Below are positions 1 through 64,000 of a DNA stretch of 64,000 bases, piece after piece (positions within the stretch are counted from its first letter, which is position 1; the number at the start of each line of letters is the position of its first letter). This stretch comes from Triglochin maritima. Its lineage: Eukaryota > Streptophyta > Magnoliopsida > Alismatales > Juncaginaceae. Made by a program: the position numbers and the translations under genes. The notes under the pieces were generated by a model. It saw nothing but the letters and a program-made list of their open reading frames with translations, was not told the origin of the DNA and made no database searches. The stretch is taken from contig OY821770.1 in NCBI GenBank assembly GCA_963682175.1, forward strand, positions 14,104,501 through 14,168,500. Reading direction: 5' to 3'.

Positions 1-213
1 CCTCGAACTAGACAACCTTCATCAAGGGACGTTATGTTGGGGACAATTTTTCACTAGCGACTGAGCTAGTGGCCGATTTTAAGAAAGCCACTTGTGCCCC
101 ACGAGCATGTATAAAGGTTATATTTATAAGTCATATGATTCAGTGGATTGGGGAGCTCTTTGGGGGACTTTTGAGGATTTTGGGTTCGACCAAATAGTAG
201 TGAAACTAATCGT
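1..213 (+). mobile_element. LINE reverse-transcriptase fragment (first copy)
   Basis: This stretch matches 1190-1400 at roughly 80% by eye, including the block that reads as the RT region before the catalytic core (a WGAL...FEDFGFD stretch). It is therefore a second copy of the same part of a non-LTR retrotransposon. The left side is cut by the window edge. Similarity stops near 213, where the sequence jumps to an earlier part of a LINE. No intact frame remains. Confidence 0.7.
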
Positions 214-215
214 AT

Positions 216-3107
216 TGGAGGCAGCCTAAGCGACCACTTGGTGGTAGGGCTAAATCTTCGAAAATATGAGAAAAGAAAGGCTCCGTTCAGGTTCATAAAC
301 TCTTGGATTAAGGTCCCTGATCTTATGCGCATGATCTGCGAGGTGTGGCAGGGCAACGTCAGGGGTACCATTTTCTTCCGCTTGGCCCAACGTCTGACTT
401 GGGTGAAGATCATGATCAAGAGAAGAAACAAGAGCATTTCCACCAGCCTCAACCCAATCACGGCAGCTACCAAAGAGATTAGGGAGGCCGAAGAAACGTT
501 GGGAAGGTCTCCTTTGAATATTCAAGCCCAAGAAAGGCTTCGCTGATGATAGAAAACTCCTTTGCGGCAAGGCAGATTGATGAGAATTGGCACCAAAGGA
601 GCAAGGCTATTTCGTTGAATCTTGGAGATAAAAATACTGAGTTCTTTGCCGTGGTAGTTAAGAAGATGAAATTTAAGAATTCTCTGTACAAGCTTGTTGG
701 GGAAAACGACAAGTGCATGATATCAAGGATGAACATGAAGGATAAGTGCACTTTGCATTTCTCCAAAATGTTTGAGGCATGCCATATGCTTCCAAATAGA
801 GTGTGTAGGAGGTTCACAAGACAATTGTCCTTGGCACAAAACCAAGATTCATCGAGGGTCCCAAGTTATGAAGAAGTCAAACAAACTGTGATGAAACTAA
901 ATCCAGACAAAACCCATGTCCGGATGGGTTTAATGACCTTTTCTTCTAGAAGTTTTCGTACATTGTGGGTGAGGATGTGGCACGCGTGGTCCAATCAATT
1001 TTCCTAGGCAAGCGGATACTGATAAGGATCAACCATAGGTTCATCACACTCATCTTTAAGAAGAGTGGTGTGGCAGACCTACCTGAGTTTCAGCCAATCT
1101 CTTGCGTCAACACAACTTACAAAATTCTGGGAAATATCATCATAAAGAGACTTATGCCAATTTTCAGGGATGTCATTTCCTCGAACGAGACAACCTTCAT
1201 CAAGAGATGCTACATTGGGTACAATATTTCACTAGCGACTGATCTAGTGGCTGATTTTAACAGAGCCACTTATGCCCCCACGAGCATGCATATAGGTCAA
1301 TATTTCCAAGGCATATGATTTGGTGGATTGGGGAGCTCTTAAAGAGACTTTTGAGGATTTTGGGTTTGACCACAGAGTTGTGACACTAATCATGGAATGT
1401 GTGACCAGTACTTCATTCTCGGTGCTAGTCGATGGCTGCCCTACCAAGCCATTTGGTGTGGGAAAGGGCTTGAGTAAGGTCGACCTTATCTCATATTATC
1501 TCTTCACATTGTTAATGGATAATTTCTCCAGAGACATTGATGAGAAGGTGAAGAGTGACAAGATTAAGTTGTACAAGTGTCATGGTACTGAGGCAATATC
1601 TCATTTGTCCAACGTAAATGTTTTACTCTATTCTGCAAAGCAATCAAGGACTCTTTCGGGGCAATTAATAAATCTATTCAGGCGTTTGCCACAAGCTCAA
1701 GGCTAGTGGTAAACTAGGAGAAGAGTAAGGCTACTGCAGGGCACAATGAATAAGGAGGAACTTGCACACGAGATTGGGTTTGGAATGGACGTACGAGTTT
1801 CCAACCCGGTACATTGGTCTGGCGCTAACACAAAAAATCCTCACCACTCGCGATTGTGGAAGGCTACTGGAGGTGATTGAGAACATGATGGCGAGATAGA
1901 AGGCCACAATACTATCATATGGTGGTAGGATCCAGCTCATCAACTGCGGTGTGATGGGGAACATCGTGTTTTGGAGTTCCTCATGACGTTTGCCGCAAGA
2001 GGTGATTGCGTGCATAAGAAGGAAGGTGTAGAACTTCATAAGGAATGGAAGGCGAGATGTGGCTTGGTCTAAGATGACTCTACCCAAAGAGGAGGGTGGA
2101 CTTGTCCTCTGGGGGTCCGTCGATATAGCTCGGGAAACTATCATCAAATATGCGTGGCAAGTTTGCCATGAGACAGACTCTATCCGGTGCAGATGGATGA
2201 GAACCAGACACGTCGGATCTCCATTGGAAAAATCTCTTTAAAAGGACTGGAATCGATTTCGCGACCTGGTGAGAGATTATGGACACAAAGGACCACGTAC
2301 TAAGATGCATGGACGGATACACACACCAATGGATCATATTTGGTAGTGGTTTCTCATTCAGAAACGCATGGGATATTGTCGAAAGGAGAGATCCTATGGC
2401 TATTCGAATTTGGGCTCCGTAGGTGAGCAAACACTCATTCACCCTTTGGAGAGCTCGTTTGGGGGTGGATCACCACTCAAGTCACTATGTCCCAACGTGA
2501 GAGGATCAACTTAGATATGAACATGACTTTCCACCTTTGCTTGGTCTATAATGAGCTTGGGTCACCTGTTCTTCGACAGCATGTGAGTACTCGAAAGACA
2601 TTTGGTTGGGCATCCGGAGGCAGAATAACAACATAATTGAAGCCCAAAACCAAAAAATTACATGACATTTTTGTACAGACGAGCGAATTATTGTTTGGCT
2701 CCCCCTGCTTGGGACTGATGTGGTCAATTATTGCTGTTGTTGTTTGACATATCTAGGCGGAACAAAAGAGGAGAAAACATGAAGCTAGATTGTTGGTGAG
2801 CTTGGAAGTCCTTAGAAGGATCCTATATGACATTATGGTTTCTTACCATAAGAATAATTTTAGGAGACGAGGAACTCAACTTGAGCAGAATGTATCAACC
2901 ATGTGGGATAGGGAGATCCGTGATTTGAATTCCCTATCTAGCATATAGAGGTTTGGTTGGATATTTGGATACCCATAATAGATCATGTAATTAGACTGGA
3001 TGTAGTTTCTATAGCAGTACGCACCAATTGGTGTGGTCTGGGTTGCTAGCTTCGACTAATTTTTTTCCTTTTTGAATACATTTTAACATAAATTGTTTCA
3101 AAAAAAA
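216..3107 (+). mobile_element. Degenerate LINE (non-LTR retrotransposon), 3' part
   Basis: Short open stretches in all three forward frames follow the order of a plant LINE ORF2. The endonuclease-RT linker lies at about 238-546. Next comes an RT stretch near 1085-1320 (FQPISCVNTTYKILGNIIIK, like the usual RPISCCN...YKI block). A VDG...GKGLS..L..YLFTLLMD block follows at 1420-1540. The C-terminal W.K...PKEEGGL region is near 2059-2200. The copy ends in an 8-A run at 3100-3107, the expected 3' tail. Many stops and frameshifts show it is dead. No endonuclease domain is visible, as for a 5'-truncated copy. Confidence 0.8.
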
Positions 3108-4110
3108 GTGGTAGTTACGTTTGGCCACCAACTAAGAGTCCGGTGGAAATGCCACTGTTAGCCGCCAACCACTTAAAAACTTATGTACCAAAAGGTCGTC
3201 CTATTCTTTTCACACCAAACAATTACCATGAGTGGACACAATCTACATGAAACACTTTCATCTCTTCTTCCTTACCAACTAGGGTTCCTCGGCAGGGTAG
3301 TTTCGCCATCTATTTCCGTTTTCAGAAGAAACGAAAAATGATAGAAACAACTAAATGAGATTTTGTGTCAAGAGTCCTAATACAAGGTCTATTGAAACAA
3401 GTACATCGATGATCTTGAGTTGACAGAACAGAGTTCAGGCGTCAATGGCTAGTTGGATATTGGCCAACACATCTTCAAAGGAAAGATCACTTTCAATATT
3501 ATCAGTCTATCACTACTACTGTAAGTTGTCTGCCTAGAGGTGTGGTCAATCGCCCCAAAATTAGGACACAGACCCAATCAGTAGTTTGATTGTGGAGTGG
3601 CCTAACATAGTCGACGGTTCTAGTGCCCATAGGACTTTGAAGATGGCTGCATCTACCAATCGATTTTGTCGAAAGTCGACCAAGCGTGTGAGCATTTTTT
3701 TCCTTCTTGTGTAGGTTAATTCGAAATTTTATTAAGAAAACGGAACGAACAACCGAGAGTAAAATCAAACTTAAGCTCTCCTTCTAAATGAACAAAATAA
3801 AAGCGAACAACCAAATCATTATCACTGACACTATTCTTAATTATACAACTTGCTCACAAAAAGGTTGAGAATCAATAACCAAAAATGAATAGTTATACAT
3901 GCTAATTCCTTTGATTTTATTTTCCCAACTCCTCCAATCCCAACGAACTCCGTGTTGATAGTGACGCTCCTCTCTCATTGGCCACCTTGTGCAACATTAA
4001 CCATGTCTAACTAAATTTTCGAAAATTTAGAGCACAAAGGGAATGAATCCATTCAGAAAGTCACGACCTGTACGAGAACCCGACCACCAAATTAACCTCC
4101 TCGTAGACCA
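3108..4110. other. Intergenic, no feature recognised
   Basis: AT-rich sequence between the LINE tail and the stop codon of the ATL-type gene. Short open frames exist but none resembles a known protein. The part just left of 4111 should contain the 3' untranslated region of that minus-strand gene. Confidence 0.5.
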
Positions 4111-4620
4111 TCAAGGACAACGTCCAATACCATTGCCCGACCCTTCTCCACGGGCTACCTCCGAATCCACAACCGGAGCCCGACAAAGTGGGCAATTCGA
4201 TTGCGAAAGGAACCACAAATCGACGCAATGCGTGTGGAAAATGTGCCCGCAATTGGGTAGCTTCCGCACGGCTTCCCGTTCCTCGAACTCCCCCAAACAC
4301 ACCGCGCACTCGCCTTGCTGAATCCGTCCCGATTCGTCATGCTTCATTTTACTATAGGCGTGGATTGGAATCGAGTTGAGAGTCTTCGAGTCCACGCCTA
4401 CATCTGACCCATTACCCGTACCTTCCTCAATGTCTTCTAACCACTCCGTTGACGTTGTTGTCGGGCCGGATTTGCACAATTGGATCATCACATAGTGTAT
4501 AGTAATAAGGCCCAAGGTGGCCACCACTAGTACGAACAAGGCGGCAATGAGTGGCATGATGGCCACGGTCGGGGATGCGGGTGGGACGGGTGGTGCGAAC
4601 GGGCGGTCTTCTGAGGCCAT
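4111..4620 (-). CDS. ATL-type RING-H2 E3 ubiquitin-protein ligase
   Basis: Single-exon gene of 169 residues with ATG at 4618-4620 and TGA at 4111-4113. Residues 20-44 form one hydrophobic segment, the N-terminal membrane anchor of ATL proteins. A weak form of the ATL GLD region sits at about 78-91. The RING-H2 is complete: C105, C108, C124, H126, H129, C132, C143 and C146, with spacing C-x2-C-x15-C-x1-H-x2-H-x2-C-x10-C-x2-C. W136 and the final CPLC are typical of E2-binding RINGs. By family knowledge it would be a membrane-bound ligase transferring ubiquitin to unknown targets, often in defence or stress responses. ATL genes are usually intronless, as here. No substrate can be inferred. A duplicated block lies 0.3-0.7 kb upstream. 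Confidence 0.9.
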   Translation of the reverse strand: MASEDRPFAPPVPPASPTVAIMPLIAALFVLVVATLGLITIHYVMIQLCKSGPTTTSTEWLEDIEEGTGNGSDVGVDSKTLNSIPIHAYSKMKHDESGRIQQGECAVCLGEFEEREAVRKLPNCGHIFHTHCVDLWFLSQSNCPLCRAPVVDSEVARGEGSGNGIGRCP

Positions 4621-4916
4621 TAGGTTACGATCGTATGCGATGGGACGGTTGTAGTGGCCCCAAGAATGAAGATGGTTTGGAGGGTGGTGGGAGTAGAATT
4701 GGAGTGATTTGTGGTGTTGGGGATGTTTTGATTTGGGACTTGGGAGGTGTGGTTGGGGTGGATGAGTGCTTGGGTCTTGAGGGGTTGGGTTTTTGGTGGA
4801 CGTTGGAGTGGTGGGTGGTCTGTTTTTTGGTGGTTATTTTAGAGTGACGTATAAGGTTGTGTTTTGTTAACCATAACTTTGGTTATTATGAACGAATTAG
4901 TATGTAACTATATACG

Positions 4917-5288
4917 AAGGATTTCAATCCAGTCAAATTGTAGCGGAGTTAAACTCTTTGTGTTGTTTCCTTCTAATATAATATATGATTACCAGGTGAT
5001 ATGACTTGTCCTGTGATGATTATTGGATGCAATTAGTAAAACTTATTCAGTTGATATCATCCCAGTAGGAGTTTGGATTTACTAAAAACTGTACTGAAGG
5101 AAATGAGCTAATATCAGGTTAAATTTGAGCCAACTAACTTGAGTAAAGATTTCAATCCTGTCAAATTTAGGGGATTTCAACCCTTTGTGTTGTTTTCCAT
5201 TCTAGTCAATTATCGTCAAGTGATATCGCTTGTCCTGTGATGATTAATGGATGCAATTATTCAAACTTATCCAGTTAATATTATTTCA
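4917..5288. repeat. Two-copy direct repeat upstream of the ATL-type gene
   Basis: A unit of about 145 bp occurs at 4917-5060 and again at 5145-5288. Shared blocks include GATTTCAATCC, TTTGTGTTGTTT, TTGTCCTGTGATGATTA and TGGATGCAATTA. The copies are about 75-80% identical by eye, separated by ~85 bp. They lie 300-670 bp upstream of the ATG of the minus-strand ATL gene, so they could be promoter sequence or simply an old local duplication. Confidence 0.75.
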
Positions 5289-6942
5289 AGGGGTGATTCA
5301 ATTTGCCAAAATTTGTGGTGAACTGAAATAAGCTTATATAAAATTGAACTTGAGCTTATTTATGGTTCCATCAACTTAATTTGTGATTCTTGTCAATTTT
5401 TTTTACTCGCAATGACATTTTGAGACTGAGAGCAATGGACTGAAGTAAATATCTTAATTGCAATCAATAATATTGTATGATATGAATATAGTAAAAGAGA
5501 CAACTAAAGATATCAAATTATCGACAGCCGAGATATTTACCATACTTTTACTCAACAAATAAAGTTCTTGCTCCATGTTCTGAAATAAGACATGCAATGG
5601 TAACACCAACAAAATCAAGACAAGCACCATCACGACAGAAAACACTTACGGAGATCAAATTCTCACTAAAGTTTCCATCAATTGTCGCAGGTTTTGACAG
5701 TTTTGGCGTCCAAGGCTTGAATACACGTCCAACATGCTTTGTTCCTTTTCAATTATTTGAAGGTTCAATTTGTGTAACTTAAGACCTCCATCCAACGCAA
5801 TTGAGCCCACCCAAATAGTTGGACGAGGCAGACTGACTTTAAGACACGCATCTCAAGAGTCTTGTTAACCTTGAAATGGATTTATAGAATTTAATTTTGA
5901 AATCCGATATTAACTTAGGAATTAGGATTTAATTAAGTTTTTGCAGGAAAAATAAGTAAAAAGTAGTTCAGTTCAAATTTGAATTTCTGTTTGGGAAAAA
6001 AATCAGTCGAGTTAAAGTTTATGTTCAATTTTATTATGTGTGTTTGATTTGAGTCATATCAAGCTGGCCTCAAGGCTCTAGGTAAATTAAAATTCGTGTC
6101 CGTATATTATAAGGTTAGTTAAAGTGTATCCCCTCGGCTGCTAAAAAATCTACGGGATATGCTGAATCTTGAATTATAACACTTCGTTTAGCTTTGTAAG
6201 TAAAACGTGGAAGATTATATTAATTTCTTTACAATCTAACTCTTTACACAGCGGCATAAAATTTCTTGAGATAATGACCGAAAAGTAACGTAACTTGAGA
6301 TATATGATCTTATGAAATATTGTCATATCTTAATGATCATATGCATTGTGATAGATGCATAACGTCAGAAATGTATATGAGGAAATATGTTCGACTTATA
6401 GATCCACTTCCGGCAATAACAAAAATTTAGATGCATATCGCCAATTCGGATATATGCAAGATGCACCCAAGCAAAATATCCTTTAAAACAAGGTCACTCA
6501 CATATCAACGCCAACACGTCATTACCATTCAAACTGGAAGATGAACCGAATCGTTCTCTTTTGAGTGTTTTAATATATCTTGTGTGAGACTGATTTGATC
6601 TCACTCTTACACTTATTTTATAAACTTATAAATATAACACAACGATTTTCAATCACATTCAATGGATTCATTGCGAATAATTGAAACATTACACAATTAA
6701 TTAATAGTATGGTGAATTGCTTGCATACCTTTTAACAACTTACGAAATTGGATATATACAATCGAAAAGCTAATGTTTGATCTAATGTCAAAGATAACAC
6801 TACATTTGCTTTCATACTATTACTTTTTTGGTCATGACATTCAATTATCTTTTCCGTTAACTTCCGTAAGTATATTAATATGTAATGAATTTTTTAAATC
6901 ACCCAAGAATAAACCTAGAAACATAAATTTAAGGATTTTTTG
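5289..6942. other. Intergenic, no feature recognised
   Basis: AT-rich DNA with no coding frame longer than about 65 codons and no paired termini that I could find. Confidence 0.5.
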
Positions 6943-8072
6943 CAAAGTAATAATGAAAAAATAGAAAAATGAAGTTGTAAAAATATTCCAAAAATATAAG
7001 AAATAAACACAGTAATTGAACTACCATTTAAAAGTAGAATCCAGTAACTCAAATACCATTTTATGCTTATTGAACTTATTCTAAAGAAATCATGTATTTC
7101 AATATAAAAAAAATTTAAACACGTTTTTAACATGATAGAATAAGTTTTTGAGTATTTTGATATCATATTCACATTTCTCTCATTTTTTTCATCAATTCAA
7201 GTACCATATTAAAATGGTTTTGTAGATTTTTGAAATTTAAATTTTTTAATGACAAATTAAAGATTTCACAAAAACTATAGTAAAATTGGTACTTAAATTA
7301 AAGATAAAAATATGAGGAATTCGAGTTTTTTTATCAAAATACCCCAAAAAAAACTATTTTGGGTATTTTTTTTTCTTAACTCGGATATTAGTCTTAAACC
7401 TAAAATAGGAATATAGCAAATTCAAATCCTCAAAATCCATAATCACATAAAAGAAAAAAATTATACTCCAACCCAAAAATAATATATTCTACTCCAACCC
7501 AAGAATAGCATATTCTCAATGGAAAAAAATTAGAAAATTCCCAAACAAAATATTACATTTTTTGTCCTACAAATGTTATTTTATTTTTAGATATTTCAGA
7601 TTAAGATGTTCGTCGACTTCAAATATATAATTTAAATTATACACAATCAATGAGTTTCTTTTTGTTATTTTGATCACAAAATCGAATTTTTCGTCTTTTA
7701 TCTTTAATTCAAGTTACAGTTTCCTGTATATTTGTTGAAATCCTTGATTTGTAAATAAAAAATTAATTTCAAAATCGTCAAAGTCCTTGTAATGTGGTAG
7801 TTGAATTGATGACAAAAAATAGAAAAATGTGAATATGTTATCAAAATACCTAAAAACTTATTCCATCATGTTAAAAATGTGTTTAATTTTGTTTGTTGAA
7901 ATGCATGATTTACTTTTAACTAGGATAAGTACAATACGGTATTTGAGTTACCATATTCTACTTTTCAAAATGGCATGCCAATTTCCATTTTTATTTCTTA
8001 TATTTTAATTTGCCATATATTTTTACAACTCTTATATTTTTCCAATTTTCTATTTTTTCATTATTATCTTGA
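6943..8072. repeat. Long inverted repeat (foldback or MULE-like element)
   Basis: The left arm (about 6943-7345) read in reverse complement matches the right arm (about 7662-8072) over roughly 390 bp. Matching blocks include ATAATGAAAAAATAG at the outer ends, CAAAATAC...AAAAACTTATT, TATTTGAGTTAC and TTGAATTGATGA. Arm identity is about 75-80% by eye and the loop is about 315 bp. There is no coding capacity. Weak similarity may extend to ~6890 and ~8125. I found no clear target-site duplication. Long AT-rich terminal inverted repeats suit a non-autonomous MULE or foldback element. Confidence 0.7.
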
Positions 8073-8152
8073 CAACAATTCCTAAAATTAATTGTGTTGC
8101 AAATTTTCGAAAAAATCACTTGAATAATTTATTATATGTTATTCACCTATCT

Positions 8153-8297
8153 ACTCTCTCTCACTCTTCACTCTCTCGCCCCTCTCTCTCTCCATCTCTA
8201 CTCTCTCTAATTTCTCTCTCTCTCTCTCTCTCTCTCATCTATTATCTTATCTTCTCTTCTCTTCTGTCTCTCATCTCTTCTGTCTCTCACCAATAAG
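8153..8297 (+). repeat. TC-rich microsatellite
   Basis: Pyrimidine tract dominated by TC dinucleotides (longest pure run around 8216-8238), then TCTTCTC variants. It lies about 80 bp outside the right arm of the long inverted repeat. Simple repeat with no coding meaning. Confidence 0.9.
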
Positions 8298-8910
8298 AGA
8301 TTGATTATTAAACTTTTTAAATATGTAAATTCTTGAAATTACTAATATATATTTTAAAAACATATTTCTAACTATTTTGTAAAAAACATTATGTATTTTT
8401 GGGAAATATTTACTTTGTATTAACTTTATTTAAAATTCATGTATTTAATATATTAAATTGTTTTAATAAATATGTAAAAAATCATTATTTTGAAATATGA
8501 TAATTAACAAATAAATATTTTTCAGAAATAAACATTTTTTATAAAAAAATAAACTTTCTTCGAATTTTTTTACTTATTTCTTAATTTTAAAATATAAAAA
8601 TGTTTAGTGAGAGAAAATAGAGAGAGAGATAAGTGAGAGAGTAAATATGTGGAAAACATTTAATAAATTATTCATTGGTATAATTCACAACACATATAAT
8701 GAAATATATAGTTCTAAGTTTATTCATGGTTGATTCTACAAATTTTCCATTAAATATTAATATAAGTAATTGAAGTTAATAATGACATGACCAAAAAACA
8801 ATAGTGGCACATAAGCAAGTGTCAGTGTTTTTATGTGGCATTACAAAAAAATTACTTTCTCATGAGATATTTCTAATTTTGCAAGTTGTTAGTAGCACGC
8901 AAGCAAATCA
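8298..8910. other. Intergenic, very AT-rich, no feature recognised
   Basis: A/T homopolymer-rich sequence between the TC microsatellite and the hAT element. Nothing recognisable. Confidence 0.5.
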
Positions 8911-8918
8911 CCTTCTAT

Positions 8919-9260
8919 TAGGTCTGTCAATCGTGTCGTGTACGTGTCTTATCGTGTGTATGGTCAGATGATAACAGGTATTGGGTATACACGAACCCGA
9001 CACGATAAGAAATCGTATACACGAACCTTGACACGAACACGACACGTTAATTATCGTGTATACACGACACGACACGATTTGTACACGAATTCTTATCGTG
9101 TCGTGTAACACGATACACGATAATACACGAATAGACACGAATAGTACCTGTATACACGATAAGTACCTGGAAACACGAAAAGTAACTACATACACAATAC
9201 ATACCTACATACACGATAAAAACCTAACACACAATAAACACACGTATACATGAATAGCCA
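8919..9260 (+). repeat. Left subterminal CACGA/TCGTG array of the hAT element
   Basis: More than twenty CACGA or TCGTG pentamers, many joined as CGTGTCGTGT or ACACGACACG, lie in both orientations. The right end holds the counterpart. In hAT elements such subterminal repeats bind transposase. Confidence 0.85.
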
Positions 9261-10152
9261 CGATAATACTTGTATACAGTTCAAAATGAAGAATGGTACA
9301 AAATCATCCGAATCAAACTGAAAAAATATATACTGAAATTCTTTTTAGCTCAACAGTCAACACACGTAATACACACTTTTGGAGTTTCAAGTAGATCAAA
9401 TAATGGACCCGATTGTTACACTGACGAAGCCAAAAGTTCTGGGATATCCAACGGGAGAACAACCTGCGGTAGACATAAGGAGAGCATTAGCCTTAAGTAA
9501 ACACTAGTCAAACTCAGACATGCTTCAAGGACAAACCTATATGCATTATGAGTTTTTCATCAAGATCTTTTGATTTGATTTTTATAATTCAAATCCATTG
9601 AATTTAATAGCTAAATAAGATCTTCATTTGTGATTCATGGCATGCCTACCTTTTCCAAGATATATCTGTCTCACATCCTTACTGTAATTTCACTTTGCAT
9701 TTTGAACTATTTAGAATATCTCTCATGCATTCTAATCTTTTCAGCATGTCATATGTAGCAATACCAATGATGCTATCAATTAAAATTTAAAGCGAAGGGT
9801 ATAATACCAACCTAACATTTGTATCTTCAGCATCCCCACAAAGCGATTTCTGCAGAAACAAAAATAACAAAAAATAAATATCTTTGATCCTGAAAGCCCT
9901 CAAATCATTTTATCGAAGACAAACAAAGAACAAAACTAACTAAATTTCTTAACATGCCAACACATGACACGAGAATCATAGACAATTTCCCTTTACTAAC
10001 GACATCAACTAAGTCAAAATCGAGCTTTCTAAGCATAAACTATGGTTGCTTCCTGTTGATTGCTTTCTGTCCCAAAAAATCATATTATGTGGAAGTGTGT
10101 CTAGCAGGATCACGATATTTGATTACTAAATCAGTACTTCATCAACAGAATC
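9261..10152. other. Internal hAT sequence, left half
   Basis: Sequence between the subterminal array and the Copia insertion. Open frames of 76-85 codons show no recognised domain. It may contain captured or untranslated DNA. Confidence 0.5.
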
Positions 10153-10157
10153 AAATG

Positions 10158-12202
10158 TGTAGGATTTCATGTTTAATTATACATATATATTTTTCGAATT
10201 TTCATGTATAATAATGATCAATTTTTAATTTTCTAGAATCTATTGCATGCATCGGTTTGTTTTAACAAACTAGTTTCAAAAACTCTTTTAAAACAAACAT
10301 AAAGGAGCTCCGAAATTCATACCTAGAAGTTCTCTAAAACTTCTCGAAGATTCGGAGACCGTTGGGATGCTCCTCGCTGCGCCGGATGCCTCCGAGTATT
10401 CACCAAACTCTAAACAAGATCGGAGAGAGGGAAGCTAGTCTCTCAATCTCCGATTGGGTTTAGAATCCAATTACTAACCCCTCTTTAATTCTCTTGAGAA
10501 GATGATCTCTCTAGAACTAAGACTAAACTTAAGAATTTCGTGGAGAATTATGGAGAGAGAATTTTTGCACAAGAGATAATGAATAAAATTAAGGAGGTAA
10601 TGAGATAACCTTGTATTTATAGGTTCTCTCCAAATTACCTATTCATGTGCAACCTCTTGCCCATGATTCCATGCAAAATTCCATCTAACCATCCATTATT
10701 TATTAATAAATAATATTAGCCACGAATTAAATCAATTATGGACCAATTCCATGCATGATCTAATTAATTCTTAAATTAATTCTGCATAAAACTGTCTGGA
10801 CCGGTCGACCGTTCAAGGTGCGGTCGACCGCTCGAACCAATGTTTCGGTCGACCGTTCAACATTCGGTCGGCCGTTCGTAATAGGAATTATTCCATCGCA
10901 ATGTTCGGTCGACCGACCGATCACTTTCGGTCGACCGTTCGAACAGATGAAAATTCCCTGTTATCGGTCGAGACTCGTCCGGTCGACCGTGCCCTACCGG
11001 TCGACCGTTTACTGCTATCCGGTCGACCGTTGGAGCACTCTTTTGCAGACTTGTCAAATTTCGGTTTAACCCCTACAAAATTTGACATTTCGGGATTAGT
11101 AGTAAATTCACAACTTATGTAACATATTATCCTATGTAATGATCAATCATTACACCCCATAATATTTACATCACATATGAATTTAATTTAGATTCTAATT
11201 ATGTTATTAATCACAACATAATCTTGATTTTGCTCGTTCACTCCATGTGTTTAATTTTTTTTACATGAAACCCGACACATCTTATGAACTCAAAATCCTC
11301 ATTCCTTGTTTCCTAGTTTTGTGGTGTGACCTATGGGAGGATCTAAACTAAGTTGGCAGTGATATTAAGAGCTTAATATCACAAGCTATAAGCGGTATCT
11401 AGCTACACATTATAGCTCCCAATTAGTTAGATGTCTTAATTCCACTCGAACCAAAACCCGATCCATTTAGTGATGGCGTGCACCACTCGTGTCTGTCCCT
11501 TGCCTCATGATATTAAGAATACACACAAAGTAGTATTGTGTCATCTTTGTCTTAGTATTCATTTCTTGATCTCTTTAAGCTAGTTATAAATATGTGACTT
11601 AACTCAAATCACATTGTGCACATTATAACTTTGCTTTATCAAGGGGCCCACTAATATCATCACTCAATTAAGAGGGGCAATGATAGTCTTTTGACTAACT
11701 ATCTTCTCCAACAAAAGTTGTACTTAACCAACCAATGCCTTTACACTACACTGATCGATAGTTCAAGACACTGATCTAATTAAGTATTCCTTAAGTGATT
11801 AGATATAAGTCTCATATCAAAGGACCAAAGACACAGTAAAATATTAATGACACAGAAACACATTTCTATAATATTTTACTTATTAGGTCTATTTAGTATA
11901 CAAAAGTAATATTTTCCTCTTTTGCATACCCGTGTTGTCACTCACTTGTAGAGCTACAATGATCTATGACCAACACGACAATCTTAACTCGGTAATTAAT
12001 GTTCCATGTTAATTACCATGATTGCGAATATCTTTTGTTTTATGTAAACCAATATCTTTTAGAGCTCTACGGTTAAGGACCAAGAGCCTCTTCCTTAACA
12101 CTTCTAAAAGACGAATAACATAAACAATGAACAAAATGATTTCTAATTCAATTCATAATAATTGACATTTAAAAGTAAAACTTTTAGAACACATTCCCTT
12201 CA
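10158..12202 (-). repeat. 3' LTR of the Copia element
   Basis: 2,045 bp with TG...CA ends (read on the minus strand it starts at 12202). It matches 17525-19567 nearly base for base. It holds a palindrome array at 10799-11033. A minus-strand TATA box (CTATAAATAC) lies near 10612-10623, about 180 bp downstream of the array in the direction of transcription, so the array is in U3. Confidence 0.95.
10799..11033. repeat. CGGTCGACCG palindrome array in the Copia 3' LTR
   Basis: Eight exact GGTCGACC cores lie in about 235 bp, plus variants (CGGTCGGCCG, CGGTCGAGAC). Most extend to the 10-bp palindrome CGGTCGACCG. Spacing is irregular, about 17-60 bp. The phrase CTGTTATCGGTCGA is at 10958-10971. The array is CpG-rich while the LTR around it is AT-rich. 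Confidence 0.9.
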
Positions 12203-12213
12203 ATCTCCCACTT
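12203..12213 (-). promoter_or_regulatory. Polypurine tract of the Copia element
   Basis: Reads AAGTGGGAGAT on the minus strand directly before the 3' LTR, the expected plus-strand priming site. Confidence 0.85.
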
Positions 12214-12299
12214 GTTATCAAAGTTTTCTTTCACATACATTCTCAATGTATAAAACATTAATAACTAGGGTAACCTTCCTAAATCACCTATCAAGCCAA

Positions 12300-14700
12300 T
12301 CTACATGGATCCTCGGATCCATGGACTCGAAATATATTTCGTCTCTTAGCTTGGTATTAAGGTTTGTTGAATGGATCAGTTGTGTCACTGTTGTGTCCAC
12401 CTATTCATTTATTTTGTCTTTCGTTGGTGGTTGAGTTAGCTGTAGTGATATTACTCCTAACTACACTAGCTCATACCTCCACCTTTGATAATGATGACGC
12501 ATCATCACTCCAACCTCTTATTGTCTAGAATTCCTATAAGAATTGCATCAAAACAGCCATCGGCTATTTTCTCCTTTGTCTTCCATAAACAAGAACTTTA
12601 TCTTTAGTCCGGTTAAGGTACTTCAGAATATTCTTGACCGCAATCCTATGATTAGGACTTGCGTTGGATTAGTGACCTCTTGTCACGTTTAGAGCATACG
12701 AGATATTGAGTCTTGTGCAAGCCATTGTGTACATGGTCCTTCCTTTTGCCGAAGCATAAGTGATACCTTCATGTACTCCAAGTCTTTGTGTGATTGAGCA
12801 CATTGAGACTTCTTGAGTTGCACACCTATACTCATACTTATTGGCATATTGTCCATATCGGAATTGTTCACCCTGAACATTTCAAAGACCTTGTCAATGT
12901 ATACACGTTGACTTAGACCAATGAGTATATGAGATGTATCTCTTTATATCTTGATAATCAAGATGTATTGAGCCTCACTCACATCTTTTCATTGAACATA
13001 CTGATTTCAATGAAATTTCTCGTCTGCTAATGCAAAGGTATATGATTGCTCATGAGCAATATGTCATCGACATATAAGATCAGAAGTACTACATGGCTCC
13101 CACTAATCTCCTTGTATATACAAGGTACTCCTTTACTTTGAATGAAGTGAATTTTCCTCACCTCTTCGTCAAAGCGTTTGTTCCAACTCCTCGATGCTTG
13201 CTTCAATCCATAAATGGATTCTCGAAACTTGCATTTCTTCTCGCTACTATTTGGATCATCAAAACCTTGAGGTTGTACCATGTACATATCCTCCTCCAAG
13301 TTCCTGTTTAAGGAACGCCATTTTGATATCCATTTTCCATATCCCACAATTGAGAAATGCGGTAATAGTGAGCATAATCCGAATAGATTTTAATATGACA
13401 ACTTCTCAAAAATTTCATCAAAGTCAATTTCTTGAATTTGAGTATAACTTTTGCCACAAGCCTTGCTTTGTAGGTTGTCAAGTTACTATCCATGTCTATC
13501 TTCCTCCTAAAAGTTCATTTATACCAAATGATATTTTCTCTTGAGGAAGGCTAATCAAGTTTCATACTTGATGATCATACATGGATTCTACTTCGGATTC
13601 CATGGCTTTTAACCATAGTTTGGAGTCTTTTCTATTGCTTCTCGGAAGGTCGAGGGATCATTTGGTATCTAGTACCATGATCTCATGAAGTCCCACATAC
13701 TTATTGGGTTTCTTCCTTTCCCTCATTGACCTTCTTAGTTCTTTTGGTTCTTCTCGTGTCTCTCGAACTTCTTCCACAATTTCTTGAGGAATAGGTTCAT
13801 GTTCGACTCTCGAACGCACACTAGGTGAGGATGACTGAGATTCTCTCACAATTTCTTGTAAGGATCTCTCGCTCATGCTCCCACTAACCAAATGAATCTC
13901 GGTTGGGCCTTCATGATTTTGAATGCAACATTCACATCATGATCTTGTAGAGTATCTTGAGTTTCCTCAAGCTCAACTCTACTCCCACTACTTTTCTCTC
14001 TTTTCCAGAAATTCCAGAAAAACCATATCTCTCTCTACAATCTTTCAATTGGAGGTGATATACCAAAAGTAGCATCCTCTTGTCACACGAGGACAACCTA
14101 TAAAGAAGCACTTAATCCGTTTTTGGTTGAAGTTTGGTCGACATCAATTTCTCGACGTAGACCTCACAACCCCAAATCTTGAGAAAGTTGAGCTTAGGTG
14201 TCTTTCAACTCCATAGCTCATAAACTATTTTCTCCACGGATTTGGATGGAACATTATTTAGTGAGTTTGTCATTATTTGTAGTGCATAATTCTAAAAGTA
14301 AATCGGCAATTTAAATTGACTCATTATTGATCGAACCATGTCGAGCAATATCCTATTCCTACTTTAGGAATGAGTCAAATTAGGTATCCTAAGCACTCAC
14401 CCCTACGAACCGTTCATAGAGACTCGATATTCTTGTTGAGTCGGTTCATTACTTCATCCTCGAATTCCTTGAACTTGTCAAAGAATTCACTTTTGCTTCC
14501 CATTAGACAAATATAGTCATAATGACTATAGTTGTCTGTGAACAAAATGAAGTACCTTAAACCGTCTCTTGCACTTGTACTTATCGGACCACATACATTA
14601 GAATGTATCATATCCAATTAGTTATTCGTTTTCGTTCCTTTCTTCTTGAAAAGTCTCTTGGTCATTTATTTGACCAATCCGATAGTGCTACAAGATCGTA
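12300..14700 (-). pseudogene. Decayed Copia pol: integrase, RT and RNase H region
   Basis: Copia pol pieces appear in order along the minus strand, in different frames. An integrase-core stretch is at 14414-14617 (GPISTSARDGLRYFILFTDN). The integrase-RT linker is at 13658-13891. RT follows at about 13308-13493 (KARLVAK start) and 13027-13347, with the catalytic YVDD at 13063-13074. The RT/RNase H connection is near 12690-12880 and 12570-12660 (AVKNILKYLNRTKD). Frames are broken many times, so no functional enzyme can be made. Confidence 0.9.
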
Positions 14701-15049
14701 TCATTCACGTGAGTTATCTTAGTTTCTCTTTTGTTATTGTTTGTTTGAGTTTGTTCATTATTTATTTCAATCAAATAGAAATCATTCCATATGAATGTAT
14801 TTGCATAGAAAATTCCATTCTTCGATATAGACAAGCAAGAATTAAAATATTTATTAAAATTTATCCATATCCAAAACTTGATACAGAATAGTTCTTGCTA
14901 ATCGAAGGTACATAACAAACATTCTACAAAGCATAAATTTAAATCACTAGACTATTGAAGTTCCATAGAATCTTGTACAATCGCAGCGATGCTTGTACTA
15001 TTTCCAATCTTCAATATCATCTCGTTCTCCACGAGTTCCTTCCTATCCT

Positions 15050-16021
15050 TCAATAGCTGCACATCAAAATTATGTGAGCACAAGATCCGGTAACCATTAC
15101 CAAATCAAGGATAGAGGTGATTAAATTTATTTCAATAACAAACATACCTATGGCGCTTCTCGGGCGCCTACGTTCAATCATCCCATTTTCAAGGTCTTCC
15201 TTGTACTTGGGGCAATTCGGTCGGATGTGTCCATTTTCACCGCAGTGAAAGCACTCCGTGTTGGGAGTTGGAGATTTGAAAGATTTCCCCCTTGAGGCAC
15301 TCCCATGAGTACCTCCCACTCCCTTGCTCTTGATTGACGTATCTTTGGTAAATTTGCATTTACCTTTGTTGATCTTTTTGCTCTTCTTATGGATAGCAAG
15401 GACCTCATGGTCCCTACTCTTGCCCATATCAAGTTCAGCTGTTTTGAGAGCGTTGTGAAGCTCCTCAAGACTCACCCCTTTTTCACGCACATGATAGTGC
15501 ATCACAAAATCCTTAAAGGACGGGGCTAGAGAGCCAAGAATTAGATCTTCGGCAATGTCCACTGACATTGGAGAAGAGAGCTTCGACAACTTCTCAAGGT
15601 ATCCTTGCATCGTGAGAAAATGCATGGATACCGATGTTCCCTCCGCCATATAGCACCTTGTGAGTGCGATGGTGGTCTTATAGCGCTCCTTTCGGGCACT
15701 ATCCATGAACATCTTGGTTAGAGCCTCCACGGTCTTCTTGGGTTTTGAATCCAAGTATTTCGCTTGAAGCGAGTCACCCATGGATGCTAGTATAAGACCG
15801 TGAACTTGGTTCTCTTGGTCTTCCCACTTGGCTATCACCTCTTTCTCTTTATCGGTTGCCTTCTCATTTAATTTTGGGATTTCACCATCCAAAATATGAG
15901 ATAGTTTTTCAAACCTCAACACGATATTAAGATTGAGTTGCCATTTCATGAAGTTTGAGCCATCATTTTGCAAAGGGTTCTTTTCGATCATAGATCGCAC
16001 AATTGGTTGGATATTTGACAT
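15050..16021 (-). CDS. Copia gag protein, intact open frame
   Basis: The ATG chosen at 16019-16021 starts MSNIQPIVRS. A longer frame runs back to 16141, but its extra N-terminus is hydrophobic and unlike gag. The protein has a Copia gag N-terminal region (SNFMKWQLNLNIVLR...), a central domain with ERYKTTIALTRCYMAEGTSV and LILGSLAPSF blocks, a basic Lys/Ser-rich stretch, and one CCHC zinc knuckle (CFHCGENGHIRPNC, 15212-15253). Downstream it reads into a protease-like VIEINLITS segment whose catalytic D-T/S-G is degraded (VTGSCAHI). Gag packages the element RNA into cytoplasmic particles. An open gag beside a ruined pol is notable. Confidence 0.85.
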   Translation of the reverse strand: MSNIQPIVRSMIEKNPLQNDGSNFMKWQLNLNIVLRFEKLSHILDGEIPKLNEKATDKEKEVIAKWEDQENQVHGLILASMGDSLQAKYLDSKPKKTVEALTKMFMDSARKERYKTTIALTRCYMAEGTSVSMHFLTMQGYLEKLSKLSSPMSVDIAEDLILGSLAPSFKDFVMHYHVREKGVSLEELHNALKTAELDMGKSRDHEVLAIHKKSKKINKGKCKFTKDTSIKSKGVGGTHGSASRGKSFKSPTPNTECFHCGENGHIRPNCPKYKEDLENGMIERRRPRSAIGMFVIEINLITSILDLVMVTGSCAHIILMCSY

Positions 16022-17511
16022 TTCTACAAAATAAATTATATAGGTTTTAATGCCAATTTTATGTTTTAATACATACATATATATATCGAATATGATGTAA
16101 ATACTGCAAATAAAATCTTGCCCGTAAATGCAGTAATCCAAGATCCCATCAATTGTAATATAGACTAGCTAAGGGCTATCGAATACATTACAACATCAAG
16201 GTAAGAAAACATTTTCTAATCACAACCTTTTTGAATTTTAGCAACATTTAGCATCTTCAAACTTTTGTGACTCTTGTCGTTTTAATTATGAGGGAATGCG
16301 ACCTATCCTCGTAAGAAAAACTTTTTCCCAAAACCGAGCGAGGGCTCTAGGTAATGTTAAGAAAACTTATTTTCATTTGATACGAGATACGTTTATCTAT
16401 TGTATTCACAACTAAACATACTTGGGGTTCACTAGGGTGAAACACACCTCATATATTTAATTGTGGCACAACAACAGACAACCTTTATATCTCCCACTAT
16501 TCCCAAAGATAGAGGGAGCTATCTCCCGCTAAGGACGAGCAGAGTATCCCTTGATCAATGGCTGCTAGTGGATGAAATAAGAAGGAAAACTATTCTTAAT
16601 TTTTGTTGGACAATTTTAACATGTGATTTTGAATTTTAGTTTATCATGCATATTAAAATTGATACACATCCTAACATTCATCATTCATCACATGCATAGC
16701 AGAAATTATAAAAACAGAAATTAAACATTCACACAATCCACATCGTGTGAGTTTATATGTTCCCTTCGATCCTCGATCCTCGATCCACGATCCTCGATCC
16801 TCGATCGATGTGCTACAGCGGCGACTTCCTCTTGCACCGGAGATGTAGATTTTACAGAAAATAAACATGCTCCTCACATTCGATAAAAACCGACTAGTGC
16901 AAGTCCTATGTAAAAACCTCTCATATGCAAATGCAACTATCTAAAAGATGGAAATAGAGAGAATTTTGGCTTTTACATACATAAGCCCCTGTATTATAAT
17001 AATAACATACATTCACAATCGCTGATTTGGAACATATAAACTCACAATTCCTGCAAAAACAACTCGAGCATCCATGCACGCAATATCGCTATAAACTATG
17101 CAATCTAGTTTATCAAGCATCTAGAATCTCAAACAATTCTTTGAAAAATGTTTTGAAATCCATTAAAAACATTTTTCATGCATCCATAGTTCAAAAATTA
17201 ATTATGAACCGCTGTCCATCCAATTTCCAATGGAAAGATGAATCGCAGTTTTTTCGGTTTTGTTGATTCTCTTACAAAATAATCGTTTATACTTAAAACG
17301 AAATTATTGCAAGTTAGACTTATGTCCAAATCATAATTCTAGTAATTTCATGACATGTTTTAAACATTCAAAATATTTAAAATGAATTATTACAAAGAAT
17401 TATTTCAACAAACATTTAAAGACCGAAAAACCGGTAAAACGAATTGTTTAAATCCTAGATGGTAAACTAAATTTGTTTACAGCCATGAATCATAAGAAAA
17501 TTGAACCCTAA
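16022..17511 (-). other. 5' leader of the Copia element
   Basis: About 1.5 kb between primer site and gag start, with no coding signal. It contains a 7-bp tandem repeat (about six CGATCCT-type units) at 16766-16810. Leaders of this kind normally carry packaging and dimerisation signals. Confidence 0.6.
16766..16810 (-). repeat. 7-bp tandem repeat in the Copia leader
   Basis: Consecutive CGATCCT units with one CGATCCA variant, ending in CGATCGATG. On the transcribed strand this is a purine-rich GGATCGA repeat. Confidence 0.85.
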
Positions 17512-17523
17512 GCTCTGATACCA
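17512..17523 (-). promoter_or_regulatory. Primer binding site, tRNA-iMet
   Basis: Minus strand reads TGGTATCAGAGC one base inside the 5' LTR. This is the standard plant primer site complementary to the 3' end of initiator methionine tRNA, and it fixes the element's orientation. Confidence 0.95.
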
Positions 17524-17524
17524 C

Positions 17525-19567
17525 TGTAGGATTTCATGTTTAATTATACATATATATTTTTTGAATTTTCATGTATAATAATGATCAATTTTTAATTTTA
17601 TAGAATCTATTGCATGCATCGGTTTGTTTTAACAAACTAGTTTCAAAAACTCTATTAAAACAAACATAAAGGAGCTCCGAAATTCATACCTAGAAGTTCT
17701 CTAAAACTTCTCGAAGATTCAGAGACCGTTGGGATGCTCCTCGCTGCGCCGGATGCCTCCGAGTATTCACCAAACTCTAAACAAGATCGGAAAGAGGGAA
17801 GCTAGTCTCTCAATCTCCGATTGGGTTTAGAATCCAATTACTAACCCCTCTTTAATTCTCTTGAGAAGATGATCTCTCTAGAACTAAGACTAAACTTAAG
17901 AATTTCGTGGAGAATTATGGAGAGAGAATTTTTGCACAAGAGATAATGAATAAAATTAAGGAGGTAATGAGATAACCTTGTATTTATAGGTTCTCTCCAA
18001 ATTACCTATTCATGTGCAACCTCTTGCCCATGATTCCATGCAAAATTCCATCTAACCATCCATTATTTATTAATAAATAATATTAGCCACGAATTAAATC
18101 AATTATGGACCAATTCCATGCATGATCTAATTAATTCTTAAATTAATTCTGCATAAAACCGTCTGGACCGGTCGACCGTTCAAGGTGCGGTCGACCGCTC
18201 GAACCAATGTTTCGGTCGACCGTTCAACATTCGGTCGGCCGTTCGTAATAGGAATTATTCCATCGCAATGTTCAGTCGACCGACCGATCACTTTCGGTCG
18301 ACCGTTCGAACAGATGAAAATTCCCTGTTATCGGTCGAGACTCGTCCGGTCGACCGTGCCCTACCGGTCGACCGTTTACTGCTATCCGGTCGACCGTTCG
18401 AGCACTCTTTTGCAGACTTGTCAAATTTCGGTTTAACCCCTACAAAATTTGACATTTCGGGATTAGTAGTAAATTCACAACTTATGTAACATATTATCCT
18501 ATGTAATGATCAATCATTACACCCCATAATATTGACATCACATATGAATTTAATTTAGATTCTAATTATGTTATTAATCACAACAAAATCTTGATTTTGC
18601 TCGTTCACCCCATGTGTCATATTTTCTACATGAAACCCGACACATCTTATGAACTCAAAATCCCCATTCCTTGTTTCCTAGTTTTGTGGTGTGACCTATG
18701 GGAGGATCTAAACTAGGTTGGCAGTGATATTAAGAGCTTAATATCACAAGCTATAAGCGGTATCTAGCTACACATTATAGCTCCCAATTAGTTAGATGTC
18801 TTAATTCCACTCGAACCAAAACCCGATCCATTTAGTGATGGCGTGCACCACTCGTGTCTGTCCCTTGCCTCATGATATTAAGAATACACACAAAGTAGTA
18901 TTGTGTCATCTTTGTCTTAGTATTCATTTCTTGATCTCTTTAAGCTAGTTATAAATATGTGACTTAACTCAAATCACATTGTGCACATTATAACTTTGCT
19001 TTATCAAGGGGCCCACTAATATCATCACTCAATTAAGAGGGGCAATGATAGTCTTTTGACTAACTATCTTCTCCAACAAAAGTTGTACTTAACCAACCAA
19101 TGCCTTTACACTACACTGATCGATAGTTCAAGACACTGATCTAATTAAGTATTCCTTAAGTGATTAGATATAAGTCTCATATCAAAGGACCAAAGACACA
19201 GTAAAATATTAATGACACAGAAACACATTTCTATAATATTTTACTTATTAGGTCTATTTAGTATACAAAAGTAATATTTTCCTCTTTTGCATACCCGTGT
19301 TGTCACTCACTTGTAGAGCTACAATGATCTATGACCAACACGACAATCTTAACTCGGTAATTAATGTTCCATGTTAATTACCATGATTGCGAATATCTTT
19401 TGTTTTATGTAAACCAATATCTTTTAGAGCTCTACGGTTAAGGACCAAGAGCCTCTTCCTTAACACTTCTAAAAGACGAATAACATAAACAATGAACAAA
19501 ATGATTTCTCATTCAATTCATAATAATTGACATTTAAAAGTAAAACTTTTAGAACACATTCCCTTCA
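17525..19567 (-). repeat. 5' LTR of the Copia element
   Basis: 2,043 bp with TG...CA ends. It differs from the left LTR at scattered single bases and by one small length change near 18610-18630 (left copy about 11240-11270). Its palindrome array is at 18166-18400. Confidence 0.95.
18166..18400. repeat. CGGTCGACCG palindrome array in the Copia 5' LTR
   Basis: Same array as in the partner LTR. One core is mutated (CAGTCGACCG near 18272) and one flank differs (CCGTTCGAG instead of CCGTTGGAG). Confidence 0.9.
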
Positions 19568-19572
19568 AAATG

Positions 19573-20289
19573 ATCCTCCAAATGATCTCTAAACACAATA
19601 ATATATTAACATAGCATCACTTAGCAAGACAAATTGGTTAACTTGTGGTCACATAAAAGAGAACATTCAGAAACATCAACAAACATTCCATTTGAAAACC
19701 ATCTTGTGATCATTCACAATAAAAACTGAAACTCCAACACATACTTGTGATCATCCCAATCCACCACCACGGCTCGTACAAGTACGAATACCCTCCAGAT
19801 CCTGCATAAATCACACAAAACAATACAAAATGAGAACTAACATGAACAATTAATCCAAAACACAAAAAACCAACAAACTAAACACGAAGAATCAACCAAA
19901 ACACCCCAAATAAAAAAACCCTCCATACTTCCCTCTCCACCATCCCTTCCATCGCTCCAAACAGACTCACCTCTCTCAAAACAAACAAACAAACACCACC
20001 AACTTCTTCCTCTCGAAATCAACACACAAAAGAAGAAAAGACACAATAGAATCCAATAGTAGTACCTCGTCAATGATATGGAGGCAGCTTTGATACGAGA
20101 GAAGGTGGAGACGATGAGGAGAAGAGGCGGACACGAGGAGGTGCGACGGGAGGAGACGCGATTGGAGGTAGTGGAGGCGGCACAACTGCATGGGATAAGG
20201 TTAGGGTTTTCCTGGGGAAGAAAAAGGTTTATATACCACTGGGTAAATTGTATAACAATAACATACTTTTACATATTACATATTACTTT
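19573..20289. other. Internal hAT sequence, right half
   Basis: Continuation of the hAT element after the Copia insertion. On the minus strand 19837-20191 is pyrimidine-rich and resembles an untranslated leader. No transposase domain was recognised. Confidence 0.5.
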
Positions 20290-20536
20290 TACATGTTACG
20301 TGGATCTCGTGTCTATCATGTATTGTGTACACCTGATATACATGATTCCTTATCGTGTATGCTATCGTGTATTTCGTGTATGGACCATTATACCTGAACC
20401 CGACCCAATAAGGATTCGTGTATCGTGTCGTGTATGCTTATCGTGCATTCGTGTACAGGTTCTTGTACCCATATACTAAATTATCGTGTCGTGTCTGTGT
20501 CGTGTTATCGTGTCGTGTCTGATTTTGACAGGTCTA
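20290..20536 (-). repeat. Right subterminal TCGTG array of the hAT element
   Basis: Dense TCGTGT/CGTGTCGTG motifs end at the right TIR, the inverted counterpart of the left array. Confidence 0.85.
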
Positions 20537-20544
20537 CCTTCTAT

Positions 20545-22642
20545 GCTCACAATAAAAGCTATATACCATAACAAAAGAATTTTACTATCAACTTAAAGAA
20601 TTTTGATTCTTGTAACAATTATAAGATTACCAAAATCTAAACCCAATGGCCCAACCAATAATTTCAGGTCGAGCCCAACAGGACCACCCGCTTCAGCTTG
20701 GTTTACAAAACAGAGGCTGAAGAAATGATTTTCACACCTTTTACTCTTTTCTCTTCTCTAACGAGTGTATGGTGTTTATGTGGAAAAGCATCGCAAAAAG
20801 CTTCCAAACTAGTGGGCCTAACTGGTTTGTGTCGGAAATTATGTCATGAAATATAATGTTCTTATAGTAACCTTAGCTATATCAGTATGTCTGAACATCA
20901 AGTGGAATCTTATTGATTGAATTCAGTTTAAGTTGACTGTGTAGTTATTCGAGACAAGAGTAATTTAGCAATAAGACTAGAGTTTGTAGATGTTAGAATG
21001 ATAGGAACTTCCATGTTAAATCCATTTCAAACCTGATTAATTGACTCAACGGAACCAAAGTGATTGATTTATATAATGTGAGTTCGTAAATCGAACCCCA
21101 GTCCTTAGTTAGAGTTTTACCGTTTGACCAATTTATAAGTTAAGATGGAAATTCAGCCATAACCGTGGTAATATTCTTCAATGTGATATCATCATGTTAT
21201 ACATACTGGAATTTACAGTTACTTTTAACTACTTTTTTGTTGTTGTATGTTTACAGAATAAAGCGCCTGCTTTGGTGTGAATAATGATAAAGATGAGTAC
21301 AAACGGATTAAATATGGAGTGTGTATATATATTTGCATGTCTATTTGTTTTTGAAATGCAACTCGAGAGTGGCTACCGACCAATGCAAGATAGATATCCT
21401 TGGACATGGATTTGAAGATTAAAAACATAAAGATTGATTTACTTATCATTGAGAACGGATGCTAGCTTGCCTCTTGTACTCATAAATAATACCAGGCTTT
21501 TGTATTTATTATATTAATTATGTATATTTCGTCATAACATATTTACTTTTCTAAGCTATAAATCATACCAATTCTTAAATTTTCCTCTTAAACTTTCTTC
21601 TATAAGAATGTTCATGAAAATATATGTAGATGTATACGCAAAAAGCATCACTTAACAATGGGAACTCTAGAACATAATAAGGTATTAAGGTTGAGAGACC
21701 CCACGTACCTTTCAGATTTAACAGACAATAACTCTCACACAGAAAGGAACATGTACCGTATACTCATTCCACTATCGAACCTTGTCCACCACAAAAAGAA
21801 GAAAAGAGAAAGAAAGCAAGCATGAAAGAAGCTTGTTCCAACAAGGTGAGGTCACTCACTCATTGGATCCCCAAGTCCAAATATTCCGATCCACGCCACA
21901 CTTGACTGACCTCTTTATCAATCTATCATCACATAAAATAAAATAGGGGATTTTGCAAGATTGTCCTTGTACAAGTACTATTTTGAATCCTCTTATTTTA
22001 AATTATATTTTGTAAAAGTTAATTACAAACCATTTGTTACCAATTTCCTTCTAATTCTATATATTTTCTCCCCAAAAATTAAGCTATCAAGTTGGCAATA
22101 CTTATTACAAAACATGTAAAAAATATCTACCTCTCTGTTTATCTGAGTCCATTGGCAAAATAAATTCTACTCTCACGGTCCAAATTGCGTCTACTATACT
22201 GCAAGCACCTTCTACTTATCCTTTCCTACTATAGGGTTGTTTCCAAAAGAGGAAGGCAATTGAGAGGTTTTTAATTTTCACATTTCATTAGGAAAACGCA
22301 TGTAAATTAAGGGGAGAATTTTCACATATAGACTTTTGAAGCCTCCAGAAAATAATACTGAGAATTGGGAAGAATATCTACAAATACCACCATTGGAAAG
22401 AACATTTTGCAAGAAAACCCAAAATAATAGTTTACCAATCCAAGGATCAGTGGGCAGCTAGCAGTGATGAACAAGAGTTGCATTCCGTCCATTCCAACCA
22501 CCCTTTGTCAAAAGGCAGACCAACCATTTCTGTCCATGCAGATGCTGAAACAAACCTGGCATCTAAATCCAACTCACCAAACATAGACACAAGCTTTAGT
22601 GTCTTCCAAAGTAACGTAAGGCTGTACTCATCCCCATTCCTT
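20545..22642. other. Intergenic, no feature recognised
   Basis: AT-rich with only short frames. A tRNA-like B-box half at 21088-21099 (minus) was considered as a SINE and not accepted. Confidence 0.5.
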
Positions 22643-22795
22643 CTAATCTTCTGTTACAAGAACAGAGACCGGAGTCATAAAGGTGGGATGAAGTGAATTG
22701 GTGATGAACTCAGCCACCTCTGGGTCACATGAATATCTTGCCAAAGGCTGCACCATCTTTTCGTTGGTCTGGCCACCTTGCTTTATTGGTTGAGA
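22643..22795 (-). other. Exon-like open stretch, unknown
   Basis: About 50 codons are open on the minus strand and end at TAG (22643-22645). The peptide includes MVQPLARYSCDPEVAEFITN, which has protein-like composition. A few bases upstream in the same frame there is a TGA. A possible splice donor (GTAACAG) overlaps the end. I do not recognise the family. It may be a gene fragment or chance. Confidence 0.25.
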
Positions 22796-22984
22796 TCACC
22801 AAGCCAACCCTATGGCTGTTTTTATGGTATTGCTATACTGTATATATCGAAATATAATGGTAATGTTATCTGAATTTTGTAATTTAAATATACGGAATCG
22901 GTTATTTCATTGATTTATATTGTTCAATTCATTAGACAAAAAATACAACCTAATTTGTTTAATTCCTTTGATTTCTACCGAGAC

Positions 22985-22987
<3 letters not shown>

Positions 22988-23034
<47 letters not shown>
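22988..23034 (+). repeat. (TA)n microsatellite
   Basis: About 23 uninterrupted AT repeats, followed by a short GT/CA stretch. Confidence 0.95.
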
Positions 23035-23041
<7 letters not shown>

Positions 23042-23160
23042 GACACACACATGTATAATCCATAAACTTCATCTATCTACTACTTACCTATGTTAAGAAT
23101 ATTGATTTCCTCGTATATGTTACTAGTCCTTCAATGATCTTATTATATGCACATGCTATT

Positions 23161-23898
23161 TGTAATATCCTAAACCCTCATTAGGGGTTAAGTGGAGTTT
23201 AGGTGTTGGTTTCCCTTGGGAGAGAGAAAGTGGTATGGGAGGTAGGGTGAGTTGACTTGATTTGATGGACCGACCGGGCGACGACCCCTAGGGTGATTAA
23301 CCACGTTTGATTCAGATCTGATTTTTATGACTCAGAACTTGCGAACACCCCTCACTGAACCCCATGTTTAGTATAGTCGTGTGCGGGGAGCGTCGCGTAC
23401 TGTTCTGTAAGACCGTATGTGTCTACGGTGGGTCTCTGAGGGAGACCCGATGATGATTATCAGATTGATGTCTTGTGTTACCCTTCGGGGGAACTGTTTT
23501 CCTTACTGTTGTTGACATGACATGCTACTAGTATGATAAGTTCATGATTGTACTGTGAATTCATATAGGTGATCTTGGCATACAGGGTTTCCTTATGGAA
23601 ATTCAAGCATTGTTGTTACATGTTTTATTTTAGGACCGCAGTAGGTCCAATTGGATAGTGACCACGGGCGCGCGCATTTTAGGATCGGGATCCTCTCTTT
23701 CGGACTATTTGAGTCCGTCATGATTACTTGTACTGGTTTTTTGTTATATCTGATAATCATATATTTTTCGCAAACTCTTATGTAATATGGTGCACCATTT
23801 GAATTTTTTATTTGAGTAACATGCCCACCTTTTGATGATCTGTCTCTCATGATTGTTAAATGTAATTTTAAAATTTTCTGTTGTTTCGGGATGTTACA
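23161..23898 (+). mobile_element. Solo LTR of a Gypsy (chromovirus-like) element
   Basis: 738 bp from TGTAATATCC to GATGTTACA, flanked by the perfect 5-bp duplication CTATT at 23156-23160 and 23899-23903. No internal region lies nearby, so it is the product of LTR-LTR recombination. The ends (TGTAATA...TTTCGG..GTTACA) and an internal GGGTTCCTTATGGAAATTCA-like block resemble the LTR of the young Gypsy element at 38431-46863, but it is a different, shorter family. It lacks the palindrome array. Confidence 0.9.
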
Positions 23899-23903
23899 CT
23901 ATT

Positions 23904-24095
23904 ACTTACATAAGGAGTAGTTGGGAAAATAATAGACATGAACTGTGAAGACAAATCTACAAAGATAACAATATGAACCACACATATATAGTTGAGATTC
24001 GACGTGGGTACTTGTGGTAATCTAGAACCATACATGGTTTCCTATTCTATATCAACCAATGACTTGTGAACTTGCTAATCAATCTTAACACCTGA
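23904..24095. other. Intergenic, no feature recognised
   Basis: Short stretch between the solo LTR and the CACTA terminus. Nothing recognisable. Confidence 0.4.
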
Positions 24096-24590
24096 CACTA
24101 CAAAATGGGTCTTTGTCGACTGATAAATCTACCGTCTCCGACACTACATCCCCACCTCTCTCCTGCAATCCAAAAACCTTCACGAACGTCTTGATCGCCA
24201 TATTTGGTGCGAACATCCTCAACCTCCCCTACACCTTCAAGTGAACCAGTTAGCTAGCCGCCCGTGGCCCTCACCCACCACTTGCCTCAACGAGAACTCG
24301 TAATCTCAATCAAATTCCCTAAATAATCAACTAGACATGCGGTACCTAAGGAAAAAACGTTACATGATCCGGAGGAGTTGGGGGAGGCATTGTTGGAATA
24401 TATGATTTTTACATTGGCATTTCACGTTAAATTTAACAAAACTGACGTGTAATGACCTTATCACGTCAATTTTTCAACAACCAACGTGGAATATTCAAGA
24501 AAACACGTTGGTTTTTAAAAACCGACGTGATATATTCAAGCAAACACGTCGGCTTTTTAAAAACCGACGTGTTTTCCTTGTTTTCTTAAA
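24096..24590 (+). mobile_element. CACTA (EnSpm) element, left end
   Basis: The sequence CACTACAAAATGGGT at 24096 has the form of a CACTA terminal repeat. At about 24420-24585 come repeated subterminal blocks built on ACGTCGG/CCGACGT, several as near-palindromes with a TTTTTAAAAACC centre. Such subterminal repeats are the TNPA-binding regions of this superfamily. No matching right end (...TAGTG) was found, so the element is truncated or disrupted. Confidence 0.65.
24153..24265 (+). pseudogene. AVT3-like amino acid transporter exon fragment inside the CACTA element
   Basis: The plus-strand frame through 24176-24241 reads KTFTNVLIAIFGANILNLPY then TFK. This is the first transmembrane helix of the plant vacuolar amino-acid transporter AVT3 group, whose family form is K-T-F-A-N-V-F-I-A-...-G-A-G-V-L-G-L-P-Y-x-F-K. 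The next codons (TGA ACC AGT TAG CTA) align to the family's RTGWL with two stop mutations. It is a dead fragment of a host gene, starting ~60 bp inside the CACTA end, which suggests capture by the transposon. Confidence 0.65.
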
Positions 24591-24959
24591 AACTATTCCC
24601 TTAACCCAAGCCGACATCTACTTCTCACTCCTATCTCAAAACAATGCAAATCCCACTCCGAAAACTCCACCCAATCCGGCCTCTGTGCGACCACGCCCAC
24701 CGATCCAAACTCCCACAACTTCTTCTTCTCCTCCTCCTCCGCTCGATTCTCGATTCCAACATCTGGATTGCTGCCGATTTCGTCTCGGTTTGCGGGATTT
24801 GGTGAGCTTTCCAGTAAACTCGAGTAATGTGGCTTTGGTTGTTGTTTTTAACGTGTTTGTGCTGTGAAATGGTCCAAATGGAGTTCAGTTTTGATTCCAT
24901 GAGCTTTGACGTCTGGATTGCTGTTGTTTGCTGCACATTCCGGTTGGATTTGTGGGATT
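24591..24959 (+). other. CT-rich leader-like sequence next to the CACTA end
   Basis: Pyrimidine-rich stretch (24600-24760), then a repeated CATCTGGATTGCTG / GTCTGGATTGCTG phrase at about 24760 and 24910. It resembles a 5' untranslated region with an intron start, possibly also captured DNA. No protein was recognised. Confidence 0.35.
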
Positions 24960-24969
24960 TGTGAGCGTT

Positions 24970-25340
24970 TCAGTCGACCGTTGATAAATATGACAAGTAT
25001 AACGTTCATATTTAATACGAATACAGAAATGCAATCGGTCGAACAAAAATGAAGTTTCGGTCGACCGAAAGTCTCACTAACTAGGACACGTGTCAACAAC
25101 TGATATGCTAGAAGATTTGAATCGGATAAACTAATTCCTATCCGTAGACAAGGTGAAACGGTCGAACGGAAAAGGTATGTCGGTCAACCATTTTTAGACA
25201 GACAAACTAGATAAATATAACGGTCGAACTAGAAGAGGAATTTGGTCGACCGTTTTGGACATAAAAGGTGTTCTGGGATAGTTTATTGAAATCCGGTAGA
25301 ACAAGATGGTTCTATCGGTCGACCGGTTGAATACTGAAAT
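24970..25340. repeat. CGGTCGACCG motif cluster outside any delimited LTR
   Basis: Three exact GGTCGACC cores (near 25055, 25242 and 25317) plus half-sites and variants (CGGTCGAA, CGGTCAACC, AGTCGACCG) lie in ~370 bp. The flanking sequence does not match the LTRs in this window, and no TG/CA ends with a duplication were found. Most likely a remnant of another LTR family. Confidence 0.75.
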
Positions 25341-25674
25341 TATGTTCTAGGTTTCTAACGAGTTTCGATGATTTCCTATTGAAGTCTAAAGAGAAATGGA
25401 TTTGTATGTGAGACTTCTATAGGTTTCCTAAGTGTCATGCAATGCATTGAATCAACGATTTCAAGTGCCAAGTTACATTTGTAACATATATACATAAAAT
25501 GTAAACCTAACTATGCTTCAATCTTCATTTCTTGATTTAACTCAAACTTGGTTCCTGAAACGTTAGAGAATACAATATATATGTGAGCGATGATATTAAG
25601 ATAATACATGTGTTTATTGATATGTTGATTAATCATCAAAACAGATTAACGATTATTAGCCAAAAAGCGAACAC

Positions 25675-25931
25675 TTCGGGGCTTTGATAAGAAGGTGAGG
25701 CTCGTCGGGCTCAGGCTGGAGTCGGTTGTCAAGAAGCTGAGGGAGAAAGTGGCATTAAGGGCAAAGGAGGTGTTCAATACGAGGGCATTGGTGGAGAAGG
25801 CGTTCAAGAAAAGGGTGTTAGCGAAGAAGGTGAAGAGGAAGAAGGCAGTGGAGATGGAGGATTTGGTGAAGGTCGTGTTGGATAAGATAGAGTTGGTGTG
25901 GAGGAGGAGTAGGGAGGGTTACGAGGAGTGA
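25675..25931 (+). other. Lys/Glu-rich open frame, unknown
   Basis: The frame ends at TGA 25929-25931 and gives a ~85-residue basic, heptad-like peptide (ESVVKKLREKVALRAKEVF, then a KKRVLAKKVKRKK segment). There is no upstream ATG in frame, so it would be an internal or terminal exon. Its G-rich codon use differs from the AT-rich surroundings, which suggests captured or fragmentary coding DNA. I do not recognise the family. Confidence 0.3.
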
Positions 25932-26960
25932 TGGTCTAGGAAGGATGAGGATGTAATGTTAGCCGTTGGGGATCTTTTCCTCGTGTGCCAGATCGCCAAG
26001 CCTTCCTTTGACCAACGGGCCCTCGAACCCTCGGGGAATAATCATTCGACATAGGTGAGAGATCCTATCGTCAAAATCAATAAAAATATAAAAATAGGTG
26101 CAAGTTCCGACATCACCACAACCCACTTCATTTTCTCGCTCATCTCGTGGAGTGGCATCCCGAAAACCCCTCAGGAAGTCATTTGGATTCATCCCCAGGA
26201 TGAACCATGTTGTGAGTTAGCTTTAAAATGAGGTTGTTATTTGCTTCTGGAGTTCTACAGAATCTTAGATTGTTGATGTGATTATTGTTCTACATAATCT
26301 AGGGTTAATGTCATCACCTTTTTAGGTTTTTTAATGTTTTTACTATTTATTTTGTTTTTAATATTAAGGACATTTGTAATTTTACGACATTTAATATGCG
26401 AAATTTTCAACAGTGTTAGAGGAAAACAATGATGGAGTGGACTCCACTAACGGTGGAGGTGCATACGAGCAAATAAGATAGGAATGTAGATGCACTCAAG
26501 GAAATAGTTGAAATATGGGTATAAAGATCAAATTACGCCACTGGGGAGGTGCATGCAAACATACCCCATTTGGTTTGAGTGGAATGCAACAAGCATGCAT
26601 AGGATTTGTTGTCATTGATCACAACAACATGTTGTTATATCTATATATGTTATATAAACGGCCACATATGGAGAATAAATATATAAACATAATCCACCAA
26701 TAGCCACACATGTAGTTATTTGTTTGATCTCCTCAACTTTCTTCTTAATTTCTTTAACTAAAATTCTTAGTTTGATATAGGTCATACATTTCATGAAAAT
26801 AAGCTTTTGATATTGTTTAGGGGCACCACCACTTGAGCAACTTTTCAAGATTAATAGCTCTTTGATCTTCTCTCACTACGCAAATCACACTTTTGATACA
26901 ATTCTTAGCCGTTTGGGGCTGTTGTCTAATGTTCGGAGTTTTTACATCGTCGGTTCCGTT
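25932..26960. other. Intergenic with faint MULE-flank-like sequence
   Basis: At about 26430-26515 the phrases CTAACGGTGGAGGTGCATACGAG and GATGCACTCAAGG resemble, in reverse complement, the sequence at 58840-58890 beside the GRF/MULE fragments. This suggests another MULE remnant. No ends or transposase were found. Confidence 0.3.
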
Positions 26961-26965
26961 TCTAC

Positions 26966-28528
26966 TGTTGGCTTTTTGGCCTTAATCCGTATTTTGATGA
27001 TGTAATTAAACCTAATCTTAATAAGGACATGTAGATTAGCACATGTAGTATAATAGTATACATGTTGTATTGTGCTAACATCTACAGGTGATCAAGACTC
27101 AAGAAAGAAGAAAAGTCAAGTCAAGACATGTAATCAAGCTAGGATTGAAGACATGTAATTTTACATTTCTTTGAGAATTAGGAACTTATGTAAATTGAGC
27201 ATAACTTAAGCTAATATGCATGCATTCACACACTAGGTTCCTTTTAGGAGTCACACACAAAATATCATATAATTTGGACTCCATTAGATCACCTAAACAC
27301 CTAAAACGTTGGTCGCCAGTCTGCCTGAGTTCGGTCGACCGTTCACCTTTCGGTCGACCGGTTATACACAATTTTTGTTATACAGACCAATCCGTTCAAC
27401 CAATCACACATCTATTTAACCGATTACCCAGACCTGTTCGGTCGACCGGTAGACCTTCGGTCGACCGTTTCGTTTGCTGTTTTTGGTAAAAATACGACCG
27501 TTTTATTTGTCGTATTATACAACGGTCGTATACACATTTTTCTCAATATACACCCCCATATACATTAGAACCGGTCGAACAAACTACCTTATTCGGTCGA
27601 CCGTTTAATTGGTGAAAAACCCCCTGCTATCGGTCGACACAAGTTTGTCTAACCGATCAAGATTTCTCTCTACCGAACCCAGTAGTTCGGTCGACCGGTA
27701 CCTGCTCGGTCGACCGTTGACCTATAGAACTTAAGTGTTTCGGTCGACCAGTACCTATGTTCGGTCAACCGATCCATCAACAGACTCAAGGGTTCGGTCG
27801 ACCGATACACCTTTCGGTCGACCGTTTCTGGACAGATTTCTGAACCCGATTTTCTGCTTTGTGTATCTTGCACAAAACCCAATCAAATCTTGTCCAAACG
27901 GCTAGAAATCTTTAGGAGCTTATAAATAGAGGTTCACACTTAGTTTTCCGATAAGATTTCACAACTCCAAAGTGTCAAACTTATAGTGAGATTTTCCACA
28001 ACCTCAAAGCTCCAAATTAGTGATTCCAAAGCCTAATTTCCACATCCTTCATCATACAATCATCTAGCAATTGTTGTGCTCAATTAGAGAGTGAATCCCA
28101 CTCAAGGTTACTTGTGTTGTCAAGTGAGCAAGGGTCTTGGTGAAAGCCCAAGACAAAGAAGTAGAGATTTCGGTGAAAGCCCGAAGTGATCCTCTCGGGT
28201 TGTGAGAGGTGGTGCCAAGCTCGGCGAGGGTTGTTCGCGAGCTTGAAGACTTGTAAAAGGCGTTGCTCCCGGCCCGGAACGGGGAGGCATAGTGAAGACG
28301 CAAGAGGGGCTCGAACGGAGATTCGAGAGGGGCTTGCAAGAGAGGACGTAGGCGCGGCCGAACCTCTGTAAATCCGACGCGTCTTTGTGTGGTTTGCATT
28401 GATTTCCTACTTGTGCTTGATTTGTTTTTAATTTCCGCTGCATTTCTTTGATCGATCAACCAAGTAGTTAATTTGGGCTTAATCGTGATTAGTTTGTGGA
28501 CCCATAGACCCACACGATCCTACCTACA
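26966..28528 (+). mobile_element. Solo LTR of a Copia element (SIRE-like)
   Basis: 1,563 bp beginning TGTTGGCTTTTTGGCC and ending CCTACA, with the 5-bp duplication TCTAC at 26961-26965 and 28529-28533. It aligns over its length (about 75-80%) with the LTR at 29599-31122, which is followed by a primer site and a Copia gag. It carries a palindrome array at 27325-27830 and a TATA box (TTATAAATAG, about 27920-27930) roughly 90 bp after the array. The lineage name rests on LTR style and the related gag. Confidence 0.9.
27325..27830. repeat. CGGTCGACCG palindrome array in the solo Copia LTR
   Basis: Ten exact GGTCGACC cores, mostly in pairs about 20 bp apart, plus variants (CGGTCAACCG, CGGTCGACAC). 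The related phrase CTGCTATCGGTCGA lies at 27624-27637. The array is in U3, ending about 90 bp before the TATA box. Confidence 0.9.
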
Positions 28529-28533
28529 TCTAC

Positions 28534-28629
28534 CCCTCTTCTTGTTTTCTCTGACCTCGCTTCCTTCCCCCTCCCACTCACCTCATCATCTTCTTGTTTT
28601 CTCTGACCTCACTTCCTTCCCCTACTACC
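28534..28629 (+). repeat. Short tandem repeat upstream of the GRF-like remnant
   Basis: The pyrimidine-rich unit CTTCTTGTTTTCTCTGACCT occurs at about 28538 and again near 28588, each followed by a CTTCCTTCCCC block. Confidence 0.7.
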
Positions 28630-28960
28630 ATGGGCTCTCGCTCCTCAATGGAATCAGTTTGTTTTCGTCGACTGACTTGCCTATGCGGCTACCCAGACCA
28701 CAAGGATGAATCCCACACCTACAGGAACCCAAACCATTTGTTCTATTCCTATGGTTCCCCCATCATATGTATTCTTAATTTTTCTTGTTTTCCAAATATT
28801 TTTTGAAGAAATGTATGGTTGGGTGTGTGATTTTGATTTGGGTTTCTACGTAGACTTTGATTAGGTGTGGTTTCTTTCGTTGGGTCCATGAAATCCCATT
28901 CCGTGGAATGGAAGAGGGGGCATGTTTGAGGGGATCCCTGTCCACAAAGACTTTGCCCAA
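28630..28960 (+). pseudogene. GRF-type zinc-finger gene remnant
   Basis: ATG at 28630 starts an exon whose peptide contains CLCGYPDHKDESHTYRNPNH, the first half of a GRF finger (C-x-C-G...T..NP..F), though the third cysteine is not visible. After an intron-like gap, about 28866 onward encodes an FRWVHEIP-like stretch corresponding to the F-x-W end of the domain. Small plant GRF proteins often travel with transposons, and a second GRF fragment is at 59177. Degraded and probably not expressed. Confidence 0.4.
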
Positions 28961-29598
28961 CGTCTTGTTGCCCTTGAAGCAATGGATGATTTTGGGTTAA
29001 CGATGAAGCGAACATTGTCTTGTGAACGATTTGTCATACTAGCTAAATGTTTTACCAATTAGTTGTAGTTAAATGATTGGTTTTTTATTGCTAAACCTTG
29101 TAATGACTCCCAACTATATATGAAATAATAATAAAAAACCCACCATCATTCCCCTAGATAATGTTGTTGTTGTATTTTGTTATTCTTGTTCTAGTTTCAC
29201 TTTCAGTTATGTTTTTGTATGATTCTACATAATTTTGCCTGAACACCAAAGAATAATGTGTTGTAGTGGTTTGATCATATTTGTTTTAGTTTTCCATATA
29301 TTTTAGGTACTATTTTGTTGGGAATGGCAAGACCAAATCTTGAATTCCAGAGTTGCATATGAGACTCACAAACCGTTGTACTGATGTGAGCTTCTATTGG
29401 CTTCAACCTTACATCATATTTTTGGTTAATAAGGTTTTTGAAATTTAATTCTGTAATTGGGTTTTCCTCTAATGAATCTTTTCCAGATCTGTTTCAGTTT
29501 TACTTGTGTAATGTTGTATCCATTTACTTCAGACGAAGATATTACCATTTGGTGTATATTGTTTTGATGTGTTATGTTATACTAGTTTTAGTTAATAG
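28961..29598. other. Intergenic, no feature recognised
   Basis: AT-rich sequence between the GRF-like remnant and the truncated Copia element. Confidence 0.4.
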
Positions 29599-31122
29599 TA
29601 TTGCCTTTTTGCCCTTAATCTATGTTTTGATGATTCAATCAACATAATCTTAATTACAATCAAATGTAGTGTAACACACATATTGCATAACATATATATT
29701 GCTTTGTGCTAACATCTACAGGTGATCAAGACTCAAGGAAGAAAGAAACTCAAATCAAGACATGTAATCAACCTATTGAAGACATGTAATTTTATATTTC
29801 TTTTGAGTCTTAGGAATCTATGTAACCTTGAACATACAAGAGTTAAAATCCTTTCACATAGACACTAGGTTCCTTATAAAAGTCACACACAAAATCTCAG
29901 ATCATTTGAACTTCAATAAGTTACCCACCAAACTTAGACCGGAAATCACTAAACCACAAACGTGAACTACCTGTGCAAATTCGATTGATTGAACCACCTT
30001 CGTTCGACCGATTGATCTTTTAACCAATAGTGATTTAAACAGCTCGACCGATCAACCGTGACTTTTTCGGTCGACCGTCTACACGTGTCATTTGACCGTT
30101 AGACTCGTCGTACTATACCAACGGTCGTATTCACATTTTTATCCATACCCAAAAAATACAAGTGACCATCGGTCGACCGTGGACCTAGTTTTGGTCGACC
30201 GAACATAAATGTTTTGACAACCCCATAGAGCCTGTTAGTTTTCGGTCGACCGACCCAACCATCTTGTTCGATCGTTTATCCCTGGACTTTTCTGGACATT
30301 AGTTCTGGACTGCCAAAACTCCCTGAACGGTCGACCGTCCCACATTTTGTTCGACTGTTAACTTAAGTGAACTTAAGTTGTAGCCGTACTCAGTCAACCT
30401 TCCCTTGATTGGTCGACCATCTCTTTTCTAGACTTTGCTGGACTTCATTTCTGGACAGTATCCGGTCGATCGTTACACTCGTTCAGTCGACTGAACTTAC
30501 CTAGAACAGTGTGCTAACTAATCTATTTTGTGTTTTTTGCACAACCTTTTACCACACTCATCCCCAACGTCTATAACATCTTAGGAGCTTATAAATTAGA
30601 GGATTGAACACTTTGTTTAGACATCTCTCCCACACACATTTGTCTCATACATTAGAGAGAAGTCTCACATTCCTCAAAGCTCCCATACTACACTTTAAGC
30701 CTTAAACTTCCACACATTTGATCATATCCAAATCATACTCAAAGTGTGCTCAAGCTAGAGAGTGTTGTCCCACTCAACATTGTTGTTCAAGAAGCAAGGA
30801 TTTCAGTAAAGTCCGAAGTGTTCCCTCTCGAGTTTTGAGAGGAAGAAATCAAGCTCGGCGAGGATTGTTCGCGAGTTTGTGGTGTAAAGGCTTACTCTCG
30901 GCCCGGAACGAGACTGGATAGTGAAGACGTAGGCGGAGCTCGCGGAGTCGAGTGGAGCTTGCAAGAGAGGAGTAGGCGGGAGGCCGAACCTCTATAAAAA
31001 TCACATTGTCTACTTGTGTGGTTTGTTTGTTTCTCTCTACCATTTTAATTTTGCTGCACAACTTGTTTAGGTAGAGAATTAAGCTTAAAAGTGATTAGAA
31101 TTGGGGTCATCGATCCTTAACA
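29599..31122 (+). repeat. 5' LTR of the truncated Copia element
   Basis: About 1,524 bp ending CTTAACA. It is collinear with the solo LTR at 26966-28528, sharing the GTGATCAAGACTCAAG and GACATGTAAT blocks near the start. The TATA box is near 30587-30597. Confidence 0.85.
30015..30500. repeat. GGTCGACC palindrome array, partly decayed
   Basis: Six exact GGTCGACC cores with many decayed forms (TTCGACCG, CGGTCGATCG, CAGTCGACTG). It lies in U3 of the truncated Copia LTR, ending about 90 bp before the TATA box as in the solo copy. Confidence 0.85.
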
Positions 31123-31124
31123 TT

Positions 31125-31136
31125 TGGTATCAGAGC
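31125..31136 (+). promoter_or_regulatory. Primer binding site, tRNA-iMet
   Basis: TGGTATCAGAGC lies two bases after the LTR end. It sets the LTR boundary and the plus orientation. Confidence 0.95.
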
Positions 31137-31175
31137 ATAGGTGCTAAATTTCATATACTTAACCGTAGTAAGCAT

Positions 31176-32440
31176 GACCTAAATTGCATCCACATTTACC
31201 TCTTATGATTTAGAATCACCAACATGCTCTTCTAGACCACCATTTTTTGAGGAAACAAATTTCTGTTCATGGAAGAGTAAAATGAAGATATACTTCAAAT
31301 TCATGACTAATTTAGATATGTGGTCCATGATTATAACTCTATATGGTATGCCTAAATATGATTACAAACAATGGAGTTTAGAAGAGGAGAAATTAGCTTG
31401 CTTGAATGCCAATGTTATGAATGTATTGCATTGTGCACTTAAGTATGAACTTTTTGACCTTGTTTCTTCTTGTGAAAGTGCACATCATATTTGGCAAACG
31501 TTTCAAGCTAATTATGGTGAAAATGAAGAATCACCAACCGGGAAAGAGGGAGAATCAAGTCAATTGGATGAAGTTCATGAGAGATGGGACAAGAACACAT
31601 CTACATCATATTCCTCGTTAACCTCATCCAAAGGAGAAGATGCCCACGCATGCCTCATTGCAATAGAAGATGAAGAAAATGAGGTATCTTCCAAAACTAG
31701 TTCATATAGTTCTAGTTCTAACAATGAATCATATTCTTTTAAAGAACAACAAAATGCATTCCATGAGCTAGTTGAAAGATATGAGCTACTTTGTCAAAAG
31801 AAAAAGTTAGCTAGAGAAGTAAATCATGATCTTTATTGTCAAAATGAAAATGAATCTATCTTAAATGAGAAAAATGATTTGCTTGCTAAACTTGATAAAA
31901 TCATTTTGGAGAATGCGTGCTTAAAAGATGAGAATGAGGAATTGAAAACTAAACCCAACTCATCTCATGTTATTGATAGTCATATGCTTGAAAATGAAAA
32001 GAATGACTTGCTTAAGAAACTTGAAGAATCAAATCTTGAAAGCAAGAACTTATTGAATGACTTGAATTGCATAAATGACAAATATATTGAATTCAAGATT
32101 CACATGGATGAAATGAATGACAAGCACATTTCTTTAATTGAAAATCTAAAATGCATAAATGAATCCCTTGTGCTTAGAAATGATGAACTTAATGCTAAAA
32201 ATGAAACATTGATTAACGATTTGCATAAGTTCACAAATGGGAAGAAGAACATTGATATGCTTCTGTGATATCAAAGACAGTCATTAGACAAACATGGTTT
32301 AGGGCATAATGTATTTTATGTTAAAAAACATCTTGTTCATGATAGTATAAATGGAAAGCATCATATTGCCATGAAAAGAACCTCAAGTGTTTGGGCACCT
32401 AAATCCACTTGGTTATGAGTATCAAAGGCTAAATTGAATG
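31176..32440 (+). pseudogene. Copia gag, internally deleted
   Basis: The frame reads from RPPFFEETNFCSWKSKM-like codons (about 31230) through a gag N-terminal domain (WSLEEEKLACLNANVMNVLH, LVSSCESAHHIWQTF). It then jumps abruptly (near 31520) to an acidic Ser-rich region and a long coiled coil (31740-32260), as in SIRE-type gags. The CCHC knuckle that normally lies between is missing. TGA at 32266-32268 interrupts a frame that continues into a WAPKSTWL...GPKQKWVPKST block, which in relatives precedes the protease. The original start codon is not evident, because a stop (TAA) lies just upstream. Confidence 0.75.
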
Positions 32441-32500
32441 GACCCAAACAAAAATGGGTACCAAAATCTACACTTGTAGGTACCTCGGAGGAGGGAGATC

Positions 32501-33727
32501 GGTAGTGACCGGGCAAGCTTCAAGAGTCAAATTAGAAACCGGTTGCACTATCGAAAGGAGATTGAAATCAGTTGCCCAATTAGTAATTTCGGAACAACTT
32601 GAGCTCCTGTGAGGTTGTGTGAACCAAATTCATAGGGATTGGAGGTAAATTTGCACACTGTGCGTTACATAGGAAAATGAAAGACGGCATTAGGAAGAGG
32701 TCGTCATTATCTTCATTAGTCAATCCTACTTGTATTGCCATTTTATCTATAAATAGCAAAAATGTATGCACCCCGAGTCTTCCTACATTAAAGTAGCAAA
32801 AAAAGAATAAGGAATCACACTAGTACCTTATTGTTATTAGCGTTTTGGACTTATTACTCAAAGCTTAGGTTGTTGTAGTTGAGAATGATTCACACTACAT
32901 TTAATCAAGCTCTTATACCAAGTTTGAAGACATAATTAGTTCCCAAAATTAAACATGTCGAACAAAGTTTTAACATGCATGACTTATGAACTTGGTAATC
33001 ATAGGCAACTTTCAAACCATTGAGATGTAAAATGGTTGGATTTTTATTAAGTCTTTTTGCTTGTAAGATTTTTCATGGGACACAATGGACAATATTTTGG
33101 TTTCTTTAATTATTGCTTGTTTCGGTCCTAATATCTTTTCATGTTGACTTCATTCAAGTTAACAAATGTTCTACAACTTGCATATTTGGTTCAAATAACT
33201 CTCCAAAAACCAGGATATGGATAGTAAGTGTTACCAATAATAAATCAATACAAGCTAAGCCATGTAAAGCACTCTGCTTTTCGGCTTGAAATGTATATCC
33301 AAATATACTATTGAAGGTTGCACACCACATCTATAACCCTAGGAGACAAATTTTTAGAGTGTCGTGGATAAAAAAAAATCAGAAACAAAAAGGTTGGAAA
33401 ATTTTTGGACACTTATTTGAACCAATAACGTATTTGCCAACCAAATACCAAAGCACCAATCGAGGTAGCCCTAACAACAAACAAATTAGGAGAAAATGTG
33501 GGAATAGGGGATCAAGCTCATCGTCCCTGGAGTCGAAGATGGAGATAGGAGGACCGATAAGCAGCTACAGGAAGCTACATTCGGCCAACCACGTCGATGA
33601 GCATATCAAAATACGTGCCTGTAAACTACAAGAACACCAATCAAAATAAACCCTACAACCCAAAATTTTGAGATTTGTTTGGGAAAAGGAGAGGCAACTG
33701 TTCTTATCTGGGTGCAACAATAGGGAA
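32501..33727. other. Intergenic, no feature recognised
   Basis: No known domain in the frames present, including a 112-codon plus-strand frame at 33311-33649 whose product is unlike any family I know. Confidence 0.4.
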
Positions 33728-33732
33728 ATGAG

Positions 33733-35857
33733 TGTTGTATTTCATGTTTAATTATGCATGTATATTTTTCGAATTTTTTATGCATAATAAGGATCAATTA
33801 CAATTTTCTACGATTTATTTCATGCATGCATCGGTTTGTTTTAATAACTAGTTTCAAAACTTATTAAAACAAACATGGGTTCCGAAATTCATACCTAGAA
33901 GTTCTCTAAAACTTCTTGATGATCCGGAGATGCTGAAGAAGATGATCGTCGCTTCCCGTTGCGCCGGATGCCTCCGAGTGTTCACCGAAACCCTAAACAA
34001 GGTTGGAGAGAAAGGAGCTAGCCAATCAATCTCCAAATAAGCTTAAAATCTAGCTACAAACCCCTTCCTTAATCTCTGAGATTTCTCCTTCCAAAGACTT
34101 AGAAAACTAAGAGGATTTTCGTGGATTTTCGTGGTGAATTAGGAGAGAATATTTAGCAAACTTCTTACATAATTAAGGAGAATAAGGACCTATTTATAGA
34201 CTTCAATCTTACTCTCAATCATGGTTATTCTTAAGCCACGAATTCTTGACATTTTCTCTCACAAACTAATTCCATAATGCATTATATGCACCCACAAAAC
34301 GTTTGACCAAGTTTGGAGCTAATCCAACCATTGATCAAATTAATCTCTTAATTATCAAAGGCAGAAAATCGATCGGGACTCGGTCTACCGAGACATACTC
34401 GGTTAACCGAATATGTCACGTTCGGATTTTCGTGCACTTGACGGATGACCGATTCTTAAGGAGAAAAATTCTTCTTTAACCGTTCGGACGAATTCGCGTC
34501 TTTGACCGAGTGTCATTCGGTTAACCGAAAATATCGGAACTGGACATTGTTCGGTCGACCGTTTCTGGTTCGGTATACCGACCCAGAGTTCCAGGCACTT
34601 TGGTCAAGTTCGGTCAATCAACTTGACCATCCGTTCCACGTTCGGTTGACCGATCTACAGATCCTTCGGTCGACCGAACCTTAACGGATTACCGAACTTC
34701 TACCTGATTTTGCCTTTTCAAATTTTGGATTTATTTCCAACAAAATTTGAACTTTAGGGGTTTCAGCAAATTCACAACTTATGCAATATATTATCCTATG
34801 CAATAATAAATTATTGCACCCCATAATATATGCATCTCATATGAATTTATCATGATTCTAATTATGTTATATATAACATAATTGATTTTACTTGTTCATC
34901 ACATGTGTCATATTTTCTATAAGAAACCCGACACATCATATGAATTAAAATCAAGCTTCTTGTTTTCCGGTTTTTGCGGTGTGACCTATGGAAGGATCTA
35001 AACTAAGTTGGCAGTGATATTAAGAGCTTAATATCACTAGCTATAAGCAGTATCTAGCTACACATTATAGCTCCCAATTAGTTAGATGTCTTAATTCCAC
35101 TCGAACCAAAACCCGATCCATTTAGTGATGGAGTGCACCACTTGTGTCTGTCCCTTGCCTCATGATATTAAGAATACACACAAAGTAGTATTGTGTCATC
35201 TTTGTATTAGTATCCATTTCTTGAGCTCTTTAAGCTAGTTATAAATATGTGACTTAACTCAAATCACATTGTGCACATTATAACTTTGTTTTATCAAGGG
35301 GCCCACTAATATCATCACTCAATTAAGAGGGGCAATGATAGTCTTTTGACTAACTATCTTCTCTAACAAAAGTTGTACTTAACCAACCAATGTCTTTACA
35401 CTACACTTATTGATAGCTCAAGACACTAATCTAATTAAGCATTCCTTAAGTGATTGGATATAAGTCTCATATCAAAGGAACGAAGACACAGTAAAATATT
35501 AATGACACAGAAACACATTTCTATAATATTTTACTTATTAGGTCTATTCAGTATACAAAAGTAATATTTTCCTCTTTTGCATACCCGTGTCGTCAATCAC
35601 TTGTAGAGCTACAATGATCTATGACCAACACGACAATCTTAACTCGGTAATTAATGTCCCATGTTAATTACCATGATTGCGAATATCTTTTATTTTATGT
35701 AAACCAATATCTTTTAGAGCTCTACTGTTAAGGACCAAGAGTCTCTTCCTTAACACTTCTAAAAGACGAATAACATAAACAAAGAACAAAATGATTTCTT
35801 ATTCAATTCATAATAATTGACATTTAAAAGTAAAACTTTTAGAACACGTTCCCTTCA
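33733..35857 (-). mobile_element. Solo LTR related to the Copia element at 10158-19567
   Basis: 2,125 bp with perfect duplication ATGAG at 33728-33732 and 35858-35862. About 34960-35857 (the first ~900 bp of the LTR on the minus strand) is almost identical to the Copia LTRs at 10158 and 17525. The rest is much more diverged, including the palindrome region. The minus-strand TATA box (CTATAAATAG) is near 34190-34200. No internal sequence is present, so it arose by LTR recombination. Confidence 0.92.
34370..34690. repeat. Diverged palindrome array with TTAA-core variants
   Basis: Two exact GGTCGACC cores (near 34554 and 34668) sit among variants: TCGGTTAACCGA at 34399-34410, TTCGGTTAACCGAA at 34516-34529, CGGTCTACCG, CGGTATACCG and CGGTTGACCG. 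The position within the LTR matches the array of the 10158 Copia. Confidence 0.85.
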
Positions 35858-35862
35858 ATGAG

Positions 35863-36668
35863 GACCAAGGAAGGGAAATGGGAAGCTTGAGTCGGCCGAT
35901 GGCGACAAAAATGAACGGTGAGGGAGAAACTATGGGTCAAGACGATCAACGGAGAAACGGAATTAGGGAACGACAATATTGGTTTGAAAGGTGGTCGTTG
36001 GGGGTACCACATCTTTCGTAAAAAAAGGGTGTGGTATGAATGTAATTCAACCCGGTTGCAATGTCAATGTTCCAGGGGGAAACAAAGAAGCTGCAAAAAG
36101 CACCATTTTCTTAGCTTCAATGGGTAGTGTACCCATGTGAGACCGGGATTACGAAGCTTTTAGCAAGAAAGCCGAAAGGCTCTTTCCTGTTTGGATGAAT
36201 TATGGAGCTACAGTGATGGTGCACCAAATGCCCCCTAGACGCCAGATATACTGTCAAGACAAAGTGATTTGGACACGTGATCATACCGAGTATCAGACCA
36301 GATACTACAAGTAGTGTGTTTTTGTACAATTTCATTTTAGCTTTGTAGGCTAATGTTTCTTGTTGCACATTTTGTTCTCATTTTTTATGATAAATTAATA
36401 TTAAAACCATTATTGCGTAAATTTTACAACCTAATTATGTTGGCTCAAATTTCAATCATATAAAATATCAAAAATTCAAAGGTTAAGAATATATATTTTT
36501 AGATGATCAACTAAGCTAACTTTGCTAGCACTTCGTTGCTCTAGAATTTTGGAACATAAAACGTATCCCAATTTATAGTAATTTTTCTTTTATCTTCCTT
36601 TACCTTTACAACACATAAAAAATGTCAGTTACCTAATCAAGTACACCCAAATAGGAAAATTATGTGTG
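35863..36668. other. Intergenic, no feature recognised
   Basis: Short frames only. Right flank of the solo LTR insertion site. Confidence 0.4.
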
Positions 36669-36676
36669 GACTCAAC

Positions 36677-37002
36677 TAGGATTCAGCAGAAACCGGTTTG
36701 GAGTTTTCCCGAATTCTGGTTCGATCGAATATATTTATATATATTTTATTTTTTACCTAATATTTTTGCATTTACTTAAGTTTTATAATATAATTTTCAA
36801 CTAATCTACAAGTTATTATAAGTAATAATACCGTTTGGGACAATAATTAACCATATCTTTTCATTAATTAAAAATACTAATTAATGTATTTTTAGTAAAT
36901 AAAATTTAATAAAAATGACTTCCGGTCTGAATCGGTTTGGTCTTCGGTCCTTGGATTTTATAAGTTCGGGTTTTGGTCCGGTATGACCGATGCTCAACCC
37001 TA
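36677..37002. mobile_element. hAT MITE (326 bp)
   Basis: The left end TAGGATTCAGCA and the right end, read inward as TAGGGTTGAGCA, are imperfect TIRs. They are flanked by a perfect 8-bp duplication, GACTCAAC, at 36669-36676 and 37003-37010. Subterminal CGGTTTGG/GGTCCGGT motifs occur at both ends and the centre is AT-rich and non-coding. Size, duplication length and TIR form mark a non-autonomous hAT element, of a different family from the one at 8919-20536. Confidence 0.85.
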
Positions 37003-37010
37003 GACTCAAC

Positions 37011-38425
37011 AAAAATAAAAATAAAATGTGTGGACTCTCGTAGTTGAACCAAATATAATTTTAAACCTTGATACCCAATTAAGAATTCTAAATGATTTTT
37101 TTCTACTTCTAAAATTGGTACAATGCATTGAAATTAAATATACTCCGATATACCAACTGGGTTCGAATATATGGCCTCAAAGCATATTTTCCTTAGAGAT
37201 CATCGGTTAAGCTACACCACAGGTGTGAAGTCTAATGTGATTTCGCTAACCCTAATTAAACCGTAATTAACCTTAACGACCCTAGAGTTGGAAGTGGGAG
37301 TTGAAATCCAAGCAATCGGTCGCAGAAGAGAAGGATCTTTCTTTCAATTCACGTGCAAAGATTCCGTAAAAGCAACCGACCACTCCTTCCTTTCTTTCCA
37401 CACAAAACTTTTACTCCACCGTTGCGTACAAAACACAAACGACTCCACCGCTGCTTGCATTTAAACCCGCACTTGGACTCACGGCATCCTATGCTATTGC
37501 ACCCGTAGGGACCCATCTGAGCCGTTCATTTTTATCCGACGGATGTCATCCCCCGCCGCACTGGGGTCGGGGTTCCGAGGAACCCGAGGCGGGGTATCCA
37601 ATCTACATACGTTGTCGGGTACTTCTTGTATAGCTGCAATTCAGATATTCCGTTTACCATTTCGTTTTTTGAAATAATTATTTATTTGTTTATGATTTTT
37701 TGTTCCACGTGCCAAATTTAGTAATTTATCACGTTACTACCTCGAAGCATAGTTAGGAAGAGTTCAACGCAAAATTTTAGTATTAAGACCTTACAACCTT
37801 ATTTGCTCAGGAGTTTGAGTAGATACGATCGATGTACATCCGATTACTAACATCCCGGCTTTACTAATTGGTATCCCATAGTAAAGGTAATGATATATAA
37901 AAAATAAAAAATTATAGTATTGGTGCAAAAATAAATTCCAATGGTATACCGTTGTTCTACTACTTTACGATCAAACACCGCCTTATATTAATATTTTGCT
38001 CGAGTCATCATTAAAGAATGCTTTTGCACTTATGGCAATGCAATACCGAATGAAAGAATTGTTAGTTAAGTACACATCTGAACCGTAATCTACCTATTCT
38101 TAAAAAATAAAAAAGTACACATATGAAGTTATGAACTACTGTTGCACATCTGAGTTTTTTTTTGTTGAACAGATAATGACATCTACGAATTGGTCATATG
38201 AACTCATATCGTTCAATTTGAATTTTTTTCCCTTTGATTCGACGTGCATTTGCTAAGATGTGATAACATGTTAAGAAATACCAAGCTTAGAGATCTTACC
38301 TGTTTTCTTAGAGTAAACTCAATCAAGGTAATAAGGTTGCAAGTTTGAATATTAAAAGTGACTTAACAATTCTTCCTCGTACCCCCTATTCCAGATGTTG
38401 TAGGTCTATATATATTCGCCGTGGG
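37011..38425. other. Intergenic, no gene recognised
   Basis: A GC-richer patch at about 37430-37610 with a GGGGTTCCGAGGAACCC near-palindrome stands out from AT-rich DNA. Otherwise nothing recognisable. Confidence 0.4.
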
Positions 38426-38430
38426 TAAAC

Positions 38431-40340
38431 TGTAATAACCTAATCTAAAACATCTTAATTAACTAAACCTAAACCTAATTAACCTAATCTAATCCTGGAA
38501 TAGTGTAGCATGAGGTGTTGATTTAGGATTGGATGAGGTGGAGGTTGGATAAGAATTGGTTTGCCTATAAATTGGAAGGTAAGGTTAATAAAACGTTTTC
38601 TTTTCCTTTTCAACAACCAGAGCTTGAGAGAAGAGGTTAGAGAGAAGAAGAAGAAGGAGGTGAAGAAGAAGAGGAGAAGAAGTGAAGAAAGAGAAGAAGA
38701 AGTGGAGTGAAGTGGTGCAAGCTTGGGAGGCTTCTTCACTCGACCAAAAGGTATGCCAAATCTTCATTATAACTCACTTGTGCCTTGTGAGTGTTGGGGA
38801 TCGACGTTGGTGTCGAATTCCCCGTCGGAATTCAACCAATTCAGAGGTTGAAGACGACGATCGGTCGACCGGTGCCTGTGGGCAGTCGACCGATCCTATT
38901 ATTATATTGATGTTTACCCGCGAACGGTCGAACGATGTCGTTAGACGGTCGACCGTTATGCCAGATTTGTGCGGGAAAAAGGGGATATGCTGTTATCGGT
39001 CGAACGGGACCACTTAGCCGGTCGACCGAATAACGATGAGAATGGGTCGGTTGGGGATTTTGACTTATTAAACGGTCGAACGTCCTTTACCTTGTTCGAC
39101 CGATCCATTCGATGCTAAGTCGGTTGGGAGCTTTGACCATCAAAACGGTCGACCGCTCTTTAACTCTCGGTCGACCGACTGAGCATTTAATTAAGCGGTA
39201 GAGTGCTTGTGTTGTTTCGGTCGAACTGTATTTCAGTTCCGGTCGACCGAACGAGACTTGAGCAAAATATTGAAAGTCCTGTTATCGGTCGAACGGCCCC
39301 TTGGTTCGACCGATCGGATATATATATTATATAAAATGGTATAGCGTAGACCTTCCAAACGGTCGACCGCTAGATGACTTTTGTTCGACCGATTGGTCGG
39401 TAATTCGGTTGGCGTGGTTCGACCGGTAGATTTGTTTGTACAGTACTGTGTACTGTGTGGGGGACCGGTCGACCGGTGTGCTTGTAGCGGTCGACCGATC
39501 TGCCGCAGGTTGGTGGATTTATCCACACGCGATCCGTCGATGTCAGGTCGACTACCGGCTCCGAGGCGACGGTTGATTACCGGCTTTGAGAGCTACGGAT
39601 TTCACCTTCGACGAAGGCGTATTATTGTTGTACCTTTTTCCTCTCTTACCGAGCGGGGTGTGAGGGATGTGTACCGTAAACCTTGGGCAGTTTGCGAGGG
39701 TTTAGCGGTAGGCCGAGGATGTTCCGGCAGGGTGCGCGCTAGGCGACTCTTGGGGGAGCAGTGGCTGTCGTCTGACCCGAGTTGTGTATTCGGCGGGCTG
39801 ACTCGCTCTTTGGGTGCGGCGTGTACCAGGGGTTCCTTCCTGCACTTTTTGGGGAGCAGTGGTGTCGACTGACCCTTGTGAGGCAGCGGTGGACTGACTT
39901 GACCCTAGTGGCAGGAGTGGTTCAGTGCCGCGGAGGCGGTGAGGGCATTATTGTGGGCCCGAGGCGGATGGTCATGTGCATAGCATTGCATTGTCTTTAA
40001 TTCCTTTTTATATTTTAGGAGGTTTGGTATACGGGGTTCCTGCAGGGAACTCAGGCATGTTTGTTTGTTTGCATTTCAGGTAGCGAGCAGGGTTAGAGTT
40101 TGAGGTGGTGACCGAGGACGGTGCCCCCGAGATCAGATCCTGTAGTTGTCAGTTTCTTTCTTTTGAGGTGATTACATATTGTATAGCTTTGGTCGTAATC
40201 ACAGTCAGTTTGTATATTTGACTTCCACGTGGATCATATTATATTATATATGTTGGTTTGTTTCCCGTGACGTGCCCAGTGCTGACCGTTGACGGTCTTT
40301 ATTATTGTTTAAATTTTCCGCTGTTTTCGGGTACGTTACA
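38431..40340 (+). repeat. 5' LTR of the Gypsy element
   Basis: 1,910 bp, TGTAATAACC...GTTACA. Possible TATA boxes are CTATAAATT near 38564-38572 and TTATATAAAA at about 39327-39336. I cannot tell which is used. A GAA-rich stretch lies at 38640-38705. LTR frames up to 163 codons are identical in all copies because the copies are young, and are not evidence of coding. Confidence 0.97.
38862..39505. repeat. CGGTCGACCG palindrome array in the Gypsy 5' LTR
   Basis: Nine exact GGTCGACC cores alternate with half-site pairs (CGGTCGAACG, then TTCGACCG) over ~640 bp. The phrase CTGTTATCGGTCGA occurs at 38990-39003 and 39279-39292, identical to the one in the Copia LTR at 10958-10971. The 3' LTR repeats the array at about 45385-46028. 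Confidence 0.92.
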
Positions 40341-40343
40341 ATT

Positions 40344-40355
40344 TGGTATCAGAGC
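40344..40355 (+). promoter_or_regulatory. Primer binding site, tRNA-iMet
   Basis: TGGTATCAGAGC three bases after the 5' LTR. The same priming tRNA is used by the Copia elements here. Confidence 0.95.
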
Positions 40356-40463
40356 GTTGATCTCGGCGTACTTGTCTAAAGAAACCACCTTTGAGTTAGG
40401 AGTTAGGTCTAGAGGATCATGCATGCACAGATTATATTGATATTGTCTTGTTTCCTTTGGCAG

Positions 40464-43400
40464 ATGCCTCCTAGACGGGGGAAGGCGGTTGCCCATACTC
40501 GCGGTGAGAGTGAGACTGCGAGGGATGAGGCTTGGGAGGATGAGCGTCGGACGTTGTTCGATACGGTCGGACGTCTGACAGAGATGCTACAGCAGCAGAC
40601 AGCACAGACTGGGCAGACGGGGACTGGTGCTATGCATGACCGGTTTATGCGCCAGCATCCGCCTACCTTTCTGGGGCAGTACGACGCAGAGGCTGCGGAG
40701 GAGTGGATCTTCATGATGCAGAAGATCTTCAGTGCTATTGGTTGTCCTCCAGAGGCGAGAGTGGGCTTGGCTACTTATGTTTTGGGCGGTGCTGCGTCCA
40801 ACTGGTGGAGGTCCACATCTGCAGTGGTGTTTGCGGACAGAGATGATATAGCCTGGGAGGAGTTCGTTGGCGAGTTCAACGAGCAGTATTTTCCGCAGCA
40901 TGTCCAGGATGCGAAGAGGGAGGAGTTTCTGAGTCTTCAGCAGAGAGACATGACTTTGGCAGGCTACATCGGGAAGTTCAACGCCCTAGAGCGTTACTGT
41001 CCCGAGATGTATCTTACACAGGAGCAGAGGGCAGGGAAGTTCGTCCGAGGGCTCCGAAAGCAGTTGAGGACGAAGGTGCTGACACACATGCCGAGCACGT
41101 TGGCCGATGCAGTGAAGAGTGCCTCTGTTCTTGATCGTGACTACAGGGAGAACTACCAGGATGAGAGGAGGCCATCAGGTAGGTTCTCTGGGAGGCCAGG
41201 AGGTCAGACTGGAGGGAATCCGGGCAAGAGGCCCCGATACGAGGGAGCAGGAGTTGCAGTACCACGACCAGAGCCTTGTGGTACTTGTGGGAGGTTTCAC
41301 TCCGGGCCGTGCTTCACCCCCGGAGCATGTCATGGGTGTGGCCAGCTGGGTCACTTTATCAGGAGCTGTCCGAGCCGAGGAGCTGGGCCGAGCAGACCAC
41401 CGGGTTTACCCGCACCAGGCAGAGGAGGAGGCGGAGGTAGACCACCTTTCAGACCCCAGCAGGGGCAGCGCACTGGCAGAGTTTTCACCATCCAGGCAGA
41501 GGAGGCTCGGGATGGAGGCGCTGTCGTGGAAGGTACACTTCTTGTCGCAGGTTCAGTAGCTAGGGTGTTATTTGATTGTGGCGCGACACACTCGTTCATC
41601 TCAGAGCGATTTGCGGGAGTGTTGGGCTGTACCCTTGCGATGTTGACTGCTACTTTGGAGGTCAGCACACCCCTGGGTCTGGTGGGCACTGTGGGGAGAT
41701 TTGTCCCCGGCGCCACGGTTGTTTCGGGAGATCAGGAGTTTCCGGCAGACCTGGTCTTGCTACCGATGGAGGACTTTGATGTCATACTTGGGATGGATTG
41801 GCTGTCCCAATATGATGTTCGAGTCTTGTGCCGTGAGAAGAAGATTTTGATCCCGAGGAAGGGTTTGCCTGATATTCTGATTAGAGGGATCAGAAGCAGA
41901 GGGGGTCGCATTATTGTATCTGCTGTGAGAGCTCAGAGACTGTTACAGCAGGGATGTGCAGCTTTTCTGGCGACACTTGTAGTTGCGGAGGCAGAGTCCC
42001 AGAGGCTAGAGGACATTGAGGTGGTGCAGGAGTTCGCGGATGTTTTTCCAGCGGAGATTCCAGGTTTACCACCACACCGAGAGTTGGAGTTCGGCATTGA
42101 GTTGGTAGCTGGCACTACACCACAGTCGAAGGCTCCATACCGGATGGCACCTGCTGAGTTGACAGAGTTGAAGAAGCAGTTGCAGGAGTTGATGGACTCT
42201 GGATTTATCAGACCGAGCGTCTCGCCTTGGGGTGCACCAGTTTTGTTTGTGAAGAAGAAGGACGGATCCTTGAGGATGTGCATAGACTACAGGATGCTGA
42301 ACCAGGTGATGGTGAAGAATAGGTATCCCTTACCTAGGATTGAGGATCTCTTTGACCAGCTGCAGTCAGCGAAGGTTTTCTCGAAGATTGACCTGCGTTC
42401 AGGATATCACCAGTTGAGGATCCGAGATGAGGACATCCAGAAGACAGCCTTCAGGACGAGATATGGACACTATGAGTTCTTGGTGATGCCATTTGGATTG
42501 ACGAATGCTCCGGCAGCGTTCATGGATCTGATGCACCGGACATTCAGGCAGTATATTGATATATTTGTGATTGTCTTTGTGGATGACATTTTGATCTATT
42601 CACCAGATGTGGAGCAGCACAGAGAGCATCTGAGGATTGTACTCAGCATCTTGAGGGCTCAGCAGTTATATGCTAAGTTCTCAAAGTGCGAGTTTTGGTT
42701 GGACAGAGTGGCATTCCTCGGACACATTGTATCGGCAGAGGGGATATCAGTGGATCCGGCGAAGGTAGAGGCGGTGACACAGTGGAGGACCCCTACGAGC
42801 GTGACAGAGATTAGGAGCTTTGTTGGACTGGCGGGTTATTACCGTCGCTTCATCAAAGACTTCTCGAGATTGGCAGTACCACTGACAGCTCTGACGCAGA
42901 AGGGAGTCACTTTTGTTTGGTCGCAGAAGTGCGAGGACAGCTTTCAGGAGCTGAAGAGACTGTTGACCACAGCACCAGTTTTATCATTGCCGAGTGGCAC
43001 GGGTGGATTCGTGATTTATAGCGACGCTTCAGGTGTTGGCTTAGGATGTGTACTTATGCAGCACGGGAGGGTGATCGCATACGCATCCAGACAGCTGAAG
43101 GTCCATGAGAGGAATTACCCGACACATGATTTGGAGTTAGCAGCAGTGGTTCACGCACTGAAGACCTGGAGACACTATCTTTATGGCGAGCAGTTCGAGG
43201 TGTTTACAGATCATCAGAGTCTGAAGTACCTGTTCTCGCAGAAGGAGCTGAATATGAGGCAGCGCAGATGGCTTGAGTTCATTAAGGACTATGACTTCAC
43301 TATCTCTTACCATCCGGGGAAGGCGAACACTGTTGCAGACGCTTTGAGCCAGAAGGTGGAGGTATCAGTAGCAGGCCTATGTATTCAGGAGTGGAGACTG

Positions 43401-43820
43401 CTAGAGTCCTTGGCAGAGTGGAGGCCATTTGCTGATAGCTCTGAGGGCGCAGTGATTGCAGTATTGAGAGTAGAGCCTCAGACAGTATCAGCAGTGATTC
43501 ATGCTCAGACTACAGATGAGGAGTTGAGCAGTTTGTTACAGTTAGCTGCCAGAGATGGGTCAGATTTCAGAGTTGGAGTGGACGGAGGTCTGAGATTCAG
43601 AGATCGTATCTGGGTGCCGAAGACAGAGGACCTGAGACAGGATATCATGGAGGAGGCACACAGATCGAGATATTCCATTCATCCAGGGAGCACCAAGATG
43701 TACAAAGACCTGCAGCGGAACTTCTGGTGGCGAGGTATGAAGAAGGACGTTGCAGACTTCGTGTCGAGGTGTTTGGTCTGTCAGCAGGTGAAGATCGAGC
43801 ACCAGAGACCAGCAGGGTAG
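40464..43820 (+). CDS. Gypsy gag-pol polyprotein, N-terminal part (gag, PR, RT, RNase H, integrase zinc domain)
   Basis: ATG at 40464 (MPPRRGKAV) is chosen over an upstream ATG at 40419, whose 15 extra residues are hydrophobic. It runs 1,118 residues to a TAG at 43818-43820. Order: gag domain with WWRS...W..F...F...YFP blocks; CCHC knuckle [14 protein letters not shown] (41328-41369); aspartic protease with D-C-G-A in place of D-S/T-G-A near 41574; RT with YRMAP and [11 protein letters not shown], and catalytic FVDD at 42576-42587; RNase H ([11 protein letters not shown] near 43015); integrase HHCC zinc domain (H-PGSTKMY...CLVCQQ, to ~43795). The TAG sits where relatives usually have Leu in the GLLQ motif, so one base change (TTG to TAG) explains it. 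The downstream frame stays in register. Confidence 0.9.
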
Positions 43821-44640
43821 ATGCAGAGGATTGAGTTGCCCGAGTGGAAGTGGGAGCACGTGACGATGGATTTTGTTACGGGGCTACCGAAGACACGGAG
43901 ATTCCACGATGCGATTTGGGTTATAGTCGATCGACTGACCAAGTCGGCGCATTTCTTAGCTATTAAGACCACTCTTGCTCTGGAGGGTCTAGCTAAGTTA
44001 TATATTGAGGAGATTGTCAGACTTCATGGCGTACCAGTCAGTATCATTTCAGACAGAGATCCCAGATTCACTTCGAGATTTTGGGAGAGTCTACACAGAG
44101 CACTGGGGACACGTCTGAAGTTTAGCACAGCTTTCCACCCACAGACAGATGGCCAGTCAGAGCGGACGATACAGACATTGGAGGACATGCTGAGAGCGTG
44201 TACACTTGACTGGGCCGGGCATTGGGATGAGCATTTGCCGTTGATCGAGTTCGCCTACAACAACAGCTACCACTCGAGTATTGGAATGGCACCCTATGAG
44301 GCATTATACGGGAGACCGTGTAGATCGCCGGTATGCTGGAGTGATGTGGGCGAGAGACAGCTAGTTGGACCTGACATTATCCAGTTGTATTCAGAGAAGG
44401 TCGACGTGATTCGGAGACGACTAGCTACGGCGCAGAGTAGGCAGAAGAGTTATGCTGATACGCGGAGGCGTGAGCTGACTTTTGAGGTAGGAGATCATGT
44501 CTTCCTGAAGATCTCGCCTTCCAGAGGGGTGATGAGATTCGGGAAGAAGGGGAAGTTGAGTCCGAGATATGTCGGACCGTTTGAGATATTGGATCGGGTT
44601 GGTGAGGTGGCGTATAGGATTGCTTTACCGCCACAGTTTG
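43821..44640 (+). CDS. Gypsy integrase catalytic core, in frame after the TAG
   Basis: Continues the gag-pol frame directly after the stop. It contains WEHVTMDFVTGLP, the first catalytic Asp in this region, the SDRDPRF second Asp, and the HPQTDGQSERT motif with the catalytic Glu, that is a complete DD35E core. The C-terminal GKKGKLSPRYVGPFEI block follows. This part is made only if the TAG is read through or internal initiation occurs at the ATG at 43821. The frame goes wrong near 44640, where the family sequence continues in another frame. Confidence 0.85.
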
Positions 44641-44904
44641 CAGGACTTCAACGTCTTCCATGTTTCTATGCTGAGGAAGTACGTGGCCGATCCAGCTCAT
44701 GTGATAGAGATATCAGTACCGGAGATCCAGCAGGATTTGTCGTTAGATGAGAGACCAGTAGAGATTGTGGATCAGATGGTACATCAGCTCAGGAGGAGAG
44801 CGATTCCGACGGTGAAAGTCAGGTGGCAGCATCACAGTGTCAGAGAGGCTACCTGGGAGATCGAGGAGGATGTCAGGAAGCAGTATCCAGAGTTGTTTCG
44901 GTGA
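44641..44904 (+). pseudogene. Integrase C-terminus with chromodomain-like region, frameshifted
   Basis: From about 44641 the expected sequence (NVFHVSMLRKYVADP...) is found in the +1 frame. It ends at TGA 44902-44904 after a VEIVDQMVHQLRRR...VKVRWQHHSVREATWE stretch. This is the degenerate chromodomain typical of Tekay/Del chromoviruses, thought to guide integration to heterochromatin. A single small indel near 44636-44650 separates it from the integrase core. Confidence 0.85.
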
Positions 44905-44940
44905 GTCTGTTGTTTCGAATTTCGCGGACGAAATTTCTTT

Positions 44941-44952
44941 AAGGAGGGTAGA
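44941..44952 (+). promoter_or_regulatory. Polypurine tract of the Gypsy element
   Basis: AAGGAGGGTAGA, ending one base before the 3' LTR. Confidence 0.9.
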
Positions 44953-44953
44953 T

Positions 44954-46863
44954 TGTAATAACCTAATCTAAAACATCTTAATTAACTAAACCTAAACCTA
45001 ATTAACCTAATCTAATCCTGGAATAGTGTAGCATGAGGTGTTGATTTAGGATTGGATGAGGTGGAGGTTGGATAAGAATTGGTTTGCCTATAAATTGGAA
45101 GGTAAGGTTAATAAAACGTTTTCTTTTCCTTTTCAACAACCAGAGCTTGAGAGAAGAGGTTAGAGAGAAGAAGAAGAAGGAGGTGAAGAAGAAGAGGAGA
45201 AGAAGTGAAGAAAGAGAAGAAGAAGTGGAGTGAAGTGGTGCAAGCTTGGGAGGCTTCTTCACTCGACCAAAAGGTATGCCAAATCTTCATTATAACTCAC
45301 TTGTGCCTTGTGAGTGTTGGGGATCGACGTTGGTGTCGAATTCCCCGTCGGAATTCAACCAATTCAGAGGTTGAAGACGACGATCGGTCGACCGGTGCCT
45401 GTGGGCAGTCGACCGATCCTATTATTATATTGATGTTTACCCGCGAACGGTCGAACGATGTCGTTAGACGGTCGACCGTTATGCCAGATTTGTGCGGGAA
45501 AAAGGGGATATGCTGTTATCGGTCGAACGGGACCACTTAGCCGGTCGACCGAATAACGATGAGAATGGGTCGGTTGGGGATTTTGACTTATTAAACGGTC
45601 GAACGTCCTTTACCTTGTTCGACCGATCCATTCGATGCTAAGTCGGTTGGGAGCTTTGACCATCAAAACGGTCGACCGCTCTTTAACTCTCGGTCGACCG
45701 ACTGAGCATTTAATTAAGCGGTAGAGTGCTTGTGTTGTTTCGGTCGAACTGTATTTCAGTTCCGGTCGACCGAACGAGACTTGAGCAAAATATTGAAAGT
45801 CCTGTTATCGGTCGAACGGCCCCTTGGTTCGACCGATCGGATATATATATTATATAAAATGGTATAGCGTAGACCTTCCAAACGGTCGACCGCTAGATGA
45901 CTTTTGTTCGACCGATTGGTCGGTAATTCGGTTGGCGTGGTTCGACCGGTAGATTTGTTTGTACAGTACTGTGTACTGTGTGGGGGACCGGTCGACCGGT
46001 GTGCTTGTAGCGGTCGACCGATCTGCCGCAGGTTGGTGGATTTATCCACACGCGATCCGTCGATGTCAGGTCGACTACCGGCTCCGAGGCGACGGTTGAT
46101 TACCGGCTTTGAGAGCTACGGATTTCACCTTCGACGAAGGCGTATTATTGTTGTACCTTTTTCCTCTCTTACCGAGCGGGGTGTGAGGGATGTGTACCGT
46201 AAACCTTGGGCAGTTTGCGAGGGTTTAGCGGTAGGCCGAGGATGTTCCGGCAGGGTGCGCGCTAGGCGACTCTTGGGGGAGCAGTGGCTGTCGTCTGACC
46301 CGAGTTGTGTATTCGGCGGGCTGACTCGCTCTTTGGGTGCGGCGTGTACCAGGGGTTCCTTCCTGCACTTTTTGGGGAGCAGTGGTGTCGACTGACCCTT
46401 GTGAGGCAGCGGTGGACTGACTTGACCCTAGTGGCAGGAGTGGTTCAGTGCCGCGGAGGCGGTGAGGGCATTATTGTGGGCCCGAGGCGGATGGTCATGT
46501 GCATAGCATTGCATTGTCTTTAATTCCTTTTTATATTTTAGGAGGTTTGGTATACGGGGTTCCTGCAGGGAACTCAGGCATGTTTGTTTGTTTGCATTTC
46601 AGGTAGCGAGCAGGGTTAGAGTTTGAGGTGGTGACCGAGGACGGTGCCCCCGAGATCAGATCCTGTAGTTGTCAGTTTCTTTCTTTTGAGGTGATTACAT
46701 ATTGTATAGCTTTGGTCGTAATCACAGTCAGTTTGTATATTTGACTTCCACGTGGATCATATTATATTATATATGTTGGTTTGTTTCCCGTGACGTGCCC
46801 AGTGCTGACCGTTGACGGTCTTTATTATTGTTTAAATTTTCCGTTGTTTTCGGGTACGTTACA
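44954..46863 (+). repeat. 3' LTR of the Gypsy element
   Basis: 1,910 bp, essentially identical to 38431-40340. Palindrome array at 45385-46028. Confidence 0.97.
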
Positions 46864-46910
46864 TAAACCACTTGACAATATATAATAGTAGTAGCAGTAG
46901 TAGTAATGAC

Positions 46911-46952
<42 letters not shown>
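46911..46952 (+). repeat. (ATA)n microsatellite
   Basis: About 14 ATA/TAA units, 43 bp outside the right duplication of the Gypsy element, next to a short imperfect (TAG)n run. Confidence 0.95.
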
Positions 46953-46955
<3 letters not shown>

Positions 46956-48217
46956 CGGCACCATGTTTTGAGTTACAGAGAAAGAAATTGCTAAGATTGG
47001 TGGTATCAAAAAATTATACAACCAAGATAAAGGGTATCGGTGCCTTAGGTAAAATAAAATAACTTCCATACATTAAAATTACACGACTAATTCGTAAGAA
47101 ACATGAAATAAAACTTCTTTCATCTACCACACATATATAATTATAGATTTTAATTTCGTCTAGAGGTTAGTACAAAATAACAACAATATTCGTGACCATA
47201 AGTAATTGGTACGGTTTCCCCTTCGCTGTTTCTACGTTTGGACATTACGCTACTGGACGAATTAGGCTAGAAAACATACACTATCTTGTGACCTATTATG
47301 TTTTCATCTTTTTCGGATTGTTTTGACATCACGTAAGTAAACACCACGTTCACTCATCCATGCTGGTTCATTTTCAACTGAGTTACTATTCATTTTATTT
47401 CAACAATTGTAGGAATTATTAATTGCTCTAATGTATTTTCTTCTTAATAATTTTGGTTACAGCATGCAGTTTGATAAAGAAAACGCAGAAAGGAGAATAA
47501 GTTGATGCATTTTCGTGATACAAGTCGAAACATTCGTACTCATTTTTGTTGTTTCGAGTGGATAAAGCATTTAAGCCTGTCTAAGTGGTAAGTATGGATC
47601 ACGGCTGATTGAATACAGCCCCAAATAATACAAATAGTCAAACCCCCACTTTTTTTATCGAAATTTGCTTCATGATGCTTTTAAGTTGGATCTTTAAAAC
47701 TTTGAAACTAGTATCACCCATTAATTAGAAATCATTTATATAGGATAAGGGTAGTTACATATATTAATTAACACTATCTACATAAGTTGAATTATTGTCA
47801 ATACTCTTCGATTTTTATAACAACTAATTAGATACCAGACAGTTTGTCCAACACACTTTTTTTATACTCTTTGTTCATCCATTTAACCATAATTTATATT
47901 TAAATTATGTTAAACTCTGTGAGTATATATGCTCAACTCCGTGAGTATAAGAGTGATGTGATCTATTGGTATGAGTGCAATCCGTACTTGAATGTAATTA
48001 CTTTTAAGGAACTTAAATATTATTATAATTAAAAAAGGAAAATGTAAAATTTAAGCCCCACAAATACATGGTCTAAAAAAAGGAGCCCGCTATGGAAGCT
48101 AACTTTTAACCTTTCACTATATGTTAAACATCAGATATCGCCAGTTATGAAAAGCAGGTAATACCTAACAATGAAAGCACAGACACTAGAAAAGAATATA
48201 AGAATCACATTAAGTAA
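46953..48217. other. Intergenic, no feature recognised
   Basis: AT-rich with only short frames. No gene or element ends recognised. Confidence 0.5.
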
Positions 48218-48840
48218 TTTTTTTTTGCATCAATACCTTCCATTTACACTAGAATACCACAGTACCCTCCAATTATGGATAATATTGATATGCATACCTT
48301 CATTTTCTTCGTATATGTGCATCCATTGCCCTTATCTTTGATTTTAGTTTATAAAACTAGGTTGGGTTTTTAAGGGGGAAAAACAGTTCTACCTTTGAAT
48401 GTGGTATATAATATTACATATCTTCCAAACACATTAGTCAACCATATCCTTATTATTCGTATATTTAGATCAATATTTTACCGATGCACTTGAATCTAAA
48501 CCCCAACAGTAAACAAAACCTTGAACTCCTTATTAAATGGTCGTAAATGATGAGTATTCTTTTCATGTCGAAGGCACCAAGTTTTTAAAAGAAGCATGAT
48601 CTCGCGTCGAACAAAAAGAGATGAAGAAAACAAGATCAATTTTTCTTATTTTTTTATGAAAAAAACGTAAATCCAATTGACTAATAATACATCCTTAAAT
48701 ATCTTTAGTTTAACTCAACCTATATTTATGCTAAACTCACAGAGGAAGACATGGACGCACATATAGATGATGAGAATAATCATAAATCGACGGTACGATG
48801 GCAGGCTCATGTAAATGTAGGGTATTGATGCAAAAAAAAA
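48218..48840. mobile_element. Small TIR-flanked element, superfamily uncertain
   Basis: The left end (48218-48247: T9, then GCATCAATACC..CCATTTAC) is the inverted copy of the right end (48811-48840: GTAAATG..GGTATTGATGC, then A9) with about two mismatches in 30. The inside is AT-rich and non-coding. No convincing target duplication was found, so it could be a MULE-type MITE or another inverted repeat. Confidence 0.55.
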
Positions 48841-49674
48841 CAAAATGTAAAAATGACTGCCGAGGAAAGAAGAAGGGATTCGGAAACAGATTTAGACGTT
48901 TGTTTCAAATATTTTCATATTCCATTCCTATATGTTCGGGGATTTGTTACCGGAGGTTGAGATTATCCGGATTTTTTTACAACCTTTTGGATTTCCCCCC
49001 CTCTTTTGTTGATTTTGACCTGTTAATTTTATCCTTGTGATTAACTAATGTATTATACGCCTAAATTCATTTCGCATGCAGTAGCTAACAATGAAGCACA
49101 CTAAAAGCAAAAAAATAATACAAGAATCATCTACCAAAGTAAAAGCGAGAGCATGCACCAAACACACAGGTATTAGAAAGAGTTGAGGATTTTTTATATA
49201 TTAATCAAAAGCTCATGTAATCACATGAGCCTCGAAGTACAATACATGAATCCAAAAATATCTAGTACAATTCTCTAAGAAAAGAATCTCCAAAACAAAA
49301 ACAAAAATTCGACTTGAAGAAGTACTGTGCCACTAATCTGAAGTAGTCCTCGCCCGATAGGTGGTTTATGGTTTGGAAGTTGCGATCCTAGAAGTTGCAG
49401 TAGTAGTAAATAATATAAAGAATAATGTAGACCTAAGCCACAATTAGATCGATTATCCCACAAGAAGCCCAACATGCACCGACCACTGCAAATTCCAGTG
49501 AGTCCAGAAACCCATAAGCTTTTGCATGTTGAAGCACATTATCTCCATCAGACTTTGTGAGGTCATTTTCTCCCACACATACCCACACAAACATGTTTTA
49601 ATTCTCCAATGAATGGAACAAGATGAAAACCATGTATATGTGATGTAACACCCAAGGGTTATAATATATTAATC

Positions 49675-49678
<4 letters not shown>
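48841..49678. other. Intergenic, no feature recognised
   Basis: Upstream of the SMR-type gene. Contains a phrase at 49085-49130 (AACAATGAAGCAC..., AAGAATCAT) that echoes one at 48165-48215, just outside the left TIR. Otherwise nothing. Confidence 0.4.

Positions 49679-49709
<31 letters not shown>
49679..49709 (+). repeat. Poly-C tract (31 C)
   Basis: Uninterrupted run of 31 C followed by A8-9, about 290 bp upstream of the SMR-type start codon. The minus strand is G31, able to form G-quadruplex. Its length may be affected by sequencing error. Confidence 0.85.
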
Positions 49710-49711
<2 letters not shown>

Positions 49712-49939
49712 AAAAAAAGGGTTATATTCTTAGGTAGAATTGAAAGAGATGCATGGCAGGTTAAACCTATGGAAGAAGAAATGGAAGGATCAAAAGAGAA
49801 AAAAGGAATGAGACATAAAGAACCAACTGTGTAGTGATATACCAACTACTTACCTCCTACCCCCACACCTTCTTTCTCTTCTTTTTTCTCTCTCTATCCC
49901 TCACTACAATTTTGCCTTCTCTCCTACGCCACTTCATGT

Positions 49940-49946
49940 TATATAC
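49940..49946 (+). promoter_or_regulatory. Probable TATA box of the SMR-type gene
   Basis: TATATAC lies 53 bp before the ATG, in a pyrimidine-rich promoter or leader (49850-49998). If used, the 5' UTR would be only about 25-30 nt. Another TATA-like site (GATATACC) lies near 49836. Confidence 0.4.
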
Positions 49947-49998
49947 CACTCATACTGCCCTCCAATTCTCACCTACACCTCTCTCCCTCTCGGGTACC

Positions 49999-50388
49999 AT
50001 GTCGGCGTCACAAGATGGCAAGCGGCCCCTGCCGGAGCCCGCTCTAACGCCAATTGCCACCGATGCGGTCTCTCAAGAGGAGGAGGAGTGTAGAACTCCG
50101 AAATCGGAGGAGAGAAATGTCATAGAGGTGGTTTCACCCAAGGAGGAGGAGTGTCGAACTCCGACGTTGGAGGAGAGCAAGATACCCGTCCCGACCGAAT
50201 GTCCACCGGCACCCAAGAAGCCAAGATTGCGTGCCCGGCAACGGACGGAGGATAATCACACACTGCCATCCGGCCGGAGGAGTCTGCTCTTTGAGGTGGA
50301 GGTAGTTAGAGACGATTATGCAGAGGTCGAGGCTTTCTTTAGACAAATTTTCAACGAAATCGCCGCGAACAAGAAGAGGAAGAGATGA
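49999..50388 (+). CDS. SIAMESE-related (SMR) cyclin-dependent kinase inhibitor
   Basis: Intronless gene of 129 residues. The ATG at 49999 is preferred over an upstream in-frame start at 49834, because that extension is hydrophobic low-complexity sequence translated from the CT-rich leader. It has the SMR signature ECRTPTLEESKIP...CPPAPKKPR (residues 51-76), a conserved FEV...EVEAFF motif (98-114) that in this family contacts the cyclin/CDK, and a basic C-terminal KKRKR likely to direct nuclear entry. SMR proteins inhibit CDK-cyclin complexes and promote endoreduplication, often under stress. Unusually, the VSxxEEECRTPxxEE block is present twice (about residues 24-39 and 45-60), offset by exactly 21 codons. 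Confidence 0.88.
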   Translation: MSASQDGKRPLPEPALTPIATDAVSQEEEECRTPKSEERNVIEVVSPKEEECRTPTLEESKIPVPTECPPAPKKPRLRARQRTEDNHTLPSGRRSLLFEVEVVRDDYAEVEAFFRQIFNEIAANKKRKR

Positions 50389-51291
50389 GTTACCAGAAAT
50401 ATAGATAATTCTTGTGGTTTAGGTATAGGTCAGGTGGTAGGGGAGTTTTTTTAATTTCTTCTTCCTTCATGCATTACAAGTATTTTTTCCTCTTTAATTT
50501 CAAGGGTGGTCATACATTGGAGTGTTTTTTCAACTTAATTACAACTTTGAATTTAGAAGCATTTTTTTCTTTTTTTTAGTTGGATTTGGTTCATGTATGT
50601 ATGCTTGTAGATTGTGCATGAGTCTGCGATCGTTTTCCTTGGATCCAGCAAATTGTACGGTCTGTTTTTGTTCCCCTACTTTGTTTCCATTATTGACAAC
50701 AAGAAGCGCAGTTCTTGAGATCTGAAAGTTCCCTTCGGATTTTTGCCTTCCCAAAGTTGGTGTTATTTACGATATTTGTCCTGTTGTTTGTTACACAAAA
50801 TTTTGCACAACATTTATGACACATTTCTACAAAATCAAGAAAATCATGACACATGTAACGTCGTTTTGTAAATTTCATGTTGAGGTAACAAACTCCACAG
50901 GGAGTAGGGTTTAGAAACCTCAAGTTTTAAGTTGCAAGAGAACATCTCATTTACTCATGTTTCTTCAAATGGTATAGAAAACTAAGATGGTTGGAAAGAA
51001 GTGCAGAGAATCTCCTCAAGTTTTACATCCCAAAGGCAACCAGAATTGAAGATGCTTTTATTTTTGCTACGTCAGTTAGAATGTTTTGACTCTGGAAATG
51101 GTGAAGTTAGGAAAAATGTAGATGGTATGTAGTTAGTTCATCTAAAAATAGTTTGAGTGGGTGTAATAAAGAAAAAGAAATGACATCATAAACTATTTGT
51201 TACAATTCGTTGCAAAGAATCACTTTTAAGAGCTTCAGTACCTTATGATAGCTTTACTTTTATTTCACAATTAACATAATTTTCTACTTTG
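50389..51291. other. Intergenic, 3' side of the SMR-type gene
   Basis: The first ~200 bp should hold the 3' UTR. No other feature recognised. Confidence 0.5.
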
Positions 51292-51296
51292 ATAAT

Positions 51297-52522
51297 TGAT
51301 GAGAATTAAATTTATACCGCAAGTGCACGGCGTCAATGAAGACGTGGCAAGTACGGGTCGAACACAAGGAGGGAGAGATTTGTTATTTGTGTGATTTTCG
51401 ATTAGGGGAAAGAAAGAGAGAAGAATAAATTTGGGTTTTGAGATTTTTGATTTTTAATTATCTAAAACAAGAAACAAGAACAAATAAAACTAAAACAAGA
51501 ACAAAGAGGTGAATTCCGTTAGGTGGAGGTTTAGATTTAGGGTTTAGATTAGAGAATTCAGAAACTTATAATAAATCATGTTAGTTATGAAGCATTAGAT
51601 GATAAATGATTTAACATAAACTCAAGTAATCAAAAAATACTAATCACGAAATTAAAATAATAACATTTATTCATCTTCTCTTCACCCTAAATCCGTCACC
51701 TCCACCCTTTGGAAAGAGTTAGAAACTCATAGAGGGAGGAAGAAGGGGTCCTAGAGGAATTACAAAAGAAAACTAAAAACAAGAAGGAATAAAAGATAAA
51801 ATTTTATTACTAAACTAAAGACTAAAAATAAAAACAACAACCAAGGACCAAGGACTAGGAGCCTTTTAACATCGTTCTCGGGGCTATTTATAGTTGTTAC
51901 AAGAGACCTAAGTATAGAATTGGAGAGTACACGTGTCCAGACACGACTGGACAAAATTTGAGCACACGGATCGCCTCTGGTGCGGCGGAAACGCCGCACA
52001 TTGTGTGTGTTGTGCGGCGGAAACGCCTCATATATTGCTCTGATTTTGTCCGGATTTTGGTTGAATGTTTATGGTATGATTTGATCATCCTTTGCGCGTC
52101 TGGATTGATTCTTTCCATTCTTTTGAGCTCCGGATTAATTCCTTCATATATTTGGAGATCCACATTGATTTTTCTTTAGATTTTCTCCAAGATAATAAAA
52201 GCTACTCGTGATTTGCAATTAGGTCCTTGGCCTTTTGCAATTAAGTCCCCGACTACTTTTGTGCTTAAGTCCTTGTTCTTTTTGTAATTAGGTATTGAAT
52301 GTTTTTATGCTTGGATGCATTTCCATTTGAAACCCGATAATCTTGAACTTGGTCTTTATGATAGAAATGAGTCTCTTGCACGCGTTTATGCTCGGGATGT
52401 GGGTAATTTGCATTCAGGTCCCTGTATTATGTAAATATGACTAAACACATACCTTAGTAGCATTTATTGATATAAAAGTAATCTAAATGAAAGACATATG
52501 ATGCAATGTATGCAATGCATCA
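51297..52522 (-). repeat. 3' LTR of the gag-protease Gypsy element
   Basis: 1,226 bp. A minus-strand TATA box (CTATAAATAG) lies at about 51886-51896. About 90 bp upstream of it in the transcription direction is a perfect GC hairpin at 51981-51998, plus a partial second copy near 52013. Confidence 0.93.
51981..51998. repeat. GC-rich perfect hairpin in the LTR
   Basis: TGCGGCG, loop GAAA, CGCCGCA: a 7-bp perfect stem in AT-rich surroundings, with a partial repeat at 52013-52028. The same hairpin is in the other LTR near 58194. A variant with the same stem and loop GCTT is at 57301-57318 in the leader. Confidence 0.85.
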
Positions 52523-52536
52523 AATACCCCCACACC
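52523..52536 (-). promoter_or_regulatory. Polypurine tract of the gag-protease Gypsy element
   Basis: Minus strand reads GGTGTGGGGGTATT immediately before the 3' LTR, a form typical of Tat/Athila-type elements. Confidence 0.85.
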
Positions 52537-53929
52537 TAGATTTTGCTAGTCCCTACCAAAACAGAACATAAGAAAAATAAAAAAAGGGAAATCCTAACTC
52601 ACTTTCGTAGGAATCACGGTTGCACTTAGCATGTGCAACAAGCCTTTAAACCTCCAAGTTTCCTTAGAGGACGAGTTTTGTCTCGTGAGGGTTTTCAATT
52701 GACTCACCCACAAAGTCCTAATTCAACATTCCATTAATAGCTTTCAATATCCCTACCTCAACCTTATACATCTTACTTAGAATTCTTGCATGCTTATTAT
52801 ATAAATCTAACTTATAAAAAGTCTGACTTGGTCTTTGTTCCTCCAACATTCACACCACAAACCCTTCAACACATGTTATCACTTAAATTATCTTGCACGC
52901 CTCTTCTGGTGGTGAAGTATCATTCGGATCAACCATGACATGGATCATTCTTTTAACTTTGGGCCTTGAGTATCTTAAAGATTTTTTCCTTTTTTCCGTG
53001 ATTCAACACATTTGCTTTTTGACACTTTTACCCTTTTTGCATTCGTGTAGCGAGTTTGGTCGATAGTCCCGAGCTGGTAGACTCAAGTTATCGGGTTTCA
53101 AGATACCCCTACGGACCAGTGACTCAAAGACTTGGGCTTTTGTAATCATTTTGCAAAATGTGCTTTCCTCACTTTTATTTCCACTTTTATTTTCCTCAAG
53201 GCTTAATTGCTATTAGAAGTCCACACTTCCCGGTATATTTTCCTCAACCTCTGCTTTTTATCAACCACTTCAAAGATTTGATTCATCCAATTTAAGTGCA
53301 TACATGTTTCAAAGGGTAATGGGTTATTTCTTTGGAACTTAGATTTATGTCATAGTTTCTACAAGCAGAACTATATAATAAGGAACAAAAACTCAATGCA
53401 ATTTGTACTCGGGTTTGGCAGTTCAATCTTAAGCTATGTCATGAGACATTGATTTTTTTTATTTTAATTAATAAAAGACAGAAAAATAACACAGATAGAT
53501 AGATATATACATAAACACCCCCCACACCTAAATCATGCATTGTCCTCAATGAATGTAAATATAAAGCAAATGCACTTATTACCTTGATGAGCTGCGGTGG
53601 AAGGATGGAATTTGCTCAAAGTCAACCATAGTCAGAACTGGATTGAATGACACCATATTGGTGCATGTATCTAGTTGAATTGTTCCCCATGTTGCAATGA
53701 GAGTCCTAAGTCACAAGTTCCACACCCCTCACATAAATTGGTTCTCTTATTTGCTCGAGTGATGGTGGGTGTGTTGAAGAATTACTCCCCTTTTTCTTAC
53801 TTCCTTTTTGATTTTGTGATGATTTATTTGATTCAGAAATCTGATAGATACGTGCTCTCATCACAACATCACTTTGATTGCATATTATTTCTGGCTCACT
53901 ATCAACATGAAAGATATTAAATTCAGCTT
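52537..53929 (-). other. Non-coding internal region of the Gypsy element
   Basis: About 1.4 kb between the protease and the polypurine tract, where RT, RNase H and integrase would normally lie. I see no trace of them. A second purine-rich tract (CCCCCCACACCTAAATC on plus, 53517-53533) resembles a duplicated polypurine tract. Confidence 0.7.
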
Positions 53930-54850
53930 TTAAGTTCCCGAAAGATAATTCCATGAGCCATTTCGACAGTTTATTAATGCTTCAGAAGTAGCTAAAAAGG
54001 GTCTGCCTAGTATTGCAGGGATTTGTCTCTTAGGATCGACAACAGGTTCAGTGTCTAGAACAACAAAATCCACTGGGTAAATGAAGTCACCCACCTTGAT
54101 CAAAACGTCCTCGACTACACCTCTTGGTTTCTTAATAGAGCAGTCAGCAAATTGAAGAGTTGTCTTAGAGGGTTTTAGTGGACCAAGGTTGAGTTGCTCG
54201 TAGACAGAGAATGAGAGTAGGTTAACACTAGCACCAAGGTCTAGAAGGGCTTTGTTGATATAAGTATCTCCTATTGCACATGAAATTGTGGGACATCCAG
54301 GATCCTTATATTTTATAGGAGACGAGTTTGACAGGATAGAGCTTATGTTTGCAGTTAAGAATGTCTTCTTTGGTACGTTCGTTTTTCGCTTTTTAGTGCA
54401 CAGATCTTTTAAGAATTTAGCATAAGCAGGTATTTGTTGAATCATGTCTAAGAGTGGAATGTTCACCTTAACTTGCTTAAATACTTCCAAGATTTTCTTT
54501 ATTTGTGCACTTGAGTTCTTTTTGAGTCTATTGGGGAATGGGGCTTTAGGAACATAGACTCGCTCAGGTTCAGGTTGAGCTATGGGTTCAGGTTGAGTAG
54601 GTGGGTTGGGCGTTTCAGATTGGACGTTGGGTTCAATGGTTAGGTCATATGTGGTAGTTTGATGGCTAGATTGATCAGACGTTCTAGGATTTACCACATT
54701 ATTATCAATCTGTCTTCCGGACCGTAATGATACTACTGCATTTATTTGTTGGAACGGTCCTTCCTCATTAACCATTTGAGCCGGTCTAGGGTTGTTATTT
54801 CCTGAAGGTGGTTGATAGGGTTGATATGAATTATTAGATCTTGGATTCAC
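53930..54850 (-). CDS. Gypsy aspartic protease region
   Basis: 306-codon frame. The N-terminal half is Pro/Gln/Asn-rich gag tail with a VSLRSGRQI motif common in Athila/Tat elements. The C-terminal half is a retroviral-type protease: ALLDLGASVNLLSFSVYEQL carries the catalytic region as D-L-G-A-S. Then come LQFADCSIKKPRGVVEDVLI, FVVLDTE and ILGRPFLAT. It stops soon after, where RT would begin. It is in a different frame from the gag upstream, so a frameshift lies between 54850 and 54922. Confidence 0.85.
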   Translation of the reverse strand: MNPRSNNSYQPYQPPSGNNNPRPAQMVNEEGPFQQINAVVSLRSGRQIDNNVVNPRTSDQSSHQTTTYDLTIEPNVQSETPNPPTQPEPIAQPEPERVYVPKAPFPNRLKKNSSAQIKKILEVFKQVKVNIPLLDMIQQIPAYAKFLKDLCTKKRKTNVPKKTFLTANISSILSNSSPIKYKDPGCPTISCAIGDTYINKALLDLGASVNLLSFSVYEQLNLGPLKPSKTTLQFADCSIKKPRGVVEDVLIKVGDFIYPVDFVVLDTEPVVDPKRQIPAILGRPFLATSEALINCRNGSWNYLSGT

Positions 54851-54921
54851 CTCAGGTTGACTTGGAAACCGACCCTTTTCTCTTTCACCTACTATTTGTG
54901 CTAGTTGGCTGACTTGTGTCT

Positions 54922-56148
54922 CTAACCTTTGGAAGGTCTGGTTGGTTGTTTGTATAAAGGTTTCATCAAATTTTCCAAGCTTGTCAACCTAACCTCATGA
55001 TCGTCATTGTTACTAAACCCAGATGATGTATTATTTTGGTTATACGGGTTTGGTTGTTGTCTAGGAGGTTGACCTTGTTGGCTTGATGAGAAATTGGAAT
55101 TATTACGCCAACCCGAGTTATAGGTTGATGCGTATGAGTCATTTCTAGCATGGTTATACATGGCATTAACTTGTTCCCAGTCCGCACAATCTTCCATTAC
55201 ATGACTAGTCTAACCACATCTAGAGCAAGGGATAGACGAGGCTTGATTCACTCGGGTTTGGGTTTGCAGCTCTAAACTTTCCATTCTGCGCATAAGGGTA
55301 GCTAGTTTTGCTTCAGCCGCTATGTTGGCATCTACAGCTAAGACACCTGGTTTGAGTTGACTTGCTATTCTAGATCCAATACTCGGGTTAAGCGGTGTTC
55401 TAGCATTGTCCCATTGCATACTGTTTTCCGCTAAATCCTCAAGAAAAGTCCAGGCATCATTTTCATTTTTCGACATGAAGTTCCCTTGGCTTACGGATTC
55501 TACCATAACTCTAGATGTGGGTGTCAATCCCTCATAAATAATTTGGCATAATTGTCATCTTGGAATTCCATGATGAGGGCATTGGGTCAGTACGCTTTTA
55601 AATCTTTCTAGATAGGAATAGAACGGCTCGCTCTCAGACTGAACGAATGCAACAATTTCATTCCTAATCCTCATAGTCTTATGGTTGGGGAAATATTTTT
55701 TCAGGAATATTTGAACAAACTCAGCCCAACTCCTAATAGATCTTTTGGCTAGACTATATAGCCATTTCTTAGCGTCGTCCTTTAGTGCTAGAGGCACAAA
55801 TTTCAGACGCACTGCCTCCTCAGGGATATGCTGGTATTGCATAAGAGAGTAGATTTCCTCAAATTCTCTAAAGAAGAGATATGGGTCTTCCCTAGAGGTG
55901 AACTTAGGCAACATACTCATGTATTGTGCCTTAAGTTCGAAGTCGCGACCCGGTATGGTGGGCATAATGATGCACGATGGCTGAGCAGCCATCGTTGGAT
56001 AGCATCGATCCCTCAGAGTTATAGGTTGTGCAACAGGTGGGTCCACTACGTTCTCACCCATTGGATCCGGGTGAGGTGGTGCAGCAGATGGATTGGGGCT
56101 AAGTTCCAGACTGGAATCTAGATGAACTCGTGAGAGTCGATTACTCAA
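54922..56148 (-). pseudogene. Gypsy gag with two in-frame stops
   Basis: One reading frame runs from 56148 to 54922 with stops at 55555-55557 and 55207-55209. It shows the gag core (LKFVPLALKDDAKKWLYSLA, FLKKYFPNHKTMRIRNEI, FYSYLERFKSVLTQCPHHG), typical of Athila/Tat gag. The first stop is TGA where relatives have Trp (HHGIPRW), a G-to-A change. The second is TAG inside the zinc knuckle C-x2-C-G-stop-T-S-H-x4-C. Both are simple point mutations, so the frame was open until recently. Confidence 0.85.
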
Positions 56149-57300
56149 GTCCCGAATCCAAATCTGAGTGCACCGGGTTGAATCAATTTTTTAGTTCAAA
56201 TTCCAAATTTAAATTCCAAATTTAATTTCAAGAATTAATTACAATTTTTTTTTCGTTTTTTTTATATTTTTTTTCTTTTAATGGAAACAAACAATAGAAT
56301 GGGGAAAGATGAGAAAGGAATCCTAATCTAGAGAATTTAGGTGAGAAGAGAAAGAAGACTCAACTGAGAAGGGAAACCTAACTCTAAAGATAGAAAAAGG
56401 GTTGGTCAGAAAATTCCTAAGAAAACACGGTTCAAACAATCCTAGACCTAGTGTCGCTTAGATCTAGATGACTCCTAACTGGTTGAGTCGAATTGATTCG
56501 CTTGATTCACCTCCCTCACTAATCAAACCAACTTGGCCAGGCCGTGTATAGCTAGTGGGGGCGCTTCCGACAGAGTCGGTGCCAATTAGACAACCACTTC
56601 GCTTGGAAGACTTACGTCAACACAAAAACACTTTCTAGACACCAAATTAAATTCAATCGGCTTCAGGTCATAGCAAGTCAAACCAATTCTTCTCCTTAAA
56701 TGAGTCCGAATCCTTAGGGGTCAATGTCTAGTTGATTTTAATTTAAGGCTTGGGTGGCACTTTTAGGATTGTGATTTGTGGGCCACGGAAGGGTGATGAA
56801 ATCCCCACCGTATCTTTGCCTACGGAGTTGCCCTTAAGATAGTTTAACTTAGATCTAGCAAAGATAGTCAAACAATTGTCTTTAAAGGGAGCAATTGCAA
56901 GGTTGTATGCAAACTAGATTATATGCTTAAATGCAATCGATGAAAACCACGATATGTACCTTGATTCCAGCACTCTTCAATAGAAATTAATTTGCAAGAA
57001 TTTAGCAAGAATAATGCATACAAAACACTAGATGATGCATGCACTAAGGTCTTTCTAATTTTGCCAATTTTAGGTCAGAGTTGAATTATTGCCAATTATG
57101 GAATTTTTGCCCTAACACGTGCAATTCTAATAACAGGAAATTTTCTGAAAATAGAAATTACGAGGAAAAGAGGCAACAAAGGTTACCTATGCAATGCTCA
57201 GTTGGGTTCACCGCCCGCTCTCGAAATTTCAGTAGCTTCACGCGTCCACCTAGAGATGAGTCGCGTCCCAGAAATATTTGAAGCCCAGAAGCTCCAAGTG

Positions 57301-57318
57301 TGCGGCGGCTTCGCCGCA
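57301..57318. repeat. GC-rich hairpin in the Gypsy leader
   Basis: TGCGGCG, loop GCTT, CGCCGCA, about 200 nt after the primer site in the transcript direction. Same stem as the LTR hairpin. Confidence 0.85.
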
Positions 57319-57483
57319 AGTTACTCTTCAGGTGCAGCGATTTCGCCGCTCGTTTAGCCCCAAATGTGCCCAGATTTCTCCGCGCACTCTGTTGTCTCCT
57401 GAAACACAAATCCAAATACTTAGATCGCGCACAAGGTAAACAGGATAAAATCGAAATCAACAAAAAAAACAAAATCTGCGTCG

Positions 57484-57503
57484 CCTCCTCGGCAACGGTG
57501 CCA
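57484..57503 (-). promoter_or_regulatory. Primer binding site, tRNA-Asp type
   Basis: Minus strand reads TGGCACCGTTGCCGAGG..., six bases inside the 5' LTR. It is close to the TGGCGCCGTTGCCGGGG site of Athila/Tat elements, which is complementary to the 3' end of plant tRNA-Asp. Confidence 0.85.
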
Positions 57504-57509
57504 AAAACT

Positions 57510-58734
57510 TGATGAGAATTAAATTTATACCGCAAGTGCATGACGTCAATGAAGACGTGGCAAGTACGGGTCTAACACAAGGAGGGAGAGATTTGTTATT
57601 TGTGTGATTTTCGATTACGGGAAAGAAGGAGAGAAGAATAAATTTGGGTTTTGAGATTTTTGATTTTTAATTATCTAAAGCAAGAAACAAGAACAAATAA
57701 AACTAAAACAAGAACAAAGAGGTGAATTCCGTTGGGTGGAGGTTTAGGTTTAGGGTTTAGATTAGAGAATTCAGAAACTTATAATAAATCATGTTAGTTA
57801 TGAAGCATTAGATGATAAATGATTTAACATAAACTCAAGTAATCAAAAAATACTAATCACAAAATTAAAATAATAACATTTATTCATCTTCTCTTCACCC
57901 TAAATCCGTCACCTCCACCCTTTGGAAAGAGTTAGAAACTCATAGAGGGAGGAAGAAGAGGTCCTAGAGGAATTACAAAAGAAAACTAAAAACAAGAAGG
58001 AATAAAAGACAATTTTTTTTACTAAACTAAAGACTAAAAATAAAAACAACAACCAAGGACCAAGGACTAGGACCCTTTTAACATCGTTCTCGGGGCTATT
58101 TATAGTTGTTACAAGAGACCTAAGTATAGAATTGGAGAGTACACGTGTCCAGACACGACTGGACGAAATTTGAGCACACGGATCGCCTCTGGTGCGGCGG
58201 AAACGCCGCACATTGTGTGTGTTGTGCGGCGGAAACGCCTCATATATTGCTCTGATTTTGTCCGGATTTTGGTTGAATGTTTATGGTATGATTTGATCAT
58301 CCTTTGCGCGTCTGGATTGATTCTTTCCATTCTTTTGAGCTCCGGATTAATTCCTTCATATATTTGGAGATCCACATTGATTTTTCTTTAGATTTTCTCC
58401 AAGATAATAAAAGCTACTCGTGATTTGCAATTAGGTCCTTGGCCTTTTGCAATTAAGTCCCCGACTACTTTTGTGCTTAAGTCCTTGTTCTTTTTGTAAT
58501 TAGGTATTGAATGCTTTTATGCTTGGATGCATTTCCATTTGAAACCCGATAAACTTGAACTTGGTCTTTATGATAGAAATGAGTCTCTTGCACGCGTTTA
58601 TGCTCGGGATGTGGGTAATTTGTATTCAGGTCCCTGTATTCTGTAAATAGGACTAAACACATACCTTAGTAGCATTTATTGATATAAAAGTAATCTAAAT
58701 GAAATAAATATGATGCAATGTATGCAATGCATCA
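57510..58734 (-). repeat. 5' LTR of the gag-protease Gypsy element
   Basis: 1,225 bp matching 51297-52522 with about 20 substitutions or small indels. Hairpin near 58194 and TATA box near 58099-58109. Confidence 0.93.
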
Positions 58735-58739
58735 ATAAT

Positions 58740-59176
58740 CATCTCCGTCTTAGAAACAATTTTGGGATTTTTGCTTGGATGCACCTCCAAAACTGATTTA
58801 TTGGACTTTTGCAGTCGTGTATTTTTTATTGCTCCCTAACGCCCAGGAATCAAAATAATTGCTTGAGTGCACCTCGCTCAGACGTCGTTAACGTTTTCTG
58901 TGACATCGTTAGTTGCGTCATAACACAGTTATGTGAGCCGTTAAATTCGAATCAATCCACACCTTATTGCTGAGCCATGACTCAAGCTCGAACAACACCC
59001 AAATTGACACCAAATCGTCTTCACCTTCGACCCCATTGATGCCCCCGAAATCCCTAATTTTCCCACTTCCAAGCTTATCGGCACATCGTTGGTGTCCCCT
59101 CCAAATCATCGTACTGGTAGTTGTCGTCAACCACCAGGACCAAATCCATACGTCTCACCGCCGACCATTGTTGATA
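58740..59176. other. Upstream region of the GRF-type fragment
   Basis: GC-mixed sequence with phrases such as TTGCTTGAGTGCACCTCGC and GACGTCGTTAACG, similar in type to 26430-26515 (opposite strand). Probably terminal non-coding DNA of a MULE, but no terminal inverted repeat was established. Confidence 0.35.
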
Positions 59177-59720
59177 ATGTCGGCCTCCATACCTTGGACA
59201 AATGATGCTTTGGCGTGGCCAGGGCTTGGACAAATTCTCATGTGCAAGTGTGAATTTCCGGCAAAGATCCATACCTCCAACAACCCTATGTCGTTTGGTC
59301 GACAATATTGGGTTTGCCCCTAGTATTATCGAGTATGATTTGTTTTCTTTTTTGTTAAGATTTTAATGTTGAACATAAGGTGTTTGATGGATTTATACTT
59401 CGGTTTTGTAGGCCGCCAAGCATTGCGATATGTTTCAATGGTTCGAGGGGGAGCCCAACTACTCGGTTACTGACATTCCCACAAATTTAGATAAGCTTCG
59501 TAAAGCCATGGTAGAGAACTTTGCCCGAACTGAACGAAAGTTGGAGTTTTGTTTGGATCAACTTGTGGAGGTTATGGTTCATCTTGACAAAATGCATGAG
59601 ATGCTCCAAGAGATTAAGAAAGTTGCCGACGACCTAAAGCCAATTGTGGATAAGGTCGAGATGTTGATGATTGTTGTGCCTGTGGTGTTTGTGGTAGTGT
59701 TCCTTAAGTTTTTGGTTTAG
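59177..59720 (+). pseudogene. GRF zinc-finger, coiled-coil and membrane-tail protein gene, probably broken
   Basis: Exon 1 from ATG 59177 encodes MCKCEFPAKIHTSNN...GRQYWVCP, the first part of a GRF finger. Exon 2 (about 59412-59720) follows a TTTTGTAG acceptor and encodes AKHCDMFQWFEGEP, the closing C-x2-F-Q-W of the finger. Then come a coiled coil (ENFARTERKLEFC...EMLQEIKKVADDLKP) and a C-terminal hydrophobic segment (MLMIVVPVVFVVVFLKFLV). A TAG directly after WVCP (59321-59323) precedes the likely donor GTATGA (59333), so the copy seems dead unless an unusual splice removes it. Finger plus coiled coil plus tail anchor is the layout of small plant GRF proteins, many of them transposon-linked. 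Confidence 0.55.
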
Positions 59721-59984
59721 TTTGGATGTGTTGTGTTGTGGTTGGTTGTCCATTGGTGAAGTCTGAAGACATTGTAGGTGGTATTGATGTTTAGGTTGGT
59801 TTTGATGCTTAGGTTGGTGTTTAGGTTGGTTTTGATGTTTTAGTTGGTGTTTATGTATAAGTTGGTGGTCACATTTAACTTAGGATTATGTGTTCATCTA
59901 TTATGTTATGTTATTTTAGTTAATTTTGTGCATGATTTAACGGTTCACGTTTTTGGTTCCATATCTCATTTTGCAGCTTGCACG
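59721..59984. other. Downstream of the GRF-type fragment
   Basis: GT-rich sequence with repeated TTAGGTTGGTGTT / TTTTGATG units (59780-59880), probably 3' UTR or transposon interior. Confidence 0.4.
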
Positions 59985-59989
59985 ATTTC

Positions 59990-61899
59990 TGTAATAACCT
60001 AATCTAAAACATCTTAATTAACTAAACCTAAACCTAATTAACCTAATCTAATCCTGGAATAGTGTAGCATGAGGTGTTGATTTAGGATTGGATGAGGTGG
60101 AGGTTGGATAAGAATTGGTTTGCCTATAAATTGGAAGGTAAGGTTAATAAAACGTTTTCTTTTCCTTTTCAACAACCAGAGCTTGAGAGAAGAGGTTAGA
60201 GAGAAGAAGAAGAAGGAGGTGAAGAAGAAGAGGAGAAGAAGTGAAGAAAGAGAAGAAGAAGTGGAGTGAAGTGGTGCAAGCTTGGGAGGCTTCTTCACTC
60301 GACCAAAAGGTATGCCAAATCTTCATTATAACTCACTTGTGCCTTGTGAGTGTTGGGGATCGACGTTGGTGTCGAATTCCCCGTCGGAATTCAACCAATT
60401 CAGAGGTTGAAGACGACGATCGGTCGACCGGTGCCTGTGGGCAGTCGACCGATCCTATTATTATATTGATGTTTACCCGCGAACGGTCGAACGATGTCGT
60501 TAGACGGTCGACCGTTATGCCAAATTCATGCGGGAAAAAGGGGATATGCTGTTATCGGTCGAACGGGACCACTTAGCCGGTCGACCGAATAACGATGAGA
60601 ATGGGTCGGTTGGGGATTTTGACTTATTAAACGGTCGAACGTCCTTTACCTTGTTCGACCGATCCATTCGATGCTAAGTCGGTTGGGAGCTTTGACCATC
60701 AAAACGGTCGACCGCTCTTTAACTCTCGGTCGACCGACTGAGCATTTAATTAAGCGGTAGAGTGCTTGTGTTGTTTCGGTCGAACTGTATTTCAGTTCCG
60801 GTCGACCGAACGAGACTTGAGCAAAATATTGAAAGTCCTGTTATCGGTCGAACGACCCCTTGGTTCGACCGATCGGATATATATATTATATAAAATGGTA
60901 TAGCGTAGACCTTCCAAACGGTCGACCGCTAGATGACTTTTGTTCGACCGATTGGTCGGTAATTCGGTTGGCGTGGTTCGACCGGTAGATTTGTTTGTAC
61001 AGTACTGTGTACTGTGTGGGGGACCGGTCGACCGGTGTGCTTGTAGCGGTCGACCGATCTGCCGCAGGTTGGTGGATTTATCCACACGCGATCCGTCGAT
61101 GTCAGGTCGACTACCGGCTCCGAGGCGACGGTTGATTACCGGCTTTGAGAGCTACGGATTTCACCTTCGACGAAGGCGTATTATTGTTGTACCTTTTTCC
61201 TCTCTTACCGAGCGGGGTGTGAGGGATGTGTACCGTAAACCTTGGGCAGTTTGCGAGGGTTTAGCGGTAGGCCGAGGATGTTCCGGCAGGGTGCGCGCTA
61301 GGCGACTCTTGGGGGAGCAGTGGCTGTCGTCTGACCCGAGTTGTGTATTCGGCGGGCTGACTCGCTCTTTGGGTGCGGCGTGTACCAGGGGTTCCTTCCT
61401 GCACTTTTTGGGGAGCAGTGGTGTCGACTGACCCTTGTGAGGCAGCGGTGGACTGACTTGACCCTAGTGGCAGGAGTGGTTCAGTGCCGCGGAGGCGGTG
61501 AGGGCATTATTGTGGGCCCGAGGCGGATGGTCATGTGCATAGCATTGCATTGTCTTTAATTCCTTTTTATATTTTAGGAGGTTTGGTATACGGGGTTCCT
61601 GCAGGGAACTCAGGCATGTTTGTTTGTTTGCATTTCAGGTAGCGAGCAGGGTTAGAGTTTGAGGTGGTGACCGAGGACGGTGCCCCCGAGATCAGATCCT
61701 GTAGTTGTCAGTTTCTTTCTTTTGAGGTGATTACATATTGTATAGCTTTGGTCGTAATCACAGTCAGTTTGTATATTTGACTTCCACGTGGATCATATTA
61801 TATTATATATGTTGGTTTGTTTCCCGTGACGTGCCCAGTGCTGACCGTTGACGGTCTTTATTATTGTTTAAATTTTCCGCTGTTTTCGGGTACGTTACA
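59990..61899 (+). mobile_element. Solo LTR of the young Gypsy family
   Basis: 1,910 bp, the same length as the LTRs at 38431 and 44954, with only a few substitutions seen (near 60523-60528 and 60855). Perfect duplication ATTTC at 59985-59989 and 61900-61904. Very recent insertion followed by LTR-LTR recombination. Carries the palindrome array at about 60421-61064. Confidence 0.96.
60421..61064. repeat. CGGTCGACCG palindrome array in the solo Gypsy LTR
   Basis: Same nine-core array as in the full-length element, with one flanking change (CGAACGACCCC). Confidence 0.9.
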
Positions 61900-61904
61900 A
61901 TTTC

Positions 61905-62055
61905 AGCCAAGGATCATGATCAGGATTCATCAAACAATTACAAGTTCTAAATCTAGCAGAACTAACAGACCCGTCTAAAATGGAATAAATGATTAGAAAC
62001 GGAAATAAAACTTTTGTTCAACCAACATCACGAATAAAGAGAGCAACAAACTCAC
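61905..62055 (-). other. Intron and possible next exon of the WNK fragment
   Basis: On the minus strand an intron-like stretch starts with GTGAGTTTG at 62055 and could end at TTCCATTTTAG near 61976, followed by ~70 open bases cut by the solo LTR insertion. The short peptide there is not clearly WNK. Confidence 0.3.
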
Positions 62056-62215
62056 AGATGTAACTTTGTTATGTAACTGAGGTATGTCCTGGCATTCCTT
62101 ATATGGGTGCTCAAAGGCCACTAATCTCCATCAAGCACATTCCAAAATCTTAGATATCAATCAACTCATTATATTTTCCCCCATATAGTTCTGGAGCCAT
62201 AAATTCTGGTGTTCC
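62056..62215 (-). pseudogene. WNK-type protein kinase exon fragment
   Basis: Minus strand reads GTPEFMAPELYGGKYNELID, then I-stop-DFGMCLMEI. After one frameshift it continues AFEHPYKECQDIPQLHNKVTS. This follows the kinase activation segment and subdomains VIII-IX of plant WNK kinases (family GTPEFMAPELYE.YNEL.DIYSFGMC.LEM.TFEYPY.EC....QI..KVTSG). It ends at a splice donor (GTGAG) and begins after a TTTAG acceptor, so introns are retained and it is a genomic rather than retro-copied fragment. One stop and a frameshift make it dead. Confidence 0.75.
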
Positions 62216-62841
62216 TAAATCCACATGCTTGATAATTAAAATAAAAAAATGAAAAGCAATTGCACAACCACCAACTTTATACTCACATTAGAATTCATTT
62301 TTTGGTAAAAAAACAAGCTGACATTGCCAAAGTAGAAACCAATCCATTCCCTAACAAGCGTGATAATATGACGTAAAATGTTATGTAAAACATTGATATG
62401 TTTAATGTATTTCAACAGAGAAGTAGAGAATCTGTGAAATATAATTCAACACACATAATACTTCTAAAAACAATACATCAAACACACATAAATATGCCAC
62501 AACAATACAACAACTATAATACAACATACTTAAAATCAAATGATGCTTCCATTGGATACTTGTCCCAACAAGTTAATCATGGGCCCACGTATTGCCAATT
62601 GAATTTGCAAAGTTGTGGACATCAGGTTAGATGTGGTTGATTCGGCTGCAGTTGTAGATGAGGACGGTTTGTGGCCTATTCTGTCACCACCTTGCATAGT
62701 AGTCATTTCGGAGCTGTTGTTGGACGAAAAAACAACACAATATTAGGCAAAATTCATGATTCAAATTAGTAATAATTTAGAAAATAAATTTGGTTGATTT
62801 TAGAACTTCGTTGTGGTGTATTATGGTTGTTTATTTCTTCC
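62216..62841. other. Intergenic/transposon interior, no feature recognised
   Basis: AT-rich sequence between the WNK fragment and the transposase remnant. Confidence 0.4.
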
Positions 62842-63133
62842 CTACATTTTCTTGTTTGGTGCTCCAACATACCACTTTTTTTTGCATTTTTGGCACTTTT
62901 GTATGTTGGTTGGCTCATCAGCAACCTTCTTTCTTTTAAGACTTGGGCGTCCTACTTTTCTTTTTGTTTTGGGAGGGTCCACTTTCAGTGGTTGCCGTAC
63001 TGAAACCCAACAAGATTTGTCGGGCATTGGGCTGATGTTTTGCACATAAGTTCTCTTGTAGTTGGCAATGTAATACCACTCGCCGACGTAGTAATCCCAC
63101 ATTGCACCTCTAAGAACCAATCAATGTGCATGC
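62842..63133 (-). pseudogene. MULE transposase C-terminal fragment
   Basis: The minus-strand frame reads WDYYVGEWYYIANYKRTYVQ, then NISPMPDKSCW, a proline/basic stretch with KRKVGRPSLKRKK, and a CQKC start of a terminal zinc knuckle. This matches the C-terminal end of Mutator-like transposases: the region after the SWIM finger with Y...Y...Y......PI....W, the GRP-K-R-K stretch and a CCHC knuckle. The knuckle is degenerate. The upstream side is cut by the Copia LTR at 63134. Confidence 0.65.
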
Positions 63134-64000
63134 TGAAGGGAATGTATTCTAAAAGTTTACTTTTATATGTCAATTATTATGAATTGAATGTGCAAGCATT
63201 TTGTTCATTGATTAATGTATTTGTCTTTTGAAAGTGTTAAGGAAGTGACTCTTGATCCTTAACCTTAGAGCTCTAAAAGATAATGATTTACATAAATCAA
63301 AAGTTATTCACAATCATGGTAATTGATATGGAACATCAATTACCGAGATAAGATTGTCGTGTTGGTTAAAGAGTATTGTAGCTCTACAAATATTTAACAA
63401 CACGAGTGTATAAAAGAGGAAAATGGTTACTTTTATATATTGTATAGACCTAGCAAGTGAAACATTATGGAATTGTGTTATGTGTCATTAATGTTTTCAC
63501 TGTGTTTTGAATCCTAAGATATGAGACTTATGTCTTTTCACATAGGAAGTGTTTAATTTGATTATTGTCAAAAGATGTCAATGAATATAGTGATAAAGGC
63601 AATAGTTGGTTAAACACGACTTATGTTGTAAAAGATAGTTCGTCAAAAGATTATCATTTTCCCTCTTTACTTGAGTGATGATATTAGTGGGCCCCTTGAT
63701 AAAGCGAAATCACAATGTGACTTGTGTTAAGTTACATATTTATAATTAGCTTAAGAGATCAAGAAATGAATATATAATACAAACGTGACACAATTCTACT
63801 TTATATAATAATCTTAATATCATGAGGCAAGTGATAGACACAAGTGATGTTCTTATATCACTAAGTGGATCGTGTTTAGTTCGAGTGAGCAAAAACATCT
63901 TTGTTATTTGGGTAATTATAATGTGTAGCCAGATACCGCTTATAGTTTATGATATAATGTGTTTTATATCATTGCCAAGATAACTTACATATATCATCAT
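63134..64000 (+). repeat. Copia LTR, plus orientation, truncated by the window edge
   Basis: Starts TGAAGGGAATGTATTC and is collinear, in reverse orientation, with the LTRs at 10158, 17525 and 33733 (for example the AATTACCGAG and GGGCCCCTTGATAAAG blocks). It is more diverged, about 70-80% by eye. The first 867 bp are visible, so the palindrome region lies outside. The expected left target duplication would be CATGC (63129-63133). It interrupts the MULE transposase fragment. Confidence 0.85.

Follow-up and report, generated by a model that had tools for sequence, protein, structure and literature searches.

RM boxes, palindromic CGG-CCG repeats situated upstream of the TATA box, were described in the LTRs of Sireviruses, with CGGTCGACCG as the grape consensus (Bousios et al. 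2010, PMC2829016). In its sections on these boxes, that study termed them Sirevirus-specific and absent from classic Copia elements, its data set being composed of Ty1/copia elements only, and no common binding factor was found for them. The maize Sirevirus palindrome CACCGGACNNNGTCCGGTG is also frequent in Helitrons and was discussed as RNA structure (PMC10760457), and maize small RNAs concentrate on Sirevirus palindromes (PMC10760457, PMC5311732), according to the passages of these papers devoted to the palindromes.

The stretch analysed here (the window; 64 kb, C1:14104501-14168500 of the genome) carries dense arrays of a palindrome for which the first-pass annotation had named a precedent in maize Sireviruses. 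This precedent was correct and proved closer than claimed, the grape Sirevirus motif being the identical 10-mer (PMC2829016, Table 3).

Abundance of the palindrome and the elements carrying it

Exact CGGTCGACCG sites amounted to 59 in the 64 kb of the window, where 0.01 were expected, and exact GGTCGACC cores to 64, where 0.39 were expected. The core clusters listed by the first-pass annotation were recovered with every number it gave: 8, 7, 10, 6, 2 (decayed), 9, 9 and 9 cores at 10.8, 18.2, 27.3, 30.0, 34.5, 38.9, 45.4 and 60.4 kb, respectively. Only four of the 64 cores were located elsewhere, one at 1478 and three at 25059-25324. The genome-wide count that had been proposed as a check confirmed the enrichment: 359,535 exact copies in 1.063 Gb, against 90 for the reversed-letter control and 121 for a first-order Markov estimate derived from the samples described below, a count that probably places CGGTCGACCG among the commonest 10-mers genome-wide. 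The initial observation holds and is larger than stated.

The samples consisted of 18 places of 10 kb (L009-L026), taken at fixed coordinates on eleven large contigs and representing 180 kb with 170,551 non-N bases. They contained 63 exact sites; after runs of N, and with strands collapsed, the commonest 10-mers were GGTCGACCGA (73) and CGGTCGACCG (63). No core was found in ten of the 18 samples and a single one in another. An array required three or more sites, each with at most one mismatch, and gaps of at most 250 bp; arrays so delimited included 62 of the 63 exact sample sites. According to LTR type, 34 of these were of Sirevirus type (L017, L019 and L021; 27 of them at L017 alone), 26 of Gypsy type (L014, L020 and L026; the seven at L014 being assigned tentatively, by flank similarity and not by BLAST match) and two of E1 type (L025). 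The grass-type box CGGTCNGACCG was absent from the sequence scanned. Another palindrome, TGTGGCCACA, occurred 12 times in samples L009-L026.

At least four lineages carry arrays: the classic Copia element E1, the short-LTR Copia element L029, Sireviruses and a Gypsy chromovirus lineage (see Table 1 for the features of the window).

Table 1. Carrier elements, LTRs and palindrome arrays of the window
Feature	Position	Strand	Characteristics
E1 (Copia)	10158-19567	-	LTRs ~2.05 kb, 99.07% alike; TSD AAATG
E1 3' LTR	10158-12202	-	TG..CA ends; TSD AAATG; 99.07% to 5' LTR
E1 3' LTR array, 8 exact CGGTCGACCG	10802-11029	-	~180 bp upstream of TATAAAT
E1 coding region	13030-16168	-	gag PF14223 at 15053-16168; RVT_2 piece at 13030-13389
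E1 5' LTR	17525-19567	-	LTR comparison; TSD
E1 5' LTR array, 7 exact sites	18169-18396	-	motif count
Array outside any recognised LTR: 2 exact 10-mers, 3 cores, 3 CGGTCGAAC variants	24971-25325	.	
Sirevirus LTR (27 kb)	26968-28372	+	extent from BLAST, ends approximate
Array in 27 kb Sirevirus LTR: 9 exact 10-mers, 10 cores, one ACTTAAGT at 27729	27332-27824	+	~100 bp upstream of TATAAAT
Second, diverged Sirevirus LTR (30 kb)	29601-30998	+	~78% to first (27 kb) LTR
Array in 30 kb Sirevirus LTR: 4 exact 10-mers, 6 cores, ACTTAAGT at 30361 and 30371	30001-30472	+	
Solo LTR, E1 type	33733-35857	-	TSD ATGAG
Decayed array in E1-type solo LTR: 2 exact among 4 sites within 1 mismatch	34381-34676	-	
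E3 (Gypsy) 5' LTR	38431-40340	+	TSD TAAAC
E3 5' LTR array: 9 exact sites and 9 CGGTCGAAC variants	38862-39497	+	downstream of TATAAAT at ~38566
E3 gag-pol frames: gag, RVP_2, RVT_1, RNase H, integrase	40413-44747	+	Pfam scan in pieces
E3 3' LTR	44954-46863	+	LTR comparison; TSD
E3 3' LTR array, 9 exact sites	45385-46020	+	motif count
Solo LTR, E3 type	59990-61899	+	TSD ATTTC
E3-type solo LTR array, 9 exact sites	60421-61056	+	motif count

The first-pass annotation had attributed the arrays to two Copia lineages and one Gypsy chromovirus. The Copia nature of E1 and the Gypsy nature of E3 stood, the LTRs at 27-31 kb probably being of Sirevirus type (by similarity to L017), but no Chromo domain was found in E3 itself by Pfam scan. 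The arrays at 27.3 and 30.0 kb belong to two diverged LTRs and not to one element. E3 (38431-46863) displayed RVT_1, Ty3 capsid and SH3_Tf2-1 matches, with rve at 23.3 bits, below the cut-off of 32.6. L030, a member of family F4 with an uninterrupted frame of 1,473 aa, was related to E3 in the 3' internal region; its chromodomain (PF00385), located after the integrase, scored 25.9 bits, narrowly above the cut-off of 25.1.

The LTRs at 27-31 kb were considered as Sirevirus LTRs because they are similar to L017, which bears the Sirevirus polypurine signature: its linker displayed five AGGGGGAG polypurine tracts (at -287, -234, -153, -83 and -10 from the 3' LTR), the terminal one being followed by an AT/TG attachment site (AGGGGGAGAT, then TGTTGG). 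Their own flanks contained no AGGGGGAG in the two scanned, and the frame at 31183-32265 gave no Pfam match. Locus L017 (G000:C5:25000001-25010000, 1-10000) included three Sirevirus LTR arrays with a period of ~3.79 kb, PF14223 gag frames lying between them and the LTR regions being 97-99.7% alike; this layout looks like tandem LTR-gag units.

By the polypurine criterion, as worded in PMC2829016, E1 is not a Sirevirus because its terminal tract is AGTGGGAG and AGGGGGAG is absent from the 5,320 nt of its internal region, which contains five more AGTGGGAG; a change from G to T at the third place of the tract is among the commonest in classic Copia elements, according to the same text. No significant match was obtained between the gags of E1 and L017. 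Element L029 was a Copia member with LTRs of ~0.84 kb and an RVT_2 domain; AGGGGGAG was absent from 4,035 nt of its internal region, the terminal tract being AAAGGTGGAGAT.

Element E4 (51297-58734), with a Gypsy-type gag, TSD ATAAT and LTRs ~98% alike, was devoid of the motif and constitutes a natural negative control. Elsewhere in the window, an open frame of 240 aa (4114-4833, - strand) encodes a RING-H2 finger (PF13639) and is likely a host gene. A search with matK gave two strong matches (C167 and C157) and nine weaker, fragmentary ones elsewhere in the genome, which are likely plastid DNA transfers. The matK of C167 shared 82% identity with that of Butomus umbellatus (Alismatales), 81% with Stratiotes and 80% with Aponogeton, one further entry reaching 99%, and the host was accordingly considered an alismatid monocot.

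That the palindrome is shared between superfamilies, and this on the scale of the genome, that the carriers belong to more than one family and that their LTRs are otherwise unalignable was borne out: once the motif was masked, LTRs of different lineages gave no BLAST alignment, the sole Copia-Gypsy link being a GAA-rich stretch of 43 bp. An apparent Sirevirus-Gypsy cluster was dropped as a product of this match.

TATA boxes were placed from sequence alone, and further TATA-like words were present in E1, the 30 kb LTR and L017. On these placements, the Copia arrays (E1 and Sireviruses) would lie upstream of a TATA-like box, as the first-pass annotation had it, the last exact site and the box being at LTR coordinates 1403 and 1584 in E1, 864 and 961 in the 27 kb LTR, 747 and 1000 in the 30 kb LTR, and 814 and 911 in L017. 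The best TATA of the E3 LTR (TATAAAT, position 136) preceded the array (432-1067) by ~300 bp, which leaves the array downstream; more TATA-like words were found at 889-900 and 1815. Two F4 LTRs gave no match to the TATA pattern. The traits of RM boxes (a CGG-CCG palindrome, a minimum of 8 copies, clustering in the LTR upstream of TATA) were present in E1, the 27 kb LTR and L017, the positional one being absent in E3 if the first TATA is used. Non-Sirevirus hosts comprised E1, L029, E3 and L030; the specificity for Sireviruses, as expressed in the account of the box in PMC2829016, appears not to hold in this genome.

Spacing, companion sites and conservation of the arrays

Adjacent exact sites were mostly 18-25, 31-33, 40-42, 50-54, 57-64, 72-79, 84-88, 94-96, 114-116 and 124-127 bp apart. 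A scan of periods from 6 to 20 bp in 28 arrays yielded 10.5 bp as the best one (R 0.52 for 115 adjacent and 0.48 for 299 pairwise distances), the arrays being not all independent since L029 was retained twice, once per LTR (C1:126337 and 131231), and single families could contribute several arrays. This set was drawn from 90 of the 100 genome places among the matches listed, ten at C1:195226-195741 (second LTR of the 188451 element) being left out, and six further LTR copies were removed. With the six single-pair arrays dropped, a scan from 6 to 30 bp in the remaining 22 gave 10.5 bp again for pair distances of 0-200, 30-200, 60-200 and 100-300 bp. None of 1000 jittered sets (sites moved by at most 5 bp) reached the observed value in any of these four ranges. 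At 150-400 bp the best period was 10.4 (R 0.34).

The jitter test was also performed by lineage on 12 arrays, those of L020 being left out and variant sites counted. The observed value was reached in 0 of 2000 sets for Sireviruses, 0 of 2000 for Gypsy and three of 2000 for Copia L029, for which an unconstrained scan preferred 7.3 bp (R 0.78) to values near 10.5 bp (R 0.74). E1 alone was not significantly phased (273 of 2000; 35 pairs, best period 11.7 bp). Weakly phased arrays were encountered at L020:8907 (R 0.12), C1:188451 (0.21) and C1:106889 (0.27).

Genome-wide pairs of GGTCGACC numbered 90,306 at centre distances of 20-22 bp, 7,224 at 23-24 bp, 5,150 at 25-27 bp and 124 at 15-17 bp (reversed control 0 throughout), and 12 at 10-12 bp (reversed control 6). 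Two turns form the peak while one and one-and-a-half turns are nearly empty, which indicates a minimum distance of ~18 bp, as expected for bound protein. Among the matches listed, 80 distinct spacers taken from the 20-22 bp pairs were diverse (lengths 14, 13 and 12 in 50, 19 and 11 cases, respectively), ACTTAAGT lay between both sites in 15 of 50 pairs at 23-24 bp, and the 25-27 bp pairs were mostly 25 bp with few recurring spacers.

Two other sequences shared the phase of the exact sites. The commonest non-CpG variant, CGGTCGAAC (36 sites with any tenth base), was in phase with them (R 0.34 at 10.5 bp for 163 distances, without jitter control). The window, L001 and the 18 samples together contained 17 copies of the 8-mer palindrome ACTTAAGT, ten of which lay within 300 bp of exact sites. 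In the phase set, to which L029 and L030 were added and from which extra LTR copies were dropped, ten ACTTAAGT sites in nine arrays (Sirevirus, Copia L029 and Gypsy type) were in phase (R 0.72, 0 of 5000); the arrays of E1 contained none. Among words shared by three lineages or more, a blind 7-mer scan of the arrays ranked ACTTAAG first by count, every site entering this count twice, and revealed five occurrences of TGCAAAA in four lineages. The composite CTG[TC]TATCGGTCGA was recurrent inside arrays of E1, Sirevirus and E3 (window 10958, 27624, 38990 and 39279; L017 1654), yet it was not retained as a shared module, the longest-word test having failed to establish sharing.

Conservation was assessed in nine LTR comparisons: three close pairs between different elements, five distant pairs and the two LTRs of E1. 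In close pairs, CpG loss affected 1 of 117 motif positions, 33 of 239 outside the array and 10 of 98 in spacers (motif versus outside, nominal p 2.5e-5, the counts being directional and the copies related). All substitutions taken together amounted to 3/198 in the motif, 47/789 in spacers and 291/3944 outside. The CpG difference was smaller in the distant pairs (57/245 in the motif versus 133/329 outside the array), where in-array alignment is uncertain and motif sites may have been aligned preferentially with one another. For the two LTRs of E1, whose divergence dates entirely from after insertion, the figures were 1/47 versus 4/60.

A putative common reader and its alternatives

Three causes had been offered earlier for the sharing: a host factor, exchange of a regulatory module, and a common silencing or escape target. 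A shared DNA-binding factor fits best among them, since the sites keep helical phase and hardly ever lie close together; that the reader would be a protein, and a single one, we infer. On balance we find it probable that the arrays, which unrelated LTR lineages would use in cis, are binding lattices for a putative sequence-specific, probably homodimeric protein.

What is observed is a fixed 10-mer that recurs on a 10.5-bp lattice and respects a minimum distance. Within it, CGGTCGACCG would be one symmetric site, CGGTCGAAC a tolerated asymmetric site and ACTTAAGT a second kind of site. The protein would bind each site as a dimer, with neighbours on one face of the helix, and contact or cooperation between bound molecules on that face may explain both the tendency of sites to be phased at multiples of 10.5 bp and their separation by at least ~18 bp. 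Occupancy of the lattice would drive or license LTR transcription; a silencing target fits less well than an activating or anti-silencing role with the promoter-near place and with the way close copies preserve the motif, and LTR expression would presumably be raised. Dependence on one and the same factor, adopted by several unrelated lineages through convergence and perhaps some exchange, would account for their common lattice. Against this reading speak the place of the array, which precedes the best TATA in Copia but follows it in Gypsy, the lack of significant phasing in E1 alone, the weakly phased arrays and the smaller CpG difference in distant pairs. A wider proposal, in which expression or anti-silencing of most LTR lineages of this genome, Copia and Gypsy alike, would depend on one trans-acting protein that binds cooperatively along one face of the DNA, is tentative; the identical code of a grape Sirevirus suggests that such a factor might be an old angiosperm protein, on whose code the lineages converged.

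We regard it as unlikely that the lattice is read by a TE-encoded or domesticated anti-silencing protein removing LTR methylation in the manner of the VANC proteins of Arabidopsis VANDAL elements, with other families as free-riders. VANC21 and VANC6 act via dense short-motif arrays in non-coding regions, and the VANC6 motif is also present in AT9TSD1, an unrelated element that loses methylation (PMC5735166); the motif studied here is likewise CpG-rich and kept between close copies. VANC motifs are, however, same-orientation tandem repeats, described without helical phasing in the relevant part of that paper (PMC5735166), and 29 of the 60 one-mismatch sites found here were CpG transitions, a pattern expected of old copies under methylation and decay, so that decayed copies look methylated.

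An action of the palindromes as RNA, whereby transcript hairpins feed small-RNA silencing or aid genome dimerisation, appears improbable. In maize, for whose Sireviruses such silencing has been argued, the palindromes are small-RNA hotspots predicted to be strongly structured (PMC10760457, PMC5311732), but pairing requires no 10.5-bp phasing of double-stranded DNA. Moreover, spacers were less self-complementary than chance (mirrored-position pairing 0.349 in the 80 spacers, versus 0.403 for randomly re-paired halves), which speaks against hairpin stems.

Nucleosome positioning, with GC-rich cores and A/T flanks setting rotation every 10.5 bp, is quite improbable as well. The motif flanks at -1 and -2 are rich in A/T and the period fits helical DNA, but spacers carried neither a WW (z -1.4) nor an SS (z +0.96) phased dinucleotide signal, and a rotational code requires neither an exact 10-mer nor avoidance of 10-12 bp.

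Module exchange received one suggestive case: an exact 21-mer containing ACTTAAGT was common to Copia L029 and Gypsy L020, a result reached in none of 60 spacer-shuffled sets. In the other five lineage pairs, the observed length of the longest shared word was reached in 1, 9, 26, 31 and 46 of 60 sets. Exchange was rejected as a general cause, motif-masked BLAST having revealed no broad homology between superfamilies. Among 12 flank comparisons, the lowest nulls between superfamilies or Copia lineages were those of E1-Sirevirus on the left (8/500) and Sirevirus-Gypsy (F4/F5) on the right (19/500), followed by E1-F4/F5 on the right (49/500); the remaining ones of this kind ranged from 149 to 295 of 500. 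Within Gypsy, the flanks of E3 and F4/F5 gave 9/500 and 8/500. A neutral origin, in which one LTR module multiplied by slippage or gene conversion and spread by inter-family recombination, could draw on the same 21-mer and on repeated spacing patterns in some arrays (e.g. 19 and 88 bp twice in the 27.3 kb array) but is disfavoured as very improbable, a 10.5-bp lattice nearly devoid of 10-12 bp pairs being unexpected from tandem duplication, spacers being diverse and motif CpGs being kept in close pairs.

If a code read by a common protein is indeed shared across superfamilies, retrotransposons would compete for, or depend on, one factor, and one protein could set the activity of many. The phasing, the ~18 bp minimum, the asymmetric variant and the second phased motif provide a concrete probe for finding the reader of the box.

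Comparison with known systems

The Drosophila gypsy element contains an array of Su(Hw) sites in its 5' untranslated region, acting as an insulator. The Gypsy arrays described here would be alike in placing sites for a host factor, putative in this case, in the transcribed leader of such an element; motif, kingdom and function (insulator) differ, and the Su(Hw) array concerns one family. The arrays of VANC/VANDAL systems are also composed of dense short motifs in non-coding TE regions, with one unrelated TE carrying a VANC motif, but they belong to DNA transposons, their motifs are family-specific and their protein reader is known, whereas the present one is putative (PMC5735166, in its treatment of these arrays). 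Maize CACCGGACNNNGTCCGGTG likewise is one palindrome common to two TE orders in one genome; its sequence is different, and sharing there is with Helitrons (PMC10760457, in the part concerning this palindrome).

The RM boxes of the grape Sirevirus are close relatives: the same 10-mer, palindromic, with 10 copies in its LTR, within CpG islands and upstream of TATA (PMC2829016). Among the matches listed in the open-licence literature, only that study ties the motif to a transposon. Unlike the boxes reported there, those of this genome extend beyond Sireviruses to two other Copia families and to a Gypsy chromovirus lineage, and they are phased, together with a second phased motif, ACTTAAGT, while helical phasing is not mentioned in the description of the boxes in PMC2829016. 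As far as searches of the open-licence literature go, the occurrence of the same box in classic Copia and Gypsy elements, its scale, the helical lattice with a minimum distance, and the phased variant and ACTTAAGT are new.
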